Shown: positions 1-52,818 of the stretch, piece by piece
Position numbering within the stretch: the first letter of the stretch is position 1
Layout: every line of letters begins with the position of its first letter
From: an uncultured Azospirillum sp.
Lineage (GTDB): Bacteria; Pseudomonadota; Alphaproteobacteria; Azospirillales; Azospirillaceae
DNA: 52,818 nucleotides
NCBI RefSeq assembly: GCF_946480385.1
Contig: NZ_CAMLJP010000035.1
Span: 1-52,818, forward strand
Direction: 5' to 3'
Position numbers and translations under genes: made by a program
Notes under the pieces: generated by a model
What the model saw: only the letters and a program-made list of their open reading frames with translations
Told to the model about the DNA's origin: nothing
The model's database searches: none

Positions 1-105
1 CCCCCCGTGGTTTTGTTTGTGGGGGGCCCCCCCCCCGCCACCCCCCCCCCCCGGGTGCCCCCCCCCCCCCCGGGGGGGTGGGGTTGGGGGGGGGGCCCCC
101 GCGCG
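1..105. repeat. Low-complexity poly-G/poly-C tract at window start
   Basis: The first hundred or so bases are almost only runs of C and G (homopolymers up to about 15 bases) with a few T and A. The composition is unlike anything else in the window and no gene can be supported here; the two short open frames over it are proline/glycine-rich nonsense. It could be a real G-tract region able to form quadruplexes. It could equally be low-quality sequence at a contig end, which I think more likely because the tracts are irregular. Confidence 0.6.
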
Positions 106-162
106 GCGAGGATCTGCAAGCATCACGCGCTCCCCGTTCCCCACCAAATCCACTCCATGCAC

Positions 163-201
163 CCCCCTCACCCCGACCCTCTCCCCGGGGGGAGAGGGAG
201 A
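163..201. repeat. Short palindromic intergenic repeat (REP-like)
   Basis: A pyrimidine-rich lead-in is followed by a perfect 10-bp inverted repeat, CCCTCTCCCC (177-186) and GGGGAGAGGG (189-198). The CTCACCCC-GACCCTCTCCCC pattern with its purine-rich mirror is a common extragenic palindrome in high-GC proteobacteria (established knowledge; no copy-number check possible here). It lies about 280 bases before the first gene and could end transcription coming from outside the window. Confidence 0.45.
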
Positions 202-230
202 ATGAAACACTGAACACCACCCCGAAAACT

Positions 231-255
231 GTTCCATAGCGTTCCAAATGTTCCA
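231..255 (+). promoter_or_regulatory. Three direct GTTCCA repeats upstream of the polyene operon
   Basis: GTTCCA occurs at 231-236, 241-246 and 250-255, so the copies are spaced 10 and 9 bases apart, about one helical turn. Such helically phased direct repeats are typical of binding sites for activators or response regulators that bind as a row of monomers. They sit about 225 bases before the acyl carrier protein gene, in the only non-coding stretch before the long operon. The rest of 256-480 is relatively AT-rich and probably holds the promoter, but I cannot fix a -35/-10 pair. No regulator gene lies nearby to name a binder. Confidence 0.3.
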
Positions 256-480
256 CTTCCAGGGCGCAACCCACCCCTGGCCACCACCCCTAGAAAGAAA
301 CTCAATCTTTAACAAAACAAATTGATCACTCCAAAATAATGATGGCGCGGCTTCGGGTGCCTAGCTATCGTGACGTCTGAAATTGCGAATCCTGCCACTT
401 CAATACGGCGTTCTATACCCAATGGTTATATCTAAAGGGGTAGAACATCCCAGAAGCGACAGGCGTTGCTTTAGTGAGGC

Positions 481-759
481 ATGATGAGTGACTTGCAGAC
501 CCTGTCGCCAACCGAACTTGAATTGGCGACGCTGATCGTGAACACCCTCACCCTGGAAGCCGACCCGGAGGACATCGACCCGGACGCCCCTCTCTATGGC
601 GAAGGGCTGGGCCTCGATTCCATCGACATCCTGGAGGTGGCGCTCGCCGTCTCGAAGACCTACGGGGTGAAGCTGCGGGCGGACGACGAGAACAACACGA
701 AGATCTTCTCCTCGCTGCGCACCCTGAACAGCCACATCCAGCAGCTCAAAGCCGCCTGA
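481..759 (+). CDS. Acyl carrier protein of polyene synthase
   Basis: This 92-residue protein is an acyl carrier protein. The motif GLGLDSIDILEV places the phosphopantetheine-carrying serine at about residue 47, and the family's acidic four-helix pattern is visible. It should carry the growing polyene chain in the cytoplasm. It is first in a 12-gene same-strand operon, and its stop overlaps the next start by one base (TGATG). Two adjacent ATG codons compete as starts (481 and 484); GAGG at 476-479 is a better distance from 484. Aryl polyene clusters such as the E. coli ape locus usually have two carrier proteins (ApeE and ApeF); only one is found here. Confidence 0.9.
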   Translation: MMSDLQTLSPTELELATLIVNTLTLEADPEDIDPDAPLYGEGLGLDSIDILEVALAVSKTYGVKLRADDENNTKIFSSLRTLNSHIQQLKAA

Positions 760-1403
760 TGCCGTCCGCCGCCGCCTGGACCAGGGGAGGGGCCGCGGTG
801 GGCGCCGGCCTGTCGCTCTTCGCGCTCTATCCCCTGCTGGTCCATGGCGCCATCGTCGCCGATCTCGACGCCGACACCGCGCTGGTGCTGGCTCTGGTGC
901 AGGCCGGGGTCACCGGGCTGGTGGTGAGCCGTGCCGCCCCGCGCTTCCGCTGGATCGCGCTGGCCGGCGCCATCGCCCTGTTCGGCCTGTCCTGGCGCTC
1001 CGCCCGCGACGGGCTGCTGGCCGCCTCGGCGATCAGCCATGCCGCCATCTATGTCGGGCTGCTCACCCTGTTCGGCCGCACCCTGCTGGCCGGGCGGGAG
1101 CCGCTGATCACCTGGATCGCCCGGCGCATCCGCGGCAGCCTGACCGACGAGATGCTGGTCTACACCCGCCGCGTCACCATCGCCTGGTGCCTTTTCTTCG
1201 CCGGCCAGCTGGCGATGTCGGCCCTGCTGTTTGCCTTCGCCCCGCCGGCGGTGTGGTCCTTCTTCATCAACGTCCTCGACCTGCCGCTGGTCGCTGCGAT
1301 GTTCCTGACGGAATACGCCTACCGCCTGCGCAAGTTCTGGAACTACTCCCACGGCTCCATCGCCGACGTCGTCCGCGTCTTTTCGGAGCGGCCTAATCTA
1401 TGA
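759..1403 (+). CDS. Small integral membrane protein of aryl-polyene-type cluster (ApeG/COG4648-like)
   Basis: The 214-residue protein has five or six hydrophobic segments (about residues 14-34, 45-63, 68-82, 95-112, then two from about 145 to 190) and a basic loop near residue 120. Its place between the carrier protein and the AMP-ligase is the place of the conserved membrane protein ApeG in aryl polyene clusters. The family has no established enzymatic role and may anchor or organise the synthase at the inner membrane (inference). It is coupled on both sides: it starts inside the stop of the carrier gene and overlaps the next gene by four bases (ATGA). Confidence 0.75.
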   Translation: MPSAAAWTRGGAAVGAGLSLFALYPLLVHGAIVADLDADTALVLALVQAGVTGLVVSRAAPRFRWIALAGAIALFGLSWRSARDGLLAASAISHAAIYVGLLTLFGRTLLAGREPLITWIARRIRGSLTDEMLVYTRRVTIAWCLFFAGQLAMSALLFAFAPPAVWSFFINVLDLPLVAAMFLTEYAYRLRKFWNYSHGSIADVVRVFSERPNL

Positions 1404-2758
1404 CGATGCTGTCCACCACCCGCCTGCCGCTGCTGCGCCACGGCGGTCCCGACGACCTGTTCGCCTGGCATGACGGCCGGCCGGTGACGGTGCGCGCCTA
1501 CCTCGCCGCCGTGCGCGATCTGGCCCGCCGCCTGCCGGACGGCGCCTATCTGCTGAACCTGTGCGGCGACCGCCTGGGCTTCGCCGTCGGTCTGGGTACG
1601 GCCCTGCTGCGCCGGCAGATCTGCCTGCATCCCCCCAACGACACCCCGGCGACGCTGCGCCAGCTGGAAGAGAGCTATCCCGGCCTGATCTGCCTGACCG
1701 ATGCCGGCGCGACCTACCCCGGCATGACCTGCGTCGAGGCGCTTCCCCCCAGCGGCCTCGACAGCCTGACCGGCTCGCCCTTCGATGCCGACCTCTCCTT
1801 CCCGGCCGATCAGGTGGCGGCCATCGCCTTCACCTCCGGCTCCACCGGCCGGCCGATGCCGCAGGTGAAAAGCTGGGGCACCCTGGTGCGCAGCGTCCAT
1901 GGCGCCGGCACCGCGCTGGAGATCGCCGATCTCGGCTCCGCCGGTCTGGTCGGCACCGTGCCGCACCAGCACATGTACGGGCTGGAGTCGGTCATCCTGC
2001 TGGCGCTCCAGCACGGCTTGGTCCTGCATGGCGGCCGGCCCCTCTTCCCCGCCGACATCGCCGCCAGCCTCGCCGACCTGCCCGGCCGCCGCATCCTGGT
2101 GACCACCCCGGTCCACCTGCAGGCCCTGCTCGCCGACGGCACCGCCCTGCCGCCGCTCGACTTCATCCTCTGCGCCACCGCCCCGCTGGCTCCGCAGCTC
2201 GCCATCGACGCCGAAGCCCGGCTGGGCGCCCCGCTGCACGAGATCTACGGCTGTTCGGAGACCGGCCAGCTCGCCGTCCGCCGCACCAGCGCCACGGCCG
2301 AATGGCTCTGCATCGACGGCATCCGCCTGCGCCAGGACGAGCAAGGCACCTGGGCTTCCGGCGACTTCCTCGACGGCGAGACGCTGCTGGCCGACGTGAT
2401 CGAGCTGAAGAGCGACACCCGCTTCATCCTGCACGGCCGCTCCGCCGATCAGGTCAACATCGCCGGCAAACGCAGCTCGCTGGCCTTCCTCAACCACCAT
2501 CTGAACTCGATCGAGGGCGTGACGGACGGCGTGTTCTTCATGCCGCGGGAGGGGGACAGCGGGACCACCCGCCTCGCCGCCCTGGTGGTTGCCCCCGGCC
2601 TGACCGCCGAGACCCTGCAGGCCTGCCTGCGCGAGCGGATCGACCCGATCTTCCTGCCGCGCCCCCTGCGCTTCGTCGATGCCCTGCCGCGCAACCCGAC
2701 CGGCAAGCTGCCGCGCGAGGCCCTGCTGCGGATGCTCGACGACAGCAAGCGCGACTAG
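1400..2758 (+). CDS. AMP-dependent acyl/aryl ligase (ApeH-like)
   Basis: This 452-residue adenylate-forming enzyme has the phosphate-binding motif FTSGSTGRPMPQVK at about residues 143-156, an adenine/acid motif YGCSETGQ near 283, and the C-terminal NPTGKLPRE whose lysine (about 434) completes adenylation. In aryl polyene and xanthomonadin clusters the equivalent enzyme activates the aromatic starter acid and loads it onto the carrier protein. The actual substrate cannot be read from the sequence; 4-hydroxycinnamate/benzoate-type acids are the family expectation. The enzyme is shorter than typical 500-600-residue acyl-CoA synthetases, as is usual for this cluster type. The start ATG overlaps the previous stop. 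Confidence 0.85.
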   Translation: MTMLSTTRLPLLRHGGPDDLFAWHDGRPVTVRAYLAAVRDLARRLPDGAYLLNLCGDRLGFAVGLGTALLRRQICLHPPNDTPATLRQLEESYPGLICLTDAGATYPGMTCVEALPPSGLDSLTGSPFDADLSFPADQVAAIAFTSGSTGRPMPQVKSWGTLVRSVHGAGTALEIADLGSAGLVGTVPHQHMYGLESVILLALQHGLVLHGGRPLFPADIAASLADLPGRRILVTTPVHLQALLADGTALPPLDFILCATAPLAPQLAIDAEARLGAPLHEIYGCSETGQLAVRRTSATAEWLCIDGIRLRQDEQGTWASGDFLDGETLLADVIELKSDTRFILHGRSADQVNIAGKRSSLAFLNHHLNSIEGVTDGVFFMPREGDSGTTRLAALVVAPGLTAETLQACLRERIDPIFLPRPLRFVDALPRNPTGKLPREALLRMLDDSKRD

Positions 2759-2769
2759 GTGCCGCCGCC

Positions 2770-3063
2770 GTGCCCAACCAGACCGACATCCACTTCCCCG
2801 CCGACCATCCCACCGCCGCCGGGCATTTCCCCGGCAACCCGATCATTCCGGGGGCCGTCCTGCTCGACACCGCCCTGACGGCCATCGCCGCGGCGGAGGG
2901 ACTCACTCCCGGCCCCTGTCACCTCCGCTCCGCCAAGTTCCTGCACCCGGTCCGCCCGGGCGACCGCATGCTCGTCGAATGGCAAGCCACCGCAGCCGGC
3001 GGCATCGCCTTCACCGGCAGCGTGGCAGGCCGCCCCGTAATGACCGGCAGCGTGACCTCATGA
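2770..3063 (+). CDS. Hotdog-fold 3-hydroxyacyl-ACP dehydratase (ApeI-like)
   Basis: A small 97-residue hotdog protein starting with GTG at 2770, eleven bases after the ligase stop. It has the FabA/FabZ signature GHFPGNPIIPG (about residues 19-29), with the catalytic histidine in GHFPG; an aspartate (LLD) follows where FabZ has its active-site glutamate. It should dehydrate 3-hydroxyacyl chains to make the conjugated double bonds, alongside the second dehydratase at 10576. It overlaps the next gene by four bases (ATGA). A much longer open frame covers it, but the upstream part of that frame is out of phase with the ligase and is not coding. Confidence 0.8.
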   Translation: MPNQTDIHFPADHPTAAGHFPGNPIIPGAVLLDTALTAIAAAEGLTPGPCHLRSAKFLHPVRPGDRMLVEWQATAAGGIAFTGSVAGRPVMTGSVTS

Positions 3064-4022
3064 AGCTACCCCTGCGCGCCAAGCCGACAGCGGATGCCGC
3101 GGCCTCTCCCATCGCCCCGCCGCCGCGCCGCCGTCGCCGCAAGGAGTGGATGACCCGGCCGGAGCGCAGCACGACCGCCGCCATCAAGTTCATCGTCTGG
3201 GTCGCGCTGCGGCTCGGCCGACGGGCGGCTCGGCTGCTGCTTTATCCGATCTGCCTCTATTTCGTCCTGTTCTCGCGCAAGCCGCGCCGGGCTTCGGCGC
3301 TGTTCCTGTCCAAGGCGCTGGGCCGCACCCCCGGCTTCGGCGACCTGTTCCGCCACTATCACGTCTTCGCCGCCTGCCTGCTCGACCGCGTCTTCTTCCT
3401 GAACGACCAGTCCGACGATTTCGACATCCGCGTCCATGGCGAGGACATCGTCATCGACCTGATGCAGCGGGGGGAGGGTTGCCTGCTGATCGGCGCCCAT
3501 ATGGGCAGCTTCGAGGCGATCCGCATGCTGGGCCACCGCCAGCGCGACCTTCGCGTCAGCTTGGTGATGTATGAGGAGAACGCCCGCAAGATCAACTCGG
3601 TGCTCAATGCGATCAACCCGCTGCTGTCGATGGAGGTGATCGGGCTGGGCCGGCCGGATTCGATGCTGCGCGTGCGCGAAAGGCTGGATCAGGGGCACTT
3701 CGTCGGCATGCTCGCCGACCGCACCCTGGACGGCGAGGAGGAGGTCCGCCTGCCCTTCCTCGGCCAGCCGGCAGGCTTCGCACTGGGTCCCTTCCAGTTG
3801 GCGGCAATGCTGAAGCGGCCGGTGGTGCTGATGGTCGGGATTTATCAAGGCGGCCGGCGCTACGACGTCCATTTCGAGCGCATCGCCGACTTCTCCGATG
3901 TGCCGGTGCAGGACCGGCCGGGCCTTGTCCGCTGGGCGGCCGGGCGCTTCGCCGACCGGCTGGAGCATCACGCCCTGTCCTCCCCCTACAACTGGTTCAA
4001 TTTCTATGATTTCTGGAAATAG
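3060..4022 (+). CDS. HtrB/LpxL-like lysophospholipid acyltransferase
   Basis: The 320-residue protein has a basic N-terminus (RRRRRK near residue 25), one membrane anchor at about 40-65, and then the lipid A acyltransferase-type domain. The HX4E catalytic motif is in GAHMGSFE (about residue 147), followed by the block GMLADRTLDGEEEVRLPF near 220. It probably transfers an acyl or aryl-polyene chain onto a lipid or sugar headgroup at the inner membrane, as ApeK-type proteins are thought to do. It begins in the stop codon of the dehydratase, and its 3' end overlaps the LolA-like gene by 17 bases. Confidence 0.8.
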   Translation: MKLPLRAKPTADAAASPIAPPPRRRRRKEWMTRPERSTTAAIKFIVWVALRLGRRAARLLLYPICLYFVLFSRKPRRASALFLSKALGRTPGFGDLFRHYHVFAACLLDRVFFLNDQSDDFDIRVHGEDIVIDLMQRGEGCLLIGAHMGSFEAIRMLGHRQRDLRVSLVMYEENARKINSVLNAINPLLSMEVIGLGRPDSMLRVRERLDQGHFVGMLADRTLDGEEEVRLPFLGQPAGFALGPFQLAAMLKRPVVLMVGIYQGGRRYDVHFERIADFSDVPVQDRPGLVRWAAGRFADRLEHHALSSPYNWFNFYDFWK

Positions 4023-4608
4023 ACCGGCCCGCCGCCCGATCCTTGTGGGCTTGGGAGCCCTCCTGCTGGCCGGTGCGGTCCCGTCGCAGGCGGCCGAATC
4101 CTGGGGCCTGGAGGATTTGTTCGCCCGCTTCGCCCGGATCCCCAGTTCCAACGCCCGCTTCACCGAGACGCGCGAGATCGGCCTGCTGACGACTCCGCTG
4201 GAAAGCAGCGGCACGCTGACCTACCGCCGCCCTGATTTCCTCGAAAAGCGCACCCTGCAACCCCAGCCGGAAGGCCTGCGGCTGGAGGGCGACCGGCTGA
4301 CCCTGACCCAGGCGGACGGCGCGTCGCGCACATTGTCGATCTCCGCCATGCCGGAGATCCAGACCTATGTGGAGAGCATCCGCGCCACTCTGCGCGGCGA
4401 CGTGCCGACCCTCATGCGCTTCTACGAGGTGGCTTTGGAAGGCACGCCGCAGGACTGGCGCATGCAGCTGACCCCGCGGGCGGAGGAGGCGCGCAAGATC
4501 GTCCAGCGCATCCTCATCGCCGGCCGCGACGCCACCATCCGCCGGATCGAGGTCCTCCAGGCCGACGGCGACCGCTCCATTATGACCATACAGCCCGACC
4601 CGGCATGA
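4006..4608 (+). CDS. LolA-like periplasmic lipid carrier (ApeM-like)
   Basis: A 200-residue exported protein with an N-terminal signal peptide (hydrophobic core ILVGLGALLLAGAV, likely cleaved after PSQAA), then a mature domain with the LolA/LolB-type pattern: an SSNARFTETREIGLL strand near residue 45 and a GTLTYRRPDFLEK hairpin. These proteins are hydrophobic beta-barrel half-shells that carry lipids across the periplasm. In aryl polyene clusters they are thought to move the product to the outer membrane. The start at 4006 lies inside the previous gene; there is no better start downstream because the signal peptide would be lost. The 3' end overlaps the exporter gene (ATGA). Confidence 0.8.
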   Translation: MISGNRPARRPILVGLGALLLAGAVPSQAAESWGLEDLFARFARIPSSNARFTETREIGLLTTPLESSGTLTYRRPDFLEKRTLQPQPEGLRLEGDRLTLTQADGASRTLSISAMPEIQTYVESIRATLRGDVPTLMRFYEVALEGTPQDWRMQLTPRAEEARKIVQRILIAGRDATIRRIEVLQADGDRSIMTIQPDPA

Positions 4609-6968
4609 CGGCGGCGGTGCGACGGGGTGGATGGGCCGTTGCGCTGTGGCTGGCCGGGCTGATCGCCTCCTGCGGCCTGCTGGTGGCGCGCACCCCGGTC
4701 ACCGCCGACCTGTCCGCCTTCCTGCCGCGTTCCCCCTCCGCCACCCAGCAATTGCTGGTCGACCAGCTGCGCGACGGCGTCGTCTCCCGCCTGATCCTGA
4801 TCGCCATCGAAGGCGACGCGCCGGATCGCCTGACCGGCCTTAGCCGCGCCCTCGCCGCCCGGCTGCGCGGCAACCCGCTGGTGGCGGCGGTCGAGAATGG
4901 CGAGCGGACGGGGCGCGGTGCCGACGGCGCCTATCTCTGGTCCAACCGCTATCTGCTCAGCCCCGCCGTCACCCCCGACCGCTTCACCGCCGAGGGTCTG
5001 CACGAAGCCCTGCAGAACGACCTGCGCCTACTGCAATCGCCCGCCGGCATGGCCCTGAAGCAGGCCCTCCCAGCCGACCCCACGGCAGAGATCCTGCGCC
5101 TGACCGATCGGATGCTGGGCGACGCCACAGGCCCGGCCAGCCGCGACGGCGTGTGGGTGTCGGCCGACGGGGCGCGGGCACTGCTGCTGGTGCAGACCAC
5201 CGCCCCCGGCTTCGACATGGACGCCCAGCAGAAGACGCTCGACCTGATCCGCGGCGCCTTCGACGAGGCGCGGGCGGCAACCGGCTCCGCCCGACTGGTG
5301 ATGACCGGGCCGGCCGTCTTCTCCGTCCAGACACGCGACCGGATCGAGGCGGACGCCAGGCGCTCCTCAATCATCGCCACGGCGCTGGTGGCCGGCGTGC
5401 TGCTGCTGGTCTACCGCTCCTTCCGCGCATTGGCCCTGTCGTTGCTTCCGGCGGCGACCGGCGCGCTGGCCGGCGTCGCGGCGGTCGGGCTGGGTTTCGG
5501 CACGGTACATGGCATCACGCTGGGGTTCGGCGTCACCCTGCTGGGCGAAAGCGTCGATTACGCAATCTACCTGTTCACCCAGACCCAGCCGGGCAGCCCG
5601 GCGCGGCGCACCCTGCTGCGCATCTGGCCGACGCTACTGCTGGGGGTCGCGACCTCCGTCGTCGGCTTCGGCACGATGCTATTTTCCAGCTTCAGCGGCT
5701 TGGCGCAGCTTGGCCTGTTCTCCATCACCGGGCTGGTGGTGGCATTGGCGGTCACCCGCTGGGTGCTGCCGGTCCTGCTGCCGGAGGGCTACTCCACCGA
5801 ACGCCCGGCAAGGCTGGCACCGCTGCTGACCACCCTGACACGTGCGGCCCCGGCCTTGCGCCTGCCCCTGGCCGCCGTAACGCTGCTGTCTCTGGTATGG
5901 CTGGCCTATCAGGGCCCGACCGTCTGGTCGGCCGAGCTGTCCAGCCTCAGCCCGATCGCGGAAGCCGACCAGCGGCTTGACGAAGCGTTGCGCCGCGACC
6001 TCGGCGCCCCCGACGCCGGCCATCTGCTGGTCACCAGCGCAGCCACGGTGGACGAGGCGTTGGCCGACGCCGAACGCCTGTCCACCCCGTTGGAGGCATT
6101 GGCCCGCGACCGTCTGATCGCCGGCTACGACTCTCCCGCCCTCGTCCTTCCGAGCCAAACGGCGCAGCGCGCCCGCCAAGCCGCCCTGCCGCCGGCCGAC
6201 CAACTGCGGACTGCCCTGACCCAAGCCCTGCAAGGTCTGCCCTTTCGCCCCGATGCCTTCACCCCCTTCCTGACCGACGCGGAAAAGGCGCGGACACAAC
6301 CGCTGCTGACGCCGGCCAGCCTGGACGGCACCAGCCTGAAGCTGAAATTCGACTCCCTGCTGGTCCGCACCGGAACCGGCTGGACCGCGATGCTGCCCCT
6401 GCGCGGCGTCACCGATCCGCAGACGCTCGCCACCCGGCTGGCCGGCGATCCGGCGGCAAAGGGCGCCATCCTGCTGAACCTGAAGGAGGAATCCGACAGC
6501 CTGTACCGAACCTATAGGCAGGAGGCGCTGACGCTCGCCGTTCTCGGCGCCATCGCCATCACGGTGTTGCTGGCCGCAGCCCTGCGGTCGGTCCGCTCGC
6601 TGGTCGCGGCGGTGATGCCGCTGGCCGCGGCGGTGGTCATCACCATGGCGCTGCTGACCGCTCTGGGACAGGCACTGTCGGTCTTCCATCTGGTGGGCCT
6701 GCTGCTGGTGGTCGGTGTTGGCTCCAACTATTCCCTGCTGTTCGAGCGGCCGGAGCCGTCCGCCGCCTTGCGGGAACGTACCGTCGCCTCGGTCGCCATC
6801 GCCAACCTCTGCACGGTCATCGGCTTCGGCACGCTCGCGTTCTCCGCCATCCCCGTGCTGCATGGCATCGGCATGACGGTGGCCATCGGCGCCTTTCTCA
6901 GCCTCGCCTTCGCCGCGGTGCTGAGCCGGCGGCAGCCCTCCGGAACGGAGGGGCCCAGCCATGGCTGA
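4605..6968 (+). CDS. MMPL/RND-type lipid exporter (ApeN-like)
   Basis: The 787-residue transporter has the duplicated RND layout. One transmembrane helix (about residues 8-28) is followed by a periplasmic domain and a five-helix bundle at about 250-400, and the pattern then repeats with a helix near 420, a second periplasmic domain and a bundle at about 640-780. MMPL proteins flip or export lipids, and in xanthomonadin and aryl polyene loci this gene is needed to place the pigment in the outer membrane. It sits between the LolA-like carrier and the deacetylase gene, overlapping both, so these three are probably made together. Confidence 0.88.
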   Translation: MTAAVRRGGWAVALWLAGLIASCGLLVARTPVTADLSAFLPRSPSATQQLLVDQLRDGVVSRLILIAIEGDAPDRLTGLSRALAARLRGNPLVAAVENGERTGRGADGAYLWSNRYLLSPAVTPDRFTAEGLHEALQNDLRLLQSPAGMALKQALPADPTAEILRLTDRMLGDATGPASRDGVWVSADGARALLLVQTTAPGFDMDAQQKTLDLIRGAFDEARAATGSARLVMTGPAVFSVQTRDRIEADARRSSIIATALVAGVLLLVYRSFRALALSLLPAATGALAGVAAVGLGFGTVHGITLGFGVTLLGESVDYAIYLFTQTQPGSPARRTLLRIWPTLLLGVATSVVGFGTMLFSSFSGLAQLGLFSITGLVVALAVTRWVLPVLLPEGYSTERPARLAPLLTTLTRAAPALRLPLAAVTLLSLVWLAYQGPTVWSAELSSLSPIAEADQRLDEALRRDLGAPDAGHLLVTSAATVDEALADAERLSTPLEALARDRLIAGYDSPALVLPSQTAQRARQAALPPADQLRTALTQALQGLPFRPDAFTPFLTDAEKARTQPLLTPASLDGTSLKLKFDSLLVRTGTGWTAMLPLRGVTDPQTLATRLAGDPAAKGAILLNLKEESDSLYRTYRQEALTLAVLGAIAITVLLAAALRSVRSLVAAVMPLAAAVVITMALLTALGQALSVFHLVGLLLVVGVGSNYSLLFERPEPSAALRERTVASVAIANLCTVIGFGTLAFSAIPVLHGIGMTVAIGAFLSLAFAAVLSRRQPSGTEGPSHG

Positions 6969-7767
6969 CCGCCGTTGGACCCCATCGCCGCTGCTCCACG
7001 CATCGGCCGCCCTGCACGTCGCCGCCCTGGCCGGTGCGGCGGCTTTGCCCACGGCATGGCCTTGGGCGCTGGGCGCGGTCGCCGGCAACCATGCTCTGCT
7101 GGGAGCCGTCGGGCTCTGGCCGCGCAGCAGCCTGCTCGGTCCCAACCTGCGACGCCTGCCGGCGGAGAATGCGCGGCGGGGCCAAGTCGGCCTCTGCTTC
7201 GACGACGGCCCCGATCCGGAGGTGACGCCAGTGGTCCTCGATCAGCTCGACCGCGCGAACGCCAAGGCGAGCTTCTTCTGTATCGCCGACCGCGCCGCTC
7301 GCCATCCCGCCCTGATCGACGCCATCGTCCGCCGCGGCCATACGGTGGAGAACCACAGCTGGCACCATTCCCACCGCTTCGCCGCCATGGGCATCCGCGC
7401 CATCCGCCGCGAGGTGGGGGAGGCGCAACGCATCCTGACCGACCTCGCCGGCCGGCCACCGCGCTTCTTCAAGCCGCCGGCCGGTCTGCGCAATCCCCTG
7501 CTCGACCCTGTGCTCGCCGGCTTCGGCCTGCGTCTGGCGACCTGGACCCGGCGCGGCTACGACGCTGTGCGGCGCGACCCCGCCGGGGTGGAGCGGCGTC
7601 TTGTCCGCAATCTGGCCCCCGGCGACCTGCTGATGCTGCATGACGGCTCCGCCGCCCGCGACAACGATAACAGGCCGGTGGTGCTGACGGTGCTGCCGCA
7701 CCTGCTCGACACATTGGCCGCCCGTGGGCTGATCGCCGTTTCGCTGGAGGTGGTGGCCGATGACTGA
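6961..7767 (+). CDS. Polysaccharide deacetylase (CE4/NodB-like) in polyene operon
   Basis: This 268-residue protein has an N-terminal hydrophobic stretch (about residues 10-60, possibly two membrane segments) and a NodB homology domain. The CE4 motif 1 is FDDGPD (about 80-85, the catalytic base and first metal ligand) and the metal-binding HSxxH-type motif is HSWHH near 131. CE4 enzymes remove N- or O-acetyl groups from sugars in a metal-dependent way. In this operon it may trim an acetyl from a sugar headgroup added to the polyene (inference). It overlaps the exporter gene by eight bases and the methyltransferase by eight. Confidence 0.85.
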   Translation: MADRRWTPSPLLHASAALHVAALAGAAALPTAWPWALGAVAGNHALLGAVGLWPRSSLLGPNLRRLPAENARRGQVGLCFDDGPDPEVTPVVLDQLDRANAKASFFCIADRAARHPALIDAIVRRGHTVENHSWHHSHRFAAMGIRAIRREVGEAQRILTDLAGRPPRFFKPPAGLRNPLLDPVLAGFGLRLATWTRRGYDAVRRDPAGVERRLVRNLAPGDLLMLHDGSAARDNDNRPVVLTVLPHLLDTLAARGLIAVSLEVVADD

Positions 7768-8569
7768 CGCCGTCTTCCGCGATCTGGTGGCCGCAGCCGC
7801 TCGCCCCTATCGCCGTTGCGGCCGCTACGCCTGGCATTTCGCCAAGGGCAAGCTGGCCGGCGACCCCGTCTTCCGTCACCTGCTGAGTCAGCCGCTGCTG
7901 CCGGCCCGTGGCCGGCTGCTCGACCTCGGCTGCGGTCAGGGGGTTCTGACGGCATTGCTGCGCGCGGCGGCGGAGCGGCACGCAGGCGGCGACTGGCCGG
8001 CCGATTGGCCCGCTCCTCCCGCCGCCCTCGCCACGCAGGGCGTCGAACTGTCGCCCAAACGGGTGCGGATCGCCCAATCGGCGCTGGGAGCCGACGCCGT
8101 CGTCCAGGGCGACATCCGCAACGCCGACCTGCCGGCCTGCGACGCCATCGTCATTCTCGACGTTCTGCTCTACCTCAGCCGGAACGAACAGGAGGCAATG
8201 CTCGCCCGCTGCGCCGACGCGCTGCCTCCTGGCGGACTGCTGCTGTTGCGGGAAGGTGACGCCGATGGCGGCCTGCCCTTCCAGATCACCCGCTGGGCGG
8301 AGCAGATCGCCTGTGCCGCCCGTGGCCGCTGGCGCCAGCCTCTGACCTACCGCCCGGCGGCGGAGTGGTCCGCTCTGCTGAGCGACTTTGGCTTCACCAC
8401 GGAGGCTCTGCCGATGAGCCAGGGCACGCCCTTTGCCAACACCTTGTTCATAGGCCGCCGAAGCAACGCCTCAGTCCAAATTTGTCCTTCCGGGCATGAA
8501 TTTTCCAATGCTAGCATTTCACCGAAAATGAAACCGCAATCCGCCGCCTGCCCTGCCCAACGATCATAA
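7760..8569 (+). CDS. SAM-dependent class I methyltransferase in polyene operon
   Basis: The 269-residue protein has the SAM-binding motif I LLDLGCGQG (about residues 53-61) and the post-I acidic region VELSPKRVRIA. Motif II, DAIVILDVLLYL, is near 130-140. The last 35 residues or so are less conserved-looking and may be a tail. It could methylate the aryl head or a carboxylate of the polyene; methylated aryl heads are known in this compound class, but the substrate cannot be read here. It overlaps the deacetylase gene by eight bases and ends ten bases before the ketosynthase start, so it belongs to the operon. Confidence 0.82.
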   Translation: MTDAVFRDLVAAAARPYRRCGRYAWHFAKGKLAGDPVFRHLLSQPLLPARGRLLDLGCGQGVLTALLRAAAERHAGGDWPADWPAPPAALATQGVELSPKRVRIAQSALGADAVVQGDIRNADLPACDAIVILDVLLYLSRNEQEAMLARCADALPPGGLLLLREGDADGGLPFQITRWAEQIACAARGRWRQPLTYRPAAEWSALLSDFGFTTEALPMSQGTPFANTLFIGRRSNASVQICPSGHEFSNASISPKMKPQSAACPAQRS

Positions 8570-8579
8570 GAACTTCATC

Positions 8580-9773
8580 GTGCATCCACTTTCCCTAAGC
8601 CATATGAGCATCGTCAGCAGTCTTGGCGCTGGCCAGGATGAAACGCTGTATGCTCTGCGCAACGGCCGGGGCGGCCTGAAACCTTGCAGCTTCGAAACGG
8701 TCACGCTCGACACGCACATCGGCGAGGTGGCGGGGGTGGACGACACACGGCTGCCGGCCGAGCTTGCAGGCTATGACTGCCGCAACAATCGACTGGCCGA
8801 GATGGCGCTGCACCAGGACGGCTTCGCCGAAGCGGTCGCCGCGGTCCGCGAGCGGTACGGCGCCGACCGGATCGGGGTTTTCCTCGGCACCAGCACCTCC
8901 GGCATCCTGTCGGCCGAACTGGCTTTCCAGGCGCGCGATCCGCAGACGGGAGCCCTTCCCGCCGCCTTCAGCTTCGCCACCACCCACAGCACGGGGTCGC
9001 TCGCCGACTTCGTTCGCCGCCGCCTGGGGCTGGAAGGGCCGGCCTTCGTCGTCTCCTCCGCCTGCGCCACCACGTCGAAGGTCTTCGCCAACGCCGCCCG
9101 CATGATCGCCACCGGCGTGTGCGACGCCGCGGTGGTCGGCGGGGCCGACAGCCTGTGCCTGACGACGCTCTACGGCTTCCATTCGCTGGAACTGGTCTCT
9201 CCCACCCCCTGCCGGCCCTTCGATGCGGAGCGCAGCGGCGTCTCGCTCGGCGAGGGCGCCGGCTTCGCCCTGCTGGAACGCGTGGCTCCCAAGCCGGCCC
9301 CCGGCAGCATCAATCTGTTGGGCACCGGCGAGAGCAACGACGCGCACCACATGTCGACCCCGCATCCGGAAGGGCTGGGCGCCCGGCTGGCGATGGAGCG
9401 GGCACTGGCCAGCGCCGGCCTGCGGCCGGAGGACATCGACTATGTCAACCTGCACGGCACCGCCACCACCTACGGCGACGCGGCGGAGGATCAGGCCATC
9501 ACCGGCCTGCTCGGCACCCGCACCCCGGTCAGTTCCACCAAGGGCTACACCGGCCACACGCTGGGAGCCGCCGGCATCATAGAAGCGATCATCAGCGTGC
9601 TGGCGCTGCGCACCAGCCTGATTCCCGGAAGCCCGCAGACCCGCAATCTCGATCCCGCCCTGCGCAGCCGCTACCTGCAGGCCAACGAGACTGGACGCCT
9701 GGACCGGGTGATGACCAACTCCTTCGGCTTCGGCGGCAGCAACAGCAGCCTGATCTTCGGGTGGGCCGTCTGA
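8580..9773 (+). CDS. Beta-ketoacyl-ACP synthase (FabB/F-like, ApeO/ApeR-type)
   Basis: A full 397-residue ketosynthase with all three catalytic residues: the nucleophile in SSACATTS (Cys162), a histidine in NLHGTATTYGD (about 295) and a second histidine in KGYTGHTLGAAG (about 331). The C-terminal glycine-rich FGFGGSN is also present. It should extend the polyene chain by condensing malonyl-ACP. The start GTG at 8580 keeps the conserved N-terminal strand; an internal ATG at 8604 would remove part of it, and neither has a strong ribosome site. It overlaps the ketosynthase-like partner by one base. Confidence 0.92.
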   Translation: MHPLSLSHMSIVSSLGAGQDETLYALRNGRGGLKPCSFETVTLDTHIGEVAGVDDTRLPAELAGYDCRNNRLAEMALHQDGFAEAVAAVRERYGADRIGVFLGTSTSGILSAELAFQARDPQTGALPAAFSFATTHSTGSLADFVRRRLGLEGPAFVVSSACATTSKVFANAARMIATGVCDAAVVGGADSLCLTTLYGFHSLELVSPTPCRPFDAERSGVSLGEGAGFALLERVAPKPAPGSINLLGTGESNDAHHMSTPHPEGLGARLAMERALASAGLRPEDIDYVNLHGTATTYGDAAEDQAITGLLGTRTPVSSTKGYTGHTLGAAGIIEAIISVLALRTSLIPGSPQTRNLDPALRSRYLQANETGRLDRVMTNSFGFGGSNSSLIFGWAV

Positions 9774-10582
9774 TGTGGGCCTATGTCGAGGGCATCGGCC
9801 TGCTCGGCCCCGGTCTTCCGGGCTGGGCGGACTCGCGTGCCATCCTGGCGGGCAACAGCCCCTATGTCGCGGCGCCGGCCGTGCTGACCGCCAGTCCGCT
9901 CCTGCCCCCGGCCGAACGGCGCCGCAGCGTGCCCACCGTCAAGCTCGCCATGGCGGTGGGGGCGGAGGCGCTGGAGCAGGCCAGCCGCGACCCGGCAACC
10001 GTCGCAACCGTCTTCACCTCCTCCAGCGGCGACCCCGATACGCTGCACCAGATCCTGGAAACCCTGGCGACGGAGGAGCGCGACATCTCGCCGACCCGCT
10101 TCCACAACTCCGTCCACAACGCGCCTGCCGGCTATTGGAGCATCGCCACCCGCTGCCGCGAGCCCTCCACCAGCCTGTCGGCCCATGACGAAAGCTTCCA
10201 GGTCGGCCTGTTGGAGGCGGCGGCGGAAGTTGCGGCCGACGGCTGGACCGTCGGGCTGATCGCCTACGACCTGCCCTATCCGGAGCCGCTGAACAGAGTC
10301 CGTCCTATTACCGGCATCTTCGGCACCGCCCTGGTGCTGACCCCGCAGTTGACCGACCGCTGCCTCGCCCGACTGGATATCGGCCTGTCACGCGGAGAGG
10401 AGCCGGTCAGCCGCATGATCGACCTCGGGCTGGAGACCCTGCGCACCGGCAACCCGACCGCCCGCGCCCTGCCGCTGCTGGCGGCGCTGGCACGGGTCGG
10501 CGCCGGCGGCGCTGCGGAAACGGTGGTGCTCGACCTGCCGCCGGACGGCCGGGTGGTGGTGCGGGTCAGCGCGCCATGCTGA
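9773..10582 (+). CDS. Ketosynthase-like partner / chain-length-factor-like protein
   Basis: The 269-residue protein resembles the N-terminal half of a ketosynthase (thiolase fold; SSSGDPDTLHQIL near residue 85 and FHNSVHNAPAGYWSIAT near 112-128). It lacks the ACxTT nucleophile motif: the equivalent position reads REPSTSLSAHDESF, so it should not condense on its own. Such truncated ketosynthases (Ketoacyl-synt_2 type) stand next to active ones in aryl polyene clusters and are thought to pair with them, as chain-length factors do in type II polyketide synthases. It starts inside the stop of the ketosynthase gene (TGATG), in line with equal production. Confidence 0.82.
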   Translation: MWAYVEGIGLLGPGLPGWADSRAILAGNSPYVAAPAVLTASPLLPPAERRRSVPTVKLAMAVGAEALEQASRDPATVATVFTSSSGDPDTLHQILETLATEERDISPTRFHNSVHNAPAGYWSIATRCREPSTSLSAHDESFQVGLLEAAAEVAADGWTVGLIAYDLPYPEPLNRVRPITGIFGTALVLTPQLTDRCLARLDIGLSRGEEPVSRMIDLGLETLRTGNPTARALPLLAALARVGAGGAAETVVLDLPPDGRVVVRVSAPC

Positions 10583-11025
10583 TGACGCGCGAACAGCTGG
10601 CGGCGCTGATCCCCCATGCCGGCACCATGTGCCTGCTGGACAGCGTGCTGTCCTGGGACCGCAGCCGCATCCGCTGCATCGCCCGTAGCCACCGCGACAC
10701 GGCCAACCCGCTGCGCCATGCCGGACGGCTCGGCGCGCTGTGCGGCGTCGAATATGCGTCGCAGGCGATGGCGGTGCATGGCGGGCTAACGGCCGGCGGC
10801 GAGCGCCCCGCCGCCGGCTACCTCGCCAGCCTGCGCGACCTCGCTTGCCGCGTCGCCCGGCTCGACGACATCGCGGAGGACTTGGTCATCGACGCCGAGA
10901 ACCTGACCGGCGAGGGCAGCCGCGTAATCTACGCCTTCACCCTCTCGGCCGGCGACCGCGAGTTGCTGAGCGGCCGGGCGGCGGTGGTGATCGACGCGGG
11001 CGGTGCGGAAATGGGGGTTTCATGA
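10576..11025 (+). CDS. Second hotdog-fold dehydratase (ApeP/FabZ-like)
   Basis: This 149-residue protein is a FabZ-like hotdog dehydratase with the family pattern IPHAGTMCLLD (about residues 12-22), then HRDTANPLRHAGRLGALCGVE and YASQAMAVHG (about 50-75), which hold the expected His/Glu pair. It probably makes the conjugated double bonds of the polyene with the smaller dehydratase at 2770. It overlaps the upstream gene by seven bases and the ketoreductase by four. An ATG at 10582, just after the stop of the upstream gene, is an alternative start. Confidence 0.82.
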   Translation: MLMTREQLAALIPHAGTMCLLDSVLSWDRSRIRCIARSHRDTANPLRHAGRLGALCGVEYASQAMAVHGGLTAGGERPAAGYLASLRDLACRVARLDDIAEDLVIDAENLTGEGSRVIYAFTLSAGDRELLSGRAAVVIDAGGAEMGVS

Positions 11026-11741
11026 AACGCGCACTCGTCACTGGCGGCAGCGGCGCCCTGGGGGCCGCGATCTGCAAGGCGCTCTCCGCCGACGGCCACC
11101 ATGTGCTGGTCCACGCCAACGGCTCCCCCGCCCGCGCCGAAGCGCTGGCGGCGGAGATCATGGCATCCGGCGGATCGGCGGAAGCGGTTGCCTTCGACGT
11201 CACCGATGCCGAGGCCACCGCCACCGCCCTTGAGCGCGTGCTGGAAACCGGCCCGATCCAAATCCTGGTCAACAATGCCGGAATCCACGACGACGCGGTG
11301 ATGCCGGCGATGCGGCGGGAGCAGTGGGGCCGCGTCATCGACGTGTCGCTGAACGGCTTCTTCAACGTGACGCAGCCGCTGCTGATGCCGATGATCGGCA
11401 CGCGCTGGGGCCGGATCGTCAACGTATCGTCGGTTGCGGCCGTCGCCGGCAACCGCGGCCAGACCAACTATGCCGCTGCCAAGGCCGGGCTGCATGGCGC
11501 CACCAAATCGCTGGCGCTGGAACTCGCTCCGCGCGGCATCACCGTCAACGCAGTGGCGCCGGGCATCATCGCTTCGCCGATGGCCGACGCCGCCTTCGAC
11601 GCCGAGACGGTCAAGCGGATGGTGCCGATGAAGCGCGCCGGCCGGCCGGAGGAGGTGGCGGACCTCGTCGCCTTCCTGGCCTCCGACCGCGCCGCCTACA
11701 TCTCCGGCCAGATCGTCTCGATCAACGGAGGGATGATCTGA
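11022..11741 (+). CDS. 3-oxoacyl-ACP reductase (FabG-like, ApeQ-type)
   Basis: A 239-residue short-chain dehydrogenase with the nucleotide-binding TGGSGALG (about residues 7-14), NNAG near 84, the catalytic serine in VSSVAAV (about 136) and YAAAK (about 150-154), and an IVSINGGMI C-terminus typical of FabG. It should reduce the 3-keto intermediates before dehydration. It is last of the plus-strand operon. Its final 20 bases overlap, tail to tail, the end of the glycosyltransferase gene on the other strand, so no terminator fits between the two converging units. Confidence 0.9.
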   Translation: MKRALVTGGSGALGAAICKALSADGHHVLVHANGSPARAEALAAEIMASGGSAEAVAFDVTDAEATATALERVLETGPIQILVNNAGIHDDAVMPAMRREQWGRVIDVSLNGFFNVTQPLLMPMIGTRWGRIVNVSSVAAVAGNRGQTNYAAAKAGLHGATKSLALELAPRGITVNAVAPGIIASPMADAAFDAETVKRMVPMKRAGRPEEVADLVAFLASDRAAYISGQIVSINGGMI

Positions 11742-12507
11742 GCGGACGGGAGCGCACCCTCCGGACCGCCAGCATCGGCAGCCGACCGATGAAGCCCAGC
11801 ATCAGCCGGGTGTGCATCCAGGTCAGCAGGGCATTGTCGCGGACATAGTTGAAATGGGAAACCCCGCCCTCCTCCGCCTTGAAATAGCGGACGGGGGCCG
11901 GCACGTTGACGGTCGGCAGGCCGGCCCAGCATAGCCGCACCGCGGCCTCCGGATCGAAGTCGAAGCGCCGCATCCACGGATTGCGCCGCATCACCGCGCG
12001 CAGCGGTTTGATCGGATAGACGCGGAAGCCAAACAGCGAATCGCCGATCCCGCCCCACAGCGTCTCCAGATTGGCCCACCAGTTGGAGATCTTGCGCCCA
12101 CCCACCCGCAGCCGCGGCGCGCCGGCATCGAACACCGGCTTTCCCAGCACCAGCGCGTCGGGGTTGGCCATCGACACCCCCTGGAACTGCGGGATGCGGT
12201 TGGCCGGATGCTGGCCATCGGCGTCCATGGTCAGCGCGTGGGTGAAGCCGCAGCGCTCCGCCTCTTCCAGCCCATGCAGGACCGCGGCGCCTTTGCCTCG
12301 GTTGGCCGGCAGTTCCAGCACGCGCAGATGCGGATCGTCCGCCGTCATCGCCCGCAACGTCGCCGCCGTTCCGTCGGTGCTGCCGTCGATGACGACCCAG
12401 ACCGGCGCCCAATGGGCACGGGCATCCCGCACCGTCTCGAACAGCTTCGACCCGGTGTTGTAGCTGGGGATCAGGACCAGATGGCTGGATGAGGCGTCGG
12501 TGTTCAA
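11722..12507 (-). CDS. Family 2 glycosyltransferase (DPM1-like)
   Basis: The 261-residue GT-A enzyme has LIPSYNTGSKL (about residues 12-22), the nucleotide-sugar site WVVIDGSTDGT (about 37-47) and LTMDADGQHP (about 89-98) with the metal-binding DAD. It would add a sugar to the polyene lipid or a polyprenyl carrier. In E. coli, ApeJ joins glycosyltransferase and acyltransferase activities in one protein; here they appear as two adjacent genes. The start is a TTG overlapping the stop of the acyltransferase (TTGA), the usual sign of translational coupling. It is the last gene of a three-gene minus-strand unit. Confidence 0.85.
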   Translation of the reverse strand: MNTDASSSHLVLIPSYNTGSKLFETVRDARAHWAPVWVVIDGSTDGTAATLRAMTADDPHLRVLELPANRGKGAAVLHGLEEAERCGFTHALTMDADGQHPANRIPQFQGVSMANPDALVLGKPVFDAGAPRLRVGGRKISNWWANLETLWGGIGDSLFGFRVYPIKPLRAVMRRNPWMRRFDFDPEAAVRLCWAGLPTVNVPAPVRYFKAEEGGVSHFNYVRDNALLTWMHTRLMLGFIGRLPMLAVRRVRSRPLRSSLR

Positions 12508-13286
12508 AGCTCTGCCCTATAATGGCGTTCAAGATCCTCGACCAGCCCGCGCACGTCGGTCGGCGGATCGAAGCGGCGACCGAGGCGGACGGTGTAGACC
12601 AGCGGAAACTCCGGCTTGCGGAACAGCGGCCAGCCCTTGCCGAGGAAATTGCTGTTGGCGTCGATGAAGACGGTCTGCACCGGCGCGCCCGCCGTCTTGG
12701 CGATCAGCGCGAAGCCGCCCTTCAGCGGGTTGACCGGCGCCCGCTCCGTCCGGGTGCCTTCGGGGAAGATCAGCAATTGATGGCCGGCGCGCACCCGCTG
12801 TGCCGCCATCTTGACCAGCGAGTTGGGCGCGTCATTGCGGATATAGCCGGCCATCCGCGCCCCGCCGCCGTAGAGGAGGTTGTCGTAAACCGGGGCCTTG
12901 GCGATGCAGACGACGTCCGGCAAGCGCGAGATCAGCAGCACGGCATCCAGGATCGACGGATGGTTCGGGCAGATCAGCAAGCCGCCGTCACCCTTCAGCG
13001 AATCCAACGCCGACAGGTCGGTCTTCAGCACTCCGCAGGCCCGCAGCGTGCCGAGATAGAGGCGAAATCCCGTCCTGATCGCCTGCCGCCCGAGCGGCCC
13101 GGCAACCCGGCGCGGCAGAAGCGGACCGATCAGCGCCGCCGTCAGGCTCCAGGCCAGCGACATCAGGCCGAATAGGAACAGCAGGACATAGAACAAGGGA
13201 TATTCCCAAGCCCACCGGACCGCGCCGAGAAAGCTTAGGCCGCGTCGCCCAGAGGCGTGCGCACGTTCTGCCGCCGTTTCCGCCAT
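12504..13286 (-). CDS. PlsC-type 1-acylglycerol-3-phosphate acyltransferase-like protein
   Basis: This 260-residue membrane-bound acyltransferase has a hydrophobic N-terminus (about residues 28-62). The HX4D catalytic motif is in CPNHPSILDAV (about 108-116) and the substrate-binding motif is FPEGTR (about 178-183). It probably esterifies the polyene to a glycerol-, sugar- or other hydroxyl acceptor. Its ATG lies 52 bases inside the halogenase gene, a long overlap with no good start further in. The next gene starts in its stop codon. Confidence 0.85.
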   Translation of the reverse strand: MAETAAERAHASGRRGLSFLGAVRWAWEYPLFYVLLFLFGLMSLAWSLTAALIGPLLPRRVAGPLGRQAIRTGFRLYLGTLRACGVLKTDLSALDSLKGDGGLLICPNHPSILDAVLLISRLPDVVCIAKAPVYDNLLYGGGARMAGYIRNDAPNSLVKMAAQRVRAGHQLLIFPEGTRTERAPVNPLKGGFALIAKTAGAPVQTVFIDANSNFLGKGWPLFRKPEFPLVYTVRLGRRFDPPTDVRGLVEDLERHYRAEL

Positions 13287-14548
13287 GCCATGTAGTTCCT
13301 TTTGAAGTCCAGCAGGGCGTTCATGTAGTAGATCGCCTTGAATATCTTCAGCCGCGTCTTGATCGGTGACGGGCGGAAGACGTCGCCGGCCAGAAGCGAC
13401 AGCAGCGCCTCCTCCACCCGGAAGACGTTGCGTGGTCCCATGAACAGGTTGCGCAGCGCCGGCGTCGTCACCCGATAGATGTACCAGGAGAAGGTGCCGA
13501 TGCCCTGGCGGACCGTCCGCTCGAAATGCTTCAGCACCTGCTCCTGGCGCGCCGGCTCGCGCAGGCAGGCATCGACCGCCTCGGCCCCTTCGAAGGCGCT
13601 GGTCATCGCCAGATAGACGCCGGTGGAGAACACCGGGTCGATGAAGGCGAAGGCGTCGCCCAGCATGACGTAACCCGGCCCCGACATGCGGTCCGCTTGG
13701 TAGGAGAAGTTGCCGGTTCCCGTCACTGGGCCGGTCAGTTCCGCCCCCTCCAGCCGCTCCGCCAGCGCCGGGCAGAGCGCCACGGTATCGAGGAAGAAGC
13801 GGGTCTGGTCGGTCCGCCGCGTCTTGAAATAATAGGGCCAGCAGACCGCGCCGACGCTGGTGGTGCCGTCCGCCAGCGGGATGAACCAGAACCAGCCATG
13901 GTCGAACCAGAAGACGGTGATGTTGCCTTCCGCCTTGCCCGGCAGCCGTTTGGCGCCGGTGAAATGGCCGAACATTGCCGCGCTGTTGTGCTTGACGTTG
14001 CGCCGCTTGATGCCGAAACGGGACGCCAGCAGGGTGTCGCGTCCCGATGCATCGACCAGGAAGCGCGTGCGCAGTGTGCGGACAGTGCCGTCCTCCTGGC
14101 GGGCGGTGACGGTGGTGCCCTCAGCCCCCTGGATGTCGACGTCCGTCACCTTGCAGCCCTCGATGACGGTGGCGCCCTTGGCGGCGGCGTTGCGGATCAG
14201 GATGTGGTCGAATTCCGACCGGCGGACCTGATAGGCATAGGGCTTGGTCTTGTCCCAGGCGTTGGCGAAGTCGAAGGTCACCGACTTGCCGTGATAGGGC
14301 GACACGAACTCCGCACCGCATTTCAGCATGCCGATCCGCTCCACCTCCTCCAGCACGCCCAACTCCCTCAGCAGGGGCAGGTTGCAGGGAAGCAGGGATT
14401 CGCCGATGTGGAAGCGGGGGTGATGGTCCTTTTCCAGCAGCATCACCCGATGGCCTTTTCCGGCCAGCAGCGCCGCCGCGGTCGACCCGGCCGGTCCGCC
14501 ACCCACCACCAGGACATCGCAGTCGTAGTTGGAACCGTTCGACACCAT
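13235..14548 (-). CDS. Flavin-dependent halogenase-like FAD enzyme
   Basis: The 437-residue protein opens with the FAD-binding GGGPAGS (residues 16-22) and carries FHIGESLLP (46-54). Its WxWxIP motif, GWFWFIP (218-224), is a hallmark of flavin-dependent halogenases that blocks monooxygenase activity. A second FAD motif, GYVMLGDAFAFIDPVFSTG, is near 290. It looks most like the PltA/CndH branch that acts on carrier-bound substrates. In this cluster it may chlorinate or brominate the aryl head, as xanthomonadins are brominated (family knowledge; the substrate is inferred). The ATG at 14548 was chosen because it directly precedes the FAD domain; a longer frame upstream reads through a 9-bp tandem repeat. 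Confidence 0.82.
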   Translation of the reverse strand: MVSNGSNYDCDVLVVGGGPAGSTAAALLAGKGHRVMLLEKDHHPRFHIGESLLPCNLPLLRELGVLEEVERIGMLKCGAEFVSPYHGKSVTFDFANAWDKTKPYAYQVRRSEFDHILIRNAAAKGATVIEGCKVTDVDIQGAEGTTVTARQEDGTVRTLRTRFLVDASGRDTLLASRFGIKRRNVKHNSAAMFGHFTGAKRLPGKAEGNITVFWFDHGWFWFIPLADGTTSVGAVCWPYYFKTRRTDQTRFFLDTVALCPALAERLEGAELTGPVTGTGNFSYQADRMSGPGYVMLGDAFAFIDPVFSTGVYLAMTSAFEGAEAVDACLREPARQEQVLKHFERTVRQGIGTFSWYIYRVTTPALRNLFMGPRNVFRVEEALLSLLAGDVFRPSPIKTRLKIFKAIYYMNALLDFKRNYMAWRKRRQNVRTPLGDAA

Positions 14549-14561
14549 GGGCTTTGCCGCT

Positions 14562-14597
14562 CTCCCGCTTGTCCCGCTTGTCCCGCTTGTCCCGCTT
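14562..14597. repeat. Four-copy 9-bp tandem repeat in the halogenase leader
   Basis: The unit GTCCCGCTT is repeated three times exactly (14571-14597), preceded by one variant copy starting with C (14562-14570). On the minus strand it lies 14-49 bases upstream of the halogenase start codon, so it is within its leader or ribosome-site region. If translation began further upstream in the same frame, the repeat would read as Thr-Ser-Gly units. Copy-number change by slippage would alter leader spacing without shifting a frame (27, 36 or 45 bases). Confidence 0.85.
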
Positions 14598-14842
14598 TGG
14601 GGTGTTCGACGTGGATACCCGTTTCTGGCGCTGCGGCCGGCAACTGCTGCCAAGATTTTATCGCACCCCGTCACGCGCAATCCAGGGACAAAACCTTGAC
14701 ACTGCCCTTTATCTGGGGCCTAGCCAAAAGGATATATCCACCCGCCACCGATATCAGCGTTCACTGTTCCAGTAACTTTCCGCAGCAATGTTTCAGTACG
14801 ATTTCATTCGCTCCGCACAGTGCTGACAGATTTCCACCAATG

Positions 14843-14871
14843 CACTTGAGATTGCGCAATTGTCTTAAGTG
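14843..14871. promoter_or_regulatory. Operator-like dyad CACTTGAGA-N11-TCTTAAGTG
   Basis: The arms CACTTGAGA (14843-14851) and TCTTAAGTG (14863-14871) match as an inverted repeat at 8 of 9 positions. The space between begins with the perfect palindrome TTGCGCAA (14852-14859). The site lies about 97 bases before the MipA start and about 295 bases before the halogenase start, so it could serve either. The spacing suits a dimeric regulator, but nothing nearby names the protein. Confidence 0.35.
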
Positions 14872-14967
14872 ATTACCCATTTGGTGACATGCAAAGCCAC
14901 TTGCCTGCCGGGTTCCACGCCCACAAGATGCCGACGGCTTGAAACCGAAAAACTCAACCGGGGATGC

Positions 14968-15840
14968 ATGGTGCGTGTGTTGCCAACGACGCTTGCCGTT
15001 GCCGCCTGCGCCTTGTCGGCGGTGCTCGGCTTGCCGGGTCGGGGCTATGCGCAGGAACCGGGCAAGCCTCTGTTCGAGATTGGCATCGGCGGCGGTGTCG
15101 GCTACATCCCCGACTATCCCGCAGCCGACCAGAACCATCTCCAGGCCGCCGCCCTGCCCTATGTCATCTATCGCGGCGAGGTGTTCCGCGCCGACCGCAA
15201 CGGCATCCAGGGACGCATCTACCGCTCCGACCGCGTGACCTTCGAGGTCAGCCTGGAAGGCGCGCTGGGTTCTTCGGCCGACGACAACCGGGCGCGCCAG
15301 GGCATGCCCGACATCGATCTGCTGGGCGAGGTCGGCCCGGCACTGAAGATCAACCTGCACCGCGACAGCGACCGGCGCGAGCGAATCGACCTGACCCTGC
15401 CGGTGCGCAGCGTCTTCTCCACCGATTTCAGCCGCATCAAATACCGCGGCCTCGTCTTCGCCCCCGATGTCGCCTACAGCAAGGCCGGCTTGATTTCGGG
15501 CGACGACCAGTTCCGCCTCAGCCTGGGGCCGATCTTCGCCTCCAGCCATTTGATGGATTATTTCTATCAGGTCGACCCGCAATATGCGCGGCCGGGCCGC
15601 CCGGCCTACGACGCCCGCGCCGGTTACCTGGGTCTTCGCCTGCACAGCTCCCTCGTCATGCCGGTGACGGAGCGGATTTCCGCCTTCGGCGCCGTGCGGG
15701 GAGAGCTGTTTTCCGGTGCCACCAACGACGACAGCCCGCTCTACAAGCGCACCGTCAACCTGTCGGTCGGGGCCGGCTTCACCTTCTCGCTCTACCGGTC
15801 CGACAGTCGGGTCAGCGCGGTGAGCGACATTCTCGACTGA
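14968..15840 (+). CDS. MipA/OmpV-family outer membrane protein
   Basis: The 290-residue protein has a signal peptide (TTLAVAACALSAVLG core, cleavage near GYAQ) and the MipA/OmpV pattern: IGIGGGVGYIPDYPAADQN near residue 35, YVIYRGEVFRADRNGIQGR strands, and a run of amphipathic beta strands ending in an aromatic-poor C-terminus. It should form a beta-barrel in the outer membrane. Family members act as murein-hydrolase scaffolds or small porins. The start ATG at 14968 has GGGG just upstream. Being divergent from the halogenase unit and just past the polyene operon, it may help place or pass the pigment at the outer membrane (inference). Confidence 0.82.
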   Translation: MVRVLPTTLAVAACALSAVLGLPGRGYAQEPGKPLFEIGIGGGVGYIPDYPAADQNHLQAAALPYVIYRGEVFRADRNGIQGRIYRSDRVTFEVSLEGALGSSADDNRARQGMPDIDLLGEVGPALKINLHRDSDRRERIDLTLPVRSVFSTDFSRIKYRGLVFAPDVAYSKAGLISGDDQFRLSLGPIFASSHLMDYFYQVDPQYARPGRPAYDARAGYLGLRLHSSLVMPVTERISAFGAVRGELFSGATNDDSPLYKRTVNLSVGAGFTFSLYRSDSRVSAVSDILD

Positions 15841-15871
15841 TCCCGGCTCCAACCACGAAGGAGACACCGCC

Positions 15872-16651
15872 GTGCCGACCGAATCCTCCCCCCGCGTCGG
15901 CGCCGCCGTCGAACCGCATCCGGTGCTGGACGCCTATTATGGAGACAAGGCACAGCGGCAGCATTTCGTCCGTGGGCTGTTCAACCGCACCGCCCATCAT
16001 TACGACCGGATCAACGCCATCTTCGCGCTCGGCTCCGGCTCCTGGTACCGGGCGCAATGCCTGCGCCGGGCGGGCTTGCGGCCGGGCATGCGGGTGCTGG
16101 ATGTGGCCATCGGCACCGGTCTGGTCGCGCGGGAGGCGGTGGCGCTCTGCGGCAATGCCGACGACGTCATCGGTCTGGACCTCAGTGAAGCGATGCTGGC
16201 GGAGGCGCGGCGCAGCCTGCCCATCCCGCTGATCCAGGGGGTGGCCGACGCGCTGCCGCTGGCCGACGCCAGCGTCGATCTCGTGACCATCGGCTACGCG
16301 TTGCGCCATGTCGGCGACCTGACCGCCACCTTCCGCGAGTTCCGCCGCGTGCTGCGCCCCGGCGGCACGGTGCTGGTGATGGAGATCGGCCGGCCGCGCC
16401 GCCGGGTCACCCGGCACCTGATGAACGCCTATCTCGGCATGGTGGTGCCGGCGGTCTCACGCCTCAGCGGTGGCGGAGAGAGCGGGCGGACGCTGATGCG
16501 CTATTACTGGGAAACCATCGACCGTTGCGTGGAGCCGGAGGTCATCACCGCTGCGATGGCGGCGGCCGGGCTGGCGCAGGTGCGGTGCGACACCGATTAC
16601 GATCTGTTCAAGAACTACAGCGGCAAACAACAGGTCGAGGCCGCGGCGTAA
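15872..16651 (+). CDS. UbiE/MenG-like SAM methyltransferase
   Basis: This 259-residue methyltransferase has the UbiE-like opening FNRTAHHYDRINAIFALGSG (about residues 38-57), SAM motif I VLDVAIGTG (about 76-84), the acidic motif VIGLDLSEAML, and LRPGGTVLVMEIG near 165. UbiE proteins C-methylate quinone rings. With a clear AAGGAG ribosome site (15857-15863) it starts from GTG, only 31 bases after the MipA gene, so the two are probably co-transcribed. Whether it serves ubiquinone synthesis or methylates the aryl polyene head is open; proximity makes the second possible. Confidence 0.82.
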   Translation: MPTESSPRVGAAVEPHPVLDAYYGDKAQRQHFVRGLFNRTAHHYDRINAIFALGSGSWYRAQCLRRAGLRPGMRVLDVAIGTGLVAREAVALCGNADDVIGLDLSEAMLAEARRSLPIPLIQGVADALPLADASVDLVTIGYALRHVGDLTATFREFRRVLRPGGTVLVMEIGRPRRRVTRHLMNAYLGMVVPAVSRLSGGGESGRTLMRYYWETIDRCVEPEVITAAMAAAGLAQVRCDTDYDLFKNYSGKQQVEAAA

Positions 16652-16794
16652 CGGCGGAGCAGCCGGCAGGCTGCCTGTTGTTACTACCCCTGTCAGGTGT
16701 TCCTCATCCGCCTTTGCCAATGCTGGCAACTGGTTATCGCCCTCATAGTCGCCTCTACATGGCCGCGGCCGGAACAGAACCAATAGGAAAAGAC

Positions 16795-17250
16795 ATGGTG
16801 GGGAAGACGACTTGGGCGGCATTGTCCGTCGTGGCGCTGCTGATCGGCTGCGCCGGACAGCAGCAGGGCACGGCCAGCGGCAACGGGACGACGGCGACCG
16901 CGTCCGCCGCGCCGTCGACGCCGGGCGCGCGGATGGTGAAGTCGCGCGACGGCCGGTACGAGGGCGAGGTGATCGGCACCCCCGCCCCCGGCAGCCGCTT
17001 CGCCAAGCTGCAGATCGGCATGACGATGGAGGAGGTCTCCACCCTGATCGGCGCGCCCGACAACATGATCCGGCACGAGACCGGCAAGCGCTGGATCCCC
17101 TTTTATTTCGGCAACGACGCCCAGCGTCTGCAGGTCATCTACCGCAACGAAGGCTGCCTGACCTACACCGGCGGCAACGTCTTCGGCGGCGGCGGGTCGG
17201 AACTGATCCGCATCACCGTCGCGCCGAAGGGTGGTTGCCTGGACACCTGA
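16795..17250 (+). CDS. SmpA/BamE-like small lipoprotein
   Basis: A 151-residue protein with a lipoprotein signal (LLIGC, cysteine at residue 19), a Gly/Thr/Ala-rich linker of about 25 residues, and a small domain with the motif LQIGMTMEEVSTLIGAPD (about 65-82), which resembles SmpA/OmlA/BamE-type folds. It should be anchored in the outer or inner membrane facing the periplasm. BamE itself is a part of the outer membrane protein assembly machine; this one may be a paralogue of unknown role. An AGGA sequence lies about seven bases before the chosen ATG. It stands alone, 143 bases after the methyltransferase. Confidence 0.7.
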   Translation: MVGKTTWAALSVVALLIGCAGQQQGTASGNGTTATASAAPSTPGARMVKSRDGRYEGEVIGTPAPGSRFAKLQIGMTMEEVSTLIGAPDNMIRHETGKRWIPFYFGNDAQRLQVIYRNEGCLTYTGGNVFGGGGSELIRITVAPKGGCLDT

Positions 17251-17275
17251 CGATTTCCGGAGCCGGGCCGGCGCC

Positions 17276-18067
17276 TCAGTGCTTGCCCGACCCCGGCTCC
17301 GCCATCTTGCGGTGCTGGCTGGCCAGAACGCCGGAGGGGGTGACGGTCGCCATCGCCGTCTGAAGCTTGTTCTTCCAGCCGGCGACCACGTCTCCCTCGC
17401 CGTTCATCATGGCGTCGAAGCCGACCTTGGCGACCATCGCCGGATCGTCCTTCTTCCCCTGGCCGACCTGGGTGTCCGTCATGTCTGCGCGCTCGAAGAA
17501 ATGGGTGTCTGTCGGGCCGGGCATCAGGCAGGTGACAGTGACGCCGCTGTCCTTCAACTCGTCGCGCAGTGCGAAGGAGAAGGAGTCGATGAAGGCCTTC
17601 GTCCCGTTATAGACCGCCTGGAAGCTGCCGGGCATGAAGCCGGCGATAGAGCCGGTGATCAGGATGCGCCCCTGTCCACGGCGTCGCATGTCGCGCCCGA
17701 CCTTCTGGATCAGGTAGAGCGTGCCCGTGATGTTGGTGTCGATGACATGGCGGGCATCGGAGAAATCCTGATCCAGGAAGCCGCGGCCCAGCCCATGCCC
17801 GGCATTGGCAAGCAGCGCGTCGACCGTCCGCCCCTTCAGCGCGGCATAGAGCCGGTCCACGCCATCCACCGTCGCCAGATCGGCCTGGACCGTCTCGACC
17901 GCCGCTCCCATTTTGCGCAATTCGCCGGCCGTCTGCTCGATCGCCGGATCATCGGCGGCGATGACGAGGTCGAAGCCGTTGCCAGCGCATTGCTTGGCGA
18001 GTTCAAAGCCGATGCCGCTGGAAGCTCCGGTGACGACGGCGAGTTGCGTGTTGGCGGCGCGAGCCAT
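17276..18067 (-). CDS. SDR-family NAD(P)-dependent oxidoreductase
   Basis: The 263-residue short-chain dehydrogenase has TGASSGIG (about residues 12-19) for cofactor binding, NAGHG near 90, and the catalytic serine and Y-x-x-x-K in GSIAGFMPGSFQAVYNGTK (about 140-158). The substrate cannot be told. The start ATG at 18067 has AAAGGG about eight bases upstream and directly precedes the cofactor site. The gene converges with the lipoprotein gene; only 25 bases separate the two stops. Confidence 0.82.
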   Translation of the reverse strand: MARAANTQLAVVTGASSGIGFELAKQCAGNGFDLVIAADDPAIEQTAGELRKMGAAVETVQADLATVDGVDRLYAALKGRTVDALLANAGHGLGRGFLDQDFSDARHVIDTNITGTLYLIQKVGRDMRRRGQGRILITGSIAGFMPGSFQAVYNGTKAFIDSFSFALRDELKDSGVTVTCLMPGPTDTHFFERADMTDTQVGQGKKDDPAMVAKVGFDAMMNGEGDVVAGWKNKLQTAMATVTPSGVLASQHRKMAEPGSGKH

Positions 18068-18185
18068 GGGACTACCCTTTTGAATGATGGCGGTGTCCCA
18101 ATCAACCGGCACTCCCGAAGGGAGGTTCCGGTGCCGCAAGCCCCCTACCTATAGGTGCAGGAGATGCGGCGGTCGGCCGGCCATG

Positions 18186-18219
18186 ACAAAAAGGGCGCGG
18201 CTGTTTGAAAGCCGCGCCC
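18186..18219 (-). terminator. Rho-independent terminator of rpoH
   Basis: A perfect 10-bp stem, GGGCGCGGCT (18193-18202) and AGCCGCGCCC (18210-18219), encloses a 7-base loop. Read on the minus strand it is followed by five T (18192-18188). It lies 29 bases after the rpoH stop and is a textbook intrinsic terminator. Confidence 0.88.
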
Positions 18220-18247
18220 ATTCGAAATCTCGCTGCAACCCGCCCGC

Positions 18248-19207
18248 TCAGGCACTGGTCAGCAAGCGCCTCTTCTCGATTGCCACCTGCTCCGTCTTCG
18301 CGGTGGCGATCACCGCCTTCTGGAGCTTTTCGAAGGCACGCACCTCCAGCTGACGCACGCGCTCGCGCGAGACGTGGAAGGTCTGGCTCAGTTCCTCAAG
18401 CGTCAGCGGCTCGTCACGCAGGCGACGGGCGACCAGAATCTGGCGCTCGCGGTCGTCCAGCACCCCAAGCCCCAGCTTCAGGAACTGCTGGCGCCGGCGG
18501 CGTTCCTCGGAGTCGGCAAGCGTCGTTTCCTGATCCGGCCGGTCGTCGGCCAGCAGGTCCTGCCACTCGGCATCGCCCTCTTCCGACAGGCCGACATTCA
18601 GCGAGCGGTCGTTGCCCAGGCGGCGGTTCATCTCCACCACCTCGGTCTTCGACACGTTCAGTTCGGTCGCGATGCTCTCCACCGCTTCCGGCGACAGATC
18701 GCCGCTCTCCAGTTCCTGCATCCGCGCCTTCAGGCGGCGCAGGCTGAAGAACAGCTTCTTCTGCCCGGCGGTGGTGCCGATCTTCACCAGAGACCAGTTG
18801 TGCAGGACATATTCCTGGATCGCCGCACGCACCCACCAGGATGCGTAGGTGGCGAAGCGGAACCCCTTGGCGGGATCGAACTTCTGAGCCGCCTGCATCA
18901 CGCCGACATTGCCCTCCGCCACCAGATCGGTCAGCGGCAGGCCATAGCCGAGATAGCCACGGGCCATCTTGACGACGAGACGCAGATGGCTGCCGATCAG
19001 CTTGTCGAGCGCGGCCGGATCCTGATGGTCATGCCAGCGGACGGCCAGATCGAGCTCCTGTTCCGGCGTCAGATACTGATACTTGCGGGCGTCCTGCAGA
19101 TAGAGCTGCATCGGTTCCGCAGTGCGGGGTTCGGAGGTGCGGGCTTCTGCGGCGTGGGTTGGGGCGGTATCGGATTGAGTGGTGCGGGTTTCAGCGTTGC
19201 GCTGCAT
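18248..19207 (-). CDS. rpoH: RNA polymerase sigma-32 factor (heat shock)
   Basis: The 319-residue sigma factor has region 2 in DLVAEGNVGVMQAAQKFDPAKGFRFATYASWWVRAAI (about 100-135), the sigma-32-specific RpoH box QKKLFFSLRR (about 155-164), and region 4 with a helix-turn-helix in LTLEELSQTFHVSRERVRQLE (about 270-290). RpoH directs RNA polymerase to heat-shock promoters. Alphaproteobacteria often carry several rpoH genes; I cannot say which paralogue this is. The ATG at 19207 begins a natural N-terminus of about 30 Thr/Ala/Glu-rich residues before the first sigma region; the frame continues upstream but looks non-coding. A terminator follows the gene. Confidence 0.93.
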   Translation of the reverse strand: MQRNAETRTTQSDTAPTHAAEARTSEPRTAEPMQLYLQDARKYQYLTPEQELDLAVRWHDHQDPAALDKLIGSHLRLVVKMARGYLGYGLPLTDLVAEGNVGVMQAAQKFDPAKGFRFATYASWWVRAAIQEYVLHNWSLVKIGTTAGQKKLFFSLRRLKARMQELESGDLSPEAVESIATELNVSKTEVVEMNRRLGNDRSLNVGLSEEGDAEWQDLLADDRPDQETTLADSEERRRRQQFLKLGLGVLDDRERQILVARRLRDEPLTLEELSQTFHVSRERVRQLEVRAFEKLQKAVIATAKTEQVAIEKRRLLTSA

Positions 19208-19926
19208 GGTGTCTCTTTTTCTCCCAGCCGACGGGAGCGGCGCCGCGGGCAAAAACCCCGGCGTTGTTCGGGTCGGTCCTGTTGAAGGTCGGATTTTTGG
19301 ATTGTTGCGTTGCCGGCATTCGACGCTGTCGGACGGCGTGCACCGGGCCTCGGTGCAGGAACGGACAAAGAAGGGTCCTCTCCAGCCCCGCGGGCAGCGC
19401 CGCGCCGGGGAAGGTGGCGCCGCAGCCAGCAAGCCACAGGGCCGGAGAGGAACGGCAGGGCCAGGCGGTCAGCGCGGCCGAACCGGGGAATTGCAAACAG
19501 TCATAGGGGCGAAAGCCGTTCTGTCAGGGTCGGCGCCATCAACGGCGCAACGAACACTATATAGGAATTTTGACAACGCATTAAAGGGACGCCCAGGCGA
19601 ATTTTCCTGGCACCCTGGCTGACGCTTGGTTCCCGCCTTGATTTCCGGGAACGCCGCCTCAGATGGGACGGCCTCCCCCCGCTTTCAACCCCCCTCATCC
19701 CGCCATCGAACATCTTTCGAATTTCTATGCAACTTCGCAAGATCATCGATCAGTTTACACCAATAGCATAGAAAACATTCAGGGCACCAAAACTGCTTAG
19801 AAAGTCTAAGCACTGTCCTCCGATGAATCAGCCGTGGTATTTTTTGGATGTCACTTGCAGTCCTACCTCTTCTGCGCTTACCGTCGGCCAGTTTCCAGCA
19901 TCCACCGACCCGAGGCTAGAGCCGAC
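19208..19926. other. 720-base intergenic region, rpoH / pyruvyl transferase divergent
   Basis: No gene can be supported here. The part next to rpoH (19208-19500) is GC-rich and probably a long rpoH leader. From about 19540 to 19830 the base composition turns AT-rich, with TATATAGG at 19558-19565 and an inverted repeat at 19794-19812, consistent with divergent promoters. Short frames on both strands have no codon pattern like the neighbours. Confidence 0.6.
19794..19812. promoter_or_regulatory. Inverted repeat TGCTTAG-N5-CTAAGCA
   Basis: Perfect 7-bp arms (19794-19800 and 19806-19812) around AAAGT. The repeat is 115 bases before the pyruvyl transferase start in an AT-rich stretch. It is too short and lacks a T-run for a terminator, so an operator is the better reading; the binder is unknown. 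Confidence 0.3.
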
Positions 19927-21192
19927 ATGCTTGAAGACATCGTCATCGACACTCCTGTCGACCGGCCGCACTCTTCCGGCCAGACTGCCAGTCAGAGTGC
20001 TGGCCACACTGGCGGCCGTGCATCGTCCCAGCCTCTGCGCGTCGCGGTGCTGTGGAAGACGCCGAATCTCGGCCTCTATTCGAATGCCGCCTTCGACGAC
20101 CTGTACAACGGCATCGGACACAACAACGGCAACCTCGCCTTCGTGCATTCGATCTGCAGCCACATCGCCAACCCGGTGAAGCATTTCAGCTGGGGTTCTT
20201 CGGCCGAGACGCTGCGGAACAACGCCGACATCATCGTCATCCCCTGCGCCAACCAACTGGGCCGCCACACCGATTACGGCCAGATGGCGGAGAATCTGGA
20301 AAAGTCCGGACTGCCGATCGTCGCCATCGGCCTCGGCGCCCAGGCGAACAGCTACGAGCACGACATCGAACTCAGCCCCGGCACGCTGCGCTGGGCGCAG
20401 GTGATCGCGGCATCGAACCCGTCTTCCGCCACCTCGTCCAACATCTACACCCGTGGCGCCTACACCACGGCGCAGCTGGACAAGCTGGGCATCACCGGTT
20501 CACTGCCCGGCGGCTGCCCGTCGCATTTCCTCAACCAGGCGCCGGGGCTGGGCCGGAAGATCCACGCCAACTGGTCGGCGCTCGACCTGCCGCGCTCGAT
20601 TACGGTTGCCGGCGGCCATCAGGCCTGGGTAAAGACCCGGGAGATCGAGCATCAGCTGATCTCGCTGATGATGGATCCCATCGCGCCCGGCCAGTACATC
20701 GTGCAGTCGATGGGCGAGATGATCCGCGCCTCGCGCGGGCTGTTCGACAGCATCGACCCGCATGCGCTGAAGGAAATCCACCGCCACACCGTGCCGCACT
20801 ACTCCTTCGAGGAGTTCAAGGTCTGGTGCCGGAACTACATGCGCTCCTACTATGACGTGCCGGCCTGGATGGACACCCTGCGCCAGCAGGACCTGACCAT
20901 CGGCTGCCGCTATCACGGCGTCGCGCTGGCGATCCAGGCGGAGCGGATGGGCCTGACGGTCACCATCGACTCCCGCACGCGCGAGCTGTGCGAGAACACC
21001 GGCGTCCCCTATGCCGACGCCGCCGACCTGACGGCGCCGCTGACCCGCAACCGGCTGAAGTCGCTGATCAACTTCGATCCCGACGCCTACGACCGCCACC
21101 GTACGGAATCGGCCGCCCGCTATCTGGACTTCCTGATCGCCAACCGGCTGCAGCCGGCGCCCTTCCTGAAGTCCATCGCCACCGGCAAGTGA
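19927..21192 (+). CDS. Polysaccharide pyruvyl transferase family protein
   Basis: The 421-residue protein shows the pyruvyl transferase pattern: PNLGLYSNAAFDDLYN near residue 47, ADIIVIPCANQLG near 105, PIVAIGLGAQA near 135, the TRGAYTTAQLDKLGI and GGCPSHF block (about 175-198), and the conserved IGCRYHGVALAIQAERMG near 325. Family members attach ketal pyruvate to sugars in exported polysaccharides, giving them negative charge, or act as glycosyltransferases. The ATG at 19927 was chosen because GAGG precedes it; an upstream in-frame extension of 31 residues looks non-coding. The next gene follows by 20 bases, so the two form a unit. Confidence 0.82.
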   Translation: MLEDIVIDTPVDRPHSSGQTASQSAGHTGGRASSQPLRVAVLWKTPNLGLYSNAAFDDLYNGIGHNNGNLAFVHSICSHIANPVKHFSWGSSAETLRNNADIIVIPCANQLGRHTDYGQMAENLEKSGLPIVAIGLGAQANSYEHDIELSPGTLRWAQVIAASNPSSATSSNIYTRGAYTTAQLDKLGITGSLPGGCPSHFLNQAPGLGRKIHANWSALDLPRSITVAGGHQAWVKTREIEHQLISLMMDPIAPGQYIVQSMGEMIRASRGLFDSIDPHALKEIHRHTVPHYSFEEFKVWCRNYMRSYYDVPAWMDTLRQQDLTIGCRYHGVALAIQAERMGLTVTIDSRTRELCENTGVPYADAADLTAPLTRNRLKSLINFDPDAYDRHRTESAARYLDFLIANRLQPAPFLKSIATGK

Positions 21193-21212
21193 CGGGACGA
21201 GTGGAGGCCGCC

Positions 21213-22358
21213 ATGCTCAGCCGCACCGCGGCGTTCGTGCTGTCGCTGGGCATGGTCGTCGCCCCCGCCCACGCGTTGACGGTCAAAAGGACGGGGGAGC
21301 CGGAAACGGTGACCTCCTGGCAGCGCGACGCCTGCGCCGAAAGCGACGCGCCGGACACCCCGGCGCGCGCCTTCCGGGACGCGGGCGGCACGGTGCACCT
21401 GATCGCCTCGCATTCCACCGCTCGGGCGCTGACCGGCCCGTCGCTGGATGCCGTGCGGCCGAACTGCGCAGTGATCTTCCAGGGCCACGGCCAAGACGAC
21501 CCGCGCCTGCATGATGACCGCAGCTGGATTTCGTCCTTCTACACCCCGGACGGCACCACCGTCTTCGCCCTGGTCAGCAACGAGTTTCACGCCCAGAAAC
21601 GCCGTGCGCTCTGCCCGTCCGGCCAATATATGCGCTGCTGGCGCAACAGCATCACCGCAGCCATTTCCACCGACGGCGGGACGAGCTTCCGGCTGAGCGC
21701 GGCACCGCCCAACCACACGGTCGCGACGCTGCCCTATCCCTACGGCGGCGACGTCGGCCAGCGCACCGGCTATTTCGCGCCCAGCAACATCGTCCGCAAC
21801 GGTGACCACTGGTACGCCTTCCTGTGGGCCGAGCGGTTCGGGGCGCAGAAACGCGGCGCCTGCCTGATGCGGACCGACAACCTCGCCGATCCGCATTCCT
21901 GGCGCGGTTGGGACGGCAAATCCTTCTCCGTCCGCTTCGTCCGCGACGATCAAACCAAAGACGCCCCGGAAACCCATCTCTGCGCCCCGGTCGCCCCCGA
22001 TGTCCTGCAAGGCACCGTGCGCGGCATCGTCCGCCACCGCGCCAGCGGCCAGTTCATCGCCACGCTGGCGATGACCCGCGACGGGCGCACCGGCATCTGG
22101 ACCACGACCTCTCCAGATCTGGTGAACTGGTCGAAGCCGGAGCTTCTGTGGGCGGCCCCGCTGCTGTTCCGCTACGGCTGCGGCGACAAGGCGGCCTTCG
22201 ACTACCCCGCCCTGCTCGACCCCGCCAGCCAGAGCCGCAACTTCGGCGATGTCGGCAAGACCGCCTACGTCTACATGACGCGGCTGAACCTGGACAAATG
22301 CAAGATCACTTGGAACCGCGACCTCGTCCGCATGCCGGTGGAGATCGGCGGAGGCTGA
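21213..22358 (+). CDS. Secreted protein, probable beta-propeller/glycosidase-like fold
   Basis: This 381-residue protein has a signal peptide (FVLSLGMVVAPAHA, residues 8-21) and about eight cysteines, suggesting disulfides in the periplasm or outside. It has Asp-box-like pieces such as STDGGTSFRLS near 155 and repeated aromatic beta-strand blocks (GYFAPSNIVRNGDHWYAFLW near 190, TGIWTTTSPDLVNW near 295) like those in five-bladed propeller glycosidases and sialidase-like proteins. I do not recognise a named family. GGAGG lies just upstream of the ATG. It follows the pyruvyl transferase by 20 bases, which hints at a shared job on an extracellular polysaccharide (inference). Confidence 0.7.
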   Translation: MLSRTAAFVLSLGMVVAPAHALTVKRTGEPETVTSWQRDACAESDAPDTPARAFRDAGGTVHLIASHSTARALTGPSLDAVRPNCAVIFQGHGQDDPRLHDDRSWISSFYTPDGTTVFALVSNEFHAQKRRALCPSGQYMRCWRNSITAAISTDGGTSFRLSAAPPNHTVATLPYPYGGDVGQRTGYFAPSNIVRNGDHWYAFLWAERFGAQKRGACLMRTDNLADPHSWRGWDGKSFSVRFVRDDQTKDAPETHLCAPVAPDVLQGTVRGIVRHRASGQFIATLAMTRDGRTGIWTTTSPDLVNWSKPELLWAAPLLFRYGCGDKAAFDYPALLDPASQSRNFGDVGKTAYVYMTRLNLDKCKITWNRDLVRMPVEIGGG

Positions 22359-22370
22359 CCGAGACGCCCG

Positions 22371-23330
22371 TCAGGGCGGAGGGTTCCAGGGCGGGGGCGA
22401 CAGCCTCTCCGCGATCCAGTCGGCGAAGGCTCGGGTCTTGCCGGCGGTGAAGCGGCCGGATGGGCGGACCAGATGGATGGCGGTCTCCCCGAACCCGCCC
22501 CTGCCGCCGCCCCTGCCGGCATCGCTGCCGACCTCCCAATCCGGCAGCACGCGGACCAGACGCCCGTCGGCCAGTTCCCGCCCGATCAGCCATTCCGAAC
22601 ACACCAGCAGCCCCTTTCCGGCCACTGCGGCATGGACGAGGCTGTCGACATTGTCGGTCAGCAGCGGCCCGGACAGCCGCACACGCACCCGCTCGCGCCC
22701 CCTGCTGAAATGCCAATCCGACGGCGAGTCGAACAGCGCGAACAGCAGCGCGTCATGGCCGGCGAGTTCGGCCGGCTCCTGCGGGATTCCCCTTGCGGCG
22801 AGGTAGGATGGCGCGGCGCAGACCAGCCGCCGTTCCGCCCCCAGCCGGCGGGCCACCAGCGAACTGTCGGGCAGCCGGCCGATGCGGATGGCAAGGTCGA
22901 ACCCCTCCGCCACCAGATCGACGAAACGGTCGCTGTAGAAAGCCTCGATCCGCACGCGGGGGAAGGCGGTGAGGAAGTCGGGCAGAAGCGGCGCCACCCA
23001 CAGCCGCCCGAACGCCTCCGGCAGCGACAGCCGCAGCGTGCCCTGCGGCACCGCCCCGGCATCGGCCGCTTCACGCTCCGCATCGGCCAGCAGGGTCAAG
23101 GCCATGCGCGCCCGGTCGGCGAAGCGGCGGCCGGCCTCCGTCGGCGTCACCCGCCGGGTCGTCCGTTCCAGCAGCCGGACGCCCAGCCGCCGTTCCAGTG
23201 CCGACACCCGGCGCGACAGCACCGACGCGTCGCGGTTCAGCACCCGCGCCGCCGGCGCGAAGCCCCCGGTGTCGAGAACCGCCAGAAAGGCGGCGACCTC
23301 CTCCAGCCCCTGATCGCTCAATTCGTGCAT
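22371..23330 (-). CDS. LysR-family transcriptional regulator
   Basis: The 319-residue regulator has an N-terminal winged helix (LEEVAAFLAVLDTGGFAPAARVLNRDASVLSRRVSALERRLGVRL, about residues 9-52) and a LysR effector domain from about 90. It is divergent from the oxidoreductase gene, with 97 bases between them, so that gene is its probable target. The chosen ATG at 23330 fits the usual short lead before the helix-turn-helix; two further in-frame starts lie just upstream. Confidence 0.88.
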   Translation of the reverse strand: MHELSDQGLEEVAAFLAVLDTGGFAPAARVLNRDASVLSRRVSALERRLGVRLLERTTRRVTPTEAGRRFADRARMALTLLADAEREAADAGAVPQGTLRLSLPEAFGRLWVAPLLPDFLTAFPRVRIEAFYSDRFVDLVAEGFDLAIRIGRLPDSSLVARRLGAERRLVCAAPSYLAARGIPQEPAELAGHDALLFALFDSPSDWHFSRGRERVRVRLSGPLLTDNVDSLVHAAVAGKGLLVCSEWLIGRELADGRLVRVLPDWEVGSDAGRGGGRGGFGETAIHLVRPSGRFTAGKTRAFADWIAERLSPPPWNPPP

Positions 23331-23427
23331 GATATGCAGTAATATCATGCAGACACACCGGATTAAAGGCTCAAGCGCAACGGGCTAGCTTTGCGTCACA
23401 CACCACAACAAGCAAGGAACCACCCCG

Positions 23428-24441
23428 ATGCGCGCCTATCAGCTTGAAGCCCCCCGTCTCGACGCCCTCCGCATCGCCGAATTGCCGCGCCCCACCCCCG
23501 GCGCTGGCGAAGTTCTGGTCCGCCTGCGCGCCGCCAGCCTGAACTATGTCGATCTGGCGGTGGCGACCGGCGCCTTCCCCGTGCCGTCCATGCCGCTCAT
23601 CCCCGTCGCCGACGGTGCGGGAGAGGTGGCGGAGATCGGCCCCGGCGTGACCGGACTGGCGGAAGGCGACCGGGTCATCCCGCATTTCCTGCCGGACTGG
23701 CAGGCCGGCGCGCTGCCGCCGGTCGCCGGCCGGCGGATGCGCGGCATCACCATGCCGGGCTCGCTCGCCGATTATGCGGTGGTCCCCGCCGCCAGCCTCC
23801 TGCCGATGCCCAGCCACCTATCCTTCACCGAGGCGGCGACCCTGCCCATCGCCGCGACCACGGCATGGCGGGCGATCCGCACCGGCGCGGTGCGTCCCGG
23901 CAGCACCGTGCTGCTGCTCGGCACCGGCGGCGTCAGCCTGTTCGCCCTGCAATTCGCCAAGGCGACGGGCGCCCGCGTCATCATCACCTCCTCCTCCGAC
24001 GCGAAGCTGGAGCGGGCGAAGGCGCTCGGTGCCGACGAGACGATCAACTACAGGACGACCCCCGACTGGGACGCGCGGGTTCTGGAACTGACCGGCGGGA
24101 CCGGCGTCGATCTGGTGGTGGAGACCGGCGGCGCCCAGACCTTCGCCCGGTCCTTGAACGCGGCGGCGGAGGAGGGAACGGTCTTCGTCGTCGGCTTCCT
24201 CAGCGGCGCCGACCTTCATGCCTCGCTGTTCCCGATCATCCTGAAGATGCTGAAGGTGGTCGGCAGCAACACCGGATCGGTGGCCGACCTGCGCCAGGCC
24301 GTCCGCGCCATCGAAACCGGCAAGCTCCGCCCGGTGGTCGACCGTGTCCATGACTTCGAGGATGCGGCCGGCGCCTATGCCACCCTGTCGCGCGGCAGCC
24401 ATTTCGGCAAGATCGCCATCGCGCTGGGCAACGGAAGCTGA
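23428..24441 (+). CDS. Zinc-free MDR-family NAD(P)H oxidoreductase (alcohol dehydrogenase/quinone reductase type)
   Basis: The 337-residue protein has the GroES-like N-domain (LNYVDLAVATGAFPVPSMPLIPVADGAGEV, about residues 38-68) and a Rossmann site VLLLGTGGVSLFALQFAK (about 158-175). The usual zinc-binding Cys/His sites of true alcohol dehydrogenases are missing (no GHE, no four-cysteine lobe), so a quinone-oxidoreductase-like activity is more likely. An AAGGAA ribosome site lies eight bases before the ATG. It is divergent from a LysR gene that probably controls it. Confidence 0.83.
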   Translation: MRAYQLEAPRLDALRIAELPRPTPGAGEVLVRLRAASLNYVDLAVATGAFPVPSMPLIPVADGAGEVAEIGPGVTGLAEGDRVIPHFLPDWQAGALPPVAGRRMRGITMPGSLADYAVVPAASLLPMPSHLSFTEAATLPIAATTAWRAIRTGAVRPGSTVLLLGTGGVSLFALQFAKATGARVIITSSSDAKLERAKALGADETINYRTTPDWDARVLELTGGTGVDLVVETGGAQTFARSLNAAAEEGTVFVVGFLSGADLHASLFPIILKMLKVVGSNTGSVADLRQAVRAIETGKLRPVVDRVHDFEDAAGAYATLSRGSHFGKIAIALGNGS

Positions 24442-24519
24442 TAGCGGCAGATTGCCGTTGCGAAGCACTGCTCCACAACCGATGTCTCGGCATGGGATTT
24501 CGTAACGGGGAGCGGTGCC

Positions 24520-24951
24520 ATGCCGGACGGCGATCCTTTCGACCTCCAGCGCTTCGTCAAGGCGCAGGACCCGGTCTTCGCGACCGTGCTCAAGGAACTG
24601 CGGGCCGGCCGCAAGCGCAGCCACTGGATGTGGTTCGTCTTCCCGCAACTGCGCGACCTCGGCCACTCCCCCACCGCGCAGTTCTACGGCATCGCCTCGC
24701 TCGATGAGGCGCGGGCCTATCTGGCGCACCCGACCCTCGGTCCCCGGCTGGCGCAGGCGACGGAAGCCGCACTGTCCGTGCAGGGGCGGACGCTTCATGA
24801 GATCTTCGGCTCGCCAGACGACCTGAAGTTCTGCTCCTCCATGACGCTGTTCGCCCAGGCTGCGGCAGAGGACGGCGATCTCTACCGCAGGGCCCTGGAC
24901 CGCTACTGCGGCGGCCAGCCGGACGAGGCGACGCTGAAGCTGCTGGGCTGA
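24520..24951 (+). CDS. DUF1810 family protein
   Basis: A 143-residue cytoplasmic protein that fits the DUF1810 pattern from end to end: DPFDLQRFVKAQDPVF at the start, ELRAGRKRSHWMWFVFPQL (about residues 27-45), FYGIASLDEARAYLAHP near 58-75, and LKFCSSMTLFA near 105. The family has no established function. It follows the oxidoreductase by 78 bases on the same strand and meets the Ldh-family gene tail to tail with six bases between. Confidence 0.85.
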   Translation: MPDGDPFDLQRFVKAQDPVFATVLKELRAGRKRSHWMWFVFPQLRDLGHSPTAQFYGIASLDEARAYLAHPTLGPRLAQATEAALSVQGRTLHEIFGSPDDLKFCSSMTLFAQAAAEDGDLYRRALDRYCGGQPDEATLKLLG

Positions 24952-24957
24952 CCGCCG

Positions 24958-26082
24958 TCAGGCCAGCAGCTCGCCCAACTCCAGCCCGCGCTCTCGCCCC
25001 AGGCTGTCCAGCATCGCCAGCGTGGCGCCGTCCAGCGGGATGCCCTCGGCCAAACGCTGCCGGCGGGTGCGGCTTTCCGGCTCGCCCGGCATCTGGATGG
25101 CGTCCGCCCCCGCTGCCGTCGGCGTGTCGCGGACATAGGCGACCAGCTCGTCGAGATCGGCCGCCCACTGGGCGTTGCTGCCGCGCGCCGGGTCGAAGAC
25201 GATGGCGAACATGTTGTTCATCACCCGGCCGGAATTCTGGTGCGACGGCGTGCCCGGCATTGCCGAGGCCAGCGCCCCGGCCAGCACGTCGCACATCAGC
25301 GCCAGTCCGAACCCCTTGTGACCGCCCAGCGGCAGCAGGGCGCCCGACGGGTCCTGGAACATCACGCCGGGATCCTGCGTGGGCTCCCCTTGCTGATCGA
25401 GCAGCAGGCCGGGCGCCATTTCCTTCCCCTTGCCCATGGCGACGCGGCACTTCCCGACGGCGACGGCGCTGGTGGCGAAATCCAGCACCAGGGCCGGAGT
25501 CGAACCCGTTCCCGGAACCGCGATGCAGATCGGGTTGGTGCCCAGCCGCGGCCGGATGCCGTCATGCGGCGCCACCGCCGGGCGGGTGACGACGTTGACG
25601 AAGGCCAGCGCGATCAGCCCCGCATCGCAGCACTGTTCGCCATAGGAGCCGACCCGGCCGATATGGTGGCTGTCGCGCAGGGACAGCACCGCCAACCCCT
25701 CCTGCCGCGCCTGTTCGATGGCGAGGTCCATCGCCTCGCGCGCGATCACCTGACCGTAGCCGCTGCCGCCGCCGACCGCCAGGAAGGGGCCGGAGCGGCC
25801 GATCACCGTCGCATGCTGGTTGGGCCGCAGCAGCCCGGCGGCAATCGCCGGCATATACATGGCCAGCATGCCGACGCCGTGGCTGTCATGGCCGCGCAGG
25901 TTCGCCTCCACCAGATGGTCGGCGACGACGGTCGCCTCCCCCGCCTCGCTGCCGGCCGCCCGCAGCAGGCGCCGCACCGCTTCCGCCAGCCGGTCCGCCC
26001 GCACCGGCCGCAGCCCGGTGCCGTAGACCCCGGCGTTGAAGGACGCCGCCGCGGCGAAGGGATCCTTTTGTGTCTCTGTCAT
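24958..26082 (-). CDS. Ldh-family (malate/L-lactate/ureidoglycolate-type) dehydrogenase
   Basis: The 374-residue enzyme belongs to the type-2 malate/L-lactate dehydrogenase family, which uses NAD(P) without a classical Rossmann fold. Family marks are NLRGHDSHGVGMLAMY (about residues 47-62, with the catalytic histidine), RDSHHIGRVGSYGEQC (about 122-137), GTNPICIAVPG near 170, and LPLGGHKGFGLALM near 250. Substrate choice among malate, lactate, ureidoglycolate or delta-1-piperideine-2-carboxylate cannot be read. Two adjacent ATG codons (26085 and 26082) are possible; GGAAGG is better spaced for 26082. Confidence 0.85.
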   Translation of the reverse strand: MTETQKDPFAAAASFNAGVYGTGLRPVRADRLAEAVRRLLRAAGSEAGEATVVADHLVEANLRGHDSHGVGMLAMYMPAIAAGLLRPNQHATVIGRSGPFLAVGGGSGYGQVIAREAMDLAIEQARQEGLAVLSLRDSHHIGRVGSYGEQCCDAGLIALAFVNVVTRPAVAPHDGIRPRLGTNPICIAVPGTGSTPALVLDFATSAVAVGKCRVAMGKGKEMAPGLLLDQQGEPTQDPGVMFQDPSGALLPLGGHKGFGLALMCDVLAGALASAMPGTPSHQNSGRVMNNMFAIVFDPARGSNAQWAADLDELVAYVRDTPTAAGADAIQMPGEPESRTRRQRLAEGIPLDGATLAMLDSLGRERGLELGELLA

Positions 26083-26243
26083 CATAAGCCTTCCCGACCG
26101 GCCATCGCCCGGCTGGGCAACGGCCTGATTTCCGGCCTCTATTTGGTCGCCGCGGCGCCGCCGGGGCAAGGGTGCAAAAAGGACGGGTGCCTCCCGGCCG
26201 GTCGCCAGCCGGCAAGCTTTGCGACGTTTCGCCGCATCGCAAT

Positions 26244-26258
26244 TGCGAGTTATTCGCA
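26244..26258. promoter_or_regulatory. Fur box upstream of feoAB
   Basis: TGCGAGTTATTCGCA is a 7-1-7 inverted repeat with one mismatch between its arms, and it is close to the Fur consensus form TGCGAATNATTCGCA seen in high-GC proteobacteria. It ends 45 bases before the feoA start, where a repressor would cover the promoter. The site agrees with ferrous iron uptake genes being shut off by Fur-iron. Confidence 0.7.
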
Positions 26259-26303
26259 TCACTATGGCACCTGCGGCCCAGCGCCGCCGAAAGGTGACCC
26301 CGA

Positions 26304-26633
26304 ATGACCTTCCCTGTTTCCGGCCTGCGACATCCCATCTCCCCCGGCACCACCTCCGACCCTCCGTCCAGCGGCGACAGCTGCCGTCTCGGCGCGTTGC
26401 GCAAGGGTCAGCGCGCGGTGGTGACCGGCCTCGACGAGGCCGCCGTCGTCACCCCGCTGCCGCCCGGCGAATTGGAACGCCGCATGATCGAGATGGGCCT
26501 GATCGAAGGCGCCCGTGTGGAAATCCTGCATGAGGGATTCCCCGGCGCCGATCCGCTTGCCGTGCGCATCGACGACCACACCCTGGCCCTGCGCCGGGCG
26601 GAAGCGCACGCCGTTCTGGTGACGCTCGGCTGA
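26304..26633 (+). CDS. feoA: Ferrous iron transport protein A
   Basis: This 109-residue SH3-like protein has the FeoA pattern LRKGQRAVVTGL (about residues 32-43), ELERRMIEMGLIEGARVEILH (about 57-77) and PLAVRIDDHTLALRRAEAHAVLV to the end. FeoA binds FeoB in the cytoplasm and is needed for Fe(II) uptake. It has an N-terminal extension of about 30 polar residues compared with the usual 75-85-residue form. AAGGTG precedes the ATG. feoB follows after 35 bases. Confidence 0.92.
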   Translation: MTFPVSGLRHPISPGTTSDPPSSGDSCRLGALRKGQRAVVTGLDEAAVVTPLPPGELERRMIEMGLIEGARVEILHEGFPGADPLAVRIDDHTLALRRAEAHAVLVTLG

Positions 26634-26668
26634 GCGTCGCCTCCCCTTCCTGCGGAAGGATTTCCGCG

Positions 26669-28579
26669 ATGTCCGATACCGTTCTATCCTCCTCCGCGCT
26701 TCTGGCCGTGCCGCCGCGCATCGCGCTGGTCGGCAATCCCAACTGCGGCAAGACCGCCCTGTTCAACGCCCTGACCGGCGCCCGCCAGAAGGTGGCGAAC
26801 TATCCCGGCGTGACGGTTGAGCGCAAGGTCGGCGAATTTCTCAGTCCCGCCGGCACCCGCGTGCAGATCGTCGATTTGCCCGGCACCTACAGCCTGCGCG
26901 CCCGCTCCCCCGACGAGGAGGTGACGCGCGACGTCGTGCTGGGTCGCTTCCGGCACGAGGCGCCGCCCGACGCGATGGTCTGCGTCGCCGACGCCACCAA
27001 CCTGCGCCTGCATCTGCGGCTGGTGCTGGAGTTGAAGAAGCTCGGCCGGCCGATCATCCTCGCGCTCAACATGATGGATGTGGCGGAGGCGCGCGGCTGC
27101 CGTGTCGATGCGGCGGCCCTGTCGGCGGCGCTGGGCGTCCCGGTGGTGCCGACGGTGGCGATCAGGCGCAACGGCGTGGTCGGGCTGCTCGACCAGATCG
27201 ACCGCAGCATGATGGCGATGACGACCGATCTCACTGCCGCGCCCTGCGACTGGAGCGAGCCGTCGGCGCGGGAGTTGCGCGCCTATCACCAAGAGGTCGA
27301 GAGCATCCTCGCCACCGCGCTCCGGGATGCCGGGAAGCCGTCGCTCGCCACCCGGCGCATCGACGCGGCCCTGCTGCACCCGGCGGTCGGCCTTCCCTTC
27401 CTGTTGCTGGTGCTGTTCTTGATGTTCCAGGCGGTGTTCGCCTGGGCCGCCGTACCGATGGACATGATCGACGGCGCGCTGGGCTGGGTTCAGGCCGCCG
27501 CCGGTGCCACCCTGCCGGACGGCATGCTGAAAAGCCTGATCACCGACGGCATCATCGCCGGGGTGGGCAGCGTGCTGATCTTCCTGCCGCAGATCCTGGT
27601 GCTGTTCTTCTTCATCCTGATCCTGGAATCCACCGGCTACATGGCGCGGGCGGCCTTCCTGCTCGACCGGCTGATGGGCGGGGTCGGGCTGCACGGCCGG
27701 GCCTTCATCCCGCTGCTGTCCAGCTTCGCCTGCGCGGTTCCCGGCATCATGGCCGCCCGCACCATCGAGAACCGCGCCGACCGGCTGGCCACCATCATGA
27801 TCGCGCCGCTGATGACCTGCTCGGCCCGGCTGCCGGTCTACACCCTCATCATCGCCGCCTTCGTCCCCAGCCGGACGGTGGCCGGCGGCATGATTGGGCT
27901 GCAGGGGCTGGTGATGTTCATCCTCTATGCCGCCGGGATCCTGTCGGCGCTGGCGGTCGCCTTCGTGCTGAAGCGCACGATCTTCAAGGGCGCCCGCGAG
28001 CCGCTGCTGATGGAACTGCCGTCCTACCGGCTGCCCAGCCCGCGCGACATCCTGCTGGGCCTGCTGGAGCGGACGCGCATCTTCCTGGCCCGCGCCGGGA
28101 CGGTGATTTTCGCCATCATGATCCTGCTGTGGTTCCTCGGCAGCTTCCCGGCGGCGCCGGACGGTGCGACCGGTCCGGCAATCGACTACAGCTTCGCCGG
28201 GATGCTCGGCCATGCGCTGGCGCCGCTGCTCGCCCCCATCGGCTTCACCTGGCAGATCGCCATCGCCCTGGTGCCGGGCATGGCGGCGCGCGAGGTGGCG
28301 GTGGCGGCGCTCGGCACCGTCTATGCGCTGAGCGAGACGGGCGACGCGCTGTCCGGTTCGCTGGCCGGCGTGCTGGCGGCGGACTGGAGCCTGCCGACCG
28401 CCCTATCCCTGCTGGCGTGGTTCGTCTTCGCCCCGCAATGCGTCTCCACCCTGTCGGTGGTGAAGCGGGAGACCAACAGCTGGTTCTGGATGCTGGTGAT
28501 GATCGCCTACATGACCGCGCTCGCCTATGGCGCCGCCTTCGTCACCTTCCGCCTGTCCACCGCCCTGCTGGGAGGCTGA
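26669..28579 (+). CDS. feoB: Ferrous iron transporter B
   Basis: The 636-residue protein has a cytoplasmic G domain with G1 GNPNCGKT (residues 22-29), G2 around YPGVTVE, G3 DLPGTYSL near 70 and G4 NMMD near 134. A helical linker and two Gate-type membrane halves follow (from about residue 235), with the pore-associated CAVPGIMAARTIENRADR near 350 and CSARLPVY near 388. It imports Fe(II) across the inner membrane. It is shorter than E. coli FeoB (773 residues). A GGAAGGA ribosome site precedes the ATG. Confidence 0.95.
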   Translation: MSDTVLSSSALLAVPPRIALVGNPNCGKTALFNALTGARQKVANYPGVTVERKVGEFLSPAGTRVQIVDLPGTYSLRARSPDEEVTRDVVLGRFRHEAPPDAMVCVADATNLRLHLRLVLELKKLGRPIILALNMMDVAEARGCRVDAAALSAALGVPVVPTVAIRRNGVVGLLDQIDRSMMAMTTDLTAAPCDWSEPSARELRAYHQEVESILATALRDAGKPSLATRRIDAALLHPAVGLPFLLLVLFLMFQAVFAWAAVPMDMIDGALGWVQAAAGATLPDGMLKSLITDGIIAGVGSVLIFLPQILVLFFFILILESTGYMARAAFLLDRLMGGVGLHGRAFIPLLSSFACAVPGIMAARTIENRADRLATIMIAPLMTCSARLPVYTLIIAAFVPSRTVAGGMIGLQGLVMFILYAAGILSALAVAFVLKRTIFKGAREPLLMELPSYRLPSPRDILLGLLERTRIFLARAGTVIFAIMILLWFLGSFPAAPDGATGPAIDYSFAGMLGHALAPLLAPIGFTWQIAIALVPGMAAREVAVAALGTVYALSETGDALSGSLAGVLAADWSLPTALSLLAWFVFAPQCVSTLSVVKRETNSWFWMLVMIAYMTALAYGAAFVTFRLSTALLGG

Positions 28580-28583
28580 GGTC

Positions 28584-28781
28584 ATGATGGAAAGCCTTAT
28601 CGTTGGGCTGATCGTCGCTGCGGCCTTCGCCTGGGTGGCCTGGACCATCCTGCTGCCGGCGTCTTTGCGCAACCGCCTGCGCCGGCTCGCTGGACGGCCG
28701 GTGCCGTCACAGGCGGGCGGCTGCAGCGGAGGCTGTTGCGGCTGCGACGCCGCGACCCCGAAGCGCGGCAGGCACTGTTGA
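28584..28781 (+). CDS. Small Cys-rich membrane protein of feo operon (FeoB-associated)
   Basis: A 65-residue protein with one transmembrane helix (SLIVGLIVAAAFAWVAWTILL, residues 4-24), a basic stretch and a cysteine cluster, GGCSGGCCGCD, near the C-terminus. Such FeoB-associated Cys-rich membrane proteins follow feoB in many bacteria and take the place of FeoC; a role in iron handling is inferred. It starts five bases after feoB, at the first of two adjacent ATG codons (28584, 28587), so it is in the operon. It meets the pentapeptide gene tail to tail. Confidence 0.8.
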   Translation: MMESLIVGLIVAAAFAWVAWTILLPASLRNRLRRLAGRPVPSQAGGCSGGCCGCDAATPKRGRHC

Positions 28782-28783
28782 GA

Positions 28784-29458
28784 TCACCAGCCGGTGGGGC
28801 AAGCCCGGCAGCCGGTCATCAGCGCATCCTGGAAGATGGCGAAGCGCAGCTTGGCCCCGTCCATGTTGGCGCCGGACAGGTTGGACAGCGCCATCTTCGC
28901 CTCCTGAAGATTGGCCCCCTCCAGGCTGGCGCCGGCGAGATTGATCTTGTCGGCACGGATCGCCTCCAGATTGGCGGCGGTCAGGTCGCTGCCGGTGAAA
29001 TCCGCGCCGGTGGCGCGGGCGAACTCCAGATTGGCGCCGCGCAGCCGCGCTCCCGACAGGCGGGCGCCCTGCAGGAAGGCGGTGCGCAGGTCGGCACCGT
29101 CCAGAATGGCGCCGGTCAGGTCGGCGCCGCGCAGATCCGCCTTGCGCAGGTCGGCCCGCATTAGATTGGCCCCATGCAGATCGGCCCCCGCCAGCGACAG
29201 GCCACGCAGATTGCGGTGCCGCAGGTCCAGATTCGGGCAGACGATGCGGGGGCCGAGCGTGCATCCATCGACGACGCTCGCCCGCTCCTCCTCGCCGCCT
29301 CCGACCGGTTGTGCTGTCTGGTCGTCGATGGCCGCCGGAATTGCCGCCGTCTCCATCTCTGCCGCAAGGGCCGTGGGGACCGGCCCAGCAAGGCAGAAGG
29401 TCAAGGCACTCAGAGCCAAAAGCTTCGGGAGCGGCAGGTGATTGGTGCGTGACGTCAT
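28784..29458 (-). CDS. Exported pentapeptide-repeat protein
   Basis: The 224-residue protein has a signal peptide (LLALSALTFCLAGPVPTALA, about residues 14-33), a short linker, then about 25 tandem pentapeptides of the A(D/N)LXX type from about residue 80 to 210 (for example ADLHGANLMRADLRKADLRG). These fold as a square right-handed beta helix. The fold is common, and exported members have no single known function. Two cysteines, CRAC, close the C-terminus. GGAGG lies seven bases before the ATG at 29458. It is downstream of the PQQ dehydrogenase on the same strand but separated by a hairpin. Confidence 0.85.
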   Translation of the reverse strand: MTSRTNHLPLPKLLALSALTFCLAGPVPTALAAEMETAAIPAAIDDQTAQPVGGGEEERASVVDGCTLGPRIVCPNLDLRHRNLRGLSLAGADLHGANLMRADLRKADLRGADLTGAILDGADLRTAFLQGARLSGARLRGANLEFARATGADFTGSDLTAANLEAIRADKINLAGASLEGANLQEAKMALSNLSGANMDGAKLRFAIFQDALMTGCRACPTGW

Positions 29459-29481
29459 GGTGATGCCTCCGATGAAAGGCA

Positions 29482-29502
29482 CCGGGGCGGCAATCGCCCC
29501 GG
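29482..29502 (-). terminator. Hairpin after the PQQ dehydrogenase gene
   Basis: A perfect 8-bp stem, CCGGGGCG (29482-29489) and CGCCCCGG (29495-29502), has a 5-base loop. It lies 30 bases past the dehydrogenase stop on the minus strand, and the bases beyond it read TGCCTTTCATC, a weak T-run. It probably ends or thins out transcription before the pentapeptide gene. Confidence 0.5.
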
Positions 29503-29532
29503 CGCTCCATGCTCCGGTTTCTCAGGATCCGG

Positions 29533-31455
29533 TCACTTGGTGCTGGAGACCTTCACGTCGGCCAGCTTGAACACCCAGAAGGAACCGCCCTGGGTCACGC
29601 GGGTGGTCAGGTCGGCCAGATCGCCGCCCCATAGCGGCACCGCCCCGCCATAGCCGGTGGTTATGCCGACATACTGCACCCCGTCCTGCTCCCAGGTGAT
29701 GGGGGAGGAGACGATCCCCGACCCGGTCTGGAAGTGCCACAGCTCCTCGCCGGTCTTGGCGTTGAAGGCCTTGACGAAGCCGTCGCCGGTGCCGGTGAAG
29801 ACCAGATTGCCGGCGGTCGCCAGCGTGCCGGCCCACAGCGGCAGTTCCTCCTTATGCTCCCAGACGATCTTGCCGGTCTTCGGATCCAGTGCCCGCAGGC
29901 TGCCGACATGGTCGTTGAACATCTTGTGGATGCGGAACCCCATGCCGAGATAGGCGGAGCCGGGGTTGTAGCCGACATGCTCGGTCCAGTAATCCTCCTT
30001 CCAATGGTTGGCGGCGATGTAGAACAGCTTGGTGTCCTCGCTATAGGACATCGGGTTCCAGTTCTTGCCGCCGAGGAAGGGCGGCGACACCTCGACCGGC
30101 TTGCCGCGCTTCTCGCCTTCGGCCGGCAGCGGCGGACGCTGCCCCTCGTTCTCGATGGGGCGGCCGGTCTTCAGGTCGATGCCCTTGGCCCAGGTGATGC
30201 CGTCGACGAAGGGATAGGCGGCGATCACGCTGTTCGGCTTGTTCGGCTCGCCACCGGCCGTCGCCAGCTTCACCCGGTCCGTGACATAGAAGAAGCCGTT
30301 GCGGTCGGCATGGGCCGTTGCCTTCACCGTCTTGCCCGATGAGTCGGTGTAGTCGAACAACACCAGCTCGTTGTTGCCGGAGAAGTCCCAGGTGTCGTTC
30401 GGCGTGTGCTGATAGAAGCCCTTCAGCTCGCCGGTGGTCGGATCGACATAGGCTTGGCCCGAGGTATAGAGGCTGTCGCCCGGCCAGCGCGCCCAGCCGT
30501 TCCACGGCGCCGGGTTGCCGGTGCCGATGACGATGGTGTTGGTCTCGACGTCGAAGGTGGCGCTCTGCCACGGCGCGCCGCCGCCATGGTTCCAGGCCTC
30601 CACCAGATTGCCGTCCTTGTCGCGCGGCCAGGAGGGAGCCTTGTCGCTGCCGGTTGGCGTGCTGTCCTTGCCGTTCAGCCGGCCCATGTGGCCTTCGACC
30701 AGCGGACGCATCCAGATCTCCTCGCCGGTGTCGGGATCGCGGGCGAACAGCCGCCCGACCACGCCGAACTCGTCCCCCGAAGATCCATGGATCAGCAGAA
30801 CCTTGCCGGTCTTCTGGTCCTTCACGATGGTCGGCGCGCCGGTCATCGTGTAGCCGACCTTGTGATCGGCGAACTTCTTCTTCCAGACGACCTTTCCGGT
30901 GTCCTTGTTCAGCGCGACGATGGAGGCATCGAGCGTGCCGAAGAACAGCTTGTCGCCATAGATAGCCGCACCGCGGTTGACCACGTCGCAGCAGGGACGG
31001 ATGTCGTCCGGCAGGCGATGGGCATAGCTCCACAGCCGCTTGCCGGTCTTGGCATCCAGCGCGAACATCCGCGAGTAGGAGGCGGTGACGTAGATGACGC
31101 CGTCATGGACCAGCGCCTGGGTCTCCTGCCCACGCTGCTTCTCGTCGCCGAAGGAGAAGGACCAGGCGGGGACCAGCCGGGACACGCTTTCGGCATTGAT
31201 CTGCTTCAGCGGGCTGAAACGCTTGCCTTCCACCCCCATGCCGTACATCAGCACGTCGCCGCTGTTCTTCGCATCGTTGGCGATGGCATCCCATGTGACC
31301 TCGGAGGCCAGCGCTGGACCCGCCGGAGCCGCGGCCAGGAACAACGCGGCGAGCACGCCGGTGATGCCGGCCAGATGGGTCCGGCGGCGCAGCTTGGCGC
31401 TGGCGAAGGCCGAGGTCGTGCTGCTTGCCGCCATGCTGTAGGACGAAAGTGTCAT
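29533..31455 (-). CDS. PQQ-dependent alcohol dehydrogenase, calcium type (ExaA/PedE-like)
   Basis: This 640-residue periplasmic quinoprotein has a signal peptide ending near ALASE (residue 51) and an eight-bladed propeller with W-motifs (DPDTGEEIW, DAKTGKRLW, NAKTGEELW). It carries the vicinal disulfide Cys155-Cys156 (RPCCDVV) next to PQQ. The catalytic aspartate is D357 in NDTWDFSGNNE. The residue two places on is Ser359, where lanthanide enzymes (XoxF, PedH) have a second aspartate, so calcium use is expected. It oxidises ethanol-like alcohols and passes electrons to a cytochrome c, which is not encoded here. GGGGGAAA precedes the ATG at 31455. A two-component system is divergent and probably controls it. 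Confidence 0.9.
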   Translation of the reverse strand: MTLSSYSMAASSTTSAFASAKLRRRTHLAGITGVLAALFLAAAPAGPALASEVTWDAIANDAKNSGDVLMYGMGVEGKRFSPLKQINAESVSRLVPAWSFSFGDEKQRGQETQALVHDGVIYVTASYSRMFALDAKTGKRLWSYAHRLPDDIRPCCDVVNRGAAIYGDKLFFGTLDASIVALNKDTGKVVWKKKFADHKVGYTMTGAPTIVKDQKTGKVLLIHGSSGDEFGVVGRLFARDPDTGEEIWMRPLVEGHMGRLNGKDSTPTGSDKAPSWPRDKDGNLVEAWNHGGGAPWQSATFDVETNTIVIGTGNPAPWNGWARWPGDSLYTSGQAYVDPTTGELKGFYQHTPNDTWDFSGNNELVLFDYTDSSGKTVKATAHADRNGFFYVTDRVKLATAGGEPNKPNSVIAAYPFVDGITWAKGIDLKTGRPIENEGQRPPLPAEGEKRGKPVEVSPPFLGGKNWNPMSYSEDTKLFYIAANHWKEDYWTEHVGYNPGSAYLGMGFRIHKMFNDHVGSLRALDPKTGKIVWEHKEELPLWAGTLATAGNLVFTGTGDGFVKAFNAKTGEELWHFQTGSGIVSSPITWEQDGVQYVGITTGYGGAVPLWGGDLADLTTRVTQGGSFWVFKLADVKVSSTK

Positions 31456-31929
31456 GCGTTTCCCCCGGATGATTGGCCGCCATGCGGCGTTTGTGTCGTC
31501 CGCCGCGACGCGGCGGCGATATCGCCACGCCGGTCCTTCCCCGATCCTGCGGGCGGCGGGAGGCGATGCCGCCCTCGGGACCGGGAAAAGCCGAACGTGA
31601 CGATGTCGTGCCAGAAGGCCGTTGCTTTCTGAGTGGCAGGACCTTTTCAAAGCCGGCCTGTGCATCCCGCCCGGCGCACAGCACCATGTCTTGCCGGCTC
31701 CAATAGTCTCTCCGTCGGGGCAGCCGTTCCATTCGACAATCCGGGGAAGAAATTCTTGACGGTTGGCCATGACAACATCCCGACCGGACCGGGATTTTTT
31801 CCCGTCCGCCGATGCGGCACCCGCAAATCCACGTCTGCATCGTCGTTCGATTGTCCGAAGGGCGGATGGCGTCCGATCCGATGGATCGACTAACATTCCG
31901 TCATTGGTCTTATTGCGGAGTGGGCGGCG
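31456..31929. other. Regulatory region between PQQ dehydrogenase and two-component system
   Basis: About 470 bases without a gene. A frame of the dehydrogenase runs on through it, but with no start signals or family similarity, so I read it as leader. An imperfect hairpin, CGGACCGGGA (31785-31794) and TCCCGTCCG (31800-31808) around five T, is the only clear structure. A partial -24-like TGGCAGG at 31634 lacks a matching -12. Confidence 0.55.
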
Positions 31930-33252
31930 GTGTCGTTGCGGATGCGCATCCTGGCCCTGATCGGGCTATTCCTGCTGCTGATGGCGGCAGCCGGCGGGGC
32001 GGTGATGGTCGCCAACGCCCGCGACGCCGTCCGGGCGGAAATGGCCTCTGCCCTCGAGTTGGGCGGCGCCTTGGGAAAGGCGATGGCGGAGCGCGGGGAG
32101 ATGCCGGGCGGCATCGACATCCTGAACAGGATGGGGTTGCGCCATCTTCGCTTCATCGGACCCGACGGCCTGCCGAAGCCGGAACCAAGGGAACGGCATG
32201 CCCCCGATTGGTTCGCCGTGCTGATCGGCGGTGAGCCGCTGGAACGGCGGCTGGTGGGGGGCGATCTGCGCATCGTTGCCGAACCCTGGGACGAGATTGC
32301 CGAGGTTTGGGAGGATATGAGCGATCTCGCCGCCGCGATGCTGGCGGTCGGGCTGCTGCTGATGGCGGCCGCCCATCTCGCGGTCGGGCGCGCCCTGGCT
32401 CCGCTGTCGCGGCTCGAAGCGGGGGTGGAACGGCTGCGCGCCGGCGACTATGCCTTTGCCGTCGACAGTCGCGGCGTGCCCGAACTCAACCGGCTGGGAA
32501 CAGGCATCGCCGCGCTGGCCGACGGTCTGGCGGCGGCGGAGCGGGAGAACCGGCAGGCTGGCCAGCGGATCGTCGCCGCACAGGATGCCGAACGGCGGGA
32601 GATCGCCCGCGAAATCCACGATGAACTCGGCGCTGCCCTGTTCGCGATCAAGGTCGATGCCGGCCGCATCCTGCGCCTGCGGGACGGCAATGCCGACAGC
32701 GAAGCCGCCGAACGCGCCGGCAAGATCCTGGACACGGCGGCGGAGGTCCATCGGTTGAGCCGCCGCATCCTGGCCCGCCTGCGCCCCGCCCTGCTCGACC
32801 AACTGCCGCTGAGCGAGGCGCTGGCCGAACTGGCCGGAGAGTGGATGCGGCGCCAGCCCGACATTGCCGTGACGCTCGCCATCGAACCGCCCGCGGCCGT
32901 TGCCGATCTCGACGCATGCGACGAGGTGCTGCGGCTGACCGTCTACCGGCTGGTGCAGGAGTCCCTGGTCAACGCCTTTCGCCATGCAGCGCCGTCTGCC
33001 GTCGCGGTCGGCCTGCAGATCGAGCCCGACATGGTCGAGATCACCATAACCGACGACGGCCCGGGCCTGCCGAACGGCGGAGACGCAGGGAAAAGCGGCT
33101 TCGGCATTTCCGGCATGGCGGAGCGGGTGCGAACGCTTGGAGGCACCCTGACGATCGGAACCGCGGCCGGCGGCGGCACCCGCGTGTCGGCCCGCCTGTG
33201 CCGGCCGGCCCCCTCCCCATCCTCGCCGCCCGCATTGGAGCGCATGACGTGA
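31930..33252 (+). CDS. Membrane sensor histidine kinase (NarX/UhpB, HisKA_3 type)
   Basis: The 440-residue kinase has two membrane helices (about residues 6-28 and 133-152) around a small periplasmic domain of about 100 residues, and a HAMP-like linker. The phospho-acceptor is His230 in EIAREIHDELGAALFAIK (HisKA_3), and the ATPase has N-box LVQESLVNAFRHA (about 340) and GFGISGMAERV near 395. It starts at GTG 31930 with GGAGTGGG upstream. It is coupled to the next gene by a four-base overlap and is divergent from the PQQ dehydrogenase, in the manner of ExaDE-type regulation of quinoprotein ethanol dehydrogenases (inference). The signal is unknown. Confidence 0.88.
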   Translation: MSLRMRILALIGLFLLLMAAAGGAVMVANARDAVRAEMASALELGGALGKAMAERGEMPGGIDILNRMGLRHLRFIGPDGLPKPEPRERHAPDWFAVLIGGEPLERRLVGGDLRIVAEPWDEIAEVWEDMSDLAAAMLAVGLLLMAAAHLAVGRALAPLSRLEAGVERLRAGDYAFAVDSRGVPELNRLGTGIAALADGLAAAERENRQAGQRIVAAQDAERREIAREIHDELGAALFAIKVDAGRILRLRDGNADSEAAERAGKILDTAAEVHRLSRRILARLRPALLDQLPLSEALAELAGEWMRRQPDIAVTLAIEPPAAVADLDACDEVLRLTVYRLVQESLVNAFRHAAPSAVAVGLQIEPDMVEITITDDGPGLPNGGDAGKSGFGISGMAERVRTLGGTLTIGTAAGGGTRVSARLCRPAPSPSSPPALERMT

Positions 33253-33881
33253 CCCGCACCATTCTTCTGGTCGACGACCATCCCATTGTCCGGGCCGGCT
33301 GCCAACGCCTTCTGGCCGAAGCGGCGCTCGGCCGCGTGGTCGAGGCGGAGGATGTCGACAGCGCGTTGGCCCTGTGGCGGGCGGAGCGGCCGGACGTCGT
33401 CGTCCTCGACCTCAACATACCGGGCGACGGCGGCGGGATGGCGGTGCTCCGTACCATCCGCGAGGAAACACCGGCCGTGCCCGTCCTGATTTTCAGCATG
33501 CACGAGGATCCGGCCATTGCCGCCCGTGCCCTGAAAGCCGGAGCCAGAGGCTATGTCACCAAGAACGACGCGCCGGACAGCCTCGCCTCCGCCATTGGCA
33601 CGGTGCTGGCCGGGCGCATCCATCTGGACAGCGGCCTTGCCCGCGATCTGGCGCTGATGACCCTGACGCCGCCGTCCGACCCGCTGGCGGGACTGACCCC
33701 GCGCGAACAGGAAATACTGGGGCTGGTCGGACGCGGACTGACCACGTCGGCCATCGCAGAGCGGCTGGGGATCAGCCAGAAAACGGTGGCCAACAGCTGT
33801 ACCCAGATCAAGGACAAGCTGGGCGCCGACAGCACCCGCGCCCTGATCCGCATCGCCATCGACAACGGTCTGGCCGGCTGA
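33249..33881 (+). CDS. NarL/FixJ-family response regulator
   Basis: This 210-residue regulator has a receiver domain with the acidic pair DD near residue 10, the phosphoacceptor Asp54 (VVVLDLNIP), and Lys in YVTKNDAP near 105. The LuxR-type helix-turn-helix is LTPREQEILGLVGRGLTTSAIAERLGISQKTVAN (about 148-181). It starts at GTG inside the stop of the kinase gene, so the two are a pair. Its probable target is the divergent PQQ dehydrogenase. Confidence 0.9.
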   Translation: MTRTILLVDDHPIVRAGCQRLLAEAALGRVVEAEDVDSALALWRAERPDVVVLDLNIPGDGGGMAVLRTIREETPAVPVLIFSMHEDPAIAARALKAGARGYVTKNDAPDSLASAIGTVLAGRIHLDSGLARDLALMTLTPPSDPLAGLTPREQEILGLVGRGLTTSAIAERLGISQKTVANSCTQIKDKLGADSTRALIRIAIDNGLAG

Positions 33882-33903
33882 AGGCCCTCCGACCGAGGAC
33901 CAC

Positions 33904-34365
33904 TCAGCCGCCCTTCGTCAGCGCCCGGCGGAAGGCGTCCAGCGTCTCGGCGCTGACATGGTGCTCGATGCCCTCGGCATCGATCCGCGCGGTGTCGGCG
34001 CTGACGCCGAGGGAACGGAGGAAGGCCACCACCGTCTGGTGACGTTCCCGGCTTTCCTCGGCGATCCGGCGGCCGGCCTCGGTCAGGAACACGGCACGGT
34101 AGGGCTTGCGGTAGACCAGCCCGTCGGCAGCCAGCCGGTCCAGCATGCGGGCGACGGTCGGCTGCGCCACGCCCAGCCGCGCGGCGATGTCGACCTGCCG
34201 CGCCTCCTGCCCGCTTTCGATCAGGTCGGCGATCAGCTCCACATAATCCTCGGCCAGGGCGGAGCGCTGCGCCTCCCGCGTCTTGCGGAAGCCCTCGGCA
34301 TGGAGTTCGGCATCGGGCAGCGCCGTCTCGGCCGGCGCGGATGCATCGCCTTCCCTGACTGCCAC
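33904..34365 (-). CDS. mntR: Manganese-responsive regulator MntR (DtxR family)
   Basis: The 153-residue regulator has a winged helix ([42 protein letters not shown], about residues 44-85) and the metal-binding/dimer domain with the ligand block [10 protein letters not shown] near 128-138. It has the long, acidic N-terminus seen in E. coli-type MntR and no C-terminal SH3 domain. It should repress mntH, which is divergent, when Mn(II) is plentiful. 113 bases separate the two starts. Confidence 0.9.
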
Positions 34366-34398
34366 GCGTCACCCCCCGGAAAAGTTTGGTTCCGGAAA

Positions 34399-34418
34399 GT
34401 ATAGCATCTTGCATACTC
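34399..34418. promoter_or_regulatory. Candidate MntR operator between mntR and mntH
   Basis: AGTATAGCATCTTGCATACT has perfect 5-bp arms (AGTAT and ATACT) and an inner GCA/TGC pair out of register by one. It resembles the ATAGC/GCTAT half-sites of E. coli-type MntR operators. It lies 34 bases before the mntR start and 61 before the mntH start, in the AT-rich centre of the divergent promoter region. A further CATACTTGAT piece at 34432-34441 may be another half-site. Confidence 0.5.
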
Positions 34419-34478
34419 GATGTCCCGGTACATACTTGATTGATACCAGTTTGCAATACGGCCGGGAGCCCCACGCCG

Positions 34479-35837
34479 ATGTCGGAAGCCGAAGCCGCCG
34501 TGCCGCCCCCCAGCGCCTGGAGATACTCCAGCCAGGACGGTGACGGCCGGCCAAGCCTGCCGGAGGTCCATGCCTCCATCGCGGTGCCGCAGGGCGGGCT
34601 GTGGCTGCGCCGGCTGCTGGCCTTCGCCGGGCCGGGCTACATGGTGTCGGTCGGCTACATGGACCCCGGCAACTGGGCGACCGACCTCGCCGGCGGGTCG
34701 CAGTTCGGCTATACGCTGCTGTCGGTCATCATGCTGTCGAACCTGATGGCGATCCTGCTGCAGTCGCTGGCGGCGCGGCTGGGCATCGTCACCGGGCGCG
34801 ACCTGGCCCAGGCCTGCCGCGACCATTACCCGCGCCCGATCAACCTGACGCTGTGGGTGGCATGCGAGGCGGCGATCATCGCCTGCGACCTTGCCGAGGT
34901 CATCGGCACCGCCATCGCGCTGAACCTGCTGTTCGGCATTCCGCTGATCGGCGGCGCCATGATCACCGCGCTCGACGCCTTCCTGGTGCTGCTGCTGATG
35001 CAGCGCGGCTTCCGCTATCTGGAGGCCTTCGTCATCGCCCTGCTGACGGTCATCGCCGGCTGCTTCCTGGTGCAGATCATCGCCGCGGCTCCGCCGTTGG
35101 CCGCCGTCCTCCACGGCTTCATCCCGACGGCGGAGGTGGTGACCAACCCCGGCATGCTCTATGTCGCCATCGGCATCCTGGGCGCCACCGTGATGCCGCA
35201 CAACCTGTACCTCCACTCCTCCATCGTGCAGACCCGCGCCTATCCGCGGACGGAGGAGGGGCGGCGCGACGCCATCACCTGGGCCACCATCGACAGCACC
35301 ATCGCGCTGATGCTGGCCCTGTTCGTCAACGCCGCCATCCTGATCCTGGCCGCCAGCGTCTTCCACGGCAGCGGCCATACCGAGGTGGCGGAGATCGGCG
35401 AGGCGTTCGAGCTGCTGTCGCCGCTGCTTGGTCTCGGCATCGCCTCCACCCTGTTCGCCGTGGCGCTGCTGGCGTCGGGCCTCAACTCCACCGTGACGGC
35501 GACGCTGGCCGGGCAGATCGTCATGGAGGGATTCCTGCGGCTTCGCCTGCCGCACTGGGCGCGCCGGCTGCTGACTCGCGGGCTGGCCATCATCCCGGTG
35601 GTGGTGGTGACGGCGCTCTATGGCGAAAGCGGCACGGCGCAGCTGCTGGTGTTCAGCCAGGTCGTGCTGTCGATGCAGCTTCCCTTCGCCGTCATTCCGC
35701 TGGTCCGCTTCGTCACCGACCGCGGCAAGATGGGCCGCTTCGCCGTTCCCGGCTGGGTCGCCGGCCTGTCCTGGATCGTCGCCGGCATCATCGTCGTGCT
35801 GAACCTGAAGCTGCTCTACGACACGGTTCTCGGCTGA
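34479..35837 (+). CDS. mntH: Nramp-family manganese transporter MntH
   Basis: This 452-residue transporter has eleven predicted membrane helices with the Nramp metal-site motif MDPGNWATD (about residues 64-72) in helix 1 and MPHNLYLHS (about 239-247) in helix 6, whose Asp, Asn and Met hold Mn(II). It imports Mn(II) with protons across the inner membrane. GGGAG precedes the ATG at 34479, and the frame extends further upstream without a good site. The mntR gene is divergent and probably represses it. Confidence 0.95.
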
Positions 35838-35915
35838 TCGCTGTTGTGCATTCGAAGGGACGCTTTATCTGAGGCAAAGTCCCGTTCGTTTGCGCGCTAT
35901 CGCGGAGGACCAGAG

Positions 35916-36353
35916 ATGACCATCGGCCGGCGTTCGACGATCTGGGTCTTGCGCGGCGGGTGCCTCGCCGCAGTCGCCTTTCTGGCGAGTTCCTGCGCCA
36001 ACCCGCAGGCGGAGATGGCATTGCGTGCACCCGCGGCGATGGTCGGCATGAGCAAGGCCAGCCTGCTGTCCTGTGCCGGGGTGCCGGAGCGATCGGCCGT
36101 CGCCGGCGATGGGGAATATCTGGTCTATACCCGCCGGCAGACGCTGGTCGACCGCGATGTGGATTGGGAGCCCAGCCCCTGGCTCGGCCCGCGCGGCCCT
36201 ATGCTGTGGGAGCCTGACGTGACCACCTGGTCCCGCACCTACAGCTGCGAAGCCACCTTCGAACTGCATGGCGGGCAGGTCACCGCCGTCCGCTACAACG
36301 ACCGGCGCGACCCCACGCTCTGCTACCAGATCGTTGGAAATTGCATGCGTTAG
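35916..36353 (+). CDS. Small lipoprotein, unknown function
   Basis: A 145-residue exported protein with an N-terminal signal ending in a lipobox-like LASSC (cysteine at 27). The domain has MVGMSKASLLSCAGVPERSAVAGDGEYLVYTR (about 43-74), similar in layout to SmpA-type small domains, four or five cysteines and a tyrosine-rich C-terminus. I do not recognise a named family. GGAGG lies eight bases before the ATG. It follows mntH by 78 bases and precedes metQ by 72. Confidence 0.7.
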   Translation: MTIGRRSTIWVLRGGCLAAVAFLASSCANPQAEMALRAPAAMVGMSKASLLSCAGVPERSAVAGDGEYLVYTRRQTLVDRDVDWEPSPWLGPRGPMLWEPDVTTWSRTYSCEATFELHGGQVTAVRYNDRRDPTLCYQIVGNCMR

Positions 36354-36425
36354 TTGCCGGCCGGTCGGGCTATCTGGCGGCCTCCCAATGGCGGCCGGAC
36401 GCCGCTCTTATGAGAAGGACACGAC

Positions 36426-37238
36426 ATGCAAGGCAACAAGACCTCATGGCTGCGCCGGGCCGGACTGGCCGGCGGCGTCGCCCTGACCCTCCTCACGGCG
36501 CAAATTGCCCAGGCGGCCGAGACCGTGAAGCTCGGCGTCATGGGCGGCGCGGAGGAGGAGATCGCCGAAGTGGCGAAGAAGGTCGCGGCCACCAAGGGGC
36601 TCACCATCGACCTCATCACCTTCTCCGACTACAACGTCCCCAACGCTGCGCTGGATGCCGGCGACCTGGACGCCAACGCTTTCCAGCACAAGCCCTATCT
36701 CGATGCCCAGATCGCCGCGCGCGGCTATAAGATCGTGTCGATCGGCCACACCATCGTCGAACCGATGGGGCTCTATTCCCGCAAGGTCAAATCGCTCGCC
36801 GACCTGAAGCCCGGCTCCACCATCGGCATCCCCAACGACCCCAGCAACGGCGGCCGTGCGCTGAACCTGCTGGCGGCGCACGGGCTGCTGACGCTGGCGG
36901 ACGGCAAGGGCCTGTCGCCCAGCATTCTCGACATCGCCGGCAATCCGAAGAACCTCAAGCTGGTGGAACTGGAGGCGGCCCAGTTGCCGCGCGCACTCGA
37001 GGATTTCGACGCGGCGGTCATCAACACCGATTACGCGGTGAATGCCGGCCTGACGCCGTCCAAGGACGCCCTGATCCAGGAACCGCGGGAGGGCAACCCC
37101 TACGCCAACCTGATCGCCGCACGGGAAAAGGACAAGGACCGGCCGGCGCTGAAGACGCTGGTCGACTCCTACCAGTCCAAGGAGGTGCGAGACTTCCTGG
37201 AAACCCGCTTCAAGGGCGCCATCCTGCCCGCTTGGTGA
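36426..37238 (+). CDS. metQ: MetQ/NlpA-family substrate-binding protein
   Basis: The 270-residue periplasmic binding protein has a signal peptide (LAGGVALTLLTAQIAQAAE) without a lipobox. MetQ hallmarks are LGVMGGAEEEIAEV (about residues 36-49), FSDYNVPNAALDAGDLDANAFQHKPYL (about 66-92), PNDPSNGGRALNLL near 138 and AAVINTDYAVNAGL near 197. The family feeds methionine to the MetNI importer; its transporter genes are not here, so it is an orphan. AGAAGGA precedes the ATG. A strong hairpin follows. Confidence 0.88.
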   Translation: MQGNKTSWLRRAGLAGGVALTLLTAQIAQAAETVKLGVMGGAEEEIAEVAKKVAATKGLTIDLITFSDYNVPNAALDAGDLDANAFQHKPYLDAQIAARGYKIVSIGHTIVEPMGLYSRKVKSLADLKPGSTIGIPNDPSNGGRALNLLAAHGLLTLADGKGLSPSILDIAGNPKNLKLVELEAAQLPRALEDFDAAVINTDYAVNAGLTPSKDALIQEPREGNPYANLIAAREKDKDRPALKTLVDSYQSKEVRDFLETRFKGAILPAW

Positions 37239-37244
37239 CCATGG

Positions 37245-37281
37245 CCCTGCCGCCGCCCGCTACGGGTGGGCGGCGGTAGGG
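37245..37281. terminator. Long hairpin between converging metQ and SnoaL-like genes
   Basis: A 14-bp stem with one G-T pair runs from CCCTGCCGCCGCCC (37245-37258) to GGGCGGCGGTAGGG (37268-37281), loop 9 bases. It lies in the 51-base gap between two stop codons of opposite strand. No T-run follows on either side, so it may act with Rho or as an RNA-stabilising end. Confidence 0.5.
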
Positions 37282-37289
37282 ACTCCAGG

Positions 37290-37784
37290 TCATGCGGCCG
37301 GGAGCGGGGAGGCCTGGCGGGCCAGCAGCTTCCAGGTCCCGTCGACCTTCTTCCACACCTGCAAGACCTTGATGTGGGCGGTGTTGGTCTTGCCGTCCGG
37401 CAGGTTGTTGACCGAATCAAAGGTGTGGCGGGCGACGGCGACATCGCCGATCACCTGGATCGAATGGTCGCTGAGATCGAGCGCCTTGAAGGCGTTCTTG
37501 CCGTCCAGGCTGGCGACGAAGGCGGCCTTGTCCTCCAGCCGGCTGTTGGAATGGCCGTAGGTCAGCTGGTCCATCGTCATCGCCCGCAGGGTGGCGCCGT
37601 CACCGGCCACCATGGCGTCGCGGAGTGCGTTCACCGCCTTCTCCACCTGCTGCGGGTCGTCGTCGGCGGCACGTGCGTCGGACAGTGGAGCGATGACGGC
37701 GGTCACCGCCAGCCCGGCGGCGGACGCGAGCAGACGGCGGCGCGAGCGGATATGGCCGGATTTGAAGACGTTCTTCTTGAGCAT
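37290..37784 (-). CDS. Exported SnoaL-like/DUF4440 protein
   Basis: The 164-residue protein has a Tat-like signal (RSRRRLLASAAGLAVTAVIAP, about residues 12-32), then one NTF2-like domain: QQVEKAVNALRDAMVAGDGATLRAMTMDQLTYGHSNSR near 45-82 and HIKVLQVWKKVDGTWKLLARQASPL at the end. The fold makes a cone-shaped pocket in many unrelated enzymes and binding proteins; no substrate can be named. It is alone on its strand; a palindrome lies 62 bases before its start. Confidence 0.8.
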   Translation of the reverse strand: MLKKNVFKSGHIRSRRRLLASAAGLAVTAVIAPLSDARAADDDPQQVEKAVNALRDAMVAGDGATLRAMTMDQLTYGHSNSRLEDKAAFVASLDGKNAFKALDLSDHSIQVIGDVAVARHTFDSVNNLPDGKTNTAHIKVLQVWKKVDGTWKLLARQASPLPAA

Positions 37785-37846
37785 CGTGACCCTCCCAACC
37801 GATTGCGGTCATGCCCACCCGGGAAATGGCGGACATTAGAAGTGGT

Positions 37847-37856
37847 ATACTAGTAT
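37847..37856. promoter_or_regulatory. Palindrome ATACTAGTAT before the SnoaL-like gene
   Basis: A perfect 10-bp palindrome, flanked by GTGGT on one side and TCAC on the other, lies 62 bases upstream of the SnoaL-like start. It may be a small operator or overlap a promoter. The surrounding 37785-38050 holds no gene. Confidence 0.25.
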
Positions 37857-38050
37857 TCACATATGCGCCACAGACCGTTTGGACATGCGCCGGTTGGCCG
37901 CAGGACGACCGCCGCGGAATTCCGGTTGGCATGCGCCCATTGGCATGAGCCTATGTGACTTTCCGGAGATCATCTTGTGATTGGCTGCGCCGGACGGGCC
38001 GGGCGGCTATGCTCCCCGCCGCGGTGAAGGATCGAGAGCGGGGGAGAGGC

Positions 38051-38428
38051 ATGGCGACCAGACGGCGAAAGCTGCCACGCAAGCGCAAGGGCCGGCAGGC
38101 GACCGCGGTTCGCGGCGCGGCGGCGGAGCCGATCAGCACGGGCCGGCCGTCCCAAGGTGGTCTGACGACCGCGGTGAGAGGGACGGCGGCGCCCACGGCC
38201 AAGACGGCCAAGGCGCGCGGCCGGGTGCGCTACGTGCCCACCCCCGATGCCGCCGCCGGCCGCTTCCTCAGTCCGGAGCAGCAATTTCTGCTGAAGAAGC
38301 GGCGCGAGGCGGAACAGCGTGAAGCCAAGGACCGCCGCACCGCCCTTGCCATCATCCTGGTGCTGGTCCTGCTGGCGGCCGGGGCGGTCGCCGGACTGGT
38401 CTGGCTCTGGCGCTCGTCGGCGCTCTGA
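38051..38428 (+). CDS. Hypothetical protein with C-terminal membrane helix
   Basis: A 125-residue protein not matching any family I know. It begins with a very basic segment (ATRRRKLPRKRKGRQ), continues with Ala/Thr/Gly-rich sequence, has a short block RVRYVPTPDAAAGRFLSPEQQFLLKKRREAEQREAKDRR (about residues 58-96) that should form a charged helix, and ends in one membrane helix (TALAIILVLVLLAAGAVAGLVWLW). It should be anchored by its C-terminus with the basic part in the cytoplasm, perhaps binding nucleic acid. GGGAGAGGC just before the ATG supports the start. Confidence 0.65.
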   Translation: MATRRRKLPRKRKGRQATAVRGAAAEPISTGRPSQGGLTTAVRGTAAPTAKTAKARGRVRYVPTPDAAAGRFLSPEQQFLLKKRREAEQREAKDRRTALAIILVLVLLAAGAVAGLVWLWRSSAL

Positions 38429-38451
38429 CCTGAACGCCGCCCTGCATGCCG

Positions 38452-38988
38452 TCAGTGCGTCGCCCCGGCGAGCGCGGCGGCGTAGCGTTCGGCCAGCAGC
38501 GGGCTGGCGGCGGCGCAGGCTTCGGCGACGAGGCGGGAGCCTTCGACATAGGCTTCGGCCCGCTCGACGCTCCACGACAGCGGGCGTTCGGTGGCCAGCG
38601 CCTGCAGGATCGAGATTTGCTCGGCCAGCTTGATGCGCTTGGCGCCCTCCGGCGCGACGGCGAGGCGCGCGGCCTGGATCGCCTTGCGCTCGGAAATCGC
38701 CTTGCCGACATCCTCCGGCGCGTCGCTGACCGCCGCGACGAGGTCGGCAACCTCCTGGCCGAACCGCTCGGCCAGATCGGCGACGGTGGTCAGCCCGTCC
38801 TCGACCGCGTCGTGCAGCCAAGCGGCGGCGATCTCTGCCGGGCTGCCGCCGGCCTGCGCAACCAGTTCCGCCGTTTCCGACAGGTGCGTCACAAAGGGCG
38901 TGCGCGCCCGGTCGGGCCGATAGGTGCCTTCGTGCAGGGCCGCCGCGTGACGCAGTGCCGCGACGATCACTTCCTTGTCCATGGACAT
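38452..38988 (-). CDS. HD-domain protein, MESH1-like small (p)ppGpp hydrolase candidate
   Basis: This 178-residue cytoplasmic protein matches the hydrolase half of RelA/SpoT enzymes: HAAALHEGTYRPDRARTPFVTHL (about residues 13-35), AAWLHDAVEDG (about 55-65, the HD metal pair and the ED motif), then FGQEVADLVAAVSD near 75-88 and RIKLAEQISIL near 118. No synthetase domain follows, so it is a stand-alone form similar in size to MESH1. It could degrade alarmones or related nucleotides (NADPH hydrolysis is known for MESH1). GGAGGAG precedes the ATG. Confidence 0.78.
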   Translation of the reverse strand: MSMDKEVIVAALRHAAALHEGTYRPDRARTPFVTHLSETAELVAQAGGSPAEIAAAWLHDAVEDGLTTVADLAERFGQEVADLVAAVSDAPEDVGKAISERKAIQAARLAVAPEGAKRIKLAEQISILQALATERPLSWSVERAEAYVEGSRLVAEACAAASPLLAERYAAALAGATH

Positions 38989-39084
38989 GTGCTCTCCTCC
39001 GCGCCGCAAACGGGCGAGGGCTTTGGCCCGCCCGCGCGGCGACTGTCCGCAATAGGCCCGTTCGCCAGGCCCGGCCGAGTCCGT

Positions 39085-39519
39085 TCAGGCGGCGCGTGCG
39101 GTGGGAAGACGGCGACAGCCGGTCTCGAACGCATGCAGCCGGGTCCGGAAATGCTCTGCCGTCGCGCGGTCGATGTCCAGAATCTCAGCCGGCGGCACAT
39201 CGCCGCGGATCCGCATGTGGATCGCCGCCCGGCCGTCATGCGTCAGGTGCAGGTCGAAGTCGCCGATCAGCCGGTGAAGCCCTTCGCCACCGTCTTCGCC
39301 ATGACGGGACCGGTACAGCACCTGCAATCCACCCTCCCGCTCCAGCACGTCGACAGTGCCGGCATCGTCCATGCGCCGTGCGAGCGCACCGGCCTCGACG
39401 CGCAGGCGGGCGACCGCGCGGGCGAAGGCGGCACGGACGTCCGCGCCGAGCGGTTCATGATCGAGGGCGCGCTGGGCCGGGGCGACGGACCAGCGGTGGG
39501 ACGAAACATCGTGATTCAT
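39085..39519 (-). CDS. Hypothetical protein (144 residues)
   Basis: I do not recognise this protein. It is soluble, with a mixed helix N-terminal half (DVRAAFARAVARLRVEAGALARRMDDAG) and a likely beta region (GGLQVLYRSRHG, IGDFDLHLTHDGRAAIHMRIRGDVPPAEILDID). It has a single cysteine near its C-terminus and no signal peptide or membrane segment. Start ATG 39519 has only a weak ribosome site (GGAG about 12 bases away). A palindromic GntR-like operator lies about 106 bases upstream, in the non-coding stretch next to fdhD. Confidence 0.6.
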   Translation of the reverse strand: MNHDVSSHRWSVAPAQRALDHEPLGADVRAAFARAVARLRVEAGALARRMDDAGTVDVLEREGGLQVLYRSRHGEDGGEGLHRLIGDFDLHLTHDGRAAIHMRIRGDVPPAEILDIDRATAEHFRTRLHAFETGCRRLPTARAA

Positions 39520-39624
39520 CGGAAAAGGCACTCCTCGGGGGAGGCGTGGACGGGCCGATCCCGGCGCGTCTCCCGTCCTTTTCCTTAGCATGCTGCACCG
39601 CAGCAGCAGGGCGCGACATATCGT

Positions 39625-39643
39625 CAAGTGGTATGACCACTTG
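39625..39643. promoter_or_regulatory. GntR (FadR-type) operator-like palindrome
   Basis: CAAGTGGTATGACCACTTG is a perfect inverted repeat of 8 bp around ATG. It contains TGGT-N3-ACCA, the core bound by FadR-subfamily GntR regulators. It lies 106 bases before the 144-residue hypothetical gene on the minus strand and 71 bases past the fdhD stop. No GntR gene is in the window. Confidence 0.5.
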
Positions 39644-39713
39644 TCAGATCTGCCGTGCCGGCCGCGCGGCCGAAAGGATCGCGGCGGAGGCACGAACCAG
39701 TGTCCGTTGGATT

Positions 39714-40580
39714 TTACTCTGGCGTCAGGACCCGCGACGGCGCGGCATAGACGGTGAAGCGGCCGTCGCGCACATAGGCGACCACCCCCACGTCCACCGC
39801 CTCGGCGAAGCCGACGCACAGCGATGTCGGGGCGGAGATGGCGGCGATCAGCGGGATGCCGGCCGCCGCGGTCTTGTGAACCATCTCGAAGGAACAACGG
39901 CTCGACACCACGACGAAGCCGCCGGCCGGGTCGACGCCGGTGCGGGCCAGCGCGCCGATCAGCTTGTCGAGCGCATTGTGCCGTCCGACATCCTCGCGCA
40001 CGGCGACCAGTTGCCCGTCGGCACGGGCGAAGCCGGCGGCATGGACCGCCCCGGTCTCCCGGTTCAGCCGCTGCCCTGACGGCAAGGCCGCCATGGCGTG
40101 GCGGATGGCGTCGGGCGAGATGCGGGCGGTGGAGCGGACGGGATCGAGCAGCCGCAGCGCCTCCGCGAAGCTGTCGGTGCCGCACCGGCCACAGCCGGAG
40201 CCGCCCATCAGGTTGCGCTTGCGCCGCAGCAACGCGGCCAGCCGCTCCACCGGCAGCTCCATGCGGATGCGCACGCCGTCCGTCACCTCGTCGATCGCGG
40301 TGACGGCCAACTCATCGGCGCTGCCGACGATTCCTTCGCTCAGCGAGAAGCCGGTGGCGAAATCCTCCAGGTCGGTCGGGGTCGCCAACATGACGGAGAA
40401 GAGATCGCCGGCATAGACCAGCCCGACCGGCACCTCGTCGATGACCGTCTCCTCCCGCTCGGCCATCGCGGATCCAGTACAGACGGTCGCCGGCACCAGC
40501 CTGACGCCCTCACGGGAAAGCGGGCGCGACAGGGCTGGCGGCACGGGCGACGGGGCCGCCCAGGCAGTTGCGTGATCCAT
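39714..40580 (-). CDS. fdhD: Formate dehydrogenase sulfurtransferase FdhD
   Basis: The 288-residue protein has the FdhD marks: EVPVGLVYAGDLFSVMLATPTDLEDFATGFSLSEGIV (about residues 48-85), the sulfur-carrying cysteines in GGSGCGRCGTDS (about 128-139), REDVGRHNALDKLIG near 196 and SSRCSFEMVHKTAAAGIP near 227. It passes sulfur from IscS to the molybdenum cofactor of formate dehydrogenase. No formate dehydrogenase gene is near. The ATG at 40580 has no strong ribosome site; a long upstream frame is an antisense shadow of rpoZ surroundings. Confidence 0.9.
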   Translation of the reverse strand: MDHATAWAAPSPVPPALSRPLSREGVRLVPATVCTGSAMAEREETVIDEVPVGLVYAGDLFSVMLATPTDLEDFATGFSLSEGIVGSADELAVTAIDEVTDGVRIRMELPVERLAALLRRKRNLMGGSGCGRCGTDSFAEALRLLDPVRSTARISPDAIRHAMAALPSGQRLNRETGAVHAAGFARADGQLVAVREDVGRHNALDKLIGALARTGVDPAGGFVVVSSRCSFEMVHKTAAAGIPLIAAISAPTSLCVGFAEAVDVGVVAYVRDGRFTVYAAPSRVLTPE

Positions 40581-40726
40581 GATTTGGCCGGGACCCTGAC
40601 TGCGGTGGAAGGACGGGTGGGGACGAGCGCCGGCCGACCGTTCGCCGCAGCGCGCAGGTATAACGCCGGAGCCGGACCATCGGTCCCGGCGCTGCCCCTG
40701 CGTTTCCCAATTATGGGCCATTATTA

Positions 40727-41182
40727 TTAAGGGCCGACATCTCCGTCGGCATCGTCGCCGACCACATCGTCCTCCGTCATGCCGAAGGCCGCACCGGGCT
40801 TCCGGTCCATCTCCGAAGCCACATCGTCGTCCTCGGTGATGTCCTCCTCGGCGTCGCTCATGCTGTCCTCGTCGGCGAGCGAGGTGTCGCTGGTGTGCAT
40901 CCAGCTGTTCTCGTCCGCCATCAGCTCGACAATCTCGTCCTCGGGTTCGTCGGCCTCGACCACCTTCTGGTGACCACGGATCAGATTCTCGCGCAGGTCG
41001 GGCAGCGACAGCGTCTTGTCCGCGATCTCGCGAAGGGCGACGACCGGATTCTTGTCGTTGTCCCGGTCGATCGACAGCGGCGCGCCGCCGGCGATCTGGC
41101 GGGCACGCTGCGCCGCCATCATCACCAGATCGAAACGATTGGGGATGAGAAGGACGCAATCCTCGACGGTGACACGAGCCAT
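40727..41182 (-). CDS. rpoZ: RNA polymerase omega subunit with acidic tail
   Basis: The 151-residue protein starts with the omega core: [33 protein letters not shown] (residues 1-33), then [12 protein letters not shown] near 47-58. Omega helps assemble and stabilise RNA polymerase and takes part in ppGpp binding. After about residue 78 comes an unusual tail of some 70 residues that is very rich in Asp and Glu (about a third). The alpha omega is often about 120 residues, so this is long. The ATG at 41182 is the conserved MARVT start. The nearby small HD hydrolase gene may be a chance neighbour. Confidence 0.9.
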
Positions 41183-41392
41183 TCCACAGATACTCCAAAC
41201 AAAGAACAATGCTTCTCCGGGGCGGACGGCAGCCGCACCGCCCCCGTGACCAGTCAACAGCGCCGGCGGCCATTCGTACCCCCCGCTCACTGGTCATATC
41301 GCATCGGAGGAATGGGGCCTGCCCCATCGGGACGTGGCCCTCCTGCGATCTTACGGGTCTACAGCGGTAATCCGCCACGCCGGAGCGAACGA

Positions 41393-44300
41393 ATGCCGCC
41401 GCGCGCTGTTCAAGTGCCGTCGCTCCCCGCCCGTACATGGTTCATGCCCCCCGCCCGACCCTCCGCTCGGCCCTCCGCCCGGATCACCCAAACCGACAGC
41501 GATCTCGCCGAACGCCTCGCCCGCAGGGAGAGGCAGCAGGACCTGCTGGCCCGCTTCGGCATCGCCGCCCTGAAAAGCGGCGACATCGACGCCCTGCTCC
41601 AGCAGGCGACCGCCCTCTGCGCCGAAGGGCTGGATGCCGAGCTGTGCAAGGCCCTGGAATGGGTGACGGATTCGGACGGCGCCGAACGCCTGCTGGTCCG
41701 CGCCGGCGTCGGCTGGAAACCCGGCGTGGTCGGGCATCGGTCGCTTGGCGCCGACCTCGCCTCCCCCGCCGGCTATGCGCTGAAGACCGGGGAGCCGTTG
41801 ATCTCCAACGATCTCAGCATCGAGTCCCGCTTCCGCTGCCCCGACCTGCTGGCCGAACATGGGGTCAAGCGCGCCATCAACGTCATCATCCGCGGCGAGG
41901 GCCAGCCCTTCGGCGTGCTGGAGGTCGACAGCCGAGGGGACGGCCGCTTCAACGACGCCGACGCCGCCTTCCTCCAGGGGGTCGCCAACCTGCTCGGCGG
42001 CGCCATCGACCGTGCCTGCGACGCCGCCGAGCGACGGCGCACCGAGACGTTGCTGCGCGAGAACGAGGCGCAATTCCGCAGCCTCGCCAATCTGATCCCG
42101 CAACTGACCTGGATGGCCGACGCCAACGGCGCCGTCTATTGGTACAACCGGCGCTGGTATGAGTTCACCGGTGCCGAACTGGGCGAGACGGAAGGCTGGA
42201 ACTGGCGCAGCGTCCACCACCCCGACCATGTCGACCGCGCGTCGGACGGCTTTTTCCGCGCGATCCGCGCCGGGGAACCGTGGGAGGACACCTTCCCCCT
42301 GCGCGGCAAGGACGGCCAATACCGCTGGTTCCTGTCCCGTGCCGTGCCGGTGCGCGACCGCGACGGGCGCATCCTGCGCTGGCTCGGCACCAACACCGAC
42401 GTCACCGAACAGCGCCGGGCCGAAGCCCGCGTGATGGAGGCGGAACGCCGGCTGCAGCTGGCGCTCCGCGCCGCGCGGATCGGCGCCTGGTCCTGGAACC
42501 TGGAGGACGACCGCATCGAGGCCGACGCCCGGCTGCGCGAGATCTTCGACTTCACGGCGGACGAGCCGGTCCGCGGGGAGGACGTGACCGGCCGCGTCCA
42601 TCCCGACGACCAGCCGCGGATCGGCCAGATCATCGACACCGCCCGGCGGCGGCGCGGCGAATATGACGCTGAATTCCGCATCCTGCTGCCGTCGGGCGAG
42701 GTCCGCTGGGCGGTGGCGCGCGGCGTGGTGACCGACGGCACCCCGGAACGCAGCCTGACCCTGATCGGCGTCACCTGGGACACCACCGACGCTAAACGGG
42801 CGGAGGAAAAACTGCGCCTCAGCGAAGCCCGCTTCCGCTCACTGGTCGAGGCCACCGCCGCCATCGTCTGGAGCACGTCCGGCACAGGCCGCTTCGAGAC
42901 TCCGCAGCCGAGCTGGAGCAGCTTCACCGGCCAGACCTTCGACGAGTTGAAGGGCACCGGCTGGGTCGAGGCCATCCATCCCGACGACCGCCCCCACACC
43001 TCGGAAGCCTGGCGCGCGGCGCGGGCGGGGAAGACCATCTACAAGGCCGAACACCGCCTGCGCCGTTATGACGGCGTCTATCGCGACATGCTGGTCCGCG
43101 CCGTGCCGCTGCTGGACTCCGGCGGCACCGTCCAGGAATGGGTCGGCGTCCACACCGACATCACCACGCGCCGCCGGGCCGAGGAGGCGCTGCGCGAGAC
43201 GGAGGAACGCTACCGGCTGGCGGCGCAGGCGACCAACGACGCCATCTGGGACTGGAACCTGTCGTCCGACCGCATCCATTGGAACGAGGCGGTGCGCACC
43301 CTCTTCGGCTATGGCGAGGATGTGTCGGAAACCTCCGCCTACTGGTGGATGGACCACATCCACCCCGACGACCAGGACCATGTGGTCACCGGCATCCATG
43401 CGGTGATCGACGGCGGCGGCACGCGCTGGAACGACGAATACCGCTTCCGCCGCGCCGACGGCAGCTATGCCAGCATCCTCGACCGCGGCTTCGTCCTGCG
43501 CAGCCCGATCGGCCAGCCCCTGCGCATGATCGGCGCCATGCAGGACATCAGCGTGCGCAAGCGGGCGGAGGAGGAGCTGGAGGCCGCCCGCCTCGCCGCC
43601 GAGGAGGCCAACCGGGCCAAGAGCCTGTTCATCGCCAACATGAGCCACGAGTTGCGCACCCCGCTCAGCGCCGTCATCGGCTACACCGAAATGCTGGAGG
43701 AGGAGCTGGCCGACCTCGGCGTCGACAGCATGTTGCCCGACCTGGAGAAGATCGAGGCGAACGCCCGCCACCTGCTGACCCTCATCAACGGCGTCCTCGA
43801 CATCTCCAAGATCGAGGCCGGCAAGATGGAGGTGCATGGCGAGGATGCCGACGTCGCCGACCTGACGCGCGAGGTCGCCGCGACGGTGGAGGCGCTGGTG
43901 TCGAAGAAGGGCAACCGGCTGGCGGTTGAGGTGGCGGACGACGTGGGGCGCATGCACACCGACGTGGTGAAGGTGCGCCAGTGCCTGTTCAACCTGCTGA
44001 GCAACGCCGCGAAATTCACCGAGAACGGCACCGTCACCCTGTCGGTCGAACGGGCGCCCGCTACACCCACGGACATGGTCGTCTTCCGCGTCGCCGATAC
44101 CGGTATCGGCATGACGCCGCAACAGGTCCGCCGGCTGTTCGAACGCTTCATGCAGGCCGACAGCTCCACCACCCGCCGCTTCGGCGGGAGCGGGCTGGGT
44201 CTGGCGATCACCAAGGCCTTCGCCGACATGCTGGGCGGGGAGGTTGCGATCGACACCGCGCCGGCCAAGGGAACCAGCTTCACCCTGCGCCTGCCGGCCG

Positions 44301-45175
44301 ACCTGCGTCATGGCCGGCTGCCCGGCTCCGCCGAGTCCGGTCCGGTTCGCCTCGAAGAGGTACCACCGGCGCAGGCCACGCGCGAGACCATCCTCATCAT
44401 CGACGATGAACAGGCGATGCGCGAACTGCTCGCCCGCTTCCTGCACCGCGAGGGCTACGGAGTGGCGCTGGCTGCCGACGGCCAGACCGGCCTGTCGATC
44501 GCCCGGCAAATCCGCCCGCGCGCCATTCTGCTGGACGTGATGATGCCGCGCACCGACGGCTGGTCGGTGCTGTCGGTGCTGAAGGCCGAACCCGACCTTG
44601 CCGACATTCCCGTCATCATCATCTCGTCCCGCCGGGAAAAGGGGCTTGCCCTGTCGCTGGGGGCCGCCGACTATTTCACCAAGCCGGTGGACTGGCAGCG
44701 CCTGCACCGGGTTTTGAGCGGCCTCAGCGGACAGGCTCCCGGCACGGCGCTGGTCCTGATGGAAGCCGACGAGACCCGCGCCCTGCTGGGCGCCGAACTG
44801 GGCCGCGACGGCTGGCAGGTCGCCGAGGCCGAGACGGAGGAGGAGGCCTTCCGTCAACTCGCCGCCGCCACGCCGACCGTGATCCTGCTCGACCCCTTCA
44901 CGCCCGGTCTGGACGGTTTCGACTTCCTCAAGGCGCTGTGCCGCGACCCGGACTGGTGCCGCATTCCAGTCATCGTCGTCGCCGCCCAGGAGATCGGACG
45001 CGACGAGACGGAGGAACTGCGCGGCCGGGTCCGCGACATCATCCCGATGGCAGAGGATGGATCGGACGGGATGATCGAAGAGTTGAAGGAAGCGATCGTA
45101 CGCCTGCGGCCCCCTTCCCCCGAAGCGGGCAAGGGAGCGGGACAGGCGGACGGAACGGGAGGTACCGATGGCTAA
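41393..45175 (+). CDS. GAF-PAS4 hybrid histidine kinase
   Basis: This 1260-residue cytoplasmic kinase has a GAF domain (about residues 55-205) and four PAS/PAC units starting near 223, 352, 479 and 603. HisKA carries His752 in MSHELRTP, and the ATPase domain (about 860-985) has NLLSNAAKF and [10 protein letters not shown] full receiver follows (DDE near 1006, Asp1048 in LLDVMMP, FTKP). A second receiver-like domain (about 1118-1235) keeps [11 protein letters not shown] but lacks the N-terminal acid pair and the KP, so it is probably inactive. No membrane helix is seen, so it should sense an internal signal. GGAGCGA precedes the ATG at 41393. Confidence 0.88.
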
Positions 45176-45554
45176 GCTGCTGCTGGTCGAGGATCACGAG
45201 GAAATCTGGGACTTCCTGTCGCGCCGGCTGAAACGGCGCGGGTTCGACGTCGTTCTCGCCTTCGATGGCCGCCAGGGGGTGGACATGGCGCGCGACGAGC
45301 GGCCGGACGTCATCCTGCTCGACATGAACCTGCCGGTCATCGACGGCTGGACCGCCGCACGCGAGCTGAAGTCGGGCCAGGAGACCGCCGGCATTCCGAT
45401 CATCGCCCTGACCGCCCACGCCATGTCCGGCGACCGCGAGAAGACGCTGCAGGCGGGCTGCGACGATTACCACCCCAAGCCCATCGATTTCTCCCGCCTG
45501 CTGACCCAGATCGACACCGCCATGCAGCGCGGCCAGCAACCGGCCGGGGAGTAG
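45168..45554 (+). CDS. CheY-like single-domain response regulator
   Basis: The 128-residue protein is a stand-alone receiver: acid pair VEDHE near residue 9, phosphoacceptor Asp52 in ILLDMNLP, Thr in [11 protein letters not shown] near 80-90 and Lys in YHPKPID near 104. It has no DNA-binding domain, so it should pass phosphate on or act through protein contact. It overlaps the hybrid kinase gene by eight bases and is almost surely its partner. Confidence 0.92.
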
Positions 45555-45561
45555 TCGCAGA

Positions 45562-46146
45562 ATGACCCAAACCAAGCCAAGCCTGCTGACGCGGCTGTTC
45601 GGCGGCGCGCAGGAGGCGCCCGCCCCCGCAACGGTCCCCACCTCCGCCGGGCCGGCGGAAACCGGCGCGGCGAGGCCGCGCCTGGGACATGAGCCGGTGC
45701 TGCACACCATGCTGGCCCGCCAGATTCTGGACGCCCATCTGCGCAACCGTCACCAGCTGCTCGACCGCGCACCGGCGGATTTCCGCAGCTTCGACGCGGA
45801 GGAAACCGATCTGCTGGTCCGCGCCATGGCCGCTGCCGCTCATGCCGACGGCGAACTAGACGCAACGGAGCGCGGCCGGATCCGGAGCAGGCTCAACACC
45901 AGCAGCCTGGACGAGGAAGACCGCGACCGTCTGCAGCGGCAGGTCGAGGAGCCGCAATGCCTGGAGGAACTGATCCGCCGGGTCGACGGCCCACGGATGG
46001 CCGCGCGCTTCTACGCCGTATCACTGGCGACGGTGGACAAGCACGCGCCGATCAACCGCTCCTACCTGCGCTATCTCGCGCAGCGCCTGAGCCTTCCCGC
46101 AGATCTGGTGGTCCGGCTGAACCGGCAGATGGGGCTGCGGCTGTAG
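45562..46146 (+). CDS. DUF533/TerB-like protein
   Basis: The 194-residue cytoplasmic protein has a Pro/Ala-rich first third, then a helical domain with VRAMAAAAHADGELDATERGRI (about residues 85-106), whose AHADGELD pattern is the acidic metal-binding motif of TerB-like/DUF533 proteins. It ends with YLAQRLSLPADLVVRLN. The family's role is not settled; many are linked to stress or membrane processes. It begins seven bases after the response regulator, so it is in the kinase operon and may be an output or accessory of it (inference). Confidence 0.8.
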   Translation: MTQTKPSLLTRLFGGAQEAPAPATVPTSAGPAETGAARPRLGHEPVLHTMLARQILDAHLRNRHQLLDRAPADFRSFDAEETDLLVRAMAAAAHADGELDATERGRIRSRLNTSSLDEEDRDRLQRQVEEPQCLEELIRRVDGPRMAARFYAVSLATVDKHAPINRSYLRYLAQRLSLPADLVVRLNRQMGLRL

Positions 46147-46161
46147 GGGCGCCTCCGCCGC

Positions 46162-46608
46162 TCACACATCCTGCCCGCTGGCGCTGAGTTCGCCCAGCGC
46201 GTCGCGGATCGTCCCGGTTTCCAGCAGCAGCCGGCGCGAAATGTCGCTCAGCGTCAGCCAGCCGACCACCTGCCCGCCCTCGTCCAGCACCGGCAGGCGC
46301 CGCACGTGATAGGCGCCCATGATGTCCATGGCGGTGGCCAGCGTGTCGGTGTCGCGGCAGGTGAACAGCGCGCTGGACATGACCTCGCGCACCCGCACCC
46401 GTGTGTTGTCGCCGCCCTCCGCCACCACGCGGAACAGGATGTCGCGGTCGGTCAGGATGCCCACGAGATCGTCGGCCGAGCCGACCGGCAGGGCGCCGAC
46501 GTCCAGTTCCCCCATCAGCGTCGCGGCGTCCTGCACGGTGGCGTCCGGCGAGATGAACTCCAGCGCCTTCGCCATGATCTCGGAAACCTGCACGGTCGTC
46601 TTCCTCAT
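46162..46608 (-). CDS. CBS-domain protein
   Basis: A 148-residue protein made almost wholly of two CBS motifs (about residues 8-62 and 74-130). It carries VGILTDRDILFRVV, the TDRD strand of an adenine-nucleotide pocket, and VVGWLTLSDISRRLL. Such small CBS pairs bind AMP, ATP or NAD-like ligands and adjust partner proteins. It lies 50 bases downstream of the SLC13-type transporter on the same strand, so they may be co-transcribed and it could tune that transporter (inference). It converges with the TerB-like gene. Confidence 0.85.
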   Translation of the reverse strand: MRKTTVQVSEIMAKALEFISPDATVQDAATLMGELDVGALPVGSADDLVGILTDRDILFRVVAEGGDNTRVRVREVMSSALFTCRDTDTLATAMDIMGAYHVRRLPVLDEGGQVVGWLTLSDISRRLLLETGTIRDALGELSASGQDV

Positions 46609-46658
46609 TGTTCCGGTTTGGGGAACGGAGCGCCCGTCCCGGTGTTCCCGGCCGTACC

Positions 46659-48425
46659 TCAACCGCTCAGCGGCCAGACCGTGACGATCAGGAAGGTGCC
46701 CAGCGTCAGGATGATCAGCGACAGCGGCACGCCCAGCCGCGGGTAATCGCCGAAGCGGTAGCCGCCCGGCCCCATCACCAGCGTGTTGCACTGGTGGCCG
46801 ATTGGCGTCAGGAAATCGCTGCCGGCGCCGACCGCCACCGCCATCAGGAACGGGTCGGGGCTCAGCCCCAGCTGCTGCGCCACCCCGGCGCCGATGGGCG
46901 CCATCACCAGCACCGTCGCGGCATTGTTCAGGAAGGGCGTCACCGCCATCGCCGCCGCCATGATCAGCGTCACGCAGGCCACCGCCGGCAGCCCGCGCGC
47001 CGCATCGGCCAGCAGGGTGGAGATCACCTGTGTCGCCCCGGTGCTCTCCAGCGTGCCGCTGACCGGGATCAAGGCGGCGAGCAGGATGATGATCGGCCAC
47101 TCCACCGCGTGATAGGCATCCTCGACGCTCAGCACGCCGGTGACGACCATCGCCGCCGCCGCCGCCAGGAAGGTCACCGCCAGCGGCGCCAGATGAAAGC
47201 CGAGGACCAGCATCGTGATGACGAGGATCCCGACCGGCACCCAGACCGGTCGCCGCTGCCCGATCTGCAGGCGGCGTTCCGCCAGCGGGATCAGGCCGGC
47301 ATCGGCCAGCGCATCGGGATAGCGCTCCGCCGGCACCTGAAGCAGCAAAAGGTCGCCCTCCCGGAACATCACATGGTGCAGGCGCCGGGCGATCCGCTCG
47401 CCGGTCCGGCTGACCGCCAGCAAACTGACGCCGAACCGGCTGCGCAAATCCAGATTCCGGTCGGACTGGCCGGTCAGCGGCGAGTCGGGCGTCACCACCG
47501 CCTCCACCGCCAGCAACTCGCCCTCCACCCCCTCCAGGATGCCCAGCGGCTCCAGCGATGCGCCCTGGACCAGACGCTGCAGGGCCGGAGCGTCGCCCTC
47601 CAGCACCAGCACGTCGTCGGCCAGCAGGGTCCAATGCCGGTCCGGCACATAGCGGCGGAACCGCTCGCGGATCAGGCCGATCACCTGCGCCTCGCCCTCC
47701 GCCAGCGCCTCGACGTCGCCGACGGTGCGGCCGACGAAGGACGATCCGGCCGGCAGCCTCATCTCGCTGGCGTAATTCTCGACGGCGAAGGTTTCCTCGG
47801 CCGACCGCGCGCCGCTGCGGTCCTGGGGTAGCAGGCGCCAGCCGACCATCAGGAACAGCAACCCGACCACCGTGATGCCCAGCCCGACCGGCAGATAGTC
47901 GAACATCGAGAAAGGCTGCCCGACGATCTCCATCCGCACGCGCGACACGATGATGTTGGGCGAGGTGCCGACCAGCGTCATCAGCCCGCCCATCAGCGAG
48001 GCGAAAGCCATCGGCATCAGCACCCGGTGTGCTCCCGTCCGGTGCCGCCGCGCCAGTTGCATGGTGATCGGCAGGAAGATGGCGAGCGCGCCGATGTTCT
48101 TCATCAGCGCCGACATGAAGGCCACCGATCCGCACAGGAAGGCAATCTGCCGCGTCGGTGTGCTGAGCTTCGCCGCCACCGGCCGCACCAGCGCGTCGAT
48201 CACGCCGGAGCGGGCGATGCCGGCACTGACGATCAGCGCGGAGGCGATGATGATGACGATGTCGTCGGCAAAGCCGGAGAACGCCTTATCTGCCGGGACC
48301 AGCCCCAGGAACACGCCGGCCAGCAGGGCCAGCACCGCGACCACATCGAAGCGCAGCCTGTTCCAGATCAGCATCACCACCACGATGCCCACCAGCGCGA
48401 AAGCCATGAACTGCTGAAGGGTCAT
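46659..48425 (-). CDS. SLC13/DASS-type anion transporter with TrkA-C domains
   Basis: The 588-residue membrane protein has about eleven to twelve helices in two halves. Between them, at about residues 190-390, lie two soluble RCK_C/TrkA-C-like domains (LPAGSSFVGRTVGDVEALAEGEAQVIGLIR and TPDSPLTGQSDRNLDL...). SNT-type anion-transport signatures are GTSPNIIVSR near 160 and GSDFLTPIGHQCNTLVMGPG near 540. It probably takes up sulfate, dicarboxylates or another anion with Na+. The chosen ATG at 48425 is 15 codons into a longer frame. Confidence 0.87.
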   Translation of the reverse strand: MTLQQFMAFALVGIVVVMLIWNRLRFDVVAVLALLAGVFLGLVPADKAFSGFADDIVIIIASALIVSAGIARSGVIDALVRPVAAKLSTPTRQIAFLCGSVAFMSALMKNIGALAIFLPITMQLARRHRTGAHRVLMPMAFASLMGGLMTLVGTSPNIIVSRVRMEIVGQPFSMFDYLPVGLGITVVGLLFLMVGWRLLPQDRSGARSAEETFAVENYASEMRLPAGSSFVGRTVGDVEALAEGEAQVIGLIRERFRRYVPDRHWTLLADDVLVLEGDAPALQRLVQGASLEPLGILEGVEGELLAVEAVVTPDSPLTGQSDRNLDLRSRFGVSLLAVSRTGERIARRLHHVMFREGDLLLLQVPAERYPDALADAGLIPLAERRLQIGQRRPVWVPVGILVITMLVLGFHLAPLAVTFLAAAAAMVVTGVLSVEDAYHAVEWPIIILLAALIPVSGTLESTGATQVISTLLADAARGLPAVACVTLIMAAAMAVTPFLNNAATVLVMAPIGAGVAQQLGLSPDPFLMAVAVGAGSDFLTPIGHQCNTLVMGPGGYRFGDYPRLGVPLSLIILTLGTFLIVTVWPLSG

Positions 48426-48583
48426 CGGGTGTCCGTCTGTTGAGGTCGCCCGCTGGTAACCCCGTGGCACCCGGCTGGTTCCCGCAGCGCCCGCGCTTGG
48501 GCTTTGAAGGCTGATTTACGTCGTCCGAACCTCCAGTTCCGGCACGGTTTCACAGAAGACCTCATTTCCCGGACCGAGTGCCG

Positions 48584-48608
48584 GGAACCTGGGCTGCCTT
48601 ATCGAGTT
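48584..48608 (+). promoter_or_regulatory. EcfG-like (general stress) promoter before the repeat lipoprotein
   Basis: GGAAC at 48584-48588 and AGTT at 48605-48608, 16 bases apart, match the alphaproteobacterial EcfG promoter (GGAAC-N16/17-CGTT) at 8 of 9 positions. The -10 element ends 100 bases before the lipoprotein start. A stress-driven gene fits an alphaproteobacterium. Confidence 0.55.
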
Positions 48609-48708
48609 GTACTGGACAGGTCATGCGGGCGGTCGCCGCAGCCAGCTTTTCACGTCGGTCCTCCTGAGGACTGCAGGATTTCCCGGAACATTTGGACGGA
48701 GTGAACCC

Positions 48709-49134
48709 ATGCGACACATTCTCATCCTTGCTGCCGCCGCCGTGCCCCTGATGCTTGCGGGCTGTGCTTCCGAAAACAGCAGCACCTATGGAACCTCCGG
48801 CAGCACGGGAACGAGCCAGCAGTCGATCTCGCCGAACGAGCGTGGCCTGGACCAGGGCATGAGCCGCAAGTCGCTGAACAACGCCGCCCCGGCCGGTTCC
48901 GGCTCCACCGGCACGACCTACGACAACCGGACTGTCACGCCGAACGAGCGTGGCCTGGATCAGGGCATGACCCGCGGATCGCTGAACGACTCCAGCCGGG
49001 CTGGATCGGGGTCCAGCGGCATGGCCTACGACAACAACGAGACGGTTTCGCCGAACGAGCGCGGCATGGGCCAGAGCAAGTCCCGCAAGTCGCTACCGAA
49101 CACCGCCGGGAACTCCTCTTCCTCGTCCTGGTAA
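48709..49134 (+). CDS. Lipoprotein with three ~36-residue repeats
   Basis: This 141-residue protein has a lipoprotein signal with LAGC (cysteine at 19), then three tandem repeats beginning S/T-PNERGLDQGM (residues 41, 77 and 114). Each unit is followed by SRKSLN-like sequence and a Gly/Ser/Thr-rich linker; the third is shorter and less exact. No family is recognised. The protein should be disordered and sit in the outer membrane. GGACGGAG lies about seven bases before the ATG. An EcfG-like promoter precedes it and a good terminator follows. Confidence 0.8.
   Translation: MRHILILAAAAVPLMLAGCASENSSTYGTSGSTGTSQQSISPNERGLDQGMSRKSLNNAAPAGSGSTGTTYDNRTVTPNERGLDQGMTRGSLNDSSRAGSGSSGMAYDNNETVSPNERGMGQSKSRKSLPNTAGNSSSSSW
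48829..49098 (+). repeat. Internal 108/111-base repeats in the lipoprotein gene
   Basis: The units begin at 48829, 48937 and 49048. Copies one and two share near-identical bases over the first 35 positions; the third has changed in its second half. The periods of 108 and 111 bases are whole codons. Confidence 0.85.
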
Positions 49135-49181
49135 GGACGGGCAGGAGAAGTCCTGGAAAGGATGGGCTTCCGGCACGAAAA

Positions 49182-49211
49182 GCGCCCCCGCACCAATGCG
49201 GGGGCTTTTTT
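49182..49211 (+). terminator. Rho-independent terminator after the repeat lipoprotein
   Basis: A perfect 9-bp stem, GCCCCCGCA (49184-49192) and TGCGGGGGC (49197-49205), has loop CCAA and is followed by six T. An A-run (49178-49181) on the other side lets it also stop the converging LysR gene, which ends at 49238. Confidence 0.9.
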
Positions 49212-49237
49212 CTTGCCGGGACGGTGGCCAGTCCGCT

Positions 49238-50131
49238 TTAGCCACGCGGACCGTCGAACACCTCCGACAGCCAATCGATGAACACTCTTATCCGCGAAGA
49301 GAGATGGCGGTTCTGCGGATAGACCACCGACACCGGCATCGGTGGGGGCGGGAAGGCTTCCAGTACCGGGACCAGTTGCCCGGCGGCGATCTGGTGCTCC
49401 ACGCGATAGCGCGGGACCTGTATCAGCCCCAACCCCGCGACAGCCGACGCCGTGTAGATCTCCGCCCCGCGGACGACGACGTCGTAGGGCAGTTGAACCT
49501 CCCAGCTCCGCTCGCGCGTCGTGAACTCCATCGGATAGGATTGCCCGGTCGCCGAGGCGGCATAGCCGACCATCCGATGACCGTCGAGATCGCCCGGCGT
49601 CGACGGGATGCCATGACAGTCGAGATAGGCGGGGCTCGCCAGGGTCAGTTGCTCGAACATGGTGATGCGGCGGCCGATCAGGGAAGAGTCGGAGAGATCG
49701 CCGGCCCGCACGACGCAATCGACGCCTTCGGTGATGAGGTCCACCATCCGGTCGCCTTCGCTGAGGTTCAGTGAAATTCCCGGATAGCGCGCGATGAACC
49801 CAGGCAGCGCGGGCAGGATGAAGAACCGCGCGATGGTTCCCTGCATGTCGACGCGAAGCGGCCCCCGGGGCTCGGCGTTCCTGAAGACGCTTTGCATCTC
49901 ATCGAGATCGGCGAGGAGCCGAAGACAGCGCTCATGGTAGAGCGCGCCGTCGAGCGTCGGCCGGACATTGCGTGTCGTCCGTTCCAGCAGCCGGACGCCG
50001 ATATCCGCCTCCAGACGCTGGATCGCATGCGTGGCGGTCGGACGTGGAACCTGCAGGTCCCGTGCGGCCTGAGCGAAGCTCCCACGTTCGACGATCCTGA
50101 CGAACAGACGCATGACATCGATGCGATCCAT
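49238..50131 (-). CDS. LysR-family regulator of the tautomerase-SDR operon
   Basis: The 297-residue regulator has the CrgA-like N-terminus MDRIDVMRLFVRIVERGSFAQAAR and helix-turn-helix through residue 60 (RPTATHAIQRLEADIGVRLLERTTR), then an effector domain (about 90-290). It is divergent from the tautomerase gene with 152 bases between starts, so it is likely its regulator. In the gap, CGAAATCG (50174-50181) and CGATTTTCG (50210-50218) form an imperfect inverted pair that may be part of its site. Confidence 0.9.
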   Translation of the reverse strand: MDRIDVMRLFVRIVERGSFAQAARDLQVPRPTATHAIQRLEADIGVRLLERTTRNVRPTLDGALYHERCLRLLADLDEMQSVFRNAEPRGPLRVDMQGTIARFFILPALPGFIARYPGISLNLSEGDRMVDLITEGVDCVVRAGDLSDSSLIGRRITMFEQLTLASPAYLDCHGIPSTPGDLDGHRMVGYAASATGQSYPMEFTTRERSWEVQLPYDVVVRGAEIYTASAVAGLGLIQVPRYRVEHQIAAGQLVPVLEAFPPPPMPVSVVYPQNRHLSSRIRVFIDWLSEVFDGPRG

Positions 50132-50283
50132 AGCCGGCCCACGCGATTGTTAATTCCAGCAAAATGGTGATGTCGAAATCGCCGGTCTACCTCCGAACTG
50201 CAAAACGGACGATTTTCGGTTCCGAGAGCAGCGGCCGACCGGGGCACTGCTCATCGATCGATCATCCCACAGGAGCGAAGATC

Positions 50284-50496
50284 ATGCCGTTCGTCAATTT
50301 CAAGGTTCCCGAGGCCGCGCTGAGCCGTTCGCAGAAGGAAGAAATCGTCCATCGCACCACGGCGATGCTTGTCGAGTATTTCTCGGAGGCCGCCCGCCCG
50401 CACACCATGGTGCTGATCGAAGAGGTCAAGGACGGCGGTTATGCCCGCGCCGACGAGGTGTTCGTCATTCCGGACGCCTATCGGGCGAAGGATTGA
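50284..50496 (+). CDS. 4-oxalocrotonate tautomerase-like protein
   Basis: A 70-residue protein of the tautomerase superfamily. After removal of Met the catalytic N-terminal proline is exposed (MPFVNFKVP). Family pattern continues with LSRSQKEEIVHRTTAMLVEYF and TMVLIEEVKDGGY with a lysine/arginine-rich tail. These enzymes make keto-enol shifts in aromatic or unsaturated acids and work as oligomers. AGGAG lies before the ATG. It heads a probable operon with two short-chain dehydrogenases. Confidence 0.85.
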   Translation: MPFVNFKVPEAALSRSQKEEIVHRTTAMLVEYFSEAARPHTMVLIEEVKDGGYARADEVFVIPDAYRAKD

Positions 50497-50543
50497 AGGC
50501 GGCCGGAAACCACCACTCGCACCAGGACAGAAGGAGCAGGACA

Positions 50544-51284
50544 ATGACGTCATCAACGAACCGGGTCGCGATCGTCACCGGAGCATCCCGCGGCATCGGT
50601 GCCGCCATTGCCCGGCGGCTGGCGAATGACGGCCTGGCGGTCGTCGTCAACTATGCCGGCAGCGCCGACGCCGCCGGAAAATTGGTCGAAGAGATCGAGG
50701 CGGCCGGCGGCCGGGCCATTCCCGTCCAGGCCGACGTCAGCGACCCGGCGGCGGTGAAGCGGATGTTCGATGCCGCCGAGGCGGCCTATGGCGGAGTGGA
50801 CGTGCTGGTGAACAATGCCGGCATCATGACGCTGGCGCCCGTTGCGCAGATGGACGACGACGCCTTCGACCGGATCATCGCGACCAACCTCAAGGGGACG
50901 TTCAACGGGCTGCGCGAGGCAGCGAACCGGTTGCGCGACGGCGGTCGGATCGTGAACTTCTCCACGAGTGTCGTGGGCCTCTATCAACCGACCTACGGGG
51001 TCTATGCGGCCACGAAGGCGGCGGTCGAAGCCCTGACGCATATCCTGGCGAAGGAACTGGGGTCGCGGGGGATCACCGTCAACGCGGTCGCACCCGGCCC
51101 GATTGCCACCGAGCTCTTCTTCCAGGGCAAGGACCAGGCCATGCTCGATCGCATCAGGCAGATGATCCCGCTCGGCCGCTTGGGCGAGGTCGACGACATC
51201 GCCCGCGTGGTTTCCCTGCTCGTCGGGCCGGATGGCGGCTGGATCAACGGCCAGATCCTGCGGGCGAACGGCGGCGTGGTCTGA
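50544..51284 (+). CDS. SDR-family oxidoreductase (FabG-like)
   Basis: The 246-residue short-chain dehydrogenase has TGASRGIG (about residues 12-19), NNAG near 90, catalytic serine in NFSTSVVG (about 142) and YAATK (about 154-158). It ends in QILRANGGVV, as in 3-oxoacyl reductases. The natural substrate is not evident. AAGGAG lies seven bases before the ATG at 50544, and the gene is 47 bases after the tautomerase. Confidence 0.87.
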   Translation: MTSSTNRVAIVTGASRGIGAAIARRLANDGLAVVVNYAGSADAAGKLVEEIEAAGGRAIPVQADVSDPAAVKRMFDAAEAAYGGVDVLVNNAGIMTLAPVAQMDDDAFDRIIATNLKGTFNGLREAANRLRDGGRIVNFSTSVVGLYQPTYGVYAATKAAVEALTHILAKELGSRGITVNAVAPGPIATELFFQGKDQAMLDRIRQMIPLGRLGEVDDIARVVSLLVGPDGGWINGQILRANGGVV

Positions 51285-51297
51285 GGGAGGGGACGGC

Positions 51298-52203
51298 ATG
51301 AGGCAGGTCATTCTCATCACCGGCGCATCGAGCGGCTTCGGCCGCCTGATGGCCAACGCCCTGGCCGCGTCGGGGCATATCGTCTACGCCTCCATGCGCG
51401 GGCTGAGCGGCAAGAATGCGGATCACGCTGCCGAGGTCGCAGCCTATGCGCGGGACCGCAACGTTGATTTGCGGACGGTCGAACTCGACGTGCAGTCCGA
51501 TGCATCGGCGCGATCGGCCGTCGAGACCATCATCGCGGAGCATGGCCGGCTCGACGTCCTGATCCACAATGCCGGGCATATGGTGTGGGGTCCGAGCGAG
51601 GCATTCACGCCCGAACAACTCGCCGCGCTTTACGACGTGAACGTGCTCGGCACCCAGCGCGTCAACCGGGCTGCCCTGCCGCACATGCGCAAGGCACGGC
51701 GGGGGTTGGTGCTGTGGATCGGCAGCAGCAGTGCCGCCGGCGGCGTCCCGCCGATGCTCGGTCCCTACTTCGCGGCCAAGGCCGGCATGGACGCCCTGGC
51801 GGTCTGCTATGCGCGTGAACTGGCACCGTTCGGCATCGAGACGTCCATCATCGTACCCGGCGCCTTCACCAAAGGGACGAACCACTTCGCCCATGCCGGC
51901 GCCCCCGAGGACAAGGCCATTGCGGCGGACTACGAGGCGGGGCTGCCGGCGGGTTTCGCGGAGGCGATGCTGAAGGAACTCGCCGCGACCGTTCCGGAAA
52001 CCGCGGATCCCGAGCAGGTCGCCGACACCGTCGTCGGCGTGGTCAACGTCCCATTCGGCAAGAGGCCGTTCCGCGTGGTGGTCGATCCCGCCGACGATGG
52101 CTCGGCGGTCGCCTACGCGGTGATCGACCGGGTACGCGCAGAATTTCTGCATCGCGTCGGCTTCGCCGATCTGATGCATCCGAAGGACTTCAGCGTCTCC
52201 TGA
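51298..52203 (+). CDS. SDR-family oxidoreductase, longer form
   Basis: This 301-residue short-chain dehydrogenase has TGASSGFG (about residues 9-16), HNAGHMVWG near 90, catalytic serine in GSSSAAGG (about 144) and YFAAK (about 158-162). It is followed by an extra C-terminal part of about 90 residues (EDKAIAADYEAGLPAGFAEAMLKELAATVPETADPEQVADTVV). It begins 14 bases after the previous stop, so the two oxidoreductases are made together. A hairpin follows it. Confidence 0.87.
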   Translation: MRQVILITGASSGFGRLMANALAASGHIVYASMRGLSGKNADHAAEVAAYARDRNVDLRTVELDVQSDASARSAVETIIAEHGRLDVLIHNAGHMVWGPSEAFTPEQLAALYDVNVLGTQRVNRAALPHMRKARRGLVLWIGSSSAAGGVPPMLGPYFAAKAGMDALAVCYARELAPFGIETSIIVPGAFTKGTNHFAHAGAPEDKAIAADYEAGLPAGFAEAMLKELAATVPETADPEQVADTVVGVVNVPFGKRPFRVVVDPADDGSAVAYAVIDRVRAEFLHRVGFADLMHPKDFSVS

Positions 52204-52228
52204 GATGCCGGCCCTTGGGGCGGGACCG

Positions 52229-52264
52229 TACCGCTCGCGACGGATGGCGACGGCGCGAGCGGTA
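52229..52264. terminator. Hairpin after the SDR operon
   Basis: Arms TACCGCTCGCG (52229-52239) and CGCGAGCGGTA (52254-52264) pair perfectly over 11 bp with a 14-base loop. It lies 26 bases after the SDR stop, between that gene and the converging PRC-barrel gene. There is no T-run, so it is only terminator-like. Confidence 0.45.
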
Positions 52265-52341
52265 AGCGGAGACGGAGGTCGGGTGGCGGCGAGGCTGGAA
52301 TCCCGTCTTGGACGACGCACCTCACCGGCCCGAAGCCCCCC

Positions 52342-52818
52342 TTACTGCTTGCTCGACTGATTGGAACCCGGCTGGTTCGATCCCGACTGGTTCGATCCCG
52401 ACTGGCCCGATCCGCTCTGGTTCTGGGTCGGCTTCTGGCCGCTGCTGCCTGTGGAGGTCTTGGCGTTGCCCTGGCCGTTGCCGCCCTGGGCCAGCTGCTT
52501 GCTCCAATACGCATCGACCTGCTTGCTCCAGTTGCCCGCATTGGCTTGGCGGCCGATGTCCTTGCCGATCGACGGCGCCTTGCCCAGGACGGAGTCCGGC
52601 ACGTTCAGCACGAAGGTGTCCTGGTTCGGGGCCGGGGTGACCCGCAAATCCTTCCAGGGCACCGGCACCAGTTCCTCGCCGATCCCCAGGAAGCCGCCAC
52701 GGCCGACCAGCACATATTGGACCCTGCCGTCGGCGCCGATCACCACGTCGTCGATGTCGCCGAGATCGTCATCCCGCAGGTTGCGCAGGTCGGCGCCGAC
52801 AATGTCGTCCGCCTGCAT
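52342..52818 (-). CDS. PRC-barrel domain protein (5' end outside window)
   Basis: 158 residues are visible. They begin inside or at the edge of a PRC-barrel domain (VGADLRNLRDDDLGDIDDVVIGADGRVQYVLVGRGGFLGIGEELVPVPWKDL), a beta-barrel often found in stress and membrane proteins. A linker and a Gly/Ser/Asn/Gln-rich tail of repeated pentads (SGSNQ) follow. The first visible codon is ATG at the window edge, but PRC-barrel proteins usually have more sequence before this point, so the gene very likely continues to the right. A signal peptide cannot be judged. Confidence 0.78.
   Translation of the reverse strand: MQADDIVGADLRNLRDDDLGDIDDVVIGADGRVQYVLVGRGGFLGIGEELVPVPWKDLRVTPAPNQDTFVLNVPDSVLGKAPSIGKDIGRQANAGNWSKQVDAYWSKQLAQGGNGQGNAKTSTGSSGQKPTQNQSGSGQSGSNQSGSNQPGSNQSSKQ
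52361..52425 (-). repeat. 15-bp tandem repeats in the PRC-barrel gene tail
   Basis: Imperfect 15-bp copies of the unit GGTTCGATCCCGACT (plus strand) encode the Ser-Gly-Ser/Asn-Gln pentads at the C-terminus. At least two copies are exact and two are altered. Confidence 0.7.

Follow-up and report, generated by a model that had tools for sequence, protein, structure and literature searches.

Azospirillum very probably carries an aryl-polyene (APE) lipid locus of the arc type, in which counterparts of genes from both arc loci of Azoarcus sp. BH72 stand together and the FAD protein is a predicted halogenase by its fold and catalytic residues. The locus type has already been described in Azoarcus and the Azospirillum locus is a further case, although the literature searched yielded no description of an APE from Azospirillum. 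APEs are widespread outer-membrane antioxidant lipids and Azospirillum is a plant inoculant, and an APE pigment might influence how well it survives stress. The window (the whole stretch of DNA analyzed, 52,818 nt) had been assigned from its letters to a likely Rhodospirillales host, which was borne out, the host being an Azospirillum.

Gene content and layout of the locus

The locus is composed of 13 co-directional genes (positions 481-11741) and three convergent genes (11722-14548), with two associated genes beyond them. The features are as follows.

481..759, plus strand: acyl carrier protein (ACP), ArcV/ApeE-like; PF00550; NCBIfam PRK09184, 118.5 bits against a cut-off of 70
759..1403, plus strand: small protein (ORF), membrane protein by eye; in the ArcU position, ApeG/COG4648-like by position only
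1400..2758, plus strand: AMP-ligase, ArcT-like, putative loader of the aryl starter; PF00501, PF13193
2770..3063, plus strand: dehydratase 1, FabA/FabZ-like hot-dog, ArcS-like; PF07977, 5.5e-6 on 2746-3060
3060..4022, plus strand: acyltransferase of the LpxL/LPLAT type, ArcR-like; PF03279, 1.8e-10
4006..4608, plus strand: LolA-like periplasmic carrier, ArcQ-like; PF19574, 8e-22; LolA2_flexi, 43 bits, below its cut-off of 125
4605..6968, plus strand: MMPL/RND exporter, ArcP-like; PF03176, 3.2e-16
6961..7767, plus strand: NodB-like polysaccharide deacetylase, ArcN-like; PF01522, 1.1e-25
7760..8569, plus strand: SAM methyltransferase, ArcM-like; PF13489, 3.8e-11
8580..9773, plus strand: ketosynthase (KS), ArcK-like; PRK09185, 517 bits against a cut-off of 407
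9773..10582, plus strand: chain-length-factor-like partner (CLF), ArcJ-like; PF13723, 1.3e-27; orthologue annotated as chain length factor
10576..11025, plus strand: dehydratase 2, ArcI-like; orthologue annotated as hydroxymyristoyl-ACP dehydratase
11022..11741, plus strand: 3-ketoacyl-ACP reductase (KR), ArcH-like; PRK05653.1-5, 361 bits against a cut-off of 273
11722..11741, no strand: 20-base overlap of the converging KR and GT2 genes; exact, the KR stop ending at 11741 and the GT2 stop at 11722-11724
11722..12507, minus strand: glycosyltransferase family 2 (GT2), ArcE-like; PF00535, 9e-17
12504..13286, minus strand: acyltransferase of the PlsC type, ArcD-like; PF01553, 3.4e-15
13235..14548, minus strand: FAD-dependent halogenase-family protein, ArcA-like, 437 aa; PF04820, 4.1e-32; motifs and fold
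14968..15840 (approximate), plus strand: MipA/OmpV-family outer-membrane protein, ArcC-like; PF06629, 1.3e-38 on 14905-15837
15872..16651, plus strand: UbiE-like methyltransferase; PF01209, 1.3e-31; linked to the locus in other genomes

The starts of the dehydratase 1 gene (GTG at 2770) and of the MipA-family gene (ATG at 14968) were chosen by us. Profile searches gave no family match for the small protein encoded at 759-1403, which has homologues in other loci, and no Pfam or NCBIfam match for dehydratase 2, the identity of which comes from orthologue annotation alone. The MipA-family gene is divergent from the halogenase gene, and when the divergent region (14400-15100) was scanned for promoters and terminators, none was found.

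The contents are those by which we recognize an APE locus: a KS that exceeds the cut-off of PRK09185, which we take to be an APE-type KS model, together with its chain-length-factor partner (PF13723); an ACP, a predicted aryl ligase, two dehydratases and a KR; and the attachment and export genes (acyltransferases, GT2, LolA, and MMPL). Every gene class named in the sequence-only reading is present and open where that reading had placed it (dehydratase 2 by way of its orthologue annotation), and the ends fit, the carrier protein having its ATG at 481 and the FAD protein its ATG at 14548 on the minus strand. The xanthomonadin-like machinery it proposed agrees with the KS and ACP scores against PRK09185 and PRK09184. 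Its inventory passed over the deacetylase, the SAM methyltransferase and the small gene, and its limits of 481 to 14548 left out the MipA-family and UbiE-like genes, which extend the set to 16651.

The 20-base overlap it had noted is exact. The same length was found in 14 of the 50 related loci in which the junction was measurable. Among these 14 are all ten loci from Azospirillum and Skermanella; the remaining measurable loci have other overlap lengths or gaps. As the length is common to those 14 loci and varies in the others, the overlap is most simply read as inherited layout, and a function of its own was rejected.

Of nine Azospirillum records, eight keep the row from the UbiE-like gene to the first acyltransferase gene, MipA aside, over the length that their stretches cover; the ninth (L004) is a short contig carrying part of the row. 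The full gene set is present in genome G001 and is annotated on A. ramasamyi NZ_CP029832.1. Given the row kept across the Azospirillum records and the A. ramasamyi annotation, a chance grouping of genes was rejected. Each of the ten Azospirillum and Skermanella loci has the UbiE-like gene, as does genome G039, and seven of the ten have the MipA-like gene (it was undetected in L008, L009, and L010). The halogenase gene goes with the arc-type APE KS: nine of 289 sampled alphaproteobacterial genomes bear the KS and all nine have the halogenase, in seven of them on the same contig less than 10 kb away. At the thresholds used, G086 alone of the sampled genomes gave a halogenase match but no KS match. 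Around the halogenase in the 80 best loci, the stretches examined contain another window gene in 78 cases and arcB in the other two.

Sequence and modeled fold of the FAD protein

On sequence and modeled fold, the FAD protein is a convincing candidate for a flavin-dependent halogenase. The WxWxIP motif ascribed to it is present as W219-F-W-F-I-P224. All 201 near relatives compared share residues K76, W219, W221, I223, and P224, the FxDPxFSxG residues (F302, D304, P305, F307, S308, and G310) and the glycines of the GxGxxG FAD motif (G16, G18, and G21). K76 aligns with a lysine of CndH, FasV, RadH, PltA, and Mpy16 that we take to be the catalytic lysine of those halogenases. When the structure model (pLDDT 87.9) was compared with solved structures using Foldseek, the nearest among the matches listed were FasV (E 3.3e-37), RadH, PltA, and CndH. 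Within the best 50 listed, ranks 1-42 are all halogenases except for chains of 3nix, a structural-genomics entry named flavoprotein/dehydrogenase, and the first hydroxylase stands at rank 43. This ranking and the invariant motifs led us to reject the protein being a mere relative of geranylgeranyl reductases or hydroxylases. The sequence-only reading would have fallen had the FAD protein shown no homology to halogenases; such homology was found in both sequence and fold.

None of the best 25 of the 79 matched NCBIfam families reached its cut-off. The protein scored 218 of the 900 bits required by the CmlS halogenase model and 166 of the 240 of the QhpG monooxygenase model, and the LodB and GoxB flavoprotein models also scored below their cut-offs. 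Note that the CmlS model is product-specific, and thus its shortfall argues against that named subfamily only. Nine comparisons of the halogenase gene gave dN/dS ratios of 0.075 to 0.214, which indicate purifying selection. The halogenase of A. oryzae in locus L001 shares 96% identity with the protein.

Aryl starter, product and rival readings

We infer every chemical step of the pathway proposed here from the observed gene content, order, motifs, fold, and conservation. The ligase would load hydroxybenzoate onto the carrier protein and KS/CLF, KR, and the two dehydratases would convert it to a polyene by repeated malonyl additions. The phenol would be capped by the methyltransferase, and the acyltransferases, perhaps with GT2 and the NodB-like deacetylase, would attach the polyene to a lipid or sugar-lipid anchor for carriage to the outer membrane by the MMPL and LolA proteins. 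The probable substrate of the FAD protein is an aryl intermediate bound to the carrier, and given the GT2 gene a glycosylated product is possible.

The source of the starter is where the description of the locus as complete lacks support. An ArcB/XanB2-type chorismatase was found neither in the window (best match, E 0.27) nor in any of the six cluster-bearing Azospirillum genomes, and UbiC and Rv2949c-like proteins were found in none of 41 relatives. Genome G039 has the chorismatase, which is absent from 28 of the 80 best halogenase loci in the stretches examined and hence is not strictly defining for an APE locus. Every one of the 25 Azospirillum genomes, whether it has the cluster or not, encodes a full-length aromatic ammonia-lyase (PF00221), which owing to this universality is probably HutH. 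G017 and G025, two of the six genomes that bear the cluster, have a second strong PF00221 match, but so do the cluster-less G005 and G008, and thus it is not decisive as a starter source. As no starter-making gene was found, completeness is unsupported.

As worded, the prediction of a halogenated product was also unsupported. According to the report on the arc loci of Azoarcus sp. BH72, their product arcuflavin is nonbrominated C41H52O4 despite the presence in the cluster of arcA, an annotated halogenase; disrupting arcK or arcT by insertion led to loss of the pigment, and cultivation is given as LB with 0.5% NaCl (PMC3949708), so that chloride was plentiful. A halogenase gene alone is therefore no predictor of halogenation. 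What stands of the overall interpretation is the APE-type locus, the host and the halogenase homology, and not the halogenated product or completeness. That the locus normally makes a brominated or chlorinated aryl polyene, as in Xanthomonas, nevertheless has a chance that we put somewhat short of even. The halogenase fold, the invariant catalytic residues and the purifying selection favor it, as do the xanthomonadins, which are reported to carry zero to two Br and have a halogenase gene in their clusters, Lysobacter enzymogenes having neither (PMC3691225). Against these stands arcuflavin, and that the Azospirillum enzyme leaves a halogen on its product is likewise a possibility that we would rate just below the balance point.

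With less confidence, we consider that the protein may retain the halogenase fold and either catalyze another flavin reaction, such as hydroxylating or oxidizing an intermediate bound to the carrier, or halogenate transiently or conditionally, the halogen then being missing from the pigment of usual growth. Arcuflavin lacks halogen with arcA present, the gene is still kept in all nine KS-bearing alphaproteobacteria and the QhpG, LodB, and GoxB models do score on the protein, whereas the invariance of its halogenase-type residues and the late appearance of a hydroxylase in the fold ranking point the other way. We regard as unlikely the fuller proposal that a halogenase-fold enzyme, with its catalytic residues all in place, is fixed in the core of arc-type APE assembly for other or transient flavin chemistry on the carrier-bound aryl or polyene chain that does not decorate the end product, and that in Azospirillum neither XanB2 nor UbiC supplies the starter.

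KAS III matches, used as a DarB proxy, number four to five per cluster-bearing Azospirillum genome and two in Azoarcus indigens; by eye, one of those of G001 adjoins flagellin. These bear on whether the product could be like arcuflavin, a hybrid in which, per PMC3949708, the polyene is esterified to a dialkylresorcinol. Although the closest characterized cluster makes that hybrid, we think such an ester, rather than a glycolipid or phospholipid, decidedly improbable in Azospirillum. No dar genes were recognized around the locus and two of the four KAS III-type matches of G001, those examined, sit in other neighborhoods, both of which argue weakly against it; no dar-like pair was recognized by eye among the 28 largest groups of conserved extra locus genes.

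The halogenase accompanies the KS in each of the nine KS-bearing sampled genomes, yet the one characterized product found for such a gene set is without halogen. The role of the enzyme would decide between two views: that soil and plant-root bacteria commonly make halogenated APE lipids, or that a whole group of "halogenases" is misnamed.

Comparison with known systems

By annotation, 17 arc genes of Azoarcus BH72 have counterparts here: arcV, U, T, S, R, Q, P, N, and M; K, J, I, and H; and E, D, C, and A (PMC3949708 Table 1). The BH72 genes lie in two unlinked loci, whereas the Azospirillum set is in one place; the window locus showed no arcB (chorismatase), arcF, arcG, arcL, arcO, arcW, or arcX, and the UbiE-like methyltransferase adjoins the Azospirillum locus, unlike the BH72 arc loci. 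The Azoarcus indigens locus used as a stand-in for BH72 runs halogenase, chorismatase, MipA, acyltransferase, GT2, then KR, dehydratase, CLF, and KS, which is the BH72 order.

The Xanthomonas pig locus also combines APE machinery with a halogenase gene (PMC3691225). Its product is brominated (zero to two Br), whereas that of Azospirillum is a prediction from the genes. In Xanthomonas, hydroxybenzoate is made by XanB2 (PMC3949708); no such gene was found in the window or in the six cluster-bearing Azospirillum genomes. The E. coli CFT073 ape locus shares the ACP, ligase, two dehydratases, KR, KS, LolA-like protein, RND exporter, acyltransferases, glycosyltransferase, and methyltransferase; its table includes two ACPs, the glycosyltransferase/acyltransferase ApeJ and the thioesterase ApeK, but no halogenase and no deacetylase (PMC8253772).

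Within the Rhodospirillales, APE clusters with "a probable halogenase" have been reported from the Acetobacteraceae (PMC8776678). Plasmid p546-1 of Roseomonas haemaphysalidis and other Acetobacteraceae have APE genes in a similar order plus a halogenase, although this is another family and the Roseomonas stretch examined is without an annotated deacetylase, GT2, or methyltransferase. Finally, the FAD protein shares its predicted fold with the halogenases CndH, FasV, RadH, PltA, CmlS, Mpy16, and Bmp2, and its lysine, WxWxIP, and FxDPxxSxG in alignments with CndH, FasV, RadH, PltA, and Mpy16. It differs from these halogenases in sequence (26-34% identity in fold alignments) and in substrate, here a putative APE intermediate.

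Gene content and limits of the locus

The window genes were read and then matched to Pfam and NCBIfam. The aryl polyene (APE) genes lie on the plus strand and are met by convergent genes on the minus strand, as follows.

481-11741, plus strand, first six genes in order: acyl carrier protein (ACP), small protein, AMP-ligase, dehydratase, LpxL-type acyltransferase, LolA-like carrier
481-11741, plus strand, continued: MMPL exporter, NodB-like deacetylase, SAM methyltransferase, ketosynthase (KS)
481-11741, plus strand, last genes: chain-length-factor-like partner (CLF), second dehydratase, ketoreductase (KR)
11722-14548, minus strand: GT2, PlsC-type acyltransferase, FAD protein

The 20-base overlap of the converging KR and GT2 genes described in the sequence-only reading is exact. 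An overlap of the same length (11722-11741) is found in 14 of 50 measurable loci, including all ten from Azospirillum and Skermanella; the remainder are in L012 (uncultured Rhodospirillales MAG), L066 (Acidocella aromatica), and L034 and L056 (betaproteobacterial MAGs).

The ACP gene seems to be the start of the locus: in Azospirillum ramasamyi it is preceded by an annotated aminotransferase gene, and in the relative's genome G001 by ABC transporter genes and one resembling mannitol dehydrogenase. The contig probably ends directly upstream of this gene, since bases 1 to about 100 consist almost exclusively of C and G and look artefactual, as from assembly or sequencing at the end of a contig. 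Soon after the locus is a sigma-70-family factor gene (18251-19432, minus strand), and rpoH is annotated at the corresponding place in A. ramasamyi. A polysaccharide pyruvyl transferase gene (19834-21192; PF04230, 7.4e-11) is also present, and another is annotated near the A. ramasamyi locus. In A. ramasamyi M2T2B2 the APE locus is annotated on plasmid unnamed2 (NZ_CP029832.1), a 644,647-base replicon. The nearest genome compared has 22% of sampled 31-letter words in common with the window.

The FAD protein and its linkage to APE genes

The sequence-only reading had made its interpretation depend on homology of the FAD protein (13235-14548, minus strand) to halogenases, and such homology was found in Pfam (Trp_halogenase, 4.1e-32), in solved structures and in invariant motifs. 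The best structure matches were CndH (3.6e-63), FasV (8zop, 2e-62), RadH, PltA, Mpy16 and CmlS. In an alignment restricted to nearest relatives (n=201: the window protein, 120 database proteins and 80 loci, redundancy kept), the FAD motif glycines, K76, W219, W221, I223, P224, F302, D304, P305, F307, S308 and G310 were invariant. A model built from 35 sequences had a mean pLDDT of 87.9 and a pTM of 0.88; the first 42 chains in its fold listing were halogenases, except for the 3nix chains (a structural-genomics flavoprotein/dehydrogenase), and the first hydroxylase ranked 43rd. The protein fell short of the cut-off for each of the 25 listed NCBIfam families (79 matched). Halogenase dN/dS was 0.075-0.214 in nine comparisons, among the lowest of 12 genes measured, and nine Azospirillum records showed 89-96% identity to it, against 81% for Skermanella aerolata. 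For CndH, PltA and Mpy16 the substrates are carrier-bound, and this would fit an ACP-bound aryl chain as substrate of the FAD protein. Azospirillum genomes both with and without the APE locus also encode, at G001:C3:276399-277337 and similar places, a flavoprotein distantly related to the halogenase (about 30-33% identity, for the most part in a longer frame).

The halogenase-family enzyme is a standing part of arc/xan-type APE loci. Within the stretch examined, 78 of 80 halogenase loci (the best 80 of 558 relatives) contained another window gene, and the two others (L045 and L077) contained arcB. Of 41 relatives' genomes, seven carried a close halogenase, namely G039 and six of the 25 from Azospirillum; the APE KS occurred in these same seven, the remaining KS matches being 1e-84 or weaker. 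When 289 genomes drawn from Alphaproteobacteria were searched (E up to 1e-100 for KS and 1e-80 for halogenase), KS was found in nine and halogenase in ten, including all nine KS genomes; G086 had halogenase alone at these thresholds. The two genes were on one contig with <10 kb between them in seven of the nine, and on different contigs in G071 and G173.

Possible halogenation of the product, and the aryl starter

The sequence-only reading proposed a halogenated aryl polyene as the product. This is unproven, and we give it a little below an even chance. Xanthomonadins carry zero to two bromines and have a halogenase gene in their clusters, whereas Lysobacter enzymogenes lacks both (PMC3691225, as far as its available text goes); the Xanthomonas gene is a possible counterpart of that in the window. 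The best analogue, arcuflavin, speaks against halogenation. The available portion of PMC3949708 gives arcuflavin a measured composition of C41H52O4 and describes it as a nonbrominated aryl-heptaene in ester linkage with a dialkylresorcinol, despite arcA within the cluster and cultivation of Azoarcus BH72 in LB, which supplied chloride (0.5% NaCl). By this analogy, having such a halogenase-type gene does not in itself predict halogen on the product. That portion describes no test of arcA itself, and NMR of arcuflavin was not possible; no tests of arc- or xan-type halogenases were found in the titles and abstract starts searched.

ArcB-type chorismatase was sought across the 41 genomes with the Azoarcus indigens protein and PF21168. 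The protein query matched two (G039 strongly; G023 weakly, at 29% identity and with no cluster) and PF21168 only G039, with 0/14 control genomes matching; neither query detected it in the six cluster-bearing Azospirillum genomes. Such absence is not peculiar to Azospirillum, because arcB, present in 52 of the 80 halogenase loci, was absent within the stretch examined in 28, short contigs counted. UbiC (E. coli control positive) and the Rv2949c-like family (three controls positive) were each found in 0/41 relatives. As none of the 41 has UbiC, their hydroxybenzoate is presumably made by another route, which the APE locus may tap. The 4-hydroxybenzoate for ubiquinone in these relatives is not accounted for by UbiC, the Rv2949c-like family or chorismatase (clear in G039 only). 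Aromatic ammonia-lyase (PF00221) is present in all 25 Azospirillum genomes, with a second strong match in G017 and G025 (of the six with the cluster) and in G005 and G008 (no cluster).

Comparison with known loci

The KS reached the curated cut-off for PRK09185, and the ACP that for PRK09184. By annotation, 17 genes of the Azoarcus BH72 arc loci have window counterparts (Table 1 of PMC3949708, available in part); arcV-M and arcK-A are at separate places in BH72, whereas both sets are together in the window. The Azoarcus indigens locus (L080), a stand-in for BH72, follows the BH72 order: halogenase, chorismatase, MipA, acyltransferase, GT2, putative ArcF and ArcG (assigned by eye), KR, dehydratase, CLF and KS. 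On this order, the MipA-family gene beyond 14548, where the sequence-only reading ended its locus, is the counterpart of ArcC. The UbiE-like methyltransferase gene adjoining it was found in each of the ten loci from Azospirillum and Skermanella, three of which (L008, L009 and L010) gave no detectable MipA-like gene; in G039 the UbiE-like gene lies between halogenase and ACP.

The partly available texts already report a 'probable halogenase' adjoining an APE ketosynthase in Acetobacteraceae (PMC8776678) and arylpolyene (xanthomonadin) clusters in Roseomonas (PMC8414978). A Roseomonas plasmid also carries, by its annotation, an APE locus with halogenase. For Azospirillum, no APE report was found in the literature searched, mainly titles and abstracts, with most subscription papers outside its scope. 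The window locus, ordinary in kind, extends the arc/xan-type APE loci by a new member from Azospirillum.
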